NCBI GenBank assembly: GCA_029168955.1
Contig: JAPDOI010000373.1
Location: 310,001-374,000 of the forward strand
DNA from: Aplectana chamaeleonis
Lineage: Eukaryota > Nematoda > Chromadorea > Rhabditida > Cosmocercidae
Length of the DNA: 64,000 bases
Direction of reading: 5' to 3'
The position numbers and the translations under genes were made by a program. Positions 1 through 64,000 of this stretch are shown one piece after another. Position 1 is the first letter of the stretch, and each line of letters starts with the position of its first letter. The notes under the pieces are model-generated. The model was not told the origin of the DNA, did not search any database, and was given only the letters and a program-made list of their open reading frames with translations.

Positions 1-453
1 CTGGACTGTGCGTCCAGCCTCGGAATCAATTTTTCGTTTTTCTGCTCAACTTGGAGAAAATTTAAACCTGATCACAACCATATCTCAGATACGCTCAGAT
101 CTCACTACGAACGGAGTTATGGCCTCTCAAATACTTTGAATTTAAGCGGCGAGAAGTTCGCGGACGAGTTGTCTCGGGCCTGTTTTTTCTCGCTGTTCGA
201 TGCCATCGTTCTGAACCAGGCCACAATATAAAGCCAGACCGAAAACAAGTGGAAGAACATAGATTTTGAACAAAATCAATCGCGCTCCACTTCCCTATGG
301 AGATCGGAAGCTTTTCGGTGGGCGTAACCCATTTATTCTTTCATGGGGGCGTGCTCGACTTTTTCCTCGCTTATTTGAGTCACTTGAGATGTTGCGTTTA
401 GCAGGGCGATCGGACTATAATATCAAAAATTTCTCCTGAGATTGGACTGTGCT

Positions 454-1251
454 TTAAAAGGCACAGTCCAACCTCAAAATCGTTCTCTAGTTTCTTTGCA
501 GTTTGGAGAGAATTTCACGCTGATCATAATGGTGTGTTCAGAATCGTTCAGAACTCACTGCGAACGGAGTTATGGCTCCGAATGCTGATACTTGCTTCAC
601 ACCACAAACATTCATCGAAAGGCTTTCTTCTGTGGATGAATCATTTTAGGTGTTGGGTTAGGAGCGCCTTGATCGACTTTTCTCCAGATAACTGGATTCC
701 TTCACACGTGTACTTGGATTTTTACACTGTTAAAAACACGGGCGTAGTGTAGCGCTCCTTTAAGGCACGGTGCACCCTCAGACATGAGTTTTGTGATTTT
801 CGTTCGATTGTGAAGTAAACCCCTCCTATATAACGCGTGCCAAGTGCGAGATCGCAATTCCTCCAAATAAGTGAGATATAAGCGACCACCACAGGCCCGA
901 CCTCCTTCGCTCTCCACCATGGGCCACACCACCTTCCCGATTTCCGAACTCGGTAGCGGCCAGATGAATGGATGAATTCTCAACAAATCGTCGTTCTTCA
1001 GCTCATTGTCGGACTGTCTTCTTATCCTGGCTCCCTCTCGTGCAACGATTGCGAATTAAGGGAAATAAAGGACTGAGACAACTCGTCCACCAATTTTCCA
1101 CCCTCAAAATATAGGCATATTTAAGGAGCCATAACTCTGTTCATAAAGGGTCTTGGACGATTCAAAGTTACCTCTGGGATCAGCGTGTGACTCTCTCCAA
1201 GATAAGCATAAAGACTGAAAATCATTTTTTTTGGGTGTTCTGTGCCTTTAA
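454..1251. mobile_element. TTAA-flanked element with inverted ends
   Basis: The left end reads TTAAAAGGCACAGTCCAAC and the right end, reversed, TTAAAGGCACAGAACACCC. Both are followed by a shared 'CAAAATC/AAAATC' patch, and both ends lie at TTAA. An inner sequence (from about 757, CTTTAAGGCACGGTGCACC) looks like a second, nested copy. Another copy's left part lies at 1-130, and related pieces lie at about 3650-3800 and 3960-4125. No coding sequence was seen. Confidence 0.45.
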
Positions 1252-1359
1252 GGGAGCGTTCATAACTAGCGGCATGCGACTATTGTTGCTATCTGTGATA
1301 CGGTTAAACTTGAGCTATCGATTGAATCTAGGAGTGGCACTCACTCGCTCATCCCGTTA

Positions 1360-2340
1360 ACTGGCGAATGGTGGATCGGGATGCCCTCTCAACCAATACA
1401 CTGCTGCAGGTGCCATAGAAGCTCGTGCGGCCTGAACGATGCGCTTCCAATCGGTACGGTTTGCAGCAACAAGTTTGGCGTTAAGGACACTGCACCGTTG
1501 AGTCTTCAGATCCTCCTCTATGTGCTTGAGCCATGTCTTCTTTCGGGTCCGTTTGTTGATTTCTCCACGATGGTGGGCTCTTACGGCACAGCATGTTGTA
1601 CGGGAGACGGGTCGCGTCCATCCTACATACATGTCCGAACCATCGCAGTCTTCTTGTCTGCAGCTGTTCTCCGACCGTCGGTTGATTCATGCAGCTCTTC
1701 CGTATATCGTCGTTGCAAACATGATCACGATTCGCAATTCCAAGGATCTGGTGCAAACATCGCATCTAGAAGACTTCTAGCTTGACGAGGTCTGACTTTA
1801 GCAGAGTCCAGGTTTCCGAGCCGTATAGTAGTACGGGTATTATCAGCGCTCGGAACCATCGCACTTTAGTCTTCAGTGAAATGTTGTTTTTCTTCCACAG
1901 ACACCAACCAAGCGACGCAAACACACTAGACGCCTTCCGGTTCTGCTGCACACCTCTGCCGTGGCCGCAACTTTTCGCTCCTGCACTACTGACCCAAGGT
2001 ATTTAAATTCCTTGACCTGCTGAAGTTCTACTCCTTCAAACTGAACAGATGAAGGCATCGGATGTCATGACCTTGGTCTTCTCCTGGTTGATTCTTAAGT
2101 CGTAGAAGCCTGCAATTAGTGCCATATCGCTTATCAAAGACGTTGCCTCCGCATTAGTATCCGTGAATTCTGCGCTGTCATCCTCGAACGAACATCAAAT
2201 CTGTGACTTACTCATTACTTCCGTATTGAATATATCCCTATTGAATATATCTTCTGTTCTCGAAGATCTTCCTCATAATAGCGTTCACAACAGTATTGAA
2301 GAGCAGAGGCGGGACCACATCGCCAGGAGCGGCAAGCGTC
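1360..2340 (-). mobile_element. RTE-clade reverse transcriptase relic
   Basis: On the minus strand, three overlapping frames give the C-terminal part of an RTE-type endonuclease/reverse transcriptase. They contain a 'LLFNTVVNAI' block, a degraded 'DD…LI' region, 'KVMTS', 'YLGSVV', 'IIPVLLYGSETWTL' and 'RWFGHVCRM'. These are hallmark motifs of nematode and vertebrate RTE elements downstream of the YxDD box. Frameshifts separate them, and the endonuclease and N-terminal RT are absent. It is a dead 5'-truncated copy. Confidence 0.75.
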
Positions 2341-2399
2341 GCCAGTAGCGATAGTTGTTGGGGGTGAAAATTGGCAGCATGGGTGCCATCTTAGGCCCA

Positions 2400-3640
2400 T
2401 TTCATTCTTTTGACGTCACGGCAAGTACCGTTTTCTCAGCTACGGTAGAACTTCGGGTTGGAATGCTAACTGATTGGGTGGGAATGGACAACTGACTTAT
2501 TTGCGCGTGAAAGTGCCGGAAAAATGTTCAGATCGGCAATGGATCACCGGTCGAAGTTGGTATTTATGAAGAAGCGCGGTAAACACCGTGATGGCTCGAT
2601 GATTTTGCCGCCATAATGGCGTTTACCATTTTCACTGCATCGGTACCAGTTTCGATGAGGGCTCCACTGCCGATCTGAGCATCTCGCCAGCATTCTCGCT
2701 TGCAAAGGAGTCAGTTGTCAACTTCCGCCTAATTTCTAAGCATTCTAGCAACAATTGTGTTCAGTGGAGCCAGCAGGGACGGCTGCCGATGCAGGCTGCT
2801 ACATTGCTCGTGCGCTAACTTGCTATGAACTGTACGTGGACTCATGTGCTCCATTTCAACATTGAACTACGGGTTAGAAGAGCTTATCATGCGCAAAAGC
2901 ACGGAATACTATTTGCCAGCTTTTTCCGCTGTTGGCAGTTGTCGTTCCTAGCGATTTTTGGTCTTAAAGCACGCTCACTAGAATACGGAGAATGAGACTA
3001 AGAAGAGGTAACAGAAAGAAACAATGAATATAAAACTGCGACCGTGAAATCTTGTTTGTGAACTAACACCCTTACTCGCGACTCAATGAATTTACTCTTT
3101 TGACTCCTACGTTGTAAAAATCTTGGCAGCGGACAGGATCGACCCTGGGAAACGAGATAGCTATGCATGCTTCAAACCGCTTCGGTGTGAACCTATCTGC
3201 ACTACGTTTTCGAGGCGGATTGTTGCCATACGCACCATGTATACACCTTTCGCCAAATTTAGTCGAGAGAATGAAGAAGCCGCAACGGTAGGTCGTCACT
3301 GGAGATAGAAACCCCGCTGACCGGTGGTGTGGCGACCGCCGTTTGCTCGACTACGATTTGCGAAAAGCCTTCAGATCTAGCCTATTACTTCTCCGAATCG
3401 CTGATCGCTACTTGAAAACAGAGATCGTGTTAGAGCTCAAAACGGGATGGAAATCGTGCAAGACCCTTACTGGTGTCTAGATGCATTTCTGTGCACAACA
3501 TTCGGAATATGACCACAATCGACAGCGGGCATTCCAACTGGCCTATCCTTATGTATGCAATGTTCTGGCGAAAAGGTAAATACCGATTGAACCCGCGTCC
3601 TGTCATATTAATAATATTTTTCCAGTCAGCTTTCCAACCT
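2400..3640. other. No gene recognised
   Basis: No exon with believable splice sites, RNA gene or clear repeat was recognised. Short open frames around 3072-3308 overlap on both strands and lack coding character. Confidence 0.4.
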
Positions 3641-4130
3641 TTGTTGAAGGTATAGTACCCACAGAATTTTTCGGCACATCTTTGGAGCAGTTCTGCGTTG
3701 TTCCAACGATATCTCTGGAATCGCACAAAACCCCCTACGAACCGAGTTATGGCCCCTCGAAAATTGTCCGGATTCGAGTGTCGAAAGTATGGTGGACGAT
3801 TTGTTTCTGCAGTTTCCGTGGTTTCCTGAAGAATCACGTTGGAAAACCCGAATGAAGAAAGAGAAAGACAGAAACTGAGAAGTAAGGGATGAACGAAACG
3901 ACTGATTTATATTCATTGCTTGTTTTGCCATTGTTGAGCTCTTGAGGTCGTCAAAGCGGGCTAGCCGAAGTGGCTTCTTGCGGTGGACGCGCCAGAGTGG
4001 CTTCTTCGTATATCTCGCTCATACGAAGGAGTTGAGAGCTCGCACTTGGCAGGTGTTATACAGAAAGGGTCTGCTCTACAATTATATGAAAATCACAGAT
4101 TGTTTCTGAGGTTGGACTGTACCCTTAAAT
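3640..4130. repeat. Relic of the 454-1251 repeat family
   Basis: The segment at about 3,720-3,770 shares the 'ACGAACCGAGTTATGGC' type phrase found at about 105-125 and 560-575. The end at 4,110-4,125 (GAGGTTGGACTGTACCCTTAA) matches the reversed terminus of that family. Internal similarity includes 'CACTTGGCAGGTGTTATA' against the phrase at about 838-848. It is probably a degraded non-autonomous DNA element. Confidence 0.35.
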
Positions 4131-5022
4131 CAATTTTGGGTGACAGCTTCGAAAAAGTATAGCGTCACATTCTAGAACAACTTCAAAGCTATTTCTGTTT
4201 TTGTGGTAGGATCTGAACCAATCGTTGAGGCTCCGACAGAGTCACGTTCTGAGTAAAATGGGCCTGCCTCAGACATCGCGCAGGGCCACGAACAGAGCAC
4301 ATATAGCCTTTCTCTGAGAATATGAGCCAGTCATTAAAAGCAGCGAAGCAGTCGGTCGTGTCCAAGTTTTGTTGTAAACACTCATTTTTTGCCGTGTTAG
4401 ACTGCTCCGCTGTTTACTCCGTTCGGCTAAAGATGTACCATAGAAGGACAGGTATATATTGTAATTTGCGAAGCATTAGTTTTTCGTAGAACGATTTTTC
4501 TTGGCAATCAACATCAGAGATAATTCTGCAGAGTACTCCTCATTTCGGCAACCAGCCTGTGGAGGCGGATGAATCGCAGCTGTTATCAGCGCAAGAGCAG
4601 GTGAGAATCTGAATGTATTAAACCCTCATTCTGTCAAAAAGTTGGATCATATGCGGCTAACGCATCAACTGAAATGGCTGAGGTCTGAGGGTAACTGAGT
4701 GATAAAGATGTCTGCACATGTTGTTGCGTATAAAGCGGGAACCACAAGTTAATAACACAATTACCACATTACACGAGAAGCTGCTGCAGAAAGAATGTGT
4801 AGGACGTCGTTAGAAGAGTGAAGACATTCAAGGGTGGCATACTTGAACACGCTGGCGGAATCATACCTTCCGCGACGGGCTACGCGGCGCAGCGTTTATC
4901 ATACATATCAACGGAAAATCGATGTGCTTGAAATGCATGGTCGCAGTCGCGAGAAGTGTGATCATAGCTTTCAGAAAGCGCTCCACGTCGCACCCGCATC
5001 CTCGCGGGTGACCCGGAGTAGA

Positions 5023-5179
5023 GTTCGCGCCATAATTTTAGTCTGATGAATGGACGGGGCTGCGACGGTAGATCGCCCCGCGCGAGTTGAAACCCATTCT
5101 CCAATGAGGCCGCCTACCCCGCACGGCCAGCCGCCTGGTCCATGCGTCATGCTCAATCGAAAACGGAAACCATACATAG
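5023..5179 (-). mobile_element. tRNA-derived SINE, copy 1
   Basis: The reverse complement contains GGCTGGCCGTGCGGGG (A-box-like) and, about 40 bp on, GGGTTTCAACTCG (degenerate B box). It aligns over about 150 bp with 42,961-43,115, including the 3' body 'GATCTACCGTCGCAGCCCCG'. Two copies on different strands with internal pol III boxes point to a SINE. Confidence 0.5.
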
Positions 5180-5351
5180 GCTGTAAGTGCAAGTGAGGTC
5201 AGGGATTTCTTGGTGCGTCTTGCATTGGCGTCCATTAAGCACAACACATTACGCTCGGGAGTCACCCGTCACTGAACGCTCCCGGACTTGGTATGTGGTG
5301 ATTCTCTAACACCTTCCTTCTTCTTCTTCTGCAGCCTCAAAGTGATTTTTG

Positions 5352-6935
5352 TCATAGATTGAGGAACTGGGCGGCTTTCACAGGATTCGTCCAAAGGTTC
5401 ATTGTTGTTAAGGAGGTAGGTCTCTTCGGGCACATGAACAAGTGCGCCGTGTCGTGTCCGGGAGCACCACAGTCCCGGCATGCGTCTGGTCGGCTGCTGT
5501 CGATCTTGTTGACGTAAGACAGCAGAATAGAGTGACCACAGCGCAGCGAGGCAAGAGCACATCTGGCTCGCCTGCCGAGTTGAGACTCGGACTCGCAAAC
5601 CCGAGGCGGCACTGCTCCTAAGATAATGTTCACAGCCGCCTTCGTTAGATATCCTCGAACAAACTGGGTGTGCTCCTCACGCAGAAGACGAAGCCTTACC
5701 ATGTTGTAGTCGGTCCATCTCTGTACATCAACTTTACGAGGAGCATCTGCGAACGGCGTCCTAATCGACCTCTCTCTAATGGGCTTCATAATTCTCTTTG
5801 TCGGATGATTCGGCTGGCTCAGAACATTAATATACATCTGCTGTGCCTGGAGTCCACAATGCTCCTTGACTGGCAAAATGCAGGCCTCCGCGTGAAGATG
5901 TTCTATTGGGGAGCTCCTTGTACAACCGGTAGCAGTTCTAAGCGCAGCATTCTGTACACGCTACAACTTATTTCAGGACCTGTCTGACCCCAGGTGCTGC
6001 CACACCTGTACCGCATATTCCAGAGCCGGCTGGAGTATTGCTCTGTAGCTTCTCAATATAGTCTCTCGGCTGCCTCCCCATGATGTTCCTCCTAGAGCTT
6101 TCAGGATATTAGGCCTAGCCTTGACGACTGTTTGTTTATGTTCCGCGTTTTTGTGGAACTTCAGTGACGGATCGAGAATAAGACCAAGCAGCTTGGGGAA
6201 TCTTACTGCTGGCAAACGGTTACCATCCCATCTGACATCTGGTTGGGCACTGTGTTCCTTGGTGTTTGTTGTGGACACTGATACAAATGACTTTGCAGCA
6301 GAGACTGTGAGCATCATATTATCGAGGAGAAGCTTCAACTCGACGAGATATGCGCTGATCTTGTTAGCGGCTACTTCCAGGTCACGGTCCTGGCACATGA
6401 TGGTGATGTCGTCGGCGTACAAAATAATCTTCATCTCTATATCCTGAGGTGGCTCGCGTAGATCCTCAAGATACAGGCTGAATAGGGCAGGAGACAACAC
6501 TCCGCCCTGCGTAACACCGGCTGCTATTGGAATGCTATCGGATACGCGATTCTGGAACTGAACCTTAGCCCGGTGGCCCCCCTCTGCAGTCCATCGCCTC
6601 TGCCAGGGTGGCAGCGAGGACTTCAACAGTTTGTCGGACAGCAGTCCCTAGTTAACAGAGTCAAACGCTTTTGTCAGGTCGAGGGTGACGGCCACCGTTA
6701 TAAGGGGATTTTTCATGTTGAATCCATCGACCGCAAAGCTCACGATCTCCAATAGAGCAGTAGTAGTAGAGTGAACTTTCCTGAACTCATGCTGATGCAG
6801 CTGTCGCTCATTTTGATCAGCCAGGTCCCTCACGATCAACTTTTCAGCTAATTTGGCGACGGGAGATAAAAGGCTAATTGGTCGAAAGCCTTTTGCCGTA
6901 CTTTGGGACTTGCCTGGCTTTGGCAACGGTATCAC
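5352..6935 (-). pseudogene. RT core and C-terminus of the non-LTR element
   Basis: Three frames on the minus strand (6,935-6,648; 6,626-5,973; 5,876-5,352) match, one after another, the uninterrupted + strand copy at 61,921-63,714. They carry 'KAFDSVN' (catalytic Asp), 'QGGVLSPALFSLYLEDL', the catalytic 'LYADDITI' and a terminal Cys-Arg-Asp-Cys…His…Cys cluster. At least two frameshifts separate them. Confidence 0.75.
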
Positions 6936-6991
6936 ATTAGCTGTCTTCCAAGCTTTGGGTAGAATTCAGGTCCGGAAAGATGTGTTAATGG

Positions 6992-7977
6992 TAGGGACCT
7001 CCTAAACAGGCAGCAGCGACCGTTTATCCTTATGTGTTTCACCACGTTTGTTGCCACTGTGCAGGTCTTGACGTGCGCTGCAGTGAGTGCAGCTTCTTTT
7101 CTTTGCCCGAACCATGGAGCGCTCTGCAGAGTAGCACCGCGACGAGTCTTGCTGCGGCAGGGAAATGATGGAGAATGGATGAAGCCAAGCAGCGGACGAG
7201 GTCGGCATCGTGTCGTGCGACAGCGACGCGGATACCTCGCAGTGTTTTTACCGCTGCAATGGCAGCGTTTTTATGAGCGACGCCGTCAGCGAGCGGCGGC
7301 GGAAATTGGTCTCAACCATTTCCATCGCCGGCGTGGAATGCTGCCGCCGATTGAAATTTCTCCATAGATTCGATCTTCTGAACAACTCTTGCCGTTCTAT
7401 TCCAACTTTGGTTTTTCGGTTTTTAAATTTACTAGTTTTTTTTTAAGTGTGACAGTTGTGATTTATGCGACTATCACCAACCGTCTGCTAATTTCGGTAT
7501 CTCGTACTCTATATTCCAAGGAATAATCATTTTACTGAACGGAAATTCCAAGTTCATTTTACAGCACTCTGAGCGTATTTTTTAGATGTTTTCAAGCATT
7601 TCCTGAACTCTAGAAGCATATCGAAGCAGTGAAAGGTACTCAGAGTGAAATGTGATGTTGAATGAATGAGGGCTAACGTATTGGTAAAAAAGCGACGCTG
7701 GCGAAGTCGGCGCTGCAATTCCGAGAAGCCTTCGGGCCCAACGCCGCGTCAAGTTTAGAGCACGCCCCAGGCCTCTCGCTCGTTGGCGTGCTGCCGGTCG
7801 TCGCAACTCTGCACAGCCGTTTAGTGAAGACTGTCGGGCAAATGATTTGCAGTTAGCTCAACGCGTGCTGACTACGCACAAATTTGGGACGTGGAAACAT
7901 GATGAAACTGGTAGAACACATCCGAACACGTATGGATAAACGGTCGCTGCTGCCTGTTTAGGTTTTCTGGTTTTTCT
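6992..7977. mobile_element. About 1-kb insertion inside the non-LTR element
   Basis: The insert is bounded by inverted sequences (left CCTAAACAGGCAGCAGCGAC, right the reverse complement GTCGCTGCTGCCTGTTTAGG at about 7,938-7,957). The retroelement sequence GGTYCGGAAAGA…TGTTAATGGTA occurs on both sides (about 6,969-6,992 and 7,978-8,001). The target is single-copy in the sister element at about 62,065-62,090. No transposase was recognised. Open frames inside are GC-rich and have no known domain. Confidence 0.5.
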
Positions 7978-9210
7978 GGTTCGGAAAGAAGTGTTAATGG
8001 TATCTGCAAGCATCGGTAGAAGTACCATGGAAAGCTTCTTCAGGATGGCTGGGGAGATACCGTCAGGTCCGATAGCCTTTGAATTCCGCATTTCTTTAAT
8101 AGCTTTCTCTACTTGGGTGAGAGGAAAGGGCTCAGAAGCGTTCATGAACGGCAACCGGCTCAGCTCTCTAACCGTGACTCTGTTTTGAACTCCTTGCTTG
8201 GCACGTGTGATGAAGAAATTCTTGCCGAGCGCATAAGCGGCCGCTTTCGCAGATTTGAAGACGTTCTCTCCGAACTCAATAGCGGAGCTCATCGAGGAAG
8301 CGGACTTGCCGGAAATTTTCCTCAACACTTTCCACGTCGTAGTTCCGTCAGCTTTGAAATTCAGCTTTTCAGTGAACTTCTCCCAGTGCTCCTTCTTGTT
8401 CTTGTCCACGTCCTGCTCGATCTCATCCAGCACAGCTATATCCGGGTCTAGATGATCAGCGGCTCTCTTCTGATCTCTAGTCCTTATCTTTTGCAGTATC
8501 TCCCTGCTGACTTTGGGGTAAAAGCTCTTCACTCGAACCATAGGAATTGCTGCTTTCATGGCCTTGCGAATGGCACTTGTCAAACGACGTTCTTTCTGAT
8601 GGACATCACCATTCCATGGGTAGTCGACCGCATGGCGGAGTGCAACATCTCTGAACAGGGTCCAGTCTGCTAGGCCTAAATTGAGATAAGAACGATGACG
8701 CAAACCAGAGTAAGGGGCAAGAGAGTCGGAGAGATCAATATAGACAAATACGGGAATGTGATCACTGGAGAGAGTTGTGGATGTGGACCACGTGCAAGCA
8801 TTAGAAAGATTGGAAGACACAAGAGAGATATCTGGGCTAGAAGGTCGGCTGTTGGCAGGGAGACGAGTGGATTGGTCATCATTGAGGATAACCAGATCGC
8901 ACTCCTCAGCCCATTCCTCGACGTCATTCCCTCTGGCGTCAGAATCAAGCGCAGAACAGAACGTGTGAGCATTGAATTCTTCTGCAAAGACAGCTGAGGG
9001 AGAGAGTGAGCAGTCATGCAACTGCTTAAGGAGAGGTATAGGATTGTGAGACGGGGGGCAAGATGTTACAGGGGGAATATAGATGTTGAATAGAGATAAA
9101 GGGGTTTTGAAGGGGAGGTGGACTGGAACGTGCTCAAGAGTACCGTCCTTGGGAGTATTATAATATAAGAAGGTAAAGCAGATTGCACGAAAGTAGACAC
9201 TCCGCCCCAA
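7858..9210 (-). pseudogene. Endonuclease-RT fragment of the non-LTR element
   Basis: This is a 450-residue open frame. The first about 180 residues are the C-terminal half of an APE-like endonuclease, with the 'SPDIS' and 'SSDHIPV' blocks including the catalytic Asp-His pair. Then come a charged linker and the beginning of the RT domain. The retroelement sequence ends at about residue 410 ('ADTINTSFRT'), after which the frame runs into the inserted element and is not element-encoded. Confidence 0.7.
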
Positions 9211-9413
9211 GTGCTCATCTTAGCATGTGGTAGGCGGTTTAGCCCGGAATGTCAGGTTGGGGATAAGTGGTCGATGGAGAGAGCCATGTTTCTTAAACCG
9301 TGATAACATCCTGGTGAGGAGAACGTGCGAATAGAGAGAGTTCAGATAATTTGGCGCGAAGGCCGTTGTGAGTAATGTGAACAATGGAAAGGGGGCGGTT
9401 GGTAGTTGAGGAA

Positions 9414-9785
9414 TCAGAGTTGCTGGGGGCGGAGCACAGAACAATTGAAGGATGAGTCGTGATGCCCCACAGAACTGAGGCCCGAACAGGAGAGATGCAC
9501 CCACCTTTGGCATCCGAAGCACTGGACGCTTGTTTCATGCCAGGTGACATCCTTGCTGCAGGTGGCACGTGGATACTTCTGCGCTGGACCTGGATTCCTC
9601 TTGACGCCGGCCGTTTGTAGTAAAATCCTCAGGAGAGCTGCTGCCGACCAGCTCCTCCCCCATGACAAAAAACCCTCTTTTCGGAGGGGTTGACGTCGGT
9701 TGCACGGAGGCAATCTTCTTTCCTCCACACTGCCACGACACGAACGCACGGCATCTCGGCAGCAACACCCTCCGAAAGCGATCAT
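9414..9785 (-). pseudogene. N-terminal ORF of the non-LTR element: NPGP motif and PHD-like finger
   Basis: This 123-residue frame contains 'LLQTAGVKRNPGP', which resembles the 2A-like ribosome-skipping motif known at the N-terminus of some CR1/L2-like retrotransposons. The usual Glu before x-Asn-Pro-Gly-Pro is replaced by Lys. A Cys/His-rich patch follows (His-Glu-x3-Gln-Cys-x2-Cys-x2-Trp-Val-His-x2-Cys) typical of PHD fingers in such elements. The end is frameshifted relative to the endonuclease. Confidence 0.5.
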
Positions 9786-10018
9786 CCATTCCGCCCCAGG
9801 AGGGTGCGAAAGAGGTCGTGAAAATGAGTTGGACGTTAAAAGGAGTGGGCGTTTCTTGGAGTGGAAATAATCAACAGATAGAAGGCGCTAGGATTACACG
9901 GATGTAGGATGTCTCGGAGTGTAAACGACGCGGGGAAATTAGATAGCGCCTCAGAAGACATCGTGAAGAGTGGGCAGAGCTCAGGGTGAGTGTGCAGGAA
10001 GTCGAGTAAGGGCTGTGG

Positions 10019-10535
10019 TTAAAGGCATCGTTCACGATGGATTTCGTTTTCGAGTTTTCCATATATAATGAGAGCTCTAGTACCCTATATAACAGCAACG
10101 TTGAAAAAACCTCGAAAAAATCACCGAAAACCCCTTTTTCAGACCGATCATTAGAGATCGCTGTTTTGGCCAACGATCTCACGATCCAATGAACTTTATC
10201 ATTCTATCAAGTGATTTGTGGAGAAGAAAAGGTTGATTGATGTGTGTAGAAAAGTCATTCTCCACGTAAGGGTATAGTATATTCTATCAATTTCCCCTCA
10301 GTTTTACTGTATCAGTTGTTGATCATTAACTTCAATGATGGCTGACAGCAATTTGTGCCAGATGACTGACAGAGGGCCGGCCTCTTTTGACGGAATTTGA
10401 GACATTCGACTCTATTTATCTTCAAAATAAGGCTATTTTAACCGATCAAACTCTCCGTACGTTCTTTGGTGGGCCCGGAAAATTATTCGAACCGAAAAAA
10501 CGGTGAGGGGTTTTCAGCGCGTACGATGCCTTTAA
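10019..10535. mobile_element. TTAA MITE, family A, divergent copy
   Basis: The left end TTAAAGGCATCGTTCACGAT and right end GTACGATGCCTTTAA are inverted and both at TTAA. The first 150 bp share the 'CCCTATATA' patch seen in other family A members. No coding sequence was seen. Confidence 0.55.
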
Positions 10536-10539
10536 ATCC

Positions 10540-11290
10540 GCCATGATTTTGCCGACACTCGTTTTGCAAAAAAACAAAATGCCCCCACTCAGAAACTCAA
10601 CGGGTCCGACCGCAGATTTCTGTCGGGTCGAACCCCTTTCCGTTTTCGCCCCTCATTTCCTCCAACTAAGACGACGTGGGGGAGAAGTAAAATTTATTCT
10701 CCCTCCATGTCGTCTCACTTGGGACTACGTGGAGGAACAATGCCAAAGGGTCCGACCCGACAGAAATCTGGGGATGGACCCCGTTCGAGCTGGGGCCGGA
10801 CCCGGCGAATGTCTGAGATAGGAGACAAGTTTGAGACACGCCTGCAAAGCGGCTCGCATTATTTGTAAAATACGTTTGCTGGAGTGATTCGATGAGTTCT
10901 TTCCACCTGTGCTCCATTCACTCCTTTTTGCTCGTTCATGCGCGGGTTTCGTGGAGAGGCGGTCTGCAAAAATGTCATACATCTTCCGTAAAAAATCGGA
11001 TTTCTCAGCTTTCATGACGCGTGCGGCACGCGCGGTGCTGCAGCCTCCGTCTGTCCTGTGCTCTAGCTGTCTCTAACCTCTGTTACGCACCACCATGCGT
11101 TGAAACCAAGGGAAATTTCGCGTTTGTGCAACCCACGAGAGAGGTATGCCCGGCGCCAAAGTTTTACGGCTGAAACTGATTTTCACATAGGGTAGCAATA
11201 GGGCGAAGTACAGCCTTTGAGACATCTTTGCGCTGAGTTCTCTCATTCCGAATTTGACATCTATCCGTCGTTCTCCTTTGTTCAAGTGAC
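10540..11290. other. Unassigned region with a short foldback
   Basis: At about 10,595-10,760 the phrases 'GGGTCCGACCGCAGATTTCTGTCGGGTCG' and 'ACGACGTGG…CATGTCGTCT' form local inverted repeats. A 96-residue minus-strand frame (11,015-10,725) starts with a Lys/Glu-rich helical-looking segment, but no splice context or family supports a gene. Confidence 0.3.
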
Positions 11291-11299
11291 ACTGTTATA

Positions 11300-12888
11300 C
11301 ACTGCGTATCATAAAGATAGGACACTCCTAAATTTGTCGGTCTCGTATTCGTTGAGCAAGATAAATCTTGTTCGTCAATACTACTGTGATCAGGATGTAA
11401 AATGACCCCCGTATACCACTTTTGGGTTAGATCGATTGCTTGTGCACTTTTCTAGAATAAATTTATCTTTTAAACCGCGTATCAGAAAGATAGGACACCC
11501 CTGGGTTGAATCGGTATTTTCGTTCGATAACATTGCGTGATCCTGAATCTAATGACCGATGGGCCCTCCACGCACCTTTACTGCAACAAATACTCGATGT
11601 GGTATATTTTTGACCAAGCCGATCTGCCTTTGAAAGTCGATATTGCTCTATTTTTCGGTTATGGCCTGTTGGAGCGCAGATATCGAGAGATATCGCCGAA
11701 TATTGGCTCAGACCTGACGAACTGAAATATCCCAGATAATCTTCATTTTTCAGAGTACAGGACTGTAGGGTAGCTACGCTGGACAAGGTAGTTATTGCCG
11801 AGCAAAGAAGCCGACCTCAGACCCGCTTTGATGAACTTTCTGCTTGTCCTGCTAGAAACTGCAACTTTTTCGCCCGAAAACAAGGGGGATCAGAAGTAGG
11901 TGTTACTCTTATATCCTCTGGTACTCACTGGAAACCATCCGACCGCTGGCGAACTCAAGCTGTAGACGTCCTTGACGAGCAAATGCTCTGACAGGTTATG
12001 GGAGATCTGCGACCACAGTTCCGATGGCTAAAATGGACAGCTACTTCGACTATTTGTATATAGACGATGGTTTCTGACAGGCAGGAATGTTTCCTTGATA
12101 GTTCTTTTGGTCGGAAGTGTTGCTAAAGGAGTTCGAGGATAGGTGCTGACCACTCTAGCCGTCAGAACTACGGTAGCAGATCTCCCATGATCTGTCAGAG
12201 CATTTGCTCGTCAAGGACGCCTACATTTTGTGTTGGCCTGCAGTCGGATGACCTCCAGTGAGTTCCAGAGGATATAGGAGTGACACCTTCTTTCATTTCC
12301 CCATGTTATCGGGCGAAAAAGTCGCAGTTTCTAGCAGGACAATCAGAAAGTTCAGGTTAGCAGGTCTAAGGTTGGCTTCTTTGCTCGGCATTAGCTACCT
12401 TGTCCAGAGTGGTTACCCCACAGTTCTGCAATCAAAAAAATGAAAAATCTCTAGGAAAATTTAGTTAGTCGGGTCTGGGCCAATAGTCGGGGATAACTCT
12501 CGATTTCTGCGCTCCAACAGGCCATAACCAAAAAATGGAGCAAGATCGACTTGCAAAGGCAGATCGGCTTGGTCGAAAATATACCAAATCATGTTTTTGT
12601 TGCAGTAAAGGTGCAAGGAAGGCCAATGGACCATTAGATTTGGGATCACACATTTTTTATCGAGCGAGAAATCCGTTTTAACCCAGGGGTGTCCTATCTT
12701 TTTGATGCGCGGTTTAAAAGACAAAATTATTCCAAAAAAGTGCACAAGCATTCAGTCCAACCCAAAAGGGGTATACGGAGATTATTTTACATTCTGATCA
12801 CAGTAGTAGTGACGAAAAAGATCTATCTTGCTCAACGAACACTAGACCGACAAATTTAAGGGGTGTCCTATCTTTATGATACGCAGTG
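11300..12888. mobile_element. 1.6-kb foldback DNA element with long inverted repeats (Tc-like ends)
   Basis: The termini CACTGCGTATCATAAAGATAGGAC (left) and its reverse complement (right) are near-identical, and the left end follows a TA. Inverted similarity continues through almost the whole element: 11,300-11,780 pairs with 12,410-12,888, and about 11,780-12,060 pairs with about 12,110-12,410. That leaves only a small loop near 12,060-12,110. No transposase frame was seen. It is probably a non-autonomous Tc1/mariner-type foldback. Confidence 0.75.
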
Positions 12889-13394
12889 CATAACCAATCT
12901 CTGTAATAATCTAGCTGTCTATAATAATCTACCTATTAATAATAATAATAATCATGTCGCGATTATCGGGTTGTCCGTTTTCTTTAGGGCAGTTCTTTTT
13001 TTACATAGTGTGACATTCACATTCACTGAAAACCGATTTGTATCTTCTATGTTTTCGAGTAAACTTATTTTTTACATCAGTAATAGCGCCGCAACTGCTA
13101 GCATGAAGAGTCTGACGGACGACCAAAGCGGCGCTTCACGTATGGGGTGAAAAATGACTATGATTGGTCCTTTGGATGTGCGAGTCCCCCTGTAGCTTGG
13201 GCGCTTCTACGCTGCTTCAAGCGTCGTTTATACTCCCGCCGCCGAGCGGCGCGGCGTTGTGCACTTCTGTAAGGGGCCGATTAGAGTCTCGTCGCTGGAG
13301 TGTTCGGCAGCATGCAATGGAGGAGTATCGATCATGCGGCGCCGAATGATCGATGCTCCCTTGCGTGCCGCCGCGCCTTTCAGCCAGGCCCTAA

Positions 13395-13530
13395 GGAGTC
13401 GTTTATACTTCCGCCACCGAGCGGCGCGGCACAGTGCATTTCTGTATTATTGATCACACGGCGCGGCACGATCGATATCATAGGATCGCACTTCGCCGCG
13501 CCGCTCGGCGGCTGAAGTATAAACGACGCC
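13395..13530. mobile_element. GC-rich palindromic MITE (3-bp TSD TAA)
   Basis: This 136-bp palindrome has ends GGAGTCGTTTATACTTCCG and the reverse complement of GGCGTCGTTTATACTTCAG. TAA lies immediately before and after (13,392-13,394; 13,531-13,533). The inner arms read 'CGAGCGGCGCGGC'. The 3-bp A/T duplication suggests PIF/Harbinger ancestry. Confidence 0.6.
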
Positions 13531-13621
13531 TAATATTGATCACGCAGGTCGGCATGCACCATCAATATGAGAGGACTGTACTTTGCCGCGCAGCTCGGCA
13601 GCGGAAGTAAACGTCGCCTTA

Positions 13622-13757
13622 GGGGTCGTTTATACTCCCGCCGCGGGGCGGCGCTGCACAGTGCAATCCTATGGTATTGATCACGCGGCGCCGCACGATC
13701 GATATTGTAGGAATGCACTTGGCCGCGCCGCTCGGCGGCGGAAGTGTAAACGACTCC
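13622..13757. mobile_element. GC-rich palindromic MITE (3-bp TSD TTA)
   Basis: It is the same family as the copy at 13,395. The ends are GGGGTCGTTTATACTCCCG and, reversed, GGAGTCGTTTACACTTCCG, with TTA on both sides. Half-copies flank it at about 13,213-13,270 and 13,540-13,618, so this is a small MITE cluster. A related but different palindrome (GGGCCGATTAGAGTC…) lies at about 13,273-13,390. Confidence 0.6.
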
Positions 13758-14070
13758 TTACGGGCGTGTCGGTGCATCCTTCAATCGATGCGTAGATTGA
13801 TAAAATAGGATGACACGGTGTCCTCCATCCTCAAATGGATGCGCCGCGCACTTGTGATAGCGGCTTCCTTAGCGTGTGTCTGCGTTTATGGGATAACTTG
13901 CTGATTGCTGGATTAGTTAGTGCTCACCAACGTACTTATATGTAGGCGTGCATAGCTGTGCATGAATGATATAAGTGATTGGGTGAAATCGGAGATTCGA
14001 AAGAAGTCAAGCCCACCCTTTTTTTGCACTGTTTATTATTTGAGCATTAAAATTATTTCTCCATATCCAG

Positions 14071-14123
14071 TTGGATTTCGAGTCATTAAAATACAGCAGT
14101 TGTTTAGTTCGAAGCTGAACGAG
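14071..14123 (+). CDS. Possible upstream exon of the coiled-coil gene
   Basis: A 53-nt open segment sits between a pyrimidine-rich acceptor (ATATCCAG) and a GTACC donor. It enters with 2 nt of a split codon, encodes 17 residues beginning Gly-Phe-Arg-Val and ends in phase 0. That is the phase needed by the better-supported exon at 14555. Only length, splice signals and phase support it. Confidence 0.3.
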
Positions 14124-14554
14124 GTACCAATAGAGTGTTTGAAAGGGTTTTCGATGTCTCTAATGTTCCGTTCTTTGGAACTGTTTATGTCGTGTCACGT
14201 TGGTACATGAAATAAATCAGACATTTGAAACCTAGTGAGTCAAAATTAAAGTCAAGTGGTTTTTTCTAATAATTGTGAGAGGTGGAACTAAATGGTTTCA
14301 TGTGAGATTGGAGCGTGCCCAACAGATCTCCTTTAATGAACCAATTAAGGAAAACTATCATTTATCAGTTTTTGATTTTAATTTTATTCTTATGTCAGCA
14401 GTTCTAATTGCTCGCCACAGAGAACTATGGAATACCCAGCTGTTTGCCGAGAGTGGAAATTTAGACAAGCGGCCAAGTTGGTGCTGATAAAAGTGTCGCA
14501 TCTTTTCTGTACAGCCTTTGTGCTCGTTCTATATATGCATCTAAACAGTTTCAG

Positions 14555-14716
14555 CTGCTTCCAACTAATGTCTCTAAGCAGAGAAACGAGCAACTGAAGT
14601 CAGATCGGACGCACGACATGTCAGTTTGTGAAGAACAGAGGGCAGGCGGCAGAACGGATACGTCGCTCCTTCAAGAGATGAGTCAGAAAATGAAGGAAAC
14701 TACGCTACAGGAAAAG
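14555..14716 (+). CDS. Coiled-coil gene exon 1 (first confident exon)
   Basis: This is 54 codons, phase 0 at both ends. The acceptor is GTTTCAG and the donor GAAAAG|GTAAAC. The peptide is polar, rich in Gln, Lys, Ser and Thr, with no hydrophobic core, and suggests a disordered or early coiled-coil region. The acceptor means at least one 5' exon lies upstream. Confidence 0.6.
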
Positions 14717-17700
14717 GTAAACTGCACGGTTTTTTATTTCCTTCCGAGATTCGCTATACGAAATTCTTGAGATTCTTTTTACTCAGAGAGTGGTTGTACG
14801 AGAATAAATTCAGAGTTTTCACCTGGAAGTAAAGCCGAGCAGGATTGGATAGTTTACTAAAGGGGTGTCATGAGAACATCTGGTAGAAAATGGAAATTTT
14901 GGGAGAGATCGTTAATTTTTTTGTCAAAAAACTAAGGGTCGATAATTTGAAAAAAAACTAAACATAGGTGGTACTGCAGAAACGTTTGTTCAAAAAATTG
15001 GCATGAGGGAAAGCTGTGGAAATGTTTCACAGTAGTGGTAGGATCGTAAGAACTTTCGAAAGAATGTTCTCAGTTGAGGAGATCGTAACTCTGCCAAGGC
15101 TCTAGTCAGCAGGTTGCTGTGACGCGAATGGTCCTATCAAGAATTCCGAAAAATACTTCCAAATTTTTCAGTACAATCCTGTACTTAGATATATTTTGAG
15201 GGCCCTTTCGATTGTAGCGCTCTTCAGCTTGCAGCTGCGTGCATGAAACTTTAGATACATTCTCAGATACGGATAGCCATATTCTGAGTAGTTTCCTAAT
15301 TATTCTTACTCTGATAGTTTTCATACCCGAAACTGCACCTGTGTGCCCTCAGGGCATCAAAAAGGCCCTGCCCATTTGGTGTAGCGTTCTGCGGCTTGCA
15401 CCGGCGTCCATAAAATCCTGGGTACGTTTCCAGGTACGGACTCTCATACGATGGATTTAGTTTTCTTACCCTAAGCTGCACCTCTGTGCCCTCAGGGCAA
15501 CGAAATATGTCCGGTTTCGGGCGAGACCGCCCCTTTAAGTGGCACACTGATGGACGAAATTCAAGAGATATCGCGGTGAACAACGCTCTTCCAAATCAGA
15601 CAATTAATCGTCGTATCCCAATGTTGCACGAATTTAGGCTTCTGGTGGGATCGAGCCTTTGAAACCTAAATCGCTTTTAAGATTCATCTTAGTTCACGAG
15701 TTGTCAGGGCCTGTGGGAGTGAATGACGCTCTTCTTATTGTTATCTTATCATTCCCACAATTATCATCATATACTAACAAGCATGGTCCCAGGGTCAGGC
15801 AGATCGTTGCCCCACACCTTGACGGAGCTACGCCCCCTCCCCCCTTGCTTAACTTTCAACTGATTTTAGATCTACTAAAAGCGTCCCCAATTTTTTCCAT
15901 TTTCTGTCCAACATTTTCACGCCTCCCCACCCCCCCAATATCCCCTTTTTCGTTCACTATTGAAGTGGTAGGTTTTGATCGTCGTATATTGTTGGGATTC
16001 TTATGGTAGAATTTCAGAATTGTGACCATTTCAATACTCCGAACGAAACTGTTGCTCTGTATGAGGACGAGGCGAACGTCAGTAACATTTGACTTTGCTG
16101 AAGTAGACCGCATTTATAAGCCAAATAATGCAACTGTGGTTTAGGTTGAGGAACAACAAACATTGCGAGATGTGGGATCAAGTGTGGGCTGCCATATGGA
16201 TACAACTCAGGTACTAAACATGGGCATTTCGAATTATTGAATATTTCGCCGACGCCGATTAATGAATATTATGAATACCTTATTTTTAGAACTCCTCGAA
16301 TGAATTCATTTTTGAATATGGCCGTTTGAATTAACCGAATGGAAAAAATTTGAATCAGGCATTTCTAGATTTTCTGGATGAATGAATTTTTCGATTAACA
16401 CGTTTAAAAAATTTTCGAATCAATGAACACATTCGAATAAGGCCTCTGAAATTCTTCAAATTATTGAATAAATGAATTTCAAGGTTCAATTCAAATGGAT
16501 TTTCGGAAAATTCGTCTGATTAGTTAAAAAACCTGGATTTTCGAATTATTTTCGATTATTTCATGAAGTATTCGAAAATATTCTAGTGACTGAATATTCG
16601 AATGTTGTGACCGAAAACTGGCAGAATATTCGTGAAATCAAGTTCGCGGGTCTCCAAAAAGTAGTATGAATTCTGAAATGAATCAAATACCCTTAAAAAC
16701 GCAAAACTAGGTTTTTCAAATGAGTAGATTAGTGGAAAATGCGAACTGTTCAGTTTCCCGATTGGATCGAATATTTAAAAGAAATGAAAGTTCAAATACT
16801 TGAATGAATCCCGTATTCGCAAAAATCAGAAATTGAGATTTCCGAATCAATTATTCGAATCATCCGAACATATTTGAACAATTATTCAATTCGTTCCCAA
16901 GTGTATTAGGCACCCATTTGGCAAGAATAAATGGAAGTTGTGCGCCTAAAGAGATTCTGATTTCTACATCTCCAGGATTGAAAGTGTATCTGTAATGTGC
17001 TATCTGCCTTATCGAATTCTTTTCGGTACCCGATTGTAACAAAGTTCATTTGCCGAAAATCGACAGTAAATTTCATTACCGCATTTTAGCTATCTACGTG
17101 AAAACGCAGGAAGCCTCGTCTCAAAACTTTCAGAGTAGTATGCCCAAGTATTGTAGTGTGGACTAAGTATTTTTATTGACGATTGCTCACAGGAACGGAC
17201 TTACATTTGCGCCGCTGAACCACTCGAGACGATAGTTGATGCTTCAATAATGGCTGATTCCATAAGAACTCTGAATCAGACAGTTGAGGTGGTTGGCAGC
17301 TCTGCTAGAGACCTTTTCAGTCTATTTTAGTCTATTGATGGTGTTTAAGATGTCTATGAGTGAGCGAAATAATATGACGAATTTCTCTATCAATGAGTCG
17401 TCAACCGAATTGAATATTACACGAAGGGACATTTCTATCTTGGTATGTTTGATTCGTTATTTGGATTGGAAGCATTTTGGAGCCTTGCATTCCAGCCGAT
17501 AGGGGGCAGGTTCCGGGCGTCCACTTCGTCTCGCGATGATACTGTGCTATCACTCCGCTCACTCCGTGAGGAAACAACCAGTATGAGTCGAAGAATGATG
17601 TTCGATTCGCATGCCCTTCAGGTACAAATTTATTGCTCACTAATCAGATGTGAATCTGAATATGGCTCAAAAGTAAACCTCGAAGGAGTTCTGCTTCGTC

Positions 17701-20700
17701 ATTATAGACCTTAAAGGCAGTGTTCACGATGAATTTCACTTCCGATATCTCCACGGCTTCTGGAAAGTCTGGTTCCCTATATAGCAAGACATGTTCAAAA
17801 AGGACACAAAAGACGCGTTTTTTGAGCAAAAATAGGCCCTCTCTTGTTTACGTAAATTTTTGAGCGTGGAGGAATTGACCGCTAGAAGGATGATGCCTAT
17901 CAGTGCAATGAAGCGATCAGCTCACTTATCAGCACTTCCTTGACTTGATCATTCCTGTAATCTGAGTCTTCATTTGTTCATTCCGAGAGGGCGGATCTGG
18001 GGCACCAAAACGCTTGTTTGCAGCCGTTATTTTGCCAACCCTGGCTCGTTTTCTACCGTTCTTTCGACACTGGGAGCCTAGGATCCTTCTCGCCTATCAT
18101 TTCACTGTGGAAAGTCAACGAGGATGATCATCGTGAACGCTGCCTTTAAAGGCCTCAGAGCTTGTCTGAGGAGCTCGTTAGCACTAAGGGAATCCTTCGG
18201 AAGAGCCTGTGTTTGATCATCCTGAAGCCTGTGAATGTCTTGAGTCATAATTCAGCTTCTGTACCTCACATGTGGTTGACTACAGGCTGTTCTTTCTGAC
18301 TACAATTTTGCTTCGCGCGGATGAATTTGACGTCAAGTTCGATTCCGAACCATTTTTTGGCCTCGAGAACGACAAAACCGTGAATACATCATCATTATTA
18401 TTTCACCTCAACAACATGTGTGACATGGAGGTACACTGCGTATAATAATGGTAACATACACTCCGGAATTGTCGGCTGCGGGCTTATTGAGTTTTAGCCA
18501 ACGTCGCTAAGACCCGTAATTTTATTTGCCTCAAGCCATGTTTTGACTGCACCTGGTCGCTGCGACCATGCGAGGGACAACTGTTCCTTTTCCATCGCGC
18601 GTAATGGAAAGGCGATCCAATTGTGATCGTGGCAAACGTCCTAGATCGCTGGATTGCGGCGACGAAATTCTATGTTTTACTGCTTCGCTGCTGGAGGAGC
18701 ATTCTCGGTGGTCGCTGATCATCGCTCGAGCGATTGCCAGCGAATTACACGTTTCGTCTAGTGAACATTGACTCTTTCACATGACAAGATCAATGTTTAC
18801 GAGTCGAAGCGCGTTATTGATGACTACTAGCCATTAATTTCATTGATTGATCGAATTTCCTTGATTATCCGTGGGGCTATGCACTATGAACAAAATCGCT
18901 GCCGCTCAGGGTAAGGCGTAGCGGTGTGATCGGCCAGTGAGAGGTGCGGCCCCCCCTCCTCCAGCTTTGGATCCGGTGAGGCCCCCCTCCCACCGAGGTT
19001 TTAACTTTAGACACTTGTGCGAACCAATTTGAGAGTCTCTTCCGAACAATGCTTCCAAACCATTTTTCAGGAAAAACGAACGTTATAGATCAAGTCACAC
19101 CGGCCGTAATCGGCTTAAAATGGTCGGATTGTCCGGGGACTCGGCCGACAGTTTTTTTTTGATGGTCCCCGTCGAAATAAACACTGCAACAGCCTAATCC
19201 AGAAAAATTATTTTTTCGACCTCCCGTGACGTGTAAGTCCAAACAGCGGTTTTTTGCTTTTTGAGCGCCCCGAGTGACACACTCATCGTCAACTGCTTGG
19301 CCTCTGGAAGGACTAACCATGTAGTTTCCTCACTTTTCTATCTGATAAAGCTTCGAAAACTGATCTAGAGGCCTTCATCGCAAAAATCACACGGTGTGAT
19401 GAGGCCTGTTTCTAAGGCTCAAATCACACCGGTCATAATCGACTCAAAATGGTTGGATCGACCTGAGACTCGGCCGACAGCTTTTTCTGATGGTCCCCTT
19501 CAAAATAAACACTGCAGCAGCCTAATCCAGAAAAATTATTTTTTCGACCTCCCCTGACGTTTTCCGATCTCTGGTCAGTATCTCGGATTTCGCTGAAATC
19601 TTAACTAGGGGTAATTCAGGGCGCTGATGACAAATCTAGCGTCCGTTTCACAACTTTCGGCCTGCTAATTCAGTTATAAGATGGTTTTTGAAAGACGTAA
19701 TTGATGTCAATTTTTTATATCTCGATTTTACTGTTCGATTCAATGGCGTGCTGCACTCTCTATTGCTGCAAACTTTCCTGCAGCAAGCTTTGCGACAGTC
19801 GTCAGACCGCGAGGATTGGCATACTAGATCTATTAGATGAGGATCCAGGTCAGAATCGATCCCAGTATAACGAAGAAAGCGACATACTCGCCCTTAATTT
19901 TGGAAAGTTCGTAGAATACAGAACCAACAGAGCACGGCAAGGTACAGAGAGGCCCCGCTCCCACGGCGACAGCCAAGGAAGGGTGAAGACTGTCTTCGAC
20001 ACAGCTCACTTTGACTATGACAAGGTGTCCTGTCTTAAAAGAACCATCTACAGATTTTTTGAACGTGCAGAAATGGGTTGAGATTACTTCGCCAGACGAT
20101 GAGATGACACAATTATACAACCCTACAGAGCACAACAAAACCTTGCGTGTTTCCTAGGTCATGAGAAGGAAGGCTCGAAGCGAACCACGTGGGCTGCAAT
20201 AACATCTACTGCCATAGCCTATGCTACACCTAAAAAAGCATTTAATTTCGCCAAAGAATTTCCACTCGTAATTGCACAATGAAGACAGGAACAGTTGCTT
20301 GTGAAGCTAATTACGAAGCGAGAAGAGCCTACAGCTATGATTAAGCAGATCGCTGTTAACATGAAACACGATCTGTTGAAGTAAGTCATCGACGAAAACC
20401 TTCCGATCTCACCTCTAACAGATGATCATGCCGGGAGCGGAATAGAATAGATAACCTTTTTATTGAGAGCTGCATCTCCTGTCAATCGTTCATTAACTAT
20501 TGTGGAAGTTCAGAATAACTTCGCACGTGGCACCTTGCAAGTCTCACGGAAACGCTTAACTTCATTAGATTCCCAGACACAGCAAGCTGGCCTCTCGATG
20601 AGTCTTTGAACATTTTTTATTAAACGTCTTAATTCTCTTCCTTGAAGCAGTTGTGGTGGGGCTTCCGTTATGACCGGTAGGATGCCAGGTATCTACGGAT

Positions 20701-23700
20701 TATTGAAAGAACATATATAACCAGCAACAAAGTTTCGGGACCCACAATAAATGATCTGCTGATGACTGCAGAGCTCACAAATTGACCCTTGTGATCACGA
20801 CGCAGGACGATATGCAATGAACCTCACCCAAATACTTTTTATGAAGGAGTACTTCCTATTTGGTTCACCAACCAGGATTAATAGGAGATTTACCTAGCGA
20901 TCTGTAGCACAGGTAATCAATTTCGGGTTCCCTCAAATGACGATGCTCCACCGTGTCTGATGGGCTGCAAGTTTTCAGTCATGAGTACACAACATTCTCG
21001 CAAGTTGCCTGGTGCTGCTTGTAAGTCTCAGACGGCTGAAACAGGATTTAGATGTCACACCGCAGGGGCGTAAGCAAGAAAATGTCACATAAAGGTAATA
21101 AATGACGCCAGTACATCTATTATTGTGGAACACGTGAACGCAAGCCTCCACCACTTCGCTACATTGTTTGAAACTCTTCCAAACGAAGAGAGCCTTTCAG
21201 TAGATTTCACACTCAATTGCGAAGTCTGAAAAAGAACTGCAGCACCGAGTAAATTTTCTGCAAACGTTTTGTTGCATTTTTTTTGCTAGCACAGGGCGCC
21301 CCATCGCCACAACTCACTTCAAAATTGACCGAATGAGTTTTCAGAAATTTCATGTTCCTCTTAGTGAGGCGAACGCGATGGCTCGTGAAAACTCTTTCTG
21401 ACCCCGGTGTTTCATCGTAATATTTGTATTTCTTTCTGTGATCCCCAATGACCACAGATCGAAACATGTCAGATTTCTCTTATGATGACCGCCTGATCAG
21501 TTCACAATGAGGGATTTTTATGTGGAGACATACATACAATTTTTGATTGATTTCGGGTATTGACTCAGTTATTTCGCACCACTTTTTTTACTCGTTGAAA
21601 GCTGTTCAAAAATGGCATTAAATTGAATTCGTAGGACTCTGATACAAGTTATGGCTATGTGGCGCTATGTGCGCGCGAAATGGCCGCAAATCGCCGGTTT
21701 TGCGAAAAAATCTGCTCGGTACGGTAGGAGGGAAAGGGCCTGCGGCCCCCCCCCCCCCTCTCCCGGCGTCTGAGGCTACAGCCCCCCCCCCTTCTCTGTG
21801 ATCGTCACACCGTACGCCTGAGCCTGCTGCCGCTGCGAGATCGCTGCAGCAGCGGGTGCAAAATCGCTGCGATGAAAAACAGCAGCGATGCAGTCAAAAC
21901 TAGGCTTCACGGACCCTAACAGGCTGCTCCACCGAGGGTATCTAGTCAACTGTCGTCAGAGTATGTATAGCGTGCAAGTGGCGCAGGTGCGGTACCTCAT
22001 CGCTCTGAGTGAATTGAAGTCGAATAGACTAGAGTGTGACACAGGTTTCACGGACTGTCAGGGTGTTGAACTGCAATTTGATTATATTTATACAGGTTAA
22101 CTACGTTAATCACGCAGACGATCAGCCGCAGAGCAACTTGATCAGGAACGAAATTTTGTCGGAGTTGAACAAAAATATTGCTGAAATGCACGAAACGTGA
22201 GATTTATGGTTTATTTACTGTATATCGATAGGACCCTAGTAAAATTATAGAATTACATATGAATAAATTTGTTTGTTTGTTAAGGTCGACACAGAATTGT
22301 TTTTTCTAGCTCGATGTACAGTCTGGGGCGAAACAATGGTAGCGAGATTATAGCCTTGTGAAAAAGTGATGAGAGCTACTAGCTTAGAATGAGGGGTCAG
22401 GTCATAAAGGGTCCTATATCTTGTGATCATCTATCATGCCATAAAAAGGCGTATAAATTTCTAAAAAAACTTCAAAAAATTTTTTTTTCAAGGCCTCAAC
22501 CTAACTTGCTTCAATGCTGATATGTGCTTACCTGATCATACCCGTTATCGTGTGATTCCTGTTGTGCCTACACGGTTCATGTGTGAATAGCTGAGGAATG
22601 TAGGGAGGGTGTCGGTGGTGTAATGCCCGGAAAGCGCGTAATGCAGGTTCAGTGTGAAATATTAGAAACGAGCACCTGAAATCTTCAGAAAACGCTTCTG
22701 GACATTTGCTTGTACACACCCAGCGTGTACACCCACGCCGCTTCGCGGCGTACATGTGGGCGCGTTCGTCGCCCTCGGCTATGCAGATGGTCCCTCTTTG
22801 AAAGCATTCATATGAATCATTATCAGTTCACGATTAGAGGCATGAATAACGAAAGGGAGCGCATGATGCTTTCAAGAGAATGTGATCATTGCGCTCACAT
22901 TGAGTTACCGTAATTTCGCTCACCATGTATTTTCCCGCGGTCCGCGCTCTATGTGATTATGTTTCGGTCGAAATTCGCCGAACTGACGAACAATTCGGTA
23001 TCGACTGTGTTGTATTGTTATTCCATGTTTGAGTTTTCGATCGGCTACTGAATGTTTTATTATTGCAGTTCTGAAGCCGGAATCAATTCACTTCTCTCCC
23101 AACTGCGATCTCTTCATCCTGCGAAAGCCAACGCTGTGATGAATAACGACACAAGAGCTGTATCTAACCTTGTTTCTTTTGCAGTTTGACTCTGTTCTCT
23201 GTTTGAAAATGTTGCATGTTGTAGCTGAGTTTGGACGACGAGGATGTTGTTTTCTGCAGTCGTAAAGAAGCTGTAATCGAATGGGCTGAAAGGAGAGCGA
23301 AGGTTGCGCAAGAAGCTCGGGCATCAGTTGAGGTGATTTACAGATTCTCAGATTCTCGAATTGATTTTGGAATTAATCTGCTTACGTACAGAAGTCCCAC
23401 AGTCAGAGAAAAACTAGCATGCTATAGGAGGACATTGTGGCGTGTACATATGCAGCTACATGTTGTTAATCTGTTTTACATAGGCCATACGTACTCCAAT
23501 GCGACTGAAACCAATATTGGCCTCAGAAGCGGTATGGCTGGTAGATTTTGGCGCTTGATATACGAACCACGGCCCCGTCCTGAGAGGTCTCCTGAGTTTA
23601 AGTCGCGGCGCTGTACACAGCGACGAACGGCGCTGGATGATGCAATATCGATTACGTTTGGCGACGGGAGCGACCGCGACTGTAGTTCTCGAAAACATGC

Positions 23701-26700
23701 TTGTCGCCGGCGACGAGGATTGGAACCAATCCATTTGAAAATCCGAGATTTACGGCAACGGGTAAGACACCTTAATTACCGTCCCTTATTACACAAGAAT
23801 GCCCATAAATGATCAGCTGAGAGTTGTTGAGGGCAGCATCTGCGCAGAAAACCGCATTAGGTTCTGTTCTTCTTAAAGGCAGTGTTCACGATAAATTTTA
23901 CTTCCGATATCTCCACGGCTTACGGAAGGTCTGGTGCCCTATATAGCAAGGCATGCTTAACAAGGGCACGAAAGACGCGTTTTTGAGCAAAAATAGGCCC
24001 TCCCTTGTTTACGTTGATTTTTGAGCGTGGAGGAATTGACCGCTAGAAGGATGATACCTATCAGTGCATTGAAGCGATCAGCTGACTTATCAGCACTTCA
24101 TTGACTTGATCATTCCTGTTCATTTGTTCATTCCGAGGGGGCGAATCTGGGGCACCAGGCGTGTCTGGGGCACCAAAACGCTTGTTTGCAGCCGTTATTT
24201 TGCCGCTCCTGGCTCGTTTTCTACCGTTCTTTCGACGTTGGGAGCCTAGGATCCTTCTCGCCTATCATTTCACTGTGGAAAATCAACGAGGATGATCATC
24301 GTGAACGCTGCCTTTAATCCCGTGTTTGACCAAAGTCGAGGTGGTTGACAAAGCTTGAAGCTTCATGGTTGCGTATCCATAAAATAGCAGCCCCGGCAAA
24401 CTTGTTCGGTGATTCAATGGGTGTTTCCTTCTTCGATCATCTAGCGCGAGGAAGAGAAGCGCCTCGACAGGCGCAAGGGATCTGTGTTGATTGTCCTACA
24501 GATTGAAAGATCCTAACAGTCGAGACCACTTATTGGAAGTTTCTTGTTCTTATAGGATTTTTGGCAATAGAAAGGTAAAAAGAATTCACGCGATTATGAA
24601 GTTTAGGGATCAAAACTATCCCGGACGTTCAAATTGCCGTCGTATTCGTATTACACCAAATATACTAGGTGAGACGTAACGAGCCGATCAGAGTCCTGCC
24701 GCTGGAATTTGCGGCGACATGCAATGGAGCTGTATCGATCATGCGGCGGCACCGATTGATTCTCCTTCATTATATGCGCTCTGACTTCGTTGTCTTGGTT
24801 TTCCTCTGGAAACGTCATTGCAGACAAAAATTAGACGAAAAGTTTGTTCTCGGTTATTTCAAGTTTTCTTGTTTCCACAAATCCAGGCATGGCTAGGGGC
24901 CCATGCAGACTGCTGCTCCGGATCAGTGAGGTAGGGCCTATTCTCAATTTTTGAGATTGAGTTGTTGGTCTCAGGGAAAAACGGCTTTGGTGACTTGAAG
25001 GCAGGCGCGGTACAAACCGGCTTATTTGGTGGTCCGAGTGTTAATTATAAGTGGACTGCGGGCCCAATATATAATTCAAAAGTCTCAATCGGGAGGGGAA
25101 GTGTGGTGCAAATTTTCAATTCATGCAGCAAAACTTTAAAATGGTAGATTGGCAGTGCTTCGACAAAAAAAGGCTGCTTAGTGAAACTTATTCCGTGGAG
25201 GCAAATGGTGTCAAGTCTTGGTACGCGGTGCCTGATTGTATGCTGCGGCTGGTCCGCAGATGTGTACAACTTACATATGATGGGAGCCTCATAGTCTTAA
25301 CAGAACACGCGCTTTGATTGCGAGTTAGCATGCCTACGTATCTGAAGGGTTATAGTGACGGCCGAGCGACGCCGAGCGTCAGCCCTTGTGCAGGCGACAA
25401 AAATGTTTCGATCCTTATTTGGCCTTACGTTGCTCGTCACTCGCTGACCCCAACGCGGCGTTGAAACAGGGGAGATTCAGCGCCATCGGTCCGACCGGCG
25501 TTGCTGTCTGTCCCCGAGACAAAAACAGACGACAGCGGTTTGGCAGAATACAACTAGAAGTGTGAAAACACTGCGAGGGTGGCCGGTCTCGCCCAATGAG
25601 ACTGATATTGCATCCCCGAACGCTGCAGAGGATTATAAGTTACCACAACGACCAAATACCCGGTCGAAAAGTGGAAGGTTATAACCTATCTACCCTATTT
25701 TGACCTATATTTACAAATATGGGTATTTGCCCCTGACGAAAACCTATAGGATGCGTGTGACTATGGCCTTCAATACCTTCTGCGATACACCGATTGTATT
25801 GAGAAAACCTTATTCCAAGCTTCCAACAGGTTCTACCAGGTTGAGAAACAATAATCCTTGGTATAGCTCGCTAATTTACAAATATGGGTATTTGCCCGTG
25901 ACGAAAATTTATCAACTTGTGCTGCACGCCGCTGTGAATATGAGGCAGGGAGAAGGTACTGAGGGGTAACCGCTTCTTTGCATTGATCGTTTGGAAAGAA
26001 GCATTGTTCATGAGTGGTCGTAGTCATGAGCCGGCAGGGAGGGTTCAAAGTCTGCCCGCCGCATACATCGGGTGGTTCTAGAATTCTTCGCTGGAGGCTC
26101 CGGCAGTTTCAGGAATACGGCCACAAAACCGCTGCCGGAGAGGTTGTGATATAGCGGATTGCGATAGAGTGCCGGTTGTTATCTAAGACAATGCAGTATC
26201 GTGTCTCCACTGTTTGATTATGTGTCAAACTATGTAGTTTTGTTTCTGCATGATAGTTGGTTGCAGGTTTTGGCACGAGGTGTGGACAAGGCTAAATTTT
26301 CTCAGACCCCCCCCCTCTAAAAGCAAACTTGGCGATTTTCTCAGACCCACTCCCAAAAGCGTTAATAGGTCGAATTTTTGGCGATTTTCTCGGGCCCCCT
26401 CCCAAAAGTGTTCATTGTCTGTTTTAGTAGCAAAATTGTAATAAAAGGAACAACTTATTCCACAAAAGATGTATAATTTAAAGAAGAACAACCATTTAAA
26501 AAAAACAAGACATTAACAGATAGATAGATCACGGACGAGGCTTTTCTTTACGGATTACATGAATTTGCCTGCGTTTAGGAAAACGTAGCTAAAGTAAGGG
26601 TTTTGATTATAGTGAAGGCTCTCCTGATGTTGAATATAAGACACATAGGTTTGAAAGTGTATCCAGAAATTGTTAATGATTCCGGGTTGGAAGCTAAGAT

Positions 26701-29700
26701 ATATTCTGTAAAAAAGGGGTCTCCCAAGCAAAAGTGGTTTGGTTCGCGTTAAAAACGTTTTAACAAAAAGGGAACAATAGGAAAGTGGAATGAGGAGAGT
26801 GTACAAAAAATGAACAATATTCTCTAAAAACTCTTTTATTGGCGAAACTTCTAAACAGCGGAAACAAACCGTTGCGGTTCTGTATGAGGAAGCGATATAT
26901 ACATATTTTATCGGCACTCACATAATCAAAGTCCTTTATGGAGCCAAAAGCGCGTCCTCATAGAGAACCGCAACGGTTTGTTTCCGCTGTTTAGAAGTTT
27001 CGCCAATAAAAGAGTTTTTAGAGAATATTGTTCATTTTTTGTACACTCTCCTCATTCCACTTTCCTATTGTTCCCTTTTTGTTAAAACGTTTTTAACGCG
27101 AACCAAACCACTTTTGCTTGGGAGACCCCTTTTTTACAGAATTGTTCACTTTTTCTTGATATTACGCAGTAATATCCCATGCAAGAATTTCGAACAAAAA
27201 CCTCTTCATCTCCCCGTTAGATCAGTCCTCTTTCTGTGGTCACAAGAATCAATGACCCAAACTGTTATAAAACTATCTCAGAAAAATCACCCGATGTAGC
27301 TGACAAGATCGATGTTCACATGATAATATTAGCTAAGAAATGAATGATATCCATGATATCGTTCCACATAATTCATTCATATTGATCGCGTCAGCCACAG
27401 CTGGCTACACCGGGTGTTATTTGCTACCTTCATGTTTTTCATACGTATCGAACGGGTCGGCCACGGTGATTTTCTCAACCAACTCTGACAGGGGTCTTAG
27501 GCCCCGGTGATAGTTGGTCGCTCAGACGTAGCCAGCCCGGTCGATAATCATGAAAGCCTGCTGGCCTACAGCCGGATGCAGAATCTGCCTACAGTTCTTC
27601 GCTTTCAAATGAAACTACATAACTCAAAACCTGCACAGTCAGAAACTACCTTCCATTCCATTCGGACACTTTCACATTAGTGGAACAAAGCAGTTTTCTA
27701 TACTCATTATTTCGTTTCCTCCGCCCCATTCCTTCACAGAACAGCCGATTCGATTCCATGAATTTGATATGAAAAAGCTCTGCTGAGCTGCGAATGGAGA
27801 TAGCTATCAACTTGTTTTTGGATTTAGATGCTGATAAGCAAGTACCATTTATTGCAGAAAAAACCAGTAGGCTGGTGAAGAAGAATGAGGGAACACTCAA
27901 AATGGGGTTGTGTGAATAGCCTAAGCGCGTTACGAAACTGAAAAGCAGCCTGGCGACATGACCTATGATCTAGTTCCGCAATCGCGTTCAGTCCGCAAAG
28001 TCTCATTATCATAATCGTAGAAGCGTAGCGGTTGTTTTGAGAATGATTCTAGTTGATTTTTTCGAAAACAACCGCTTCGCTTCCACGAATGTGATCATGA
28101 GGACTGAACGCGATTGCGGAACTGAACTAAACATACTATCTCAAGCTTTCTGCACGCTATGCTTGTCATCAGCACACTTTAAAAAAAGTTTTGCAAGGTG
28201 TTCTTGGACTCCTTCGCAAATTCCGATGCATCTAGCACATCTCAGACGACTAGCGCAAAGCTCAAGACTCTTGCTCATTCTTTTGGGTAACCTGCACAAT
28301 TTTCCGGATGACCAGCAACGGGTCCCGAGCACCTGCCCACTCTCCGGGTTTCCACGACGTCCCGATGACGTCAGCAGAAGCTCGAAGCACTTTTCACGAC
28401 GTCCCGATGACGTCATCAGAAGCCCGAAGTACTTTTCACGACGTCCTGATGACGTCATCAGGAGCCCGAAGCACTTTTGGGACTATCAGAGACGGGGGGG
28501 GGGCACCCACGATTCGCTCATGAAAGTTAATGGAAATCCTGATAAAAGATGTTTGATGCTGCTATCAATCATTGTTGTTGATGAAGTTCTGTAGAAATCT
28601 TCGATTGATAGAGTTACAGATCGGTCGTTCATTTCATTTCTGACTTGAATCTTGAGTGCCCCCCCCCGTCTAGTATAGTCCCGCACTTTTCAGGACGTCC
28701 CGATGGCGTCATCAAAAGCCCGAAGCACTTTTCCCGATGTCCCGATGACGTCATCAGGAGCCCGAAGCACTTTTCACGACGTCCCGATGACGTCATCAGA
28801 AGCCCGAAGCACTTTTCACGACGTCACGATGACGTCATCAGGAGCCCGAAGCACTTCTGACGACGTCCTGATGACGTCACCAGGAGCCCGAAGCACTTTT
28901 CACGATGTCCCGATGACGTCATCAGAAGCCCGAAGCACTTCTGACGACGTCCTGATGACGTCACCAGGAGCCCGAAGCACTTTTCACGATGTCCCGATGA
29001 CGTCATCAGAAGCCCGAAGCACTTTTCGCGATGTCCCGATGACGTCATCAGAAGCCCGAAGCACTTTTCACGACGTCCTGATAACGTCGTCAGAAGCCCG
29101 GAGCACTTTTCACGACGTCCCGATGACGTCATCAGAATCCCGAAGCATTTTTCACGACGTCCCGATGACGTCATCAGAAGCCCGAAGCACTTTTCACGAC
29201 GTCCTATTGACGTCATCAAAAGCCCGAAGCACTTTTTACGATGCCCCGATGACGTCACCAGAAGCCCGAAGCACTTTTCGCGATGTCCCGATGACGTCAT
29301 CAGAAGCCCGAAGCACTTTTCACGACGTCACGATGACGTCATCAGGAGCCCGAAGCACTTCTGACGACGTCCTGATGACGTCACCAGGAGCCCGAAGCAC
29401 TTTTCACGATGTCCCGATGACGTCATCAGAAGCCCGAAGCGCTTTTCACGACGTCCTGATGACGTCATCAGAAGCCCGAAGCACTTTTTACGATGCCCCG
29501 ATGACGTCATCAGAAGCCCGAAGCACTTTTCGCGATGTCCCGATGACGTCATCAGAAGCCCGAAGCACTTTTCGCGATGTCCAGATGACGTCATCAGAAT
29601 CCCGAAACATTTTTCACGATGCCCGATGACGTCATCAGAAGCGCGAACCACTTTTCGCGATGTCCCGATGACGTCATCAGAAGCCCGAAGCACTTTTCAC

Positions 29701-32700
29701 GACGTCCTATTGACGTCATCAAAAGCCCGAAGCACTTTTTACGATGCCCCGATGACGTCACCAGAAGCCCGAAGCACTTTTCGCGATGTCCCGATGACGT
29801 CATCAGAAGCCCGAAGCATTTTTCACGACGTCCCGATGACGTCATCAGAATCCCGAAGCACTTTTTACGATGCCCCGATGACGTCATCAGAATCCCGAAG
29901 CATTTTTCACGATCTCCCGATGACGTCATCAGGAGCCCGAAGCACTTTTCGCGATGTCCCGATGACGTCATCAGAATCCCGAAGCATTTTTCACGATCTC
30001 CCGATGACGTCATCAGGAGCCCGAAGCACTTTTCACGATGTCCCGATGACGTCATCAGAATCCCGAAGCATTTTTCACGACGTCCCGATGACGTCATCAG
30101 AAGCCCGAAGCACTTTTCACGACGTCCTGTTGACGTCATCAGAAGCCCGAAGCACTTTTTACGATGCCCCGATGACGTCATCAGAATCCCGAAGCATTTT
30201 TCACGATCTCCCGATGACGTCATCAGGAGCCCGAAGCACTTTTCACGATGTCCCGATGACGTCATCATAAGCCCGAAGCATTTTTCACGACGTCCCGATG
30301 ACGTCATCAGAAGCCCGAAGCACTTTTCACGACGTCCTGTTGATGTCATCAGAAGCCCGAAGCACTTTTTACGATGCCCCGATGACGTTATCAGAATCCC
30401 GAAGCATTTTTCACGATCTCGCGATGACGTCATCAGGAGCCCGAAGCACTTTTCGCGATGTCCCGATGACGTCATCAGAATCCCGAAGCATTTTTCACGA
30501 TCTCACGATGACGTCATCAGGAGCCCGAAGCACTTTTCACGATGTCCCGATGACGTCATCATAAGCCCGAAGCATTTTTCACGACGTCCAGATGACGTCA
30601 TCAGGATACCGAAGCATTTTTCACGATGTCCAGGTGACGTCATCAGAATTCGGAAGCACTTTTCACGATGTCCAGATGACGTCATCAGAATTCGGAAGCA
30701 CTTTTCACGATGTCCAGATAACGTCATCAGAATCCCGAAGTATTTTTCACGATGTCCCGATGACGTCATCAGGAGCCCGGAGCACTTTTGATGACGTCCT
30801 GATCAGAAGCCCGAGGCACTTTTCACGACGTCCCGATGACGTCATCAGAAGCCCGAAGCACTTTTCACGACGTCACGATGACGTCATCAGGAGCCCAAAG
30901 CACTTCTGAAGACGTCCTGATGACGTCATCAGAAGCCCGAAGCACGTTTCACAATGTCCCGGTGACGTCATAAGAATCCCCACTGACCTACAAATCGATT
31001 ACCCACCAGCAAACGTTTCCCTACCAACTTACCTGTCTGCCAAGTTGATTGCCTGCAACCATTGGCAGTGGCTATTAGCAGTGAGGACTGAAAAGCGTGA
31101 CGGCCTACGGCCCACGGCCTACGGCGCACACCATGAAATTTTCTTAAGCTTTCGGGCTCACAACTTTGTTATTTGTGAACCGATTTTGTTGAAATTCGGA
31201 CAGCAGGTGTATTCTGGACCCCTTCGCTTATATCCAGAAGGAAATATTCAGAAATTTTGTTTCAAAGATTCTATAAACTATTTTATAAAATTCTAAGTGA
31301 TCACAAGGCCTAGGCAAAACCAACCTCTCCAGCCGCTTCGCGGCTGGAGCTATATGTGGTGGAAGAGAAGCGTGGAGAAGATGAAGTGATTGGCTAATAT
31401 CAAGATTACGGGATGTCTCGAAGAAATAAATGTGTTTTCACATTAATATGAGTTCGTAAATTCATTTCGCAAGTCCAGAAAGAAAATGTCACTTAAGATG
31501 TATGGACTTCTAGTTCGAAAGAGCGTCATCCGATCTGGTTACGTTGCGAATTTTATTTTCCGAAGCCCACTCATACACGAAACACACGACACGGGTTCGA
31601 TCCCGCAAGGTGCTTAATTTTCGGAAAACATTAGACCTCACATTTTTCTGCAAAGTAGGGGTCACGAAAGTAAGATGTTCGAGTCGAGAGTGGTAGATTT
31701 ACCCTATATACAAATTTTCAGCCTTTAAGATGGACGCTGAAAGGCACTTCTCTGTGTGGCCCACACCTGCCGCAGGTGCGGCCGGTGTGGGCCACACAGA
31801 GGAATTCTACATTTTTGCAAAGTATGAGTCAGGAGAATACGATTATCGAGTCGAGCGTGGTTGATTCACCCCATATACAAATTTTAGCGGCATCATAGGA
31901 ACGCCGAAGACCGCTACACTGCATGGGCTCACACTGATCTCAAATGTGGTCCCTCTGGAAGTCGGCAATTTTAAAATTTAGGTGTCACGAGAGTAGGATA
32001 TTTGAGTCCAGCGTAGCCGACTTATACTAAATACTCACTTTCACCGTCCAACATGGATGTTGAACACCGCTACAGTGTAAGTCCTCACACTTTGCTCAGG
32101 TGTGGTCCCTCCGAATAGGGGCATTTTTGAAATTAAGTTGTCACGAGAGTAGGATATTTGAGTCCACCGTGGTCGATTTACTCTTTCTACAAACTTCTAC
32201 CGTCTCAGGTAACGCCGAAGACCGCTACATAGACAGCGGAACACGGTAAAAAAATGCAAAAAAAAACGTCGACAGCTGTAACTTAAGTTCCAAATGAGCT
32301 ACCCGGGGTTTGAGCACAACTAAGAAATTACATTTGTAACCCTACGGAACGAAACCTTATCCGCTCCCAGAGGACGCCTTACAAAAAAGTTTACTAGATG
32401 TGGACTTTTGATGTTTTGTGCATAAAAGTCCACACCTAGCCAGCGGATTTAGGTGTGAACTTTTGTGCCCAAAACATCAAAAGTCCAAAATTCTAAAATC
32501 AATACGAGAATCTGAGAATCTGTAAATCACCTCAACTGATGCCCGAGCTTCCTGCGCAACCTTCGCTCTCCTTTCACCCCATTCGATTACAGCTGGTTTA
32601 CGACTGCAGAAAACAAAACCCAGGGTAGCTCATTTGGAACTTGAGTTACAGCTGTTTTCAAACCCTACTTCAGGTTTGTGCGCTTTTACGTTTTTTACCT

Positions 32701-35700
32701 TGTTCCGCCCTCTGTGTAGCGGTCTTCGGTATTACACTGAGACGGTGTAAGATGGCACCCAGGGTAAATCGACCACACTGGACTTGAATATCCCACTCTC
32801 GTGGCTCCTAGTTTTCAAAATTGCCGACTTCCATCGGGACCACACTTGAGAAAAATGTGAGCCCACGCAGTGTAGCGGTCTTCGGCGTTCCTATGATGCC
32901 GCTAAAGTTTGTATATGAGGTAAATCAACCACGCTGGACTCGAATATCGTATTCTCCTGGCACAATCCTTGCGAAAATGTAGACTTCCAGCGTGACCGCA
33001 CCTGCGACAGGTGTGGGCCACGCAGAGAAGTGTCTTTCAGCGTCCATCTTAGAAGCTGAAAGTTTGTATATAGGGCAAATCTACCACTCTCGACTCGACT
33101 ATCCTACTTCCGTGACCCTTCTTTTGCAAAAAAGGTGATATCTGACGTCTTGCAAAAAGTTAAGCACCTTGCGGGTTCGAACCCGCGTCGTGTGTTTCGT
33201 GTATGAGTGGGTTTCGGAGAACGAAATTCGAAACGTAACCAGATTTAATGACGCTCTTTCCAATTAGCAAGTGTTTGTGCCATGTCTGGTCTGGCCAAAG
33301 CTCAAACACCCATTGTTGTATCTAGCCACTTATAAGTGCGTGTTTTCCATACATTTAAGGTGACCTGTTCTTCTCTGAAAACATATTTATTTCTTCAGTA
33401 CATCTCGTCGTCTTCGCCTTTGCCAATAACTTCATTCATCGCATCCACTCTTTTCTTCTGCCCCATTCCGTAGCTTCCAATCTGTTCTTATTTGCAATTC
33501 AGTACACAACTATCCAGGATACACACCCAGAACCTAAGGTTATGTGCCTTAAATTCAACCGTAGGAGAACCTTTACTATAATTCTAACATTTACCTAAAT
33601 TTAATTTCAACAAGTTTTCATGTAAATTGTGCGGTATTACCGAATTATTCGCAAAAAATATTTCTAAACAGTGTACCTACTACCCCCGGTCAGAATGATT
33701 CACGTGGTTTCCCGGTGGAGCTCAGACCACCCCTCCCTCCACCATTGCGCAGCTCAGACCCCCTGGTGTCGATATCCACACCCCGCGCTGAACCCTGGTT
33801 GGTTGAGGTAAACTTCGACCTCACGAATGCGTGGACTGGTGTCCAGAATTTTATTGCAGTGGGTTTTTTTTTGAAACGATCTATTTTCTTTCAGAAGTTG
33901 ATTGCAAACGATGAGCCTATACTGAAACAACTGTATGAAGATGCACAGCTGTGTTGCAGCGTTGCTGAACTTAAGAAAGGTGCATAGTCTCTAACTATAC
34001 ATATTGGATAAGACGATATCTGGCTGTACCAAACCGAGGGACGGACGCGCCGGACGCGTTCAAGCTAGGGCACGCGATGTTACAAAGGTCATGTGTGATC
34101 CGACCCCTCTCCTCCCCATTATAAAGCTCATACCGATCATTTTGATGTCGGGCTACCGTAACCATTCTTGAACAAGACATGATAACGAACGATAACACAC
34201 GCTCATAACATGCGGGGTTTTAAAAGGCAGAGGAGCGGTATGCATTCATTCACACACCGCTCTAATTGAGAAGCCACTGGGGAGTGGCTGAGGTGGTCGA
34301 AATCGTGCAAACGTGTTTGTTTCCTGGTACGATGTGCTCATATTCAAGGTGACACTTGGAAATTTTTCGACAAGGGGTTACTGTAGCCCTTCGTCCACTG
34401 ATCGGCATGAGCGTGCTTGTCTCCTCCCCCTTCCTTACAAGGGAAGGTCGCTTGGAGAAAGCGGCAGTTTCGAACAAAATGCAACTTTATAGAATCTATT
34501 TCCAAAAGTTCAGCTTCCTGGCAAAAGTAATGATTTGGCAATGTTGTAACTACGGGAAATATAGAAGTTGACAGAATACAATAAAAAAACAACTCGAAAT
34601 ATGTTTGAAAATGATTTGGCACAAAATAACTAGAAGTAATGAAAAACTGGGAAATGTAGTGAAATGACCAAAACCGGATTTGCCGGTCATTCATAGGCCA
34701 ACTTTTGATAAGTAGTGACTGACGAGGGATTAAATTTTACAAGATTCTCCGTTAAACTTATCAAAGCGAAATCAAGCGCGCATCGGATTTGAGCGTTACG
34801 TTCACATAGCTTGACCTATGCTGATTTCCGTATTACAGCTTCAATGAAATGTTTTACGGTTTCCGTTGGGCGCTTGATTTAGCTTTGATAAGTTTAACGG
34901 AGAATCTTGTAAAATTTAATCCCTCGTCAGTCACTACTTATCAAAAGTTGGCCTATGAATGACCGCCGAATCCGGATTTGGTCATTTCACTACATTTCCC
35001 AGTTTTTCATTACTTCTAGTTATTTTGTGCCAAATCATTTTCAAACATATTTCGAGTTGTTTTTTATAAATTGTATTTGGTCAACTTCTATATTTCAGTT
35101 ATAGTTATAACATTGCCAAATCATTACTTTTGCCAGGAAGCTAAACTTTTGGAAATTTCATATATTTTTTCCAAAGGTGTGGACACGCGGTCTCTAAGGT
35201 GTAAAACCCATTGCGGCATCCCGTTAAGCGCGGGGCTACGGACGGCTTTGGAGGGACTACTTTGAACCAGGGATGAGCGGAATTCCCACTTCCGATGTCC
35301 GATTTCCGCAGGTTTTAGGCCTTGGAATTCCGTTTTCCGATTGCCGAAAAATGGGTGCCGAAATCGGAACAAAATGCGGAAATAATTTTGATCTGCATAC
35401 ACTGACAGAAGTTAACAAGTTGAGACTCGTCAACTTCTTTCAAGGTTTGTTATAGGCAGTTGTAACGATAAAATCGTATTCTGGTTTTTTGTGTTTCTGA
35501 GCAGGCAAGTATACAAAGTAAAAACTAATAGGGGAAACCTCAAACCTACTCTTGGATATCGAAGAAAAAACTGCTTAATGAAATCTTTGAAATGGTGTGT
35601 TCCGGAGAACTGCGGGCTTTGAACAATCCAGACGTCGAAAATGGTTTTGCGCATTAAAATTCTTGACCAGTTTACTTTGTTTCACGTTTCTTGTAGCAAA

Positions 35701-38700
35701 CACTCCCCGAAAATAATATGGTTTAATGCACAAGATCGGATGCTAGAATCTTTTGGGATAAAATTCAGAATTTCGGCAATTGTTCCTCTGGAAAGACGAA
35801 CGGTGGACAACCTTATATGACGTGGGAGGGGCAATCTAAGGGATCTGCTGGTCCACGGGATTTTCACCCTTCTGGCCGTTTTTCGTAGAACTTTCATCCT
35901 TGCTCTTCTTTGAGGGACCCAAAGCTTACGTTCCTGCTGAAAAGCGGACAAAATTTTCATCGTGAACGCTGCTTTTAATGCAACTCAATTTCTATGGGAT
36001 CCAGGAATGTGCCTAATTGAAATTTTATAATTAGTTAGACGTTAGTCGTTCAAAGAGCCAAAGCCCTTCTTAGTCGTTAATCCTTAGCCGTCATGAATCT
36101 AGACTTTGACAATAAGCACTGCGAATGCCGAGAATATCCTTCAAGGGTAAGGCCGGTATCATACAGTTTACAGCAATGATTAAAAAGACATGGCGCGGTT
36201 GCTGTCACACACTAAAACTACGGTGGAAAGCCTGGCTTCTTATCAAATTCCATTATCGATCGACAGCACAGCCGATTTTCTGGGTGAGTTGCGGTTTTTC
36301 TGGGTGGGTGGTTTTTTTTCTTGTTTGTTTCGGCATTATTTTTGTTTCTGACAGTTTAAAGGCAGTGGTCGCGCTCAAATATGCTCGTCTTCTTTTCCTC
36401 TCTGAACCCTTTTCTGGGTATAGAGTAGTAGAACCTATAAGAAAAAATCGCGAAAAAAACGCTGTTCTAGGCCAAATTTGTAGCCAGAACTTTCTTGTCT
36501 TTTGATGGTGTCACCCCACATCTTTGGCATCGATGATCTCTAATATCGAGAACATCAGCTGGCTTGAAATTGAATTTCAATCAATGAAACTTCGGATTTA
36601 TGTACACATCTAGTCAAAAACATTGGTTGAAGTGCTTGCTCTCATTGTTCAACTGATTTATTAGAGAAATTTGCATTTATTTCTTCCTCTGAGTGTCGAT
36701 GATTTTCGACTGCTTGGCATGAGACTGTGATCTTTCTGTGCATGTGTACACGAACTGGAAGTTCAGGGTCTTAATAACTCTACTTCTAGCCCGTTTTTCA
36801 CCGCGCTACATTCATAGTTTTTGAGCTGTTTTTGATCTGAGCTGATTTCTGTAGTTTTTTCTTTAACGTTTTTCATAGTGACCACTGTCTTTAAATATTG
36901 CGATTAGGGACTGTTCATAGTGTGCGAGGGTAATTAGCCGTTTGTTCGGGCTACAAAGTGTCTTTTCTTTCAAAATTTCGTTTTGAAATCGAAAAAGACG
37001 GCAAAGTCCCCTCGCACACTAAGAAAAGCCCCTATTTGTAGTATTTTACGAGTCAGAGACAAAAATGAAGTAGAAACAAACAAGAAAAAAAGAAAAACCG
37101 TGACTCACCCAGATAATTAGTTGTGCTGTCGATTGATAATGAAATCTGACAGATACAAGTTTTCCACCGTAGTTTTAGTGTGTGACCGCAACCGCACCAT
37201 GTCCTTTTAACATTGCGGTAAACTATAGAACTGTTCTCTGGAAATAGCATTCTAGGATATAATGTCCAGAATATATTTCTGAACAATCTTCTTTGATTTC
37301 TTGAATACGTCTGGTTAACAATGTGTATATAGAATGCTCACAGAATAGTCCTGTGGCTTGGACTTCAAAGTCATGGTTTTGAATCGAGAACGGGTTGAGG
37401 GTTTTTTCCAACTGTACAATTTCTCAGGGACCATCAGAATTCTCGGGGGCTCTTTGCGACAAAACCTAAATTTCACTCTCTCAGGGGTGTAACGCTTTTG
37501 TTTAGCACCGAAGCGACGCCGCGCCCGCAGCGTGACGTTATCTTGGTTCCAAAATATTTATATCCTAGGTTTAGAAGCCGCTTTGTTAGAAACTGTAATC
37601 ACTCTAGGGTATGAATATTCTGTACGACAAACGTATGTACAGTTTGCACGGATCGCACTGATACTTTGCGTTCCCCATTGGAGGTTGGCGCAAACTCGGT
37701 GCATGTAGGTTATAAGACGTGGTACCGAGTTTGGGCCAACCGTCAGTTGTGAACGCAAAGTATCAGACGATCAGTGCCGACTGTGCATATCCCGAACAAC
37801 TACCAGCGATATATAGGCCAAAGTTGGTGTGATCCCTCCTTTTTGGTAGCGATAATAGTGAGCAATCATTTTTTAAATTCTGGATTGCTTATGGAAATTT
37901 TTCATTTCTTTAGTCGTTTGTCGTTCGACGTAACACTGAAAAAAGCCCGGTAGTCCTTGAAGCTCTTACAAGAGAAGTGTTTAGAGTGGTAAACGTATCT
38001 GCGAAAACGACCAGTATCGTTAGTATCTCTTGTGGCTCAATAGGAAAGATGCGCAGTATCCCGCCCCGAGCTTGACTGGGTGTTAGAGAAGTGCCTGTGC
38101 CCCCATGCCAGTTGCCTGCAATCCCGGGTGTCAATAAGGCGCGCCGCGGCCAGCGCGCTTGGTGCCAGCTGCACGCCAAGTGTACATAACATATACCACG
38201 GTTGCAAAGTGACGCAAGATACAGTGCGTCGCATAAGTATACGAACACCGCGAAATTTCATGGTTGGACCAATCGAATGACGTTTCAAGCATCGGCACCG
38301 GTTTCTATGTTTTCCGCTATGCCGAAAACGGTAGGTCACATTGTAGGAAGGCAAATCGTACACTTTTTCCTTTTTTACATACAGAAATTCATTTTTGAGA
38401 AATTCGTCGCATAAGTATACAAACACTTGGGAAATTCATAAATTTATCGAATAATTCCAAACAATACATAGTCTTCAGTATGATCTTACATCACCGTACG
38501 CGAAATAAGTTCAAACAGTCTATCTGTCATGCTATCACTGAGGTTCTGGAGGGTCCCTTAGTCAATTTCGTTCCATGCGTCCACGATGGCCTCCTTGAGT
38601 GGCTCCACAGTTCCGCATTGCCTCCCATCCTTGTAGATCTTGCGAACAATGATTCCCCTAAGGTTATCGATAGGATTCAGATCCGGCTGATCGCTGGCCA

Positions 38701-41700
38701 AGGCAGAGTATCGACGTTGTTGCACCGGAGCCACTCCAGAGTAGATCGGCTGACGTGTATAGTGGCATTATCTTGGACATAACGGAAGCCCTGACGTCTC
38801 CGACGACGAAAATACGGAAGAAGATGCGAAGCCAACACTTCCTAGTACTCAAATGAATCCATACGATTCTATACGAATGCGATTCCGACCTTCCCAGTTG
38901 CTGTGAAGGCTGCCCAAACCATCACGTTTCCTCCGCCAAAGTTCCTGTGGCTGAAAAAAGCCGGCTCCTTCCGAAGATCCTGCCAGTAGTGCCTCGAACC
39001 ATCCGGACCATCCAAATTAAACTTTTTCTCGTCCGAGGAGACAACCTGAACAGGCATGTGCGAAAAATTTTGAAACCGAAAAACGAAAAATTTTCGGTTT
39101 TGAATTCGAAAAATTCCGAAAAAACCAAAAAAAATTTGTCTTTTGAAAGGTCTTATTTTCGTAATTACATGTCCTTGATTGGGAAAACAAGGCAACGTAC
39201 TCGAAAAGCTCCGAATAATGGCAGAATCATGTTTTCTTAGTGAAACAAAAGCATACGCAATCAATTTATTAATGTGAGCAATTTTACCCTTATTGCAGTG
39301 TTGAATCCTGACAAAATCGCAGCGCTGTACACCCTTCTAAACTCTCATTGTGAAATTTTTGTTTAAACTGCGGTAGTTCTCTGAACAATCATGTCCACGT
39401 TTTTTCGAGTTTTTGATCAAAACTGTGGGCTCGAATGTCGTCCTTAACTTTATGAAAAAAACCGAATTCGTAGAAGTTGAAAATCGTGGGCAAGTCCCTG
39501 ATCAAAACGGAACAAACGTTGCACAGAGACGAACATCAATAGTTCTCGATGAATGGCACGAACTTCTTGCGCTGTCATGTTGAATTTCAGTGTGAGTGAT
39601 CGCGTCGAGGTCAGCACTGACCAGTAGCTAAGTCTATCGGCGCTATTGGACGTTAATGGCCGCGAAGCAACCACACGCATTGAGTCGTGGTGTCTACACA
39701 GAGGTTAGGTTCAACCACTTTTGCTGGACGGAACTATACATGATGCCGCTCGCCCAAAAATGTTTTCATTCGCAGTTTTTTTTTGTACGGATCGATAGAG
39801 GGAGCAGAAAAATTTAATTTTGGCTCCCGCTTGAGAATTATGGGCCTCCAAAGAGCAGTTTTCCACGTCTTTTTCGTGAACATCTTAAACGAATACGAAA
39901 TTCCTGACCTTGAAGCAGTGTTCACAATAGATTTCACTTTTGATGTCTCAACCGTTTACGGAAGGTCTGGTGCCCTGTAAGGCTATGCTTGAAGACAACG
40001 TGAAAACCGTGTTTTTGTGCTAAAAGAGGGCCACTTTTGCTTACGTTGACTTTTGAGCGTGGAGGACCGCTATGAAGGATGTTACCTGTAAATGCAATCA
40101 AGCGGTTTAGCTCGCTTATTAGTACTTCCCTGACTTGATTACTTCATGTTATCACAATCTCGAGGGTCTAGGGGACGGAAAGGGGACATGAGGCGTTTCG
40201 GTGACCTCAGAACGCCTGTTTGCATCCGTTATTTTGCCATTCCTGGCTCCTTTTAAACCGCTTTTTCGACACTGAGAGAACGGAACTCTTCTCGCCTATC
40301 ATTTTACGACGAGCAGTCATTGAGAATTATTGTCGTGAACGCTGCCTTTAAAGTACCGATGCAGGTTATCAGCTATGCGGAATCGATTAGCGTTATTATT
40401 CAGATTGGTGATGTTTCCGCCTGTCGAATTTCATATTTTTTGTTCTCGGAGGATTGTCCCTGAAAGCTATGGCCATGCTCAAAAGATGCGCCGTTGTCGT
40501 TTTAGTCTGCTGATAAACAGGAAATCCAAGAAATTTAGACCCAGTCAGTCTAATCTTTTATCGAAAGTGATGTAGTAGAAGGAACCGTTGTGCAAGAGGC
40601 AGATCATATGTTTGCTTTTACGCGAAATGATTCTGGCAAGGGAATGACAATTTTTAGGGCTTTCGAAAAAATTGTCTCGGAATGAGCTCAAAACTTGTTT
40701 CTGGGGGTTGTTTTGGGTGCTGATTACGAATCTGGGCCCATTTTTCAATATTTCAAAAAAAAACGTCCGATTTGGTCCGAAGCTTCAAAATGGAGGAAAT
40801 TTTGCTGCCCTAAACGCGACTTTTGACGATTTCGAGAATCCTACGATCAAATCGCCTCCAAACTTGTACATTGGGGCTATTCGGGCTGCCTTACACGAAT
40901 CTGCAACTCATTTATCGATTTTCGAAAGATAACGGTAGGTTATGATGGGTATACGGTAGCTCGGTCAAAGTCTCAGATTTAACTCAAAATTTTACTGTAG
41001 GCGTTACATATCTGGGACGTTGAACACGAATTTGAGGTCCATCTTTCGATTTTCGAAATTCTAAGGCAGATATCGCCTGTTAAAAGGCATTATGCCTACC
41101 GTAACCTACAGTTACCTTGTCTGGCCCGGAATAGAACCCAGATTCGGATTCAGCGCCCTAAACAGTTGAAAGTTTTGAGACGAATCCGAAAAAAATTTTT
41201 CTGAACGCCCCGCAAATTCCCTGATGGGTAGGTACCCTTACTTGTTTTTTGAGCATTCAAAATGCCGTTTTTCTTAGCCATTTAGCCAATTTCAAGCACG
41301 GGTCATTTATATACTCTCACATACCTACAGCAACGACAACGTGATTTTCAGAATCGCCACCGGAAGGTAACAAGCCTCCCTTGTGAGACCAAATGAAAGA
41401 CAAGTGCAAACTTGCTGCAGACGTCTGTAGGCAGCAAAGGATCCACTGCAAGTCGCATCAGAACCACAAATTTCAGACCGAAAAAAACCGAAAAAAATTT
41501 AAACTTTTTCGTTTTTTTTTTCGATATTGATTTTTTTCGCCAAAAAGGGCGAAAAACGAAAAAACCGAAAAATCTAAAAACGAAAAACGCACACCCCTGA
41601 ACCTGAAGCAACGGGTTCAAAAATTTTCCATGAAATTGGATAGCACGTGATTCAGCTCACCTTCCTCCAATTTGTACCCAAGTTTGAATGGGCGAACTGG

Positions 41701-44700
41701 AGCCTGGCCGACTTGTGGCCTTCTTCCAAGCGCGGAGCCTTTTTCATTACGGCTCTTTCGATGTTTTCGTTGCGATGGATCGAACGGAGTGTGGTATCCT
41801 TTGACACATTCAGCGAGAGTTCGGAACGGACGGTCGCGCTAGACACCATTGTGTTGGAGACTCTTCTGGCGACGCGTCGTTCGTCGTGTCCAGTGGGCTT
41901 CCGAGGCCTCCCAGAACGAACACGCATTCTGTAGGAGTCCGGATTCCGTAGAAACGAAGAGATGCAGCTAGGTGAACGTCCAATTTGCCGAGAGATTTGT
42001 CGGACTCCATGACCGGCGGCGCAGAGAGCCCGGGCCTGGGCCCGTTCTTCGGAAGAGAGATGTGAACCGCGTGGCATGGTGATAATTTACGCATACAACT
42101 ACATTCTTTACTATCCCGCTTGAAACAGGATTTTTTCGTATGTCTCTTGTACAAAAATTTCGTTTCTCTGAAGTGTTCGTATACTTATGCGACGGCTAAA
42201 AAATGAATTTCTGTATGTGAAAAAGGAAAAACTGTACGATTTGCCTTCCTACAATGTGACCTACCGTTTTCGGCATAGCGAAAAACAATGAGACCGGTGC
42301 CGATGCTTGAAACTTCGTTCGAATTGCCCAACTATGAAATTTGAGGGTGTTCGTATATTTATGCGACGCACTGTATTACGGGGACTTGAATCCCGCGATC
42401 TGCTCAGTCTCTACCCCCCCCCTTTTTCCCCTTTGCGGAAGCCAACAGTCTTTTTTTTTGCTTTGAAGGCACACATCCCCAAAGGCGGTGCATGTTTGAG
42501 GCCTGCTTTTCTCCTAATTAACTGACCTCTTTTTAGATGTGGAAACTTTCAAAACCGAGCTCGAAGGTTTGCCGTCTGCTGAAGAGGCTCAGCAAATCAT
42601 TGATGCAGCTAAGCTGGCTGAGGAGGAAGAGAAGAATCTTGATGATCAAATTCTGAAGATGGAGATAGAGGTGCTGAAATAAGTGGTTGTGATCAATGAT
42701 TTCGAACCCTTTATTTATTCGGTGTAGACATGCTCCCTAGCTCGAATCGGATCGTTTTGAATCGCAACATTATACTCTCCTCGTGCTAATTTGCTGTAAT
42801 GAACGGACGGAGCTGCGGAGGAAGACCGTCGCGCGCGATTGAAATCGCGTTGGCCGGTGGTGTCGCGAACGCCGCAACGATAGCGCCTAGTCAATTCTGT
42901 AGACTAGACATCACAAGGAGGCCTTATACAATGGTGCAGACGGAACATTTTTGCAGCAGCTATTTATGGTTTTCGTTTTCGATTTAGTCTAACACATGGA
43001 CTTCGCGGCTGGCCGTGTGGGGTTGCGGCCTCACTGGAGAATGGGGGTTCGATTTGTGCGGGGTGATCTACCGTCGCAGCCCCGTCCATTCATCAGACTA
43101 AAATTTTTATGCGAACTCTAGCTGTTACAACCATCTAACAACACGACAAAAATCGCATGATCAGTTGGGCAGTTTGGAAAGGAGCTGTGATCCATCGTCT
43201 TAAATTAATACGCATGAAAAATAACTAGTTTACAGCAACCTTGAAGTTAAAGAAGCACGTCTTAAAAGCCAGGAAACTCGGCTTGCGCTCAGCGGTTGAC
43301 TTAAGCCTAGTTTTGACTGCATCGCTGCTGTTTTTCATCGCAGCGATTTCACACCCGCTGCTGCAGCGATGTGGCAGCGGCAGCGAATCTGTTCATAGTG
43401 CATAGCCTCACAGATGATCGAAGAAATTCAATCAATCAGTGAAATTAATGGCTGGTATTCATCAATAACGCGTTTCGACTCGAAAACACTGATCTTGTCA
43501 TGTGAAAGGTTCAACGTTCACTAGACGAAACGTGTCATTCGCTGGCAATCGCTCCATCGCTGCCATTTTGGGCGCGATGGAGCGATGGTCAGCGACCATT
43601 GAGAATCGCTCTTCAAGCAGCGATGCAGTAAAACATAGGATTTCGTCGCCGCGACCCAGCGATGTAGGACGTTTGCCACGAAGCGATCACAATTGGAGCG
43701 GCTTTCCAATACGCGCGATGAAAAAGGAACAGTTGTCCCTCGCATGGCCGCAGCGACCACCTGCAGTCAAAACTAGGCTTTACGTGATGGCCATCGTCAT
43801 AGCTGGTCTATCGACTGACTCCCACCCGGTCGATATGCACCGAAATAGTGGCAGACGGCTGTGGGAAATCCACCTAATGAGTCCGTATGCGACCGTCTGC
43901 GACCATCTGCTTGCGCCCGCAATCAGGGGTGTGCGGCAAAGGAAATTAAAATTTCGGAAAACGGCAACGGCAACGGCAAACCCCAAAAATGACCGGCAAA
44001 CGGCAAAACGGCAAACGGCAAAATCTGTTTTGTGCTATAATACACAAACATTTGTTTGGTTGTGTGGTAATCCATGCAATATCTGCCAGTTACTATGTAC
44101 CTGTCGTTTCACTAGCCTTTACAGGAAGAGAAAATCCTATTTAGCAAAAGCTCCTTGAAAGCCTCGGTCGGGTGATCAGAGAACGCCAGTAGCATTATTC
44201 GTATAGGAGTCACCATCAAGTTCAGTAAGGCCGATAGCTTATCCCTCGCCAAAGAAAATTCTGTTAATTTCTCCCAACTACAATGTCCGCGCTAGGTTCT
44301 GAAAAACGGGAAGCATTTGCCATTTTGGCAAGAAAAACGGCCAAAGCTTGTAACTTTTTTCAAACGAGGACTTTTTCGGAGTCTGGAAACGCTATCATAT
44401 TCACAACTCAAGTTCCTACCCAATAATGTGCTTTGCGGACCAAAGATTCCTAAAATCACTTTGCTTCTTAATGAAATCATTTCGACTGTCTTTCCTCAAA
44501 AGTGTCGCGCGAGGTAAAGTGCGGCGAAAATCTTGAATTTAAGCTAAATGGTTTCCTTGTGAGGCTGCAGGAGAGGAGTGAGGCTAGTCTAATTAATAAC
44601 AGTGCTCACAATACACAGCGGCCTTTGAATTTCCAAAGGAAAATAAGAGCTTCAAAGGGCACGGTGACCGAATACACAGAATGAGAGGCACTTAGTGACA

Positions 44701-47700
44701 GTTCGACTGTTACATGTGACGCGCGACGGAAACTCGCTGCGCTTAGGCGTCGTTTATACTTCTGCCGCCGAGCGGCGGCGAAGTGCAATCCTACAATATC
44801 GATCGTGCCGCGCCGCGTGATCAGTATTACGGAAATGTGCCGCGCCGCTCGGCAGCGGAGTATAAACGACCCCCAGGGCCCGGATAGAGTCCCGCCGCTG
44901 AGAGGCGCGGCCGCATGCAATGGAGGAGGATCGATCGTGCGGCGCCGCATGGTCGATACTCCATTGCATGCTTTGCCGCACCTTTCAGCGGCGGAGTCTA
45001 TTCGGCCCTTACGCAGTCGTTGGAACGCCGCGGGAAGTGCGTTTAGCCAGCCGGACTGCTCTTGAGCGCTTCCTTTATGTATCAAGCCTGCAAACGGGCA
45101 CGAGGCCCATTATTACAAGTGTTGGCTAAAAGATCAATAAATCGCTCTATACGGTGCCAAAAACTTGAACAAGGTGTGCCCGCCCACTCACTTCCCTGTG
45201 GCTACCGAGGAAGTGGGTCGGGCGAGCACACCACATTCGAGTTTCGGGGCCGTAATCGCTATTGGTTGCTTGTTTTGAGCCGATTTTCCACACTGCTATT
45301 CAATGGGCCTTTTCCGGCGAAAAGCGTTGCCTTCAAAATTTTTAAAATTTTCATCGTTACCCCATTTCTTAAAGGCAGTGGTCGCGATCAAATATGTTTG
45401 TAATCTTTTCCTCTCTAAACCCTTTTCTGGGTTTCAAATAGTGGGACCTATAAGGAAAAATCAGAAAAAACCGCTGTTTTGAGTCAAATTTGAAGCCTGA
45501 ACTTTCTTGTCTTTTTGATGGTGGACGAGCCCACTCCACATCATCGACATCGATGATCTCTAAAATAAAGAACATCAGCTGGCTTAAAATTACGCCGCTG
45601 TGCACGTGTGCACGAACTGGCATCTTTGGGCGCTAGAAACTCTAATTCTAGCCCGTTTTTCACCGCACTGCCTGATTTATTCATGAGGAATACTCATGTG
45701 TAAAAGGAAACAACAAAACTGAAACGGTTAACAAGCAACGATAATATCTCTGGGATTCATTAAAAACTATGTATAGAAAGAGTTTTCTACCTTCAGTTTT
45801 TCAGCTGTTTTTATCTAAGCTGATTTTTGTAGTTTTTTTTCGATAACGTTTTCATCGTGACCACTGCCTTTAACATACTCAGCTTGACAGGGACCAGCCC
45901 TTCGTTCCAGTTAATGATCTCGAAATTGAAAATATTAATGAACAATCATTACAGTCAGCCTACACCACCGATTATAAATGGACCGATTTACGCGAGTTCT
46001 CAACTGGTTCATAAGTATAAAAAAGGGCCGCTTTCACGCGACAACAGTGACAACACTTGGTTTTGTAATCTTTGAACTTCCAGAAAGCTTCTGGAGAAGA
46101 TTTTTTTGTGTTTTTCTGCATTCCTAAGAGATTATAAGAATTTGATGAATGAGAAAGGCTTTTGGAGGCACCTCCAAACAACTTAGAACTCGAGCAAAGT
46201 CCTCTGATTACCCAGTGAAAATATTTTCATCAGTTACCTATTAGAAGGGTGCAATTATTACACATTACAAGAGCTGGAACTATGTAGTAGCTGGAAATAG
46301 CCAAAAGAATCAATTGCTGCTGCTTCGAATCGCTGACCAGCACAGGTGCGTTGAGTGCAAACCCTGTGGTTCTAGCGCATTTTGCCGAAAATTTGCCGTT
46401 TTAAGCGAGAATTTCGGCAAACGGCAACGGCAACGGCAAACCCCAAAAATGGCCGGCAAACGGCAATCGGCAAACGGCAATTGCCGCACACCCCTGCCCG
46501 CAATCCACCCACTCGATACTGGTGTTCCACGCGCACAAGGGCAGGGCCAATGCGACCAAAATCGGGTTTCCCGCCCCGGTCTCAGTCGGACACAGTCGGT
46601 TTTTCGACCAAGTCTGACGGGGGCCATCGTGGGGTTATATCCTTTATCGTTTTTAGCGACACGTTCTGCAAACAGGAGAGGAAATGCTGTGACGTAAATC
46701 TCTTTGTCATCGAGTTCGCTTGTTGTTGTTCTTGAGTGCGACCCCACTGTTGCGTGAGTACTCACCCTCTGGTTTCATCGTCGGCCAGGGCTCAGAATTG
46801 TGATTGTAGTGGACGTGACGATTGAGCTAGTTAAGCGAGTGTGCCTGCACCATTTCAGACGGTCACGGTTATGAACTGCCATGTCTCATGGAGCTGGGGT
46901 AAGAATCGGTCGTCACCTCTAGTTTGTAGGCTCTGATCGCTGCGAAGTCTGCTCAAATTCAAACAGAGGTTTGCAGGAAAGATTTACTATTTGGGCTAGC
47001 CACTCTTGTTACTGGGAGAATGTTGGCGCGAACCAGTTCGACGGTCTCATGAATAAAGCAAATTCAGCTCGTTCAGACGATTGGGTCAACTTCTGTGATT
47101 GACTCATTTAAATTCCGTTTTTATTAGAACATCTTCTGCAATGATTTACCACCGTATTTAGAAAGTCGTGGTTTTTTATTCAGGAACTTCATCTGCGGCT
47201 TGAGTTGGCCAGAAGAGCGAATAGAGAACTTCGCGAAGAAAATGCTATGTTTGAGCACAAAGCATCTGTGAGGGAAAGGAATGAAGCTAGAGTTCGTGCT
47301 TTGGTGCGACAAGTGAGGAACAAATGGTCGTATGCCCCAGAAGGTCAGAAGGAATATTCAATTCAAATCACCATGCATATCTATTGAAATTATTGCCAAC
47401 AATCCACTTCAACAACCGTAATATTATGTTCGGATAACTCAAGTTTGAACGTTCTTCTGACTTGGCCCGAATTCCCAAAGATAATAACTCTAATCATATT
47501 TTGAATCTCTGTTATGGTTTGAAAGAGTGTGAATTCAGGTGATGGGGAGAGTAATGCGCTAGTTGAGACGCGTTCGGTGTTATGAAATTTCGTGCTGACC
47601 TTGGGTTTGTTGGTGCGAGACGGGATGAGTTTTACTTGAGGACGAACGGTCTTTCGGTGAAGATAGGCCGATTGCGAAAAAAGTCGCTAATTTCAGTTTC

Positions 47701-50700
47701 GCGTTTACGCAGTTCTTATAGTTGGCGTCGTTGAATGGATTCGGCTGTAGCGCATTGAAGACTACTAGGTCGACCTCAGTCCACAATCGGTTTTTCAGCA
47801 CAAGATTTTCAATTTTTGCGCAAAGTAGGATTATTAATAAAAAACATTAAAATAAAATGAAAAAACACACGTATGAAAAGGGCGAAAGCTGTTCTGGCGG
47901 AGTGGAATTTAGTATTCGGAAGCGCACTTCTTCCTTTATCTGAAATTACCTGTCTTCTGCCGTGAAATTTATTTCAAATTTGCCGTGAATGAAAAAATTC
48001 AGTCATTTTCGATTTTTACATTCGAATTTACTGTGTGTTCCATGCACTGAGTATCTTGAAATGTTTATAACCTCCTACCGAAGCAAGAAATCGGCCATTT
48101 TTGGTTTAGCATCTCATCCCAGCGGAAACTTGATGATAAGGCCGAAACAGACTCGCCGAAGTTGCACCTTCTGCAGTTGCGAAGACTATGTGAAGTCTTC
48201 GAGGCACCAACACACACTTTGGTTTGGAAGTCACCCTCCCCCTCCCCGATACTACTGAGTAACTTCCCCGAATCGATAGGAGGCTAAAGGAACCTCCCGA
48301 CAACAGAGATATAGGTGGAGTTCCAAATGTAGGTCTTACTTTGTAGGTACTTCCGAGTGTAGGTCTTCCTTATAGTATCGCAACCCAACGTCTTTTGTCC
48401 AATTATTGATGTAAAATCATTTCGCCAAAACTCGCAGCTCTCGGCATATCCCTGTCCATAAAAAGCTGAACTAGGTGCAAAAATTATGACCTCTGACATG
48501 AGGTTGCAGAGAAGCTTCTTATCTTATCTGAAGTCCGGTCATGAACACTGCACAGTCCTTGAGAGGCGGTTTTGCCACCCACCTCCCCCCCCACGAATTT
48601 CTAGGTGCGAGATTTCTTTGAGACTGGGAAATTTACTTCTCAGTTGACTTCGTAGCTTTGTTTCCGCATTATCTTGGTGGTGGAGGGAGGGGGATTCCAA
48701 AGGAATTACCGTGAAGGGAATTTCCCTTGTTCTCCCCCCGATCAACTGTTTCAACCGTCGTTCGTTGTGATTAATTCGAGAAGAGGACGTCTCCCCGTTC
48801 TCCCTTCGATCAAATGATAGCTACCAAATCAGGTCTAATCTCCTCGGAAAGTTCCCCGCCGAGGTGTGAGGGACGTCACGATCAAGTTCATTGAGGTAGT
48901 TTACAGTCAGTGATACATACTTTATTTTTTTTGTTATTTATCAACATTTTTTTCAAAAAATTTAAAAAAGCCAAAAGCTGGTGTTTGAGAGAAAAAATTG
49001 TCGACAGTTCACAAAACATATAGATCGACGATTGGTGAATACCTCGTAGTACCAGGATTAGGCTCAAGCTGTGATTATCACAGAGGGGGCCGCAGCCGTG
49101 GGCGAGTAGGAGGGAGGGGGCCGCAGCTCTCGCCGGCCACCGAGACAAAACAGATGTTATTCAGCCGCATAAGAATTTGTAAAAATCAATAGATTAAATT
49201 CATATTAACAGGACACGTTCAAAATAGGCCTGAGCTATCAAAATAATAGAAATTTTAATCACAAATTATCGAATTTTGCTAAAGGCTTTATCGATCTGAA
49301 GATGGCGCTAACGGCCTACCTGGGGACCGCATAAATTTACATGCCGTAGGAAAGGGGGCCGCCCAAATTCGCAAGCTGTAGGTAAGGGGTCGCAACCCTC
49401 ACACCGCGATCACAGCGACATGCCCTACCCTGCGTACTACCTCACTATGAAGTTTGGTGTGTCGAGATGCTATCATCCAGTCTTCAGAATGTAAAAATGT
49501 TCAGTCAGCCATGACAGATTTGGTGCTTCTATAATAGGCGGATATAGAAATGTTCAGATATTTAGTGCATGGAGCGAACCGTGGATTCAGTTGTGAAGTT
49601 CGAAATCAATTCAGTTTGCTGCCAGCAATAAAAACTATTAGATAGAGGAAGAAATAGGCTCTCGCATGATGTTCTAGATCTTGCCAAAACAGCCCAGCCG
49701 AGCGAGGAAAAAAGGCCATTCAGAAAATGGTAATGACCTATTTACCCTATTACAAAATAGAAAATTGACATTTTGGTCATCAGATATTTCTTCTATTATT
49801 CTCTTTTCAGATGATTCGCAAAGGCCAGAACACTAATTGAGCTAATGTATTTGTGTATTCCATGCATATGATTGTTCTTGTTATACTCAGTGATTCCATG
49901 CAAGTATTCTGAACTTCCATTCACCTCTTTCACTTACTTTTCCACATTCAATGCGACACCTTGAAATGTTCTTCCCTTCCCGTTGTCTAGGCTCTAATTC
50001 ATTGTGAATGCGTCATGATGAGGGAAATTGTCGTGAAATGAAGCGGAGAGGTCGCGCCTTCTATGTATACAGTGGCGACCACGTACATCTGCCTTTAATT
50101 GATGCCGAGTGCTCCGTATTGTTTCACTGACGGCTGTTGCCGTAGTTCGTGTACATCTCAACAATTAATGCCTATTAGTTTATTCCGATCTGTAACCTAG
50201 CCGTATTTATCCCTACGACCTTAATCAGTGAGTACGCCCGGGATTTACCTGGTTCGGGGTGTTTAGTGTGTGCCATTGCAGACTCGCGCTGCGGATACGC
50301 GACGCTTTGGTTTCGTACGAGCTTCCGCGTCCGCCCTCACCTCTTGATCATGAGAGTTCTTCGGAATTTTCTCAATGTTCACTGTTTCTCACATTTTTTC
50401 AACAGTTTTGATCACGAAGTGAAAAAATCATTAAAAAAGGGTGATTTCTATTCGTTGCCGTCGATTCCTGCTATTTCTGAAATTAGAACTTTAACAAACG
50501 GTCGTAACCGTAGAATTCAAAGACCTGAAGTTGTTTGAAAAACGTGAGAAATAACAAAACCTTGAAAAATGAGGAAACCCCCGCATGATCAGCTGATGAG
50601 GGCCGGGCGCGTCAGCTCGTACGAAACAGATGCGTCACGTGCCCGCAGCGTGAGTTCGCAATGGCACACACTCAGAATTGGATTCATGTTCATGAAATGA

Positions 50701-53700
50701 ATGCATAGCGAGGGGCACAACGAATTTTTCTTTCTTCGGGGTTGTCAAAATACCGAAATGGAGCTAATAGTCTAAATCTTTAATTTATTTTCCCCCATTG
50801 AGTGAGACTCACTGTGGTTCGCTGCTAGTCGCCCCCCGATACTTCACGAACTGAAAAAAATGTACTATGGGTATGGTATCCTTCTACGACACACGTTCGT
50901 GTCGCTCTGCCTAGCGACAGCGACCGCCTGTCGCGAAACTCCCACCCTTTAGGCCGGGATCATACTTCCACCGACGAGCGACGCAATGTTTACCATCAGT
51001 ATCGACCGAAAATCGAAATGCCTGATATGCACTGTCGCCGTCGTCGGTCGCACGGAGCATGATCCCGGCATTGAACCTGTCGCTGTCGCAGTGCGTTGCA
51101 GAGCGACAGGCTTCGGTACATTTGCAGTATGCCAGCCCTCCGCGACACGTCGCTGCGACCCACACGCGACAAATGTTCCTACGATGACAGATGCTGCTGT
51201 TCCAATGCGGGCCACGCAGCGATTTGTGCTGGTTTGCATGCCTGTCGCTCATTACAGCGACAAAGTATACCATACATCTTACATTGAGTTAGTGCTATGG
51301 TATGAGTTCAGCAGAACACTAGTATCTCTATGTGAAGGTAGACGGGAGGATTTCGGGTGTACTCAAAATACGCTGGTCCCCCCTGTGTTAATTACATGTA
51401 TTTACCCCCCCCCCCCCCCCTTCTCCACTATGAATTGCTTCGATATCGATGTCATGTTCGATACGATTTGTTCCCAGAGGAAACTGCATGATTACTTTTC
51501 TGCATTGTTCCACTTATATCTGAAATTTGAATAAAGAATCTCGATATTTTGTTGGTTTATGCCTGATCGTGAAGTTGTTTCTTACTCAAGCTGTCGGCTG
51601 TATTCCACCATTTGCACGAAAAAGCGATTTTTAGAGTCGATTAACGAATTGGTTTCTGATTGAGAATTTGGATTTATTGCATTGTCTTCCGTTTCCCCAG
51701 TTGAACGTAGTTGAGTAATTCATACGCTAATTGACATGGCGACCCGGCTTTATGGCCGCTAATTTCATGCAATCCGAGGGCGGAAATGTGCCTTTGTTTG
51801 GAATCTATCCTGAAATCCGTCTCTTTTTCCTATCCAGCCAATATGTGCCATAATTGAGCTACTAGTGTTGTGTAGGACATACCTGTCCTGTATCCTTTTC
51901 TACTTCAGTATTAAGATCTTAGGTTTCAGATCTGTCCTACTTTGTATGCACTAACAAAAAAACATTTCTTTGCTCTTTTTTTGGACGTGGGGAAGTTCTG
52001 TTTAGCGCACATTTTTCGAGAATAGGGCCTTCTTTCAGCTAGAAAGCGCTTTTGATTATCCTTTCAGAGCGATATATCCTTCATTGCATTCATGTTCATT
52101 GTCTGTTGAACTGTAAGCGTTCACCTTTTATCCCTTCCTTTGGAATGTGATCATTTATTCATTAGTGTTTTTGAGCAAAATGCTCTGGAAATGTCTTGTT
52201 GTAGAGTTAGAAATTTGCGATGCCATATCCATTCCTCTCATCTTCTTTGCACTTTTACTCAAAACTTTTCAATATGTAAGCTACATTCTATTTTTTCAGT
52301 TATTCAGTCAAAAAACATGTATTAGGTCGGGGAACATGTAAGTCCTTGCGCTTTTTTTTAACCGGAGAATTGTGCGTCGAATTTCGCAAACTTCGATGAC
52401 ATGTTATAGACCATTCGAAAGGAAATGATTCGCTCTACAAGATACCGTCGTAGGTTTTTTGTATAGAAAAATTAATTTTTATCGATTTTCGGACAGATAA
52501 AGTGGAGGATGAAAAGGTTGCTTCCTTTTGATGACTTGAAAATCATTGATCATGAATTTGATCCAAGAACCCAATTAAACCGTTTTACTAGGCGAAAAAA
52601 TCGCCCTTCGAACGAAGTCGCCGAGGTTTTCGGAAGTTAACGCGCAATATTAAGTGAAGCTGCAGCTCCTTCCTTTCTATTTTCGGTCGGAAAATAGGTT
52701 CTCGTGTTTTTTGAATGTCAACATGTAATAATCAGAAATGCATTCATGCCATTAGTTTGATCCATAAAGTACTCTCCGCTGTTTGAAACCTGTTTCTACC
52801 TCTTTACCAATTTATCGGTGTCATCCGCCAAAAAATTGTTCAGTTGGGTGTTCATGGAAGGCTTGTGTCAGGCATTTAGATCGTCGTCGTTTCGTTGGCA
52901 AAGGAATTTCGAAAACTTTGACGGCTCGTTTTAGATCTTTGGAAAGGCAATTCAATGATGATTACACGATGATTTATCCAGATGAAATTCACTTTTATCG
53001 ATTTTTATGTCAATACAGTACCGCGCAAATTTCGTGCAGAAAAAGCGTTTTGCACAAATTTGGCGCTCGTAAAGCGCCGCATCGCCAAAACTCACTTTAA
53101 AATGGAAGAAATAAGTATTTCAGGTACATAGTTTTTGTGTTCCTCTCACAAGGGAAGTATACAAAGTGTAGGTCGGGTCTGCGGAAACGAATTGTATTAC
53201 TAGTATCTCTTGGGCATACATATATAGCAAAATTGCGCAGTACTCCGTCCCGAGCCGCTGGTTCCGAGAAGTTATAAGCCCAAAACGGTAGTTTTTTTGT
53301 GGTTTCTTTACCTTCCAAAACGCGCATTAACCTTTGAAAAATCTGAAAACTAACCTCATAATTGTGCTCAGCGCCCAAAACTGCTTCCCCTAGAAAAGTT
53401 TTGCAGAGGTCCATTTTCCAAACTTTGCGCTGGCTGATAGCGTTTTGCACTTGTACGGATTTTCTGTTGGGCAACCCCACATCCATCACCTTCATCAAAT
53501 AAGGGGTTCTGAAAGCGCTTCAGAAAAATGTTCCACTTTTGACTTAAAAAATCTCCCAGGATAGTTTTTTGGTGCACTGATCACGGATCTAAGGTTTGTT
53601 GGTCGATTTCCCAAAGTTTTTAGCCTAATTTTCTCAAAGCATCCCAGCGGGAAAATATTTTGAGGGCAAAACGCCACTTCCGAGATTTCCGGAATTTTTG

Positions 53701-56700
53701 GACAGAGAAGTCTCAAAATCGTTCACTCCGGGTAATTTGCTGTGCTCAACTCGAATATGATGAGGTTCGTTTGCCGATTTTCTACAGAATACCGTAGATT
53801 AGGGTGTGTATACGGTAGTTTGATCGAAGTCTCAGATTTGACTCAAAATTTCTATCCCAGGGGGTTATTCGGAGTTGTGAATACGAATTTGATGTTCATT
53901 TGCCTGATTTCGAACGATTGAGATAGGTTTTGTCCCCATAATGGCATAATGCTACCGTAACCCACAGGAAACCTCAGATTTTCGACAAGCGGACCCTGTA
54001 TTTGTTTTCAGCGCACTAGATTACCCCTACATTCAAGTTTTGAGCAAAATCCGAAATTTTTTCTCGAAGGACCCCAAAAAAATTATCTGATGGGTCGAAC
54101 CCTTACCCTTTCGCGAAATCTTAAAAACACTCATAACTTTTTGGACCCAGCTGCTCGGGGCGGGGTACTGCAATGTTTTACTATAGATGCACAAGCGATA
54201 CTGACAATACAATTCGTTTGTGCAGATACGACCTTTGTATACTTCCTGTGTCAGTGAGGCGAATGCACTAGTGTGGGTGTGGAAAGTTGTCTTAACTCCG
54301 ATATTTGTCGAAAAATGTGGATTTCCTTTTAAAATACACATCGACCACAGGTCATTTGACAGATTTCTGCTATCATGACCGTCTGATTAGTTCTTTATTT
54401 TGTGGTGCAAATATGCAATTTTCGATAAAGTTCTGGAGTTGAATCTATTATTCTGCAAAACTATCGTATAGAGCTCAATGAAAGCAGTCCAGAAATGACT
54501 TCGAAATTGAAACCGGACCACTTTGATGCAAGTTATGGCTATAGCGCTTCGTGAGCGCAAAAAAAAGCCACGAAACGTATTCTTTGCGAAAAAAATGTGC
54601 GGTACTGTATAATGAGACCATTCCTAACTTTCTACTTTATCGAGCCGAAAATCGATGAAAATGAACCTTCGGAGTGAACCAACAGCGTTGTCCTACAGAG
54701 CAAATTATTTCCTTGCGAATGGTATGTGAAATATGCCGTGAATTTGTGGAATTCGATGCGCAATTTCCAGTTGGAAAAAAATACAAGGACTAATTCGCCA
54801 AACTGATACATTGTCATGGAAAGCCAAAAGGAACAGAACCACTGATTATATTGCTTACTGTGCTAAGGAATGCGCTTACTAGGAAAGTTCGCAAGGCCAT
54901 CCTCACCATTTCAAAGTACGAATGTTTTCTGGTCAGTTCTGGCTCACTATCTCCGAATCTGACATCCGATTTTGCTGCAAACCCATCTGAACGAAGTTAT
55001 AGACGTTTTTAAAGTTTTGCAAAAAGGTAGGGGTACCCACCAGCCTATTTTCAGGGTGTTCGAAAAAAAATTCTTTCGAATTCGACTCAAAACTTTCGAC
55101 TAGGGGTTATTTAGGGCGCTGAAACCGAATCTGGAGTCTATTCCTCGCCAGACTTAGGGTTACTGTAGGTTACGGTAGGCATAATGCCTTTTAACTGGCG
55201 TTACCTACCTTAACATTTCGAACTTCGAAAAATGGACCTCAAATTAGTATTCGGCGTTCCTAATAACACCCACTGAGAAATTCTGAGCCAAATCTGAGAC
55301 TGACCAAACTACCGCATACCTACCGTAACCTAGCGCAATTTGTCGAAAATCGATAAAGGGGTTACAGATTCGTGTTCAGCTCTCCAAAAAACCCCACGGA
55401 AAAAACTTGGGCCTCATCTATCAAACCGTTCCGGAAATCGTCGAATATCGCGTTTTGCCCTCAAAAATGTCCCCCCCCCATAGAACCTCTGATTAAAAAT
55501 ATTGAATACTCTTGAAAACTATCAAATCAACATCAGATTCGTGATTAGCACCTCAAAATGACCTCATAGAGGAATTTTGAGTCAGATCTGTAACGTTGTT
55601 CTGAAACGCTTTCAGAACCATACACTCGGATCAAAAAGGCGCTCAGCAAGCAGTTAGAGGCTTCTAGTCTTTTCAGATGTGGAACTCATATATTTTTAAG
55701 AAATGAAGAAGCCGACATAGTTTTCGAGCTAACTGCGTCAAATAACCTACCATTGAGATTTTCGAGCCAAATTCATCTAAGAGCTACAGACTCACGTTCA
55801 GCTCAGCTGTAGGAAATACGAACTTTGACTCGAAGAGGGTGCCAGAGTTGACCAGAAAACATTCGTCAGCTTCCAGATCCGGGGAACACCATGCGAGTTT
55901 CCTAGTTAGCTATACGTATTCATTTTGCACGATTTGTGGGAAACAGTGCAACTACAAAAGAAAATGATTTCATGGTCCGAGACATACGATCTCACAGGTG
56001 CAAACTGTTCAGAGATTGTGAAAAAGGAAAAGTACATTCTTGCTTCAGTTAACGAAAGCTGGGCGCGAAATCAAGTTAGCACTGTTTCCCTTTCCCTATT
56101 TCTCTTCCATATGCAAGATGCATGTTGTTCAAAATGAATCTGTTCGAAGTAGAAGGATTTGAACCTTGTTTTGCGATTCGCCTGTCCCATCGCTCATCTG
56201 ATTCTATTGTGGGAGTGTGGTTTGGCTTCATCAGTCGCACATACCCTCGTGCGGAGCTCAGACGACCGCTGGCAAGGATCTTGTCGTAGTTGCGACCAGG
56301 GGTGTGCGGGATTTTCTGTTTTTTGTCCATTTTTTGGCCAATTTTTTTCTGTTCTCTGTAAAAATAAGCAAAGTTCGGCAGAAAACAGAAAAAAGACCGT
56401 GAATCGCGACTTGTTGCAGATTAACACCAGAGTCTAGTAGCCAGACTCATAAGCTGTCAACCCATAGGTTCAGAAAACGTCACCCGCATTCTCTGCAGTG
56501 CCATATGGTCAAGTTATCTATCTCGCTGTGGTGGTTACCCGAGCTGAGGTGGTGTAGTGGCAGGATGCACTGCTGTTCGCTCGACACGGCAGGGTTCGAT
56601 ACTCGCCCACGAGCAATCGGATCTACGAACCCTACGGAGTCCTCGAATGGGTACAAGATTCATGTAAGGAGAGGAAGGATATGATTGGGAAGTCGGCTGA

Positions 56701-58654
56701 CCACCGCAAGCCACTATATAGCCCTAAAAAGCATCCAAGTCTCTATGACATATACGTCGAAAGCGCTGCGTTCTCCAATAGGCATCGATGAAGCCGAGTC
56801 TTCATTTTTTGCTTGTAGTGATAATCCTTACCCAGAAGTTAACCGTTGACGAATTCCTCAGAAGGTATGTTACCCAGTCAGATGACGCGAAAACTTCAAT
56901 TTTAGTGTGTAATAATAATAATGAGCTTTAATACTGTTAGGTTGATGCAAAAGTTTCCGGAGTTTTCAGAGCATTTGGAGAGTTTTTGAGCTATCTTCAA
57001 AATAAGGAAGTATTCCGATTTCATTATTCGTATTTATGTAGAGCATATCAGTGCTTATATTCAAAACCGACAAGCTTGTCCATTCCTTTGGCACAATCGT
57101 CGACATGTCAAATTTTCCAATGCTTTCACGCTGCCAAATTCGCACCTGCCTTCTTTACGACTACCAATCCGAGATGAAACCTACGGATTCCTATCATCGC
57201 ATGTTGCAGTCGTTCGGCGAGGGCGATGTTTCCAAAACTACAGTGCACGATTGGTTCAGCAAGTTCAGAGTTGGACAGTACGGGGTCGAAGACAAGGAGC
57301 GATCAGGAAGGTCATTGAAGCTCAACGACGAGCTGCGTGAGCAGGCGAAAGGCGATCCGAGCCAAACCACACGGGAGATGAGCAGCAGACTTGGCTGCGC
57401 TCAATCAACTGTCGTTCGTCACTTGGCTGCAATTGGAAAGGTTTCCAAGCTCAACGTTTGGGTCCCCCACTCTTTGAGCGTGAGCGACAAACTTCGCCGT
57501 GTGGAGACATGCACTGAACTGCTCTCTAGAAAGCGCACTTTTGCTTGGCTCGACGACATTGTCACAGGAGACGAAAAGTGGTGTCTGTACGTCAACATAT
57601 CGCGTAAAAGGACGTGGACAGACGTTGGGCAAGTAGCGCGGACCACGCCGAAGCCGGAAAAGCACCAGCGGAAGCTGATGCTCTGCGTTTGGTGGGACAT
57701 TCGTGGACCAATTCACTGGGAGCTGCTTCCACAGAACACCACAGTGACCGCCGAGGTCTACTGCTCACAGCTGGTACGTTTGGCCGAGGCGATACGCATT
57801 AATCGCCCTGTAATGAACCCAGTTCGCCTTCTTCACGACAATGCTCGGCCACATGTATCTCGGATAACCCAACAGAAACTGCTGGACCTGGGCTGGGAAG
57901 TTCTTCCTCTCCCTCCAAATAGCTCATCTTGCCTCTTCCGACTGCAATCTTTACCGCTCGATGCAGCACTTCCTGGATGGAAAACAGTTCTTTATTGATG
58001 ACGAAGTCAAAATGGCTTCAGAAGAATACTTCGACTCGGAACAGCCAGAGTTCTACGCGCCGGGAATTCATGATCTGCCCAATCGGTGGCGAAGGATCCT
58101 TGAATGTGATGGAAATTATTTTGTTGGGTGAGCCTTGTTTTTGAAAAAAAAAAGATTTTTATTCAAATTCGTGAAAAGTTCGGAAACTTTTGCATCAACC
58201 TAATACGTGGTGCCCGCTATTGGTATTGGTACTGGCGCGGCGTTCGAGTATAAATACTTTCTAAACGTCGGCAGACACTGACAATACTCCATTACCACTG
58301 CTTTGGTTGAGCGGGGTGAGGTTTTGCCTCAACTGTGCCATTCACGCAAATTCTAAGTTCGTGTTTCAACTCTTTCCAGCGCAGGATAATACAGAATTTG
58401 AATAAGACGAAGTGTAATGAAATTGATGATGTGGATGGTGATGAAGTTGTTGATACTGTTACAGAGTTACAAGCTAACCCGCCATTAATGGTGCTATTTC
58501 TTTGTTCCCTGTCAAAAATGGCTCTTGTGGAGTTCGTTTCGATATTGATCCAACGCCAGAATTCGTTTGTGTTCTTGCTTCTTCTGAAAATGGACTCCAT
58601 GAAATGCAGCGTTTTCCAGGAATTGCTTTGTTTCGCCTGAATCATGTTCCGTAA
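14555..58654 (+). CDS. Coiled-coil gene, 12 exons, possibly KNL1/Spc7-like (gene-level entry)
   Basis: Twelve exons were joined by eye: 14555-14716, 17193-17288, 17350-17442, 17496-17621, 22096-22196, 23069-23159, 23225-23332, 33895-33979, 42537-42670, 47184-47343, 55947-56074 and 58380-58654. Each has an AG before and a GT after (the last ends in a stop), and the reading phase is compatible at every junction, which is unlikely by chance. The N-terminal third is Ser/Thr-rich with short Met-x-Met-Ser-like motifs. The middle (exons 5-10) is charged and heptad-like, with a Glu-Trp early and Asn-Lys-Trp at its end. The C-terminal part may be globular. The layout (low-complexity N-terminus, long coiled coil with a conserved Trp, C-terminal domain) recalls kinetochore KNL1/Spc7, but no diagnostic motif was found, so function is open. 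Introns of 8-11 kb are filled with transposons. The true 5' end was not found. The last exon appears to carry a 1-nt frameshift. Confidence 0.6.
14720..16210. other. Intron sequence with a decayed tandem repeat
   Basis: Between 15,220 and 15,510 a roughly 150-bp phrase occurs twice with much divergence ('CTGCACCTGTGTGCCCTCAGGGCA' type ending, 'TACGGAT/TACGGACTCTCATAC' middle). No exon was recognised in the rest. Confidence 0.4.
16217..16905. repeat. AT-rich 'word' repeat built on GAATATTCGAAT
   Basis: About 680 bp consist of scrambled variants of GAATATTCGAATT/TGAATGAATT on both strands, without a fixed period. The ends (ACATGGGCATTTCGAATTATT and, reversed, ACTTGGGAACGAATTGAATA) are weakly inverted. 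They resemble the termini of the CAGGGGTGTGC elements elsewhere in the window, so it may be an old member. Confidence 0.4.
17193..17288 (+). CDS. Coiled-coil gene exon 2
   Basis: This is 32 codons, phase 0/0. The acceptor is GCTCACAG and the donor GTTGAG|GTGGTT. The peptide starts Glu-Arg-Thr-Tyr and ends Asn-Gln-Thr-Val-Glu. It lies 62 bp before the next exon, a typical short nematode intron. Confidence 0.55.
17350..17442 (+). CDS. Coiled-coil gene exon 3
   Basis: This is 31 codons, phase 0/0, beginning Met-Ser-Met-Ser-Glu and rich in Ser, Thr and Asn. The donor TTG|GTATGT is strong. The acceptor (GTGTTTAAG) is poor for a nematode, and phase forces this choice because the better TTTTAG upstream would run into a stop. 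Met-x-Met-Ser and Met-Thr-like spots resemble degenerate MELT motifs, but not convincingly. Confidence 0.45.
17496..17621 (+). CDS. Coiled-coil gene exon 4
   Basis: This is 42 codons, phase 0/0. The acceptor is GCATTCCAG and the donor CTTCAG|GTACAA, after a 53-bp intron. The peptide has a Ser/Arg-rich stretch followed by Ser-Arg-Arg-Met-Met-Phe-Asp. A TTAA-type MITE (17711-18149) and a nested hAT/MITE pair fill the following 4.5-kb intron. Confidence 0.6.
17711..18149. mobile_element. TTAA MITE, family A, copy 1
   Basis: The ends are TTAAAGGCAGTGTTCACGAT and the reverse complement of ATCGTGAACGCTGCCTTTAA. The body matches 23,873-24,317 almost throughout ('ACTTCCGATATCTCCACGGC', 'GAGCGTGGAGGAATTGACCG'). 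TTAA at both ends is consistent with piggyBac-type integration. It is non-coding. Confidence 0.75.
18534..21906. mobile_element. AGCCTAGTTTTGACTGCA MITE, copy 1, split by a hAT-like element
   Basis: The left end AGCCATGTTTTGACTGCACC and right end (reversed) AGCCTAGTTTTGACTGCATC pair, with TCA on both sides (18,531-18,533; 21,907-21,909). The MITE parts 18,534-18,906 and 21,827-21,906 match the uninterrupted 43,304-43,779 copy in reverse orientation. The 3-bp duplication is compatible with PIF/Harbinger. Confidence 0.7.
18907..21826. mobile_element. 2.9-kb hAT-like element with 8-bp TSD CTGCCGCT
   Basis: Terminal repeats CAGGGTAAGGCGTAGCGGTG and (reversed) CAGGCTCAGGCGTACGGTGT are flanked by perfect 8-bp repeats CTGCCGCT at 18,899-18,906 and 21,827-21,834. 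A CAG terminus plus an 8-bp duplication is the hAT signature. Inside, a phrase of about 110 bp ('CACACCGG…GGTCCCC') is directly repeated at about 19,095 and 19,432. A 126-codon frame at 19,701-20,081 has no recognised domain. No hAT transposase was found. The right third is related to 53,000-54,640. Confidence 0.75.
22096..22196 (+). CDS. Coiled-coil gene exon 5
   Basis: This exon is 101 nt, entering in phase 0 and leaving 2 nt of a split Thr codon. The acceptor is TTTATACAG and the donor GAAAC|GTGAGA. The peptide is amphipathic and ends with a Leu-Asn-Lys-Asn-Ile-Ala-Glu-Met helix, which starts the coiled coil. Confidence 0.6.
23069..23159 (+). CDS. Coiled-coil gene exon 6
   Basis: This exon is 91 nt. 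One nucleotide completes the split Thr codon of exon 5, followed by 30 codons (Ser-Glu-Ala-Gly-Ile onward). The acceptor is TTATTGCAG and the donor GAGCT|GTATCT. A 65-bp intron follows. Confidence 0.6.
23225..23332 (+). CDS. Coiled-coil gene exon 7
   Basis: This is 36 codons, phase 0/0. The acceptor is CATGTTGTAG and the donor GTTGAG|GTGATT. It begins Leu-Ser-Leu-Asp-Asp-Glu-Asp and continues with a strongly helical stretch containing Glu-Trp-Ala-Glu-Arg-Arg. Two alternative acceptors (TTTTGCAG at 23184, TTCTGCAG at 23259) break the frame. Most of this exon and its 5' splice site are present again in inverted orientation at about 32,490-32,616 in the next intron. Confidence 0.65.
23873..24317. 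mobile_element. TTAA MITE, family A, copy 2
   Basis: It is a near copy of 17,711-18,149 with the same TTAA-AGGCAGTGTTCACGAT ends. It contains a short duplication, 'GGGGCACCAGGCGTGTCTGG', absent from copy 1. Confidence 0.75.
24672..24775. repeat. Partial GC-rich palindromic MITE
   Basis: 'GAGCCGATCAGAGTCCTGCC' and 'ACATGCAATGGAGCTGTATC' match the second GC-rich palindrome family at 13,273-13,390 and 44,875-45,012. The right part is missing. Confidence 0.4.
24900..26540. other. Intron sequence, no gene
   Basis: A 45-bp phrase ('TTTACAAATATGGGTATTTGCCC', then 'TGACGAAAA') is directly repeated at about 25,708 and 25,875. At 26,280-26,420 a C-rich phrase (CTCAGACCC…CCAAAAGCGTT) recurs. Nothing coding was recognised. 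Confidence 0.35.
26703..27142. repeat. Near-perfect 440-bp palindrome
   Basis: The left arm, about 26,703-26,895 (starting ATTCTGTAAAAAAGGGGTCT), is the reverse complement of the right arm, 26,960-27,142, with very few differences. The spacer is about 64 bp. It has no recognised transposase and probably is a young foldback element. Confidence 0.75.
28352..28478. repeat. 42-bp minisatellite, first block
   Basis: These are about three units of the same 42-bp repeat as 28,683-30,985, ending in the GCACTTTT target of the MITE that follows. Confidence 0.8.
28479..28682. mobile_element. 204-bp MITE inside the minisatellite (8-bp TSD GCACTTTT)
   Basis: The ends GGGACTATCAGAGACGGGGG and (reversed) GGGACTATACTAGACGGGGG are flanked by GCACTTTT at 28,471-28,478 and 28,683-28,690. 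The 8-bp duplication suggests the hAT superfamily. It inserted after the array had formed. Confidence 0.75.
28683..30985. repeat. 42-bp minisatellite, about 55 units, nearly all with TGACGTCA
   Basis: The unit is roughly GATGACGTCATCAG + AAGCCCGAAGCACTTTT + CACGACGTCCC, 42 bp (14 codons). Because 42 is a multiple of three, long spurious open frames appear on both strands (up to 390 codons); they are not genes. Nearly every unit keeps the palindromic 8-mer TGACGTCA, the full cAMP-response-element/bZIP core. Variants (AGAAGCCC, AGGAGCCC, AGAATCCC; CACGACG, CGCGATG, CACGATCTC) are arranged in higher-order blocks. One variant block recurs 294 and 210 bp apart (7 and 5 units) at about 29,867, 30,161 and 30,371. 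Confidence 0.9.
31513..33270. repeat. 1.75-kb foldback with a host-exon fragment in its loop
   Basis: The left arm (about 31,513-32,315, starting CGAAAGAGCGTCATC…TCTGGTTACG) pairs with the right arm (about 32,617-33,270). Within each arm a roughly 130-bp module ('GTCACGAGAGTAGGATATTTGAGTC … GACCGCTACAC') is repeated several times. Both arm tips contain a tRNA B-box-like GGGTTCGA (31,593; 33,173). The loop (32,315-32,616) contains a small hairpin (TGGACTTTTGATGTTTTGTG) and an inverted copy of exon 7 of the surrounding gene. Confidence 0.75.
32490..32616 (-). pseudogene. Inverted copy of exon 7 and its 5' splice site
   Basis: The reverse complement matches 23,247-23,373 with only about half a dozen differences over about 125 bp. 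It covers most of exon 7 of the coiled-coil gene, the GTGATT donor and about 40 bp of intron 7. It lies antisense in the same intron about 9 kb downstream. It is not a functional exon in this orientation. Confidence 0.8.
33895..33979 (+). CDS. Coiled-coil gene exon 8
   Basis: This exon is 85 nt: 28 codons in phase 0 plus 1 nt of a split Asp codon. The acceptor TTTCTTTCAG is excellent and the donor is AAAG|GTGCAT. The peptide is a heptad-like helix (Lys-Leu-Ile-Ala-Asn onward) with a Cys-Cys pair. The preceding intron is about 10.6 kb. Confidence 0.65.
34496..35160. repeat. Foldback element, about 270-bp arms
   Basis: The left arm (about 34,496-34,768) and right arm (about 34,875-35,160) are reverse complements, for example 'CTTTTGCCAGGAAGCTRAACTT' at the outer tips and 'CCTCGTCAGTCACTACTTAT' inside. 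An inner pair around 'AAGCTTGATTTAGCTTTGATAAG'-like sequence continues to the roughly 100-bp loop. No coding sequence was seen. Confidence 0.65.
35268..35390. repeat. Short 'word' repeat with a CAGGGATGAGCGG end
   Basis: After CAGGGATGAGCGG comes about 110 bp made of variants of GGAATTCCGATTTCCG. The start resembles the CAGGGGTGTGCGG terminus of the hAT-like elements, but the opposite end was not found. Confidence 0.35.
35450..35978. mobile_element. TTAA MITE, family A-like, diverged copy
   Basis: The right end ATCGTGAACGCTGCTTTTAA matches family A. The left end TTATAGGCAGTTGTAACGAT is a diverged counterpart. The body is different or strongly mutated. Confidence 0.45.
36160..37216. repeat. 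Older foldback split by a family B MITE
   Basis: The arm 36,160-36,352 (ACACACTAAAACTACGGTGG, TTCTTGTTTGTTTC) is the reverse complement of 37,060-37,216. The family B MITE (36,356-36,894) and a smaller palindrome (about 36,908-37,032, TAGGGACTGTTCATAGTGTG … CACACTAAGAAAAGCCCCTA) lie between. Confidence 0.55.
36356..36894. mobile_element. TTAA MITE, family B, copy 1
   Basis: The ends are TTAAAGGCAGTGGTCGCGCTC and, reversed, TTAAAGACAGTGGTCACTATG. The body shares 'GAAAAAATCGCGAAAAAAACGCTGTT' type and 'ACATCAGCTGGCTTGAAATTG' phrases with 45,369 and 61,410. It is inserted in an older foldback (36,160-37,216). Confidence 0.7.
37638..37788. mobile_element. Small foldback MITE
   Basis: GCACGGATCGCACTGATACT … GTATCAGACGATCAGTGCCG, with 'TTTGCGTTC'/'GAACGCAAA' just inside, are inverted ends. 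The middle holds a second inverted pair (TTGGCGCAAACTCGG / CCGAGTTTGGGCCAA). It is about 150 bp and non-coding. Confidence 0.5.
38500..39050 (-). pseudogene. Tc3-like transposase, catalytic part, degraded
   Basis: Downstream of the hAT insertion the minus strand continues with 'SDEKKFNLDGPDGSRHYW' (first catalytic Asp), 'NFGGGNVMVWAAF', then in shifted frames 'QDNATIHVS' (second Asp) and 'DLNPIDNLRG'. The third acidic residue is usually Glu in the Tc family ('NPIEN'), and here the codon is GAT (Asp). Frameshifts separate the blocks, so it is dead. Confidence 0.7.
39051..41599. mobile_element. hAT-like element with 8-bp TSD AACCTGAA
   Basis: Its ends CAGGCATGTGCGAAAAATTT and (reversed) CAGGGGTGTGCGTTTTTCGT are flanked by AACCTGAA at 39,043-39,050 and 41,600-41,607. 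Both subterminal regions (about 100 bp) are 'word' repeats built on CGAAAAATTTTCGG. A family A MITE (39,910-40,351) is nested inside. No hAT transposase was recognised. It sits exactly at the 3' splice site of the Tc3 transposase intron. Confidence 0.75.
39910..40351. mobile_element. TTAA MITE, family A, copy 3
   Basis: The body and right end (GTCGTGAACGCTGCCTTTAA) match family A. The left TTAA is mutated (TTGAAGCAGTGTTCAC). It is nested inside the hAT-like element 39,051-41,599. Confidence 0.65.
41652..42077 (-). pseudogene. Tc3-like transposase, N-terminal DNA-binding exon
   Basis: From ATG 42,077-42,075, about 140 residues: a helix-turn-helix 'LSSEERAQARALCAAG', 'RQISRQIGRS', a Gly-Arg-Pro-Arg hook, a second HTH, and the start of the catalytic domain ending Asn-Trp-Arg-Lys. 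A GTGAGC donor follows (about 41,660), and the minus-strand intron ended at TTGCTTCAG next to the hAT insertion. The first exon is intact. The gene is broken by the insertion and by downstream damage. Confidence 0.7.
42537..42670 (+). CDS. Coiled-coil gene exon 9
   Basis: This exon is 134 nt. Two nt complete the split Asp codon, followed by 44 codons, leaving in phase 0. The acceptor is CTCTTTTTAG and the donor ATAGAG|GTGCTG. It is very rich in Glu, Ala and Lys, a clear coiled coil. Confidence 0.65.
42961..43115 (+). mobile_element. tRNA-derived SINE, copy 2
   Basis: GGCTGGCCGTGTGGGG (A box) and GGGGGTTCGATTTGTGC (B box) about 40 bp apart. The body GGGGTGATCTACCGTCGCAG continues as in the minus-strand copy at 5,023-5,179. 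Confidence 0.55.
43304..43779. mobile_element. AGCCTAGTTTTGACTGCA MITE, copy 2 (uninterrupted)
   Basis: This 476-bp element has ends AGCCTAGTTTTGACTGCATC and (reversed) AGCCTAGTTTTGACTGCAGG, with TTA on both sides. The interior is full of GCGATGG/CATCGCTG phrases that pair across the element. Long open frames here are an artefact of this composition. Confidence 0.75.
44746..44873. mobile_element. GC-rich palindromic MITE, third copy
   Basis: GGCGTCGTTTATACTTCTGC … CGGAGTATAAACGACCCC are inverted ends after TTA, the same family as 13,395 and 13,622. A sister palindrome of the second GC-rich family (GGGCCCGGATAGAGTCCCGC … GCGGAGTCTATTCGGCCCTT) follows at about 44,875-45,012. Confidence 0.6.
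45369..45873. mobile_element. TTAA MITE, family B, copy 2
   Basis: The ends are TTAAAGGCAGTGGTCGCGATC and, reversed, TTAAAGGCAGTGGTCACGATG, both at TTAA. It is nested inside the hAT-like element 43,924-46,496. Confidence 0.75.
46505..47183. other. Intron sequence, nothing recognised
   Basis: No exon with suitable phase, RNA gene or dated repeat was recognised. The TTTTTTATTCAG acceptor of exon 10 closes the interval. Confidence 0.3.
47184..47343 (+). CDS. Coiled-coil gene exon 10
   Basis: This exon is 160 nt: 53 codons in phase 0 plus 1 nt. The acceptor is TTTTTTATTCAG and the donor CAGAAG|GTCAGA. It is Arg/Glu/Leu-rich coiled coil ending Val-Arg-Asn-Lys-Trp. Reading through the donor would add 15 codons to a stop at 47387. 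Splicing to 55947 is preferred because the phase fits exactly. Confidence 0.65.
47390..49044. other. Intron sequence, nothing recognised
   Basis: It includes short C-rich tracts (48,230; 48,580) and a loosely inverted pair around 48,590-48,740 (CCCCCCCACGAATTTC / GGGGGATTCCAAAGG). No coding sequence was seen. Confidence 0.3.
49053..49432. mobile_element. 380-bp hAT-like MITE related to 18,907-21,826
   Basis: The ends CAGGATTAGGCTCAAGCTGT and (reversed) CAGGGTAGGGCATGTCGCTG are flanked by CGTAGTAC (49,045-49,052) and CGTACTAC (49,433-49,440), an 8-bp repeat with one mismatch. Inside, 'GGGGGCCGCAGC' and 'GGGTCGCAACCCTCACACCG' recall the ends of the 2.9-kb element. Confidence 0.6.
50265..50672. 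mobile_element. 408-bp element with inverted ends AGTGTGTGCCATTGC
   Basis: The left end AGTGTGTGCCATTGCAGACT and right end (reversed) AGTGTGTGCCATTGCGAACT pair. The second inverted block (TTTCGTACGAGCT / AGCTCGTACGAAA) lies about 50 bp inside. An open frame across the left part has no family support. Confidence 0.6.
50952..51071. mobile_element. 120-bp palindromic MITE
   Basis: GCCGGGATCATACTTCCACC … CGCACGGAGCATGATCCCGGC are inverted ends with a GC-rich interior. A more diverged relative may lie at about 4,850-4,990 (GGAATCATACCTTCCGCGAC). Confidence 0.5.
51300..52990. other. Intron sequence, no gene recognised
   Basis: It is mostly AT-rich unique-looking sequence with a C tract at 51,404-51,420. 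Open frames around 52,140-52,340 and 52,783-53,100 have no good splice partners in phase with the surrounding gene. Confidence 0.3.
53000..55900. repeat. Diffuse repeat domain of recurring phrases
   Basis: Recurring phrases on both strands are variants of 'GAGTCAAATCTGAGAC', 'CTACCGTAACCTACRGT', 'GCGCTGAAACCGAATCTG' and 'TTTTCGACTCAAAA', spaced irregularly. Part (about 53,000-54,640) is colinear with the right third of the 18,907-21,826 element (for example 'CAAGTTATGGCTAT', 'GCGAAAAAAATCTGC'/'GCGAAAAAAATGTGC'). The 40,640-41,240 interval has the same phrases. It is probably several degraded copies of one or two long non-autonomous elements. Confidence 0.4.
55947..56074 (+). CDS. Coiled-coil gene exon 11
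   Basis: This exon is 128 nt. Two nt complete a split Val codon, followed by 42 codons, leaving in phase 0. The acceptor is GTGGGAAACAG and the donor AATCAA|GTTAGC. The sequence is mixed and no longer heptad-like (Trp-Ser-Glu-Thr-Tyr, two Trp), suggesting the start of a globular domain after the coiled coil. Confidence 0.5.
56302..56400. repeat. CAGGGGTGTGCGG end with a TTTTCTG word repeat
   Basis: CAGGGGTGTGCGGGATTTTC is followed by about 90 bp of TTTTCTGTTTTTTG and related words. It matches the terminus and subterminal style of the hAT-like elements. The other end was not located. Confidence 0.4.
56547..56790 (+). mobile_element. tRNA-derived SINE, second family
   Basis: The A-box-like TGGTGTAGTGGCAGG and B-box GGGTTCGATACTC are about 40 bp apart, and the head is tRNA-like (GCTCGACACGGCAGGGTTCG). 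It is followed by an unrelated body. No intact acceptor stem was seen, so it is not a tRNA gene. Only one copy is in the window. Confidence 0.45.
56938..58203 (+). mobile_element. mariner transposon
   Basis: The ends TTAGGTTGATGCAAAAGTTT (left) and the reverse complement of the same (right) enclose about 1.27 kb. The right end abuts TA, and the left TA is mutated. It contains a transposase with one frameshift. It lies in intron 11 of the coiled-coil gene, same strand. Confidence 0.9.
57051..58130 (+). pseudogene. mariner transposase, frameshifted
   Basis: The frame contains an HTH region (FGEGDVSKTTVHDWFSKF, Arg-Ser-Gly-Arg), the 'VTGDEKW' block (first catalytic Asp), and 'LLHDNARPH' (second Asp). 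Near 57,930, just before the 'SPDLAPSD' position, the frame shifts. The third catalytic Asp and the C-terminus (to a TGA at about 58,130) are in another frame. Upstream of Met at about 57,174 an in-frame 'LLYDYQSE' block suggests the true N-terminus is also altered. mariner transposases use DD34D cut-and-paste chemistry at TA. This copy is inactive. Confidence 0.85.
58380..58654 (+). CDS. Coiled-coil gene exon 12 (last exon, apparent frameshift)
   Basis: The acceptor CTCTTTCCAG is followed in phase 0 by an acidic segment (Asp-Asp-Val-Asp-Gly-Asp-Glu). After about 34 codons that frame turns into an unnatural run of Leu, Phe and Met and stops at 58640. The frame two bases on, open only after a TAA at 58475-58477, reads as an ordinary globular tail (…Phe-Asp-Ile-Asp-Pro…) and stops at TAA 58652-58654. 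One base missing between about 58478 and 58490 would join them. The stop lies only 42 nt before the likely trans-splice acceptor of ced-3. Confidence 0.5.
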
Positions 58655-58686
58655 TTGTAATAGTGCAACCTAGGTGCTCTGATTTG

Positions 58687-58696
58687 AATTTCTCAG
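58687..58696 (+). promoter_or_regulatory. Probable trans-splice acceptor of ced-3
   Basis: The sequence AATTTCTCAG, 57 nt before the ced-3 ATG, matches the nematode 3' splice-site consensus and has no upstream exon in a usable frame. In nematodes such a site usually receives a spliced leader. It begins only 32 nt after the upstream stop codon, an operon-like spacing. Confidence 0.4.
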
Positions 58697-58753
58697 TGAG
58701 TGCGGCTGTCCACATTTGCGACCAAGACGAGCCTCCTCGTCGCTTGACGCAAG

Positions 58754-58888
58754 ATGATGCGGAATGAGCGTCGTCTGTTGCTCGACAGGAACCTCCTTAC
58801 GTTCAGTAGTGAATTGGAAGTCGGCGACGTGCTGATGTATCTGCAGAGCAAAGGAATTTTCACGGACGCTGTCGTCGATAAAGTCACG
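58754..58888 (+). CDS. ced-3: Caspase CED-3 orthologue, first coding exon (CARD start)
   Basis: This is 45 codons from ATG to donor GTCACG|GTGCGT, phase 0. The start (Met-Met-Arg, then Arg-Arg-x-Leu-Leu-x-Arg-Asn, Phe-Ser-Ser-x-Leu, a short helix, then an 'x-Lys-Gly-Ile-Phe' turn) follows the N-terminal CARD of C. elegans CED-3 residue by residue at most hydrophobic and charged positions, with similar exon length. CED-3 is the apoptotic cysteine protease, and its CARD binds CED-4 to activate the zymogen. The catalytic domain is not in the window. No further ced-3 exon was recognised up to 64,000, so intron 1 exceeds 5 kb. It follows the coiled-coil gene by 100 bp on the same strand. Confidence 0.8.
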
Positions 58889-59038
58889 GTGCGTTTAGTT
58901 GTAACCGTTTCTGGAAGATGGACGCATACTCTATTTTAGGATAAAATTCACATTCTTACTTCGTATGTGTCTGCGAAGCGAGGAGTGTTAGCGAGAGAGT
59001 GTAGTGAAGAAGGAAAAGCGGCATACGCACGCACACGC

Positions 59039-59600
59039 ACGCCATGAATCCGAGTAAATATCGCTCTGGAATGGAGGATAATATGTTCCTTCTCGCCAAC
59101 TTGTGCCCCATTGATGTTCCTTCTCTCAAAACTACATTTTCGGTTACAGTTCAGAATTCACATAGGCTTGCTCTCTATACAAGAAACAGCACAGATACGG
59201 TTGACACAGAGGTGTTCGTCGGTTTGGTGTAGTCTACGTCTCCACGTGGGTATCATCAAGGCTGTGCATAATTACGAGATTACGAATTACGGGCGTTTCG
59301 GCAATTTTTTTTGGGTTTACGAAATTTCGGTTCAAAGTCTTAACAAATCGTAGTTAAAAAAATCGATTGAGGAAACAATGACAAGGCGCGATTTCACTTT
59401 TTTCATGATCTTGGTGTATGGTTTGTATCTCATCTCTAGAAAGCCGCGTAGCAGCTATTGTCTATTGTTATCTTGGAAGTGGAGTGGTTGTTTTCCCACA
59501 TCTACCGCTGTGTTTTTTCAAAAACCACCGCTCGGTTTTCATGATAGAGCAAGGTCGCTGCTCCCCGCCCCCCCCCTCCTAGTAGAGATTGACGATATAC
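59039..59600. other. ced-3 intron 1 sequence
   Basis: An open frame of 62 codons at 59,044-59,232 has normal-looking composition but no splice partner and no CED-3 similarity. At 59,263-59,345 a 'word' repeat on ATTACGAATTACGG follows CAAGGCTGTGC, again like the hAT-like termini. Confidence 0.3.
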
Positions 59601-59601
59601 A

Positions 59602-59824
59602 ATTAGGTCCATGGCTTGCCTCCTCAAGAAAAAATTTAATCTCACCCGCGACTGGCGCGAGCGGTTTAAATCTCACCGGCGGCTGGCGGTGTGGTAAGCT
59701 AATCAGCTGCGCTCTTCTCGGCCTGAATCGGTTAGCGGGCCTGCGCATGCGACCGCCGCGCCAGCCGCGGGTGAAACCGAAATGTTTTTTTCTGAGGAGG
59801 CAAGCCACGGACCTAACTATACTT
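59602..59824. mobile_element. Foldback MITE
   Basis: TTAGGTCCATGGCTTGCCTC … GAGGCAAGCCACGGACCTAA are inverted ends. The next 30 bp also pair (AATCTCACCCGCG / CGCGGGTGAAACC). The core is GC-rich. Confidence 0.65.
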
Positions 59825-60574
59825 ATTTCTTCTGATTGCATTTTTTTAAAGTTTATTTTGTGTCCTATCAAACGAGTTTCAGCTGCGAAACTTTGCTGTT
59901 ATTTAGTTATTACAAGACCCTTCTCAGTAATTTTCTTTTTGCCTCTTATTGATCATCTTCCTTTTTTTATTTGATTTTCAACAGCGATGAACATTTTTTT
60001 CTGTCGTCGACAGTCATTGAAGCGCCTTCCTTAAAGTTGGTAAAGCATACGAATGTCGCTCCATGGAGAATTTCCGTAAATATTTTTATGTAGCTCATAG
60101 TAGATTTGAATGCCCTATCAACTTTTACAGCTCTGGTGAGCTGCTAAAAAATGGTAGAAATGTTCAAATATGCTCAGTCGGTACTCTGAATTTCCATCAA
60201 ATTTCAATGTGAAACTCGGGAACTACCAAGTTTCATTGAAAGCGCAAAAGCGTTGAATAGAAGACGATGTGCGCTCTGGAACAGTATATCCCACTTTGCG
60301 GAAAAATAGCGCCGCAATTCTATAAAAACTAATGGGGGAACCATTTGCTACAAACTATGTAATGTATGTATTTTTTTAGTACTCATCAAAAGCAGTTTTA
60401 TTTTAAAACACAGATCATCACTGAAAAGTTGAGCCGCTTCCATGTATAGTGAGGTTTGGGGCATGTCTGGGCTTATTACTCATCAAACACTATCTATGAG
60501 GGCTTCTAGAATTTAAAACCTACGAAATTCAAAGTTTCAGTTACGCCCAGTCCTGTCTTTTATGTATGAGGCGC

Positions 60575-60893
60575 ACAGTCTGTATAGTCTACAGCAATGG
60601 AAGTAGGACCTGGTGAGGTTGCGGATTCTTTTAAACATACTGTAGCCTGATAGTGTTATCACTCATTTTTTCGAAATAACTAAAATTGGTCGGTGAGTTT
60701 CGGCTTCCGCTCTCACATTTTTACCTGTTTTCATTGCTTCCACAGATGTGGTCGCATCGGTGAACACACAGACTCACCGATCTATCAAAGCTGTTCTGGA
60801 AAAATGAGTGATACCACTAACAAACTACCGTATGTTAGGACGAGTCCGCAACCTCACCAGGTCCTACTAACAATGCTGTAGACTATATTTCTT
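60575..60893. mobile_element. Foldback MITE
   Basis: TATAGTCTACAGCAATGGAA … TAACAATGCTGTAGACTATA are inverted ends, with 'GACCTGGTGAGGTTGCGGA' against 'TCCGCAACCTCACCAGGTC' just inside and a central pair around GGTCGGTGAGT / ACTCACCGATC. It is non-coding. Confidence 0.7.
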
Positions 60894-61850
60894 CAGCAGA
60901 AAACACCGACCCGACGAACCATTTCGCGTCGACCATGCGCATAGCATGATTCCAATATTGCAGTCCGGCCAAATGCAGATTTGTTTCGACCTTGTTCGGT
61001 GTATTCTTCATATGGAGATTTTCTCCTCTTATCTTTAGGAGAATTCAAACTAATTTACCTGATACATTTTCTCACAGTGCTGCTATGAATCAGCTTCTAT
61101 CACCCTCTCTTTCTCTCTGGCGCCGGAGTGTTAGGTGCCGTTCAGAGTACGTTCGCACCGCGACGCGGCGTTACATTAATCTTTTGCATCGAGCAAACAC
61201 TGTCGCTTCGCGCCGTCGCTCATAGTTCACAGTGAAGAGACGCTAAACTTCCAAAATGACTCGTATTATTTCTTCGCGCGACGTGAATTCACGCAGCGCG
61301 AAGACAAGCTCGTTAGAATTTTTTCACCAAAGTCCTGAGTTCTCAGAAAGAATGAAAGATTTATAATTGATTATATTCCACTTGAACAAACACGAATAAT
61401 GGTCCATATTTAAAGGCATTGGTCGCGATCAATCGTGCTTGTCTTTTTTTCTCTCTTAACCCTCTTCTGGGATTAGAGTAGTAGGACCTATAAGAAAAAA
61501 TTGCGAAAAAACCGCTGTTTCGGGCCAACTTTCTTTCAACCCTGAACTTTGTTGTCTTTTGATGGTGGACGAGCCCACTCCACATCATCTGCATCGATGG
61601 TCTCTAATATCAAGAACATCATCCGGCTTGAAATTGAATTTCAATATATTTATGTACTCATCTAGTCAAAAACATCGACTGAAGTGCTTGCTTTTATTGT
61701 TCAACTGTTTTTATTAGGTAAATTAGCATTTATTTCTTCCTCTGGATTTCGATGATTTTTGACTGCTCCGAATGAGACTGCGATCTTTTTGAGAGGCGCT
61801 GTGCACGTGTGCACAAACTGACATCGTTTAGCCTTAGAAACTCTAATTCG

Positions 61851-63750
61851 TCTTCATCACACGTGCCAAGCGAGGAGTTCAAAACAGAGTGACGGTTAGA
61901 GAGCTGAGCCGGTTGCCCTCATGAACGCTTCTGAGGCCTTTACTCTCACCCAAGTAGAGAAGGCTATCAAAGAAATGCGGAATTCGAAGGCTATCGGACC
62001 TGTTGGTATCTCGCCAGCCATCCTGAAGAAGCTTCCCATGGAACTTCTACCGATGCTTGCAGATATCATTAACACTTCTTTCCGAACCTGCATTCTACCC
62101 CAAGCTTGGAAGACAGCTAATGTGATACCATTGCCAGAGCCAGGCAAGTCCCAAAGTACGGCAAAAGGCTTTCGACCAATTAGCCTTTTATCTCCCGTCG
62201 CCAAATTAGCTGGAAAGCTGATCGTGAGGGACCTGGCTGATCAAAATGAGGGACAGCAGCATCAGCATGGGCTCAGGAAACTTCACTCTACTACTACTGC
62301 TCTATTGGAGATCGTGAGCTTTGCGGTCGACGGATTAAACATGAGAAAGCCCCTAAGAACGGTGGCTGTCGCCATCGACCTGACGAAAGCGTTTGACTCT
62401 GTTAACTTGGGACTGCTGTCCGACAAACTGTTGAAGTCCTCGCTGCCATCATGGCAGAAGCGATGGATTGCAGCGTTTACTAAGGGCCGCCGTGCTAAGG
62501 TTCAGTTTCAGAATCGCGTATCCGATAGTATTCCAAGAGCAGCCGGTATTCCGCAGGGCGGAGTGTTGTCTCCTGCCCTATTCAGCCTGTATCTTGAGTA
62601 TCTACCCGAGCCACCGCAGGATATAAAGATTGTTTTGTACGCCGACGACATCACCATCATGTGCCAGGACCGTGACCTGCAAGCAGCCGCTAACAAGATC
62701 AGCGCCTATCTGGTCGAGTTGAAGCTTTTCCTCGATAATATGATGCTCACAGTCTCTGCTGCAAAGTCATTTGTATCAGTGTCCACAACAAACACCAAGG
62801 AACACAGTGCCCAACCAGATGTCAGATGGGATGGTAACCGTTTGCCAGCAGTAAGATTCCCCAAGCTGCTTGGTCTTATTCTCGATCCGTCACCGTCACT
62901 GAAGTTCCACAAACTTGCGGAACAGAAACAGACAGTCGTCAAGGCAAAGCTCAATATTCTGAGAGCTCTCGGAGGAACATCATGGGGAAGCAGCTGAGAG
63001 ACTATATTGAGAACCTACAGAGCAATACTTCAGCCGGCTGTAGAATATGCGGCACCAGTATGGCAGCACCTGGTGTCAGACAGCTCCTGGAATAAGCTGC
63101 AGCGTGTGCAGAATGCTGCGCTTAGATTTGCTACCGGTTGTGCAAGGAGCTCCCCAATAGAACATCTTCACGCGGAGGCCTGCATATTGCCAGTCAAGGA
63201 GCATCGTGAACTCCAGACACAGCGGATGTATATTAAAGTTCTGAGACAGCCGAATCATCCGACAAAGAGAATTATGAAGCCGATTAGAGAGAGGTCGATT
63301 AGGACGCCTTTCGCAGATGCTCCTCGTGAAGTTGATGTATAGAGATGGGCCGACTCCAACATGGAAAGGCTTCGTTTTCTGCGTGAGGAGCACACCCAGT
63401 TTGTTCGAGGATATCTAGCGAAGGCGGCTGTGAACCCTATCTTGGGAACAGTGCCGCCTCGGGTTTGCGAGTCCGAGTCTAAACTCGGCAGACGAGCCAG
63501 ATGTGCTCTTGCACCGCTGCGCTTTGGTCACTCTATTCTGATCTTGTCTTACGTCAACAAGATCGACAGCAGCCGACCAGACGGATGCCCGGACTGTGGT
63601 GCTCCCGGACACGACACGGCGCACTTGTTCATGTGCCCGAAGAGACCTACCTCCTTAACAACAATGAACCTTTGCACGAACCCTGTGAATGCCGCCCAGT
63701 TCCTCAACCTATGACAAGAACCACTTTGAGGCTGCAGAAGAAGAAGGAGA
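61851..63750 (+). mobile_element. 5'-truncated non-LTR retrotransposon, 14-bp TSD
   Basis: It is flanked by AGAAACTCTAATTC at 61,837-61,850 and 63,751-63,764 and ends in a GAA-rich tail (GAAGAAGAAGGAG). It is the same family as 5,318-9,800 but on the + strand and lacks the endonuclease. It is inserted in a family B MITE inside what is probably ced-3 intron 1. Confidence 0.85.
61921..63714 (+). pseudogene. Reverse transcriptase ORF with two nonsense codons
   Basis: One continuous frame of 598 codons holds the RT domain: 'GISPAILKKL', 'GFRPISLLSP', 'AIDLTKAFDSVN' (catalytic Asp), 'PQGGVLSPALFSLYL' and 'VLYADDITIMC' (catalytic YADD). A thumb and a C-terminal Cys-Pro-Asp-Cys-x7-His-x4-Cys cluster follow. 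It is interrupted only by TGA at 62,995-62,997 and TAG at 63,340-63,342. The related copy has Arg and Gln at those positions, so both stops are explained by C-to-T changes. No frameshift was seen, so it is younger than the 5,318-9,800 copy. Confidence 0.85.
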
Positions 63751-64000
63751 AGAAACTCTAATTCTAGCCCGTTTTTCACCGCGCTACCTTCATAGTTTTT
63801 CAGCTGTTTTCCACCTAAGCTGATTTTTGTAGTTTTTTCGATAACGTTTTTCATCGTGACCACTGCCTTTAACCACCGTTGCTTATGTACGCAACATTGC
63901 ATATTTACACAATTGTGCGTAGTCGCCCAGCGTTTGAACGCCGTTCACCGATGAGTTCCTTCGAGGCACGGTTTTCGCATATATAAACTGTTTCCATCGA

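Follow-up and report, generated by a model that had tools for sequence, protein, structure and literature searches.

The window, by which we mean the whole 64-kb stretch of DNA analysed, contains a predicted plus-strand gene whose intron 7 houses a foldback element, and the loop of this foldback carries an antisense copy of part of predicted exon 7 and its splice donor (Table 1). Given predicted exon 8, intron 7 spans 23,333-33,894 (10,562 nt). Exon 7 is a prediction based on its open frame and weak splice sites, and an alternative acceptor at 23,260 scores -0.4, near the -0.6 of the acceptor at 23,225. A crude exon predictor, whose splice-site weights and amino-acid composition are approximations, placed exon 5 alone of the four among its 60 best candidates, and exons 6, 7 and 8 each have one splice site under its cut-off. 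Since the predictor missed three of the four exons and also ranked candidates within the foldback arms, it neither backs nor excludes exon 7. The four joined exons matched no Pfam family and nothing convincing in PDB (three weak matches, best E 0.59), and searches for their homologues in a protein collection, with 8 and then 234 candidates, left none that passed. Plus-strand three-frame scans of 13,501-23,402 and 33,801-43,702 found no Pfam family at E 0.1.

Table 1. Predicted exons, copy and source, and parts of the foldback (positions in the window)
Feature	Position	Strand	Basis or remark
Predicted exon 5 (VNYVNHADDQPQ...IAEMHE)	22096..22196	+	Open frame from acceptor to GT donor; among 60 best predictor candidates
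Predicted exon 6	23069..23159	+	Open frame in phase with exons 5 and 7; donor -2.0; outside top 60
Predicted exon 7, 108 bp, phase 0	23225..23332	+	Donor GAG/gtgatt 4.3; acceptor -0.6; outside top 60
Copy source (86 bp of predicted exon 7, donor, 42 bp of intron 7)	23247..23374	+	Self-BLAST, pairwise count
Outer degraded inverted repeat, left	31345..31440	+	Alignment score 44; best of 300 shuffles 25
Left outer arm	31506..32024	+	Self-BLAST; 70/502 ungapped differences from right arm
Tandem repeat in left arm, 156-bp unit, 1.9 copies	31906..32204	+	
Left inner arm	32272..32311	+	38/40 bp shared with right inner arm
Left slot, 89 bp, without inverted partner on right	32312..32400	+	No other window match at E 0.05
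Small palindrome	32401..32487	.	Taken as original foldback centre; 1 base (32,488) before copy
Antisense copy, 128 bp, 6 substitutions	32489..32616	-	Self-BLAST, pairwise count; inner end +/- ~8 bp
Right inner arm	32616..32655	-	1 base in common with copy end (T at 32,616, copy sense)
Right outer arm	32765..33272	-	Self-BLAST, pairwise count
Outer degraded inverted repeat, right	33376..33479	-	Pairs with left one; score 44 vs shuffle best 25
Predicted exon 8	33895..33979	+	Acceptor 4.4, donor 1.0; outside top 60

The element is 1,767 bp long and degenerate, with the copy in its loop, in agreement with the foldback of about 1.75 kb noted in the preliminary description. Its outer arms match at 84% by BLAST, the inner arms differ at 2 of 40 positions and the halves of the small palindrome at 3 of 38. 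Outside the outer arms, degraded traces of the palindrome seem to extend to about 31,345 on the left and 33,479 on the right. The small palindrome and the right inner arm enclose a slot that the copy fills; the corresponding slot on the left holds 89 bp of other sequence, or 5.0% of the element length, with breakpoints at 0.56 and 0.63 of that length. The copy runs from 32,616, the base at which the arms cease to be symmetrical, to 32,489, a single base short of the palindrome. Its junctions are near-blunt, with 0-1 bp of clear overlap. We infer that the small palindrome is the old foldback centre, and its independent insertion is possible. For the loops of two other foldbacks, no second copies were found in the window at E 0.05. 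Patterns made from the foldback arm (viral and bacterial/archaeal contigs) and from the exon (viral contigs) gave no exact matches, results that are uninformative on copy number since these collections are unlikely to include this organism. A tRNA scan of 30,900-34,000 was negative, as was an Rfam scan of the whole window at the gathering threshold.

Self-BLAST of the window aligned the source with the copy over 128 bp at 95.3% identity (E 1.3e-52), which rules out chance similarity. Aligning the segments and counting differences, the check proposed in the preliminary description, gave 122 identical positions, six substitutions (two transitions and four transversions) and no indels. The inverted copy that it had placed at 32,490-32,616, with a GT donor and about 40 bp of intron, is therefore real. 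Of the 108 bp assigned to predicted exon 7, the copied stretch takes in 86, and it continues through the donor into 42 bp of intron 7; the exon so named keeps the status of a prediction with a weak acceptor. Substitutions number four in the 86 bp of predicted exon and two in the 42 bp of predicted intron; those in the exon change E to P (two bases in one codon) and A to G in the copy, one is silent, and none creates a stop. Because the copy runs across the predicted donor, the template was DNA or unspliced RNA, and an mRNA-derived copy is ruled out by the predicted intron sequence that it contains. Second copies of exons 5, 6 and 8 were not found in the window at E 0.05. Source and copy lie 9,114 bp apart.

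Palindromes are hard to assemble, and a mis-joined inverted fragment could in principle appear as such a copy. We consider this highly improbable, since a mis-joined fragment should show about 100% identity to its source; the six substitutions are scattered, the arms are degenerate and the ends of the copy fit the anatomy of the element.

The arrangement resembles the single-copy Pack-TIRs of animals, in which DNA foreign to an inverted-repeat element lies inside it, and we compared it with the definitions given in the methods of PMC8277862. There, captured sequence lies between TIRs with an internal length of 100-5,000 bp; here, with 31,506-32,311 and 32,616-33,272 taken as the arms, the 128-bp copy lies in a 304-bp loop. 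Identity to the parent is to be at least 90% with a score of about 100 or more, and 122 of 128 positions agree, as measured by BLAST and pairwise count rather than BLAT. The copy alone has 100% of the length of its parent, and the whole 304-bp loop, which includes the palindrome and the 89-bp slot, lies outside the 80-120% range. The parent should be free of elements within 100 bp and the copy should not be intronless; the 42 bp of predicted intron are retained, and the nearest repeat downstream of the source begins at 23,872 by self-comparison of the window, which would miss elements that have no second copy there. Further likenesses are the 95% identity, the retained intron and the scarcity of microhomology. 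Unlike in the published cases, the filling sequence runs antisense to the gene it came from and sits in the very intron whose donor was copied, and the element here carries no family name.

Our preferred reading, to which we give a probability of roughly 60%, is that a single-copy Pack-TIR arose here without transposition, when a gap was filled from a template 9.1 kb away. A foldback DNA element would already have been resident in intron 7. Palindromes are fragile at the centre, and a break or a stalled fork close to this point would have cost the element a small inner part of its right arm. Repair of the gap would then have used 128 bp of nearby DNA as template, copied in antisense orientation and by chance covering most of predicted exon 7, its donor and 42 bp of intron, and the ends would have been joined with 0-1 bp of clear overlap. 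The original symmetry of the element, the order of events and the repair pathway are inferred.

Published data agree with this reading on several points. Tan et al. (2021) concluded that most animal single-copy Pack-TIRs arise by filling gaps from nearby DNA, and found 160 of 281 unique Pack-TIRs in 100 animal genomes to be no more than 15 kb from their parent (PMC8277862). In the same survey the gap has a median of 4.6% of the element and breakpoints favour the interior, which matches the interior breakpoints and the small gap of 5.0% estimated here from the left slot. In the human gene H2BC15 an intronic piece was copied into the gene's own 3' UTR (PMC8277862). The preliminary description called it unusual for a gene fragment to be captured and re-inserted, antisense, in an intron of the gene it came from; given this cis bias, capture from the surrounding gene is instead to be expected. 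Counting against gap filling, 9.1 kb exceeds most of the close cases, the majority of which lie less than 5 kb from the parent (PMC8277862), and clear microhomology at the junctions amounts to 1 bp at most.

The relative ages of copy and element are suggested by their divergence. Between copy and source 6 of 128 positions are different, compared with 70 of 502 between the two outer arms; the contrast (Fisher P 0.0035) suggests that the foldback is the older of the two. The argument is weak, since the inner arms and the palindrome halves have diverged about as little as the copy, the exon is possibly constrained, and the arms need not have matched at insertion.

The position of the copy within an inverted-repeat element would also suit capture that depended on transposition, in which the exon piece was gained during replication or excision and the resulting Pack-type element landed in intron 7 of its parent. 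Multicopy Pack-TIRs do exist, with four cases (1.4%) in the animal survey, but those of frog and alligator are distal (PMC8277862) and the parent here is 9.1 kb away. Insertion into the parent's own intron would be an extra coincidence, and capture elsewhere followed by re-insertion is less economical. A TA is present at each foldback end, where it is symmetric within the inverted repeat, so that no clear target-site duplication can be separated from the repeat ends. We regard this origin as quite unlikely. Unlikely too, in our estimate, is a source in another member of a small family, such as a paralogue or a dispersed fragment, which would make the self-antisense relation accidental. With 4.7% divergence a closer source could exist, and exon 7 has no outside support; against this, intron (2/42) and exon (4/86) have diverged about equally throughout, and the candidate source adjoins the intron that houses the copy, in keeping with the cis bias on record.

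The locus can also be set beside other systems. Class 2 templated sequence insertions in human (TSIPs, PMC5110952) share the end-joining-style junctions of a break-repair patch and the lack of a clear target-site duplication; their patches come from distant regions, possibly via RNA, whereas here the source is local and the host a foldback. In the C. elegans germline, polymerase-theta inserts are documented at transposon breaks, and there too repair copies nearby sequence (PMC4490562); those inserts match sequence close to the break, in contrast to the 128 bp drawn here from 9.1 kb away. The Drosophila FB element Ssk-FB4, described in PMC8277862, is likewise an inverted-repeat element whose arms are repetitive and which acquired sequence from a host gene, but it took nearly a whole gene and occurs at several loci. 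The likeness to FB is one of architecture and capture.

The preliminary description had proposed that exon 7 and the copy could pair within one primary transcript, and this is physically possible: the predicted duplex between 23,225-23,400 and 32,470-32,640 has an energy of -232.7 kcal/mol, compared with -42.6 and -22.1 kcal/mol for the separate folds. After the cost of opening the loop (32,272-32,655) and the structure of the source, the predicted net gain is about -125 kcal/mol. Predicted exon 8 begins 1,279 nt downstream of the copy, which resides in the very intron that starts with the matching donor and would therefore be transcribed before that intron is removed. Every full-length pre-mRNA could pair exon 7 with the copy, and masking of the exon-7 donor by the duplex is energetically possible. 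Exon 7 in its predicted form has 108 bp, so its skipping would keep the frame. A repair patch might in this way have become a natural self-antisense switch, in which the pre-mRNA hides exon 7 and pairing leads to regulated in-frame skipping, to editing, or to small RNAs and endogenous RNAi directed at the gene itself. We judge such a working device very unlikely. Three of the four exon differences alter the protein, as for unconstrained DNA; the foldback forms a strong structure of its own (MFE -1070.5 kcal/mol), with 65 of the 128 copy bases paired inside the loop region; and exon and copy are 9 kb apart. Most likely, the copy has no function today.

The event itself is most likely of a known kind, a small repair patch with its template in nearby DNA. 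To our knowledge no antisense copy of an exon and its donor has been described in the adjoining intron, and fixed-phrase searches of titles and abstract openings in the open-access literature returned none. The locus offers a clean example of local DNA apparently patching a palindromic element in a nematode. It also provides a natural test case for the disturbance of splicing, or the triggering of editing or RNAi, by a long-range intramolecular duplex of this strength. If RNA data revealed exon-7 skipping or antisense small RNAs, a single repair event would be able to impose self-antisense control on a gene; if RNA effects were absent, duplexes of such strength would be tolerated.

A self-comparison of the window matched the exon 7 region to intron 7 of the predicted gene at one place only. 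The source (23,247-23,374, plus strand) and its counterpart (32,616-32,489, minus strand) are identical at 122 of 128 bp with no gaps (E 1.3e-52), and the antisense copy in intron 7 is a real feature. The preliminary description had reported an inverted copy of exon 7 with its GT donor and some intron in the loop of a foldback, and the alignment bears this out, including the placement, since the copy sits between the inner arms of this inverted-repeat element. Two transitions and four transversions account for the mismatches; the predicted exon portion (86 bp) has four of the six and the predicted intron portion (42 bp) two, and the GT donor is present in the copy. The exon differences would change E to P (two bases) and A to G, and one affected codon is silent.

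Features of the foldback, the predicted exons 5 to 8 and further foldbacks in the window
Feature	Position	Strand	Remarks
Foldback outer arms	31,506-32,024 and 33,272-32,765	+/-	70/502 ungapped positions differ, 3 gap blocks
Foldback inner arms	32,272-32,311 and 32,655-32,616	+/-	2/40 positions differ
Outside inverted pair	31,345-31,440 and 33,376-33,479	+/-	weaker; score 44 vs best 25 in 300 shuffles
Left slot	32,312-32,400	+	89 bp, partnerless
Small palindrome	32,401-32,487		87 bp
Predicted exon 5	22,096-22,196	+	joinable in phase by frame and splice sites
Predicted exon 6	23,069-23,159	+	joinable in phase by frame and splice sites; donor weak (-2.0)
Predicted exon 7	23,225-23,332	+	joinable in phase by frame and splice sites; acceptor weak (-0.6)
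Predicted exon 8	33,895-33,979	+	joinable in phase by frame and splice sites; donor 1.0
Further foldback	11,294-12,894		arms differ at 114/748 aligned positions
Further foldback	26,703-27,142		arms differ at 2/192 aligned positions
Further foldback	34,498-35,156		arms differ at 14/290 aligned positions

Between the inner arms, the order from left to right is the 89-bp slot, the 87-bp palindrome and the exon copy. The copy starts at the very base where arm symmetry ceases, and its other end lies one base off the small palindrome. At the right junction a single T is common to copy and arm; no overlap is clear at the palindrome-side junction, which can be placed only to within about 8 bp, given that the last bases of the copy (TTTTAGAATT) are also similar to the left arm at this point. 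A 156-bp repeat (1.9 copies) was found in the left arm of the foldback. Given the outside inverted pair, the element would be either larger and decayed or inserted within an older palindrome.

Exon 7 is a reasonable prediction from frame and splice signals, though one without outside support, since a crude exon predictor missed it and no family or homologue was found for the predicted exons in Pfam, PDB or a protein collection. Among exons 5 to 8, the 60 best candidates of the predictor included exon 5 alone, owing to the weak exon 6 donor, the weak exon 7 acceptor and the exon 8 donor, which falls just below the cut-off. Both exon 7 acceptors are weak (23,225, -0.6; 23,260, -0.4; approximate weights), and the phase of the latter disagrees with exon 6 as drawn. 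If the exon starts at 23,225, its first 22 bp are missing from the copy; if it starts at 23,260, the copy contains it in full. The copying event is independent of whether exon 7 is a true exon, so the predictor result leaves the odds for gap filling, a repair of the foldback using nearby DNA, unaffected. The predictor also returned a possible coiled-coil-like exon (ELHLRLELARRANRELREENAMFEHK...) at 47,184-47,343 on the plus strand.

The copy ends 1,279 nt upstream of predicted exon 8, within the 10,562-nt intron 7, and therefore every full pre-mRNA of the predicted gene would carry both strands. For pairing of 23,225-23,400 with 32,470-32,640 the predicted energy is -232.7 kcal/mol, against -42.6 and -22.1 kcal/mol for the separate parts; allowing for the loop's own structure (32,272-32,655) leaves a net gain of about -125 kcal/mol. 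In the predicted loop fold 65 of the 128 copy bases are paired and 63 unpaired, and self-folding of the foldback is predicted to be strong (-1070.5). Skipping of exon 7, which has 108 bp in the prediction, would preserve the frame. On these models, pairing between exon 7 and its copy and in-frame skipping are possibilities rather than signs of actual use. A function of the antisense copy is unlikely.

Several other repeats occur in the window. Upstream of the foldback, intron 7 contains a minisatellite with a 42-bp unit (28,349-28,478, 3.1 copies; 28,683-30,980, 54.9 copies). Another repeat, dispersed and some 445 bp long, is present in three copies of 73-89% identity (17,710-18,149, 23,872-24,317 and 39,909-40,351), the second lying 498 bp downstream of the source. 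Non-LTR retrotransposon pieces (5,313-9,219), in which endonuclease-reverse transcriptase and reverse transcriptase domains lie at 5,976-9,219, have an inverted 1.7-kb copy (92%) at the opposite end of the window (61,851-63,752). Tc3 is a C. elegans element, relatives of which may exist elsewhere. An open frame at 41,655-42,086 (minus strand) matches the Tc3 transposase (solved structure 1u78, E 2e-22) as well as Pfam Tc3 families, which makes a nematode the probable source of the DNA. The loops of the foldbacks at 11,294-12,894 and 34,498-35,156 had no other match in the window at E 0.05.

If the small palindrome marks the original centre of the foldback, the element would formerly have been symmetric, and the 128-bp copy would have taken the place of the right-hand counterpart to the 89-bp slot. 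The presumed replaced slot amounts to 5.0% of the element, and the breakpoints fall at 0.56 and 0.63 of the element length. The lower divergence between copy and source (6/128) than between the outer arms (70/502; Fisher P 0.0035) suggests that the patch is younger than the foldback. This age argument is weakened because the inner arms (2/40) and the palindrome halves (3/38) have diverged about as little and because the exon may be under constraint. A foldback followed by a patch is the likely order of events, and gap filling is the likely mechanism.

The present copy resembles in kind the Pack-TIRs, TIR elements with captured sequence, of which Tan et al. (2021, PMC8277862) report 370 from 100 animal genomes; they also mention four cases in the worm reference genome. 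They conclude that single-copy Pack-TIRs arise mostly by transposition-independent gap filling; the gap has a median of 4.6% of the element, with breakpoints biased to the interior, and microhomology (median 2 bp) at one or both breakpoints is reported for 190 of 281 unique Pack-TIRs (PMC8277862). Capture from the surrounding gene had been expected to be unusual, but in the same survey the parent lies at most 15 kb away in 160 of the 281, mostly within 5 kb, and in human H2BC15 an intronic piece was copied into the gene's own 3' UTR (PMC8277862). Templated inserts at C. elegans transposon breaks have been ascribed to polymerase-theta end joining (PMC4490562), and the junction style of the present copy is common to human class 2 templated insertions (PMC5110952). 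By analogy with these cases, the exon copy belongs to an already known kind of event.
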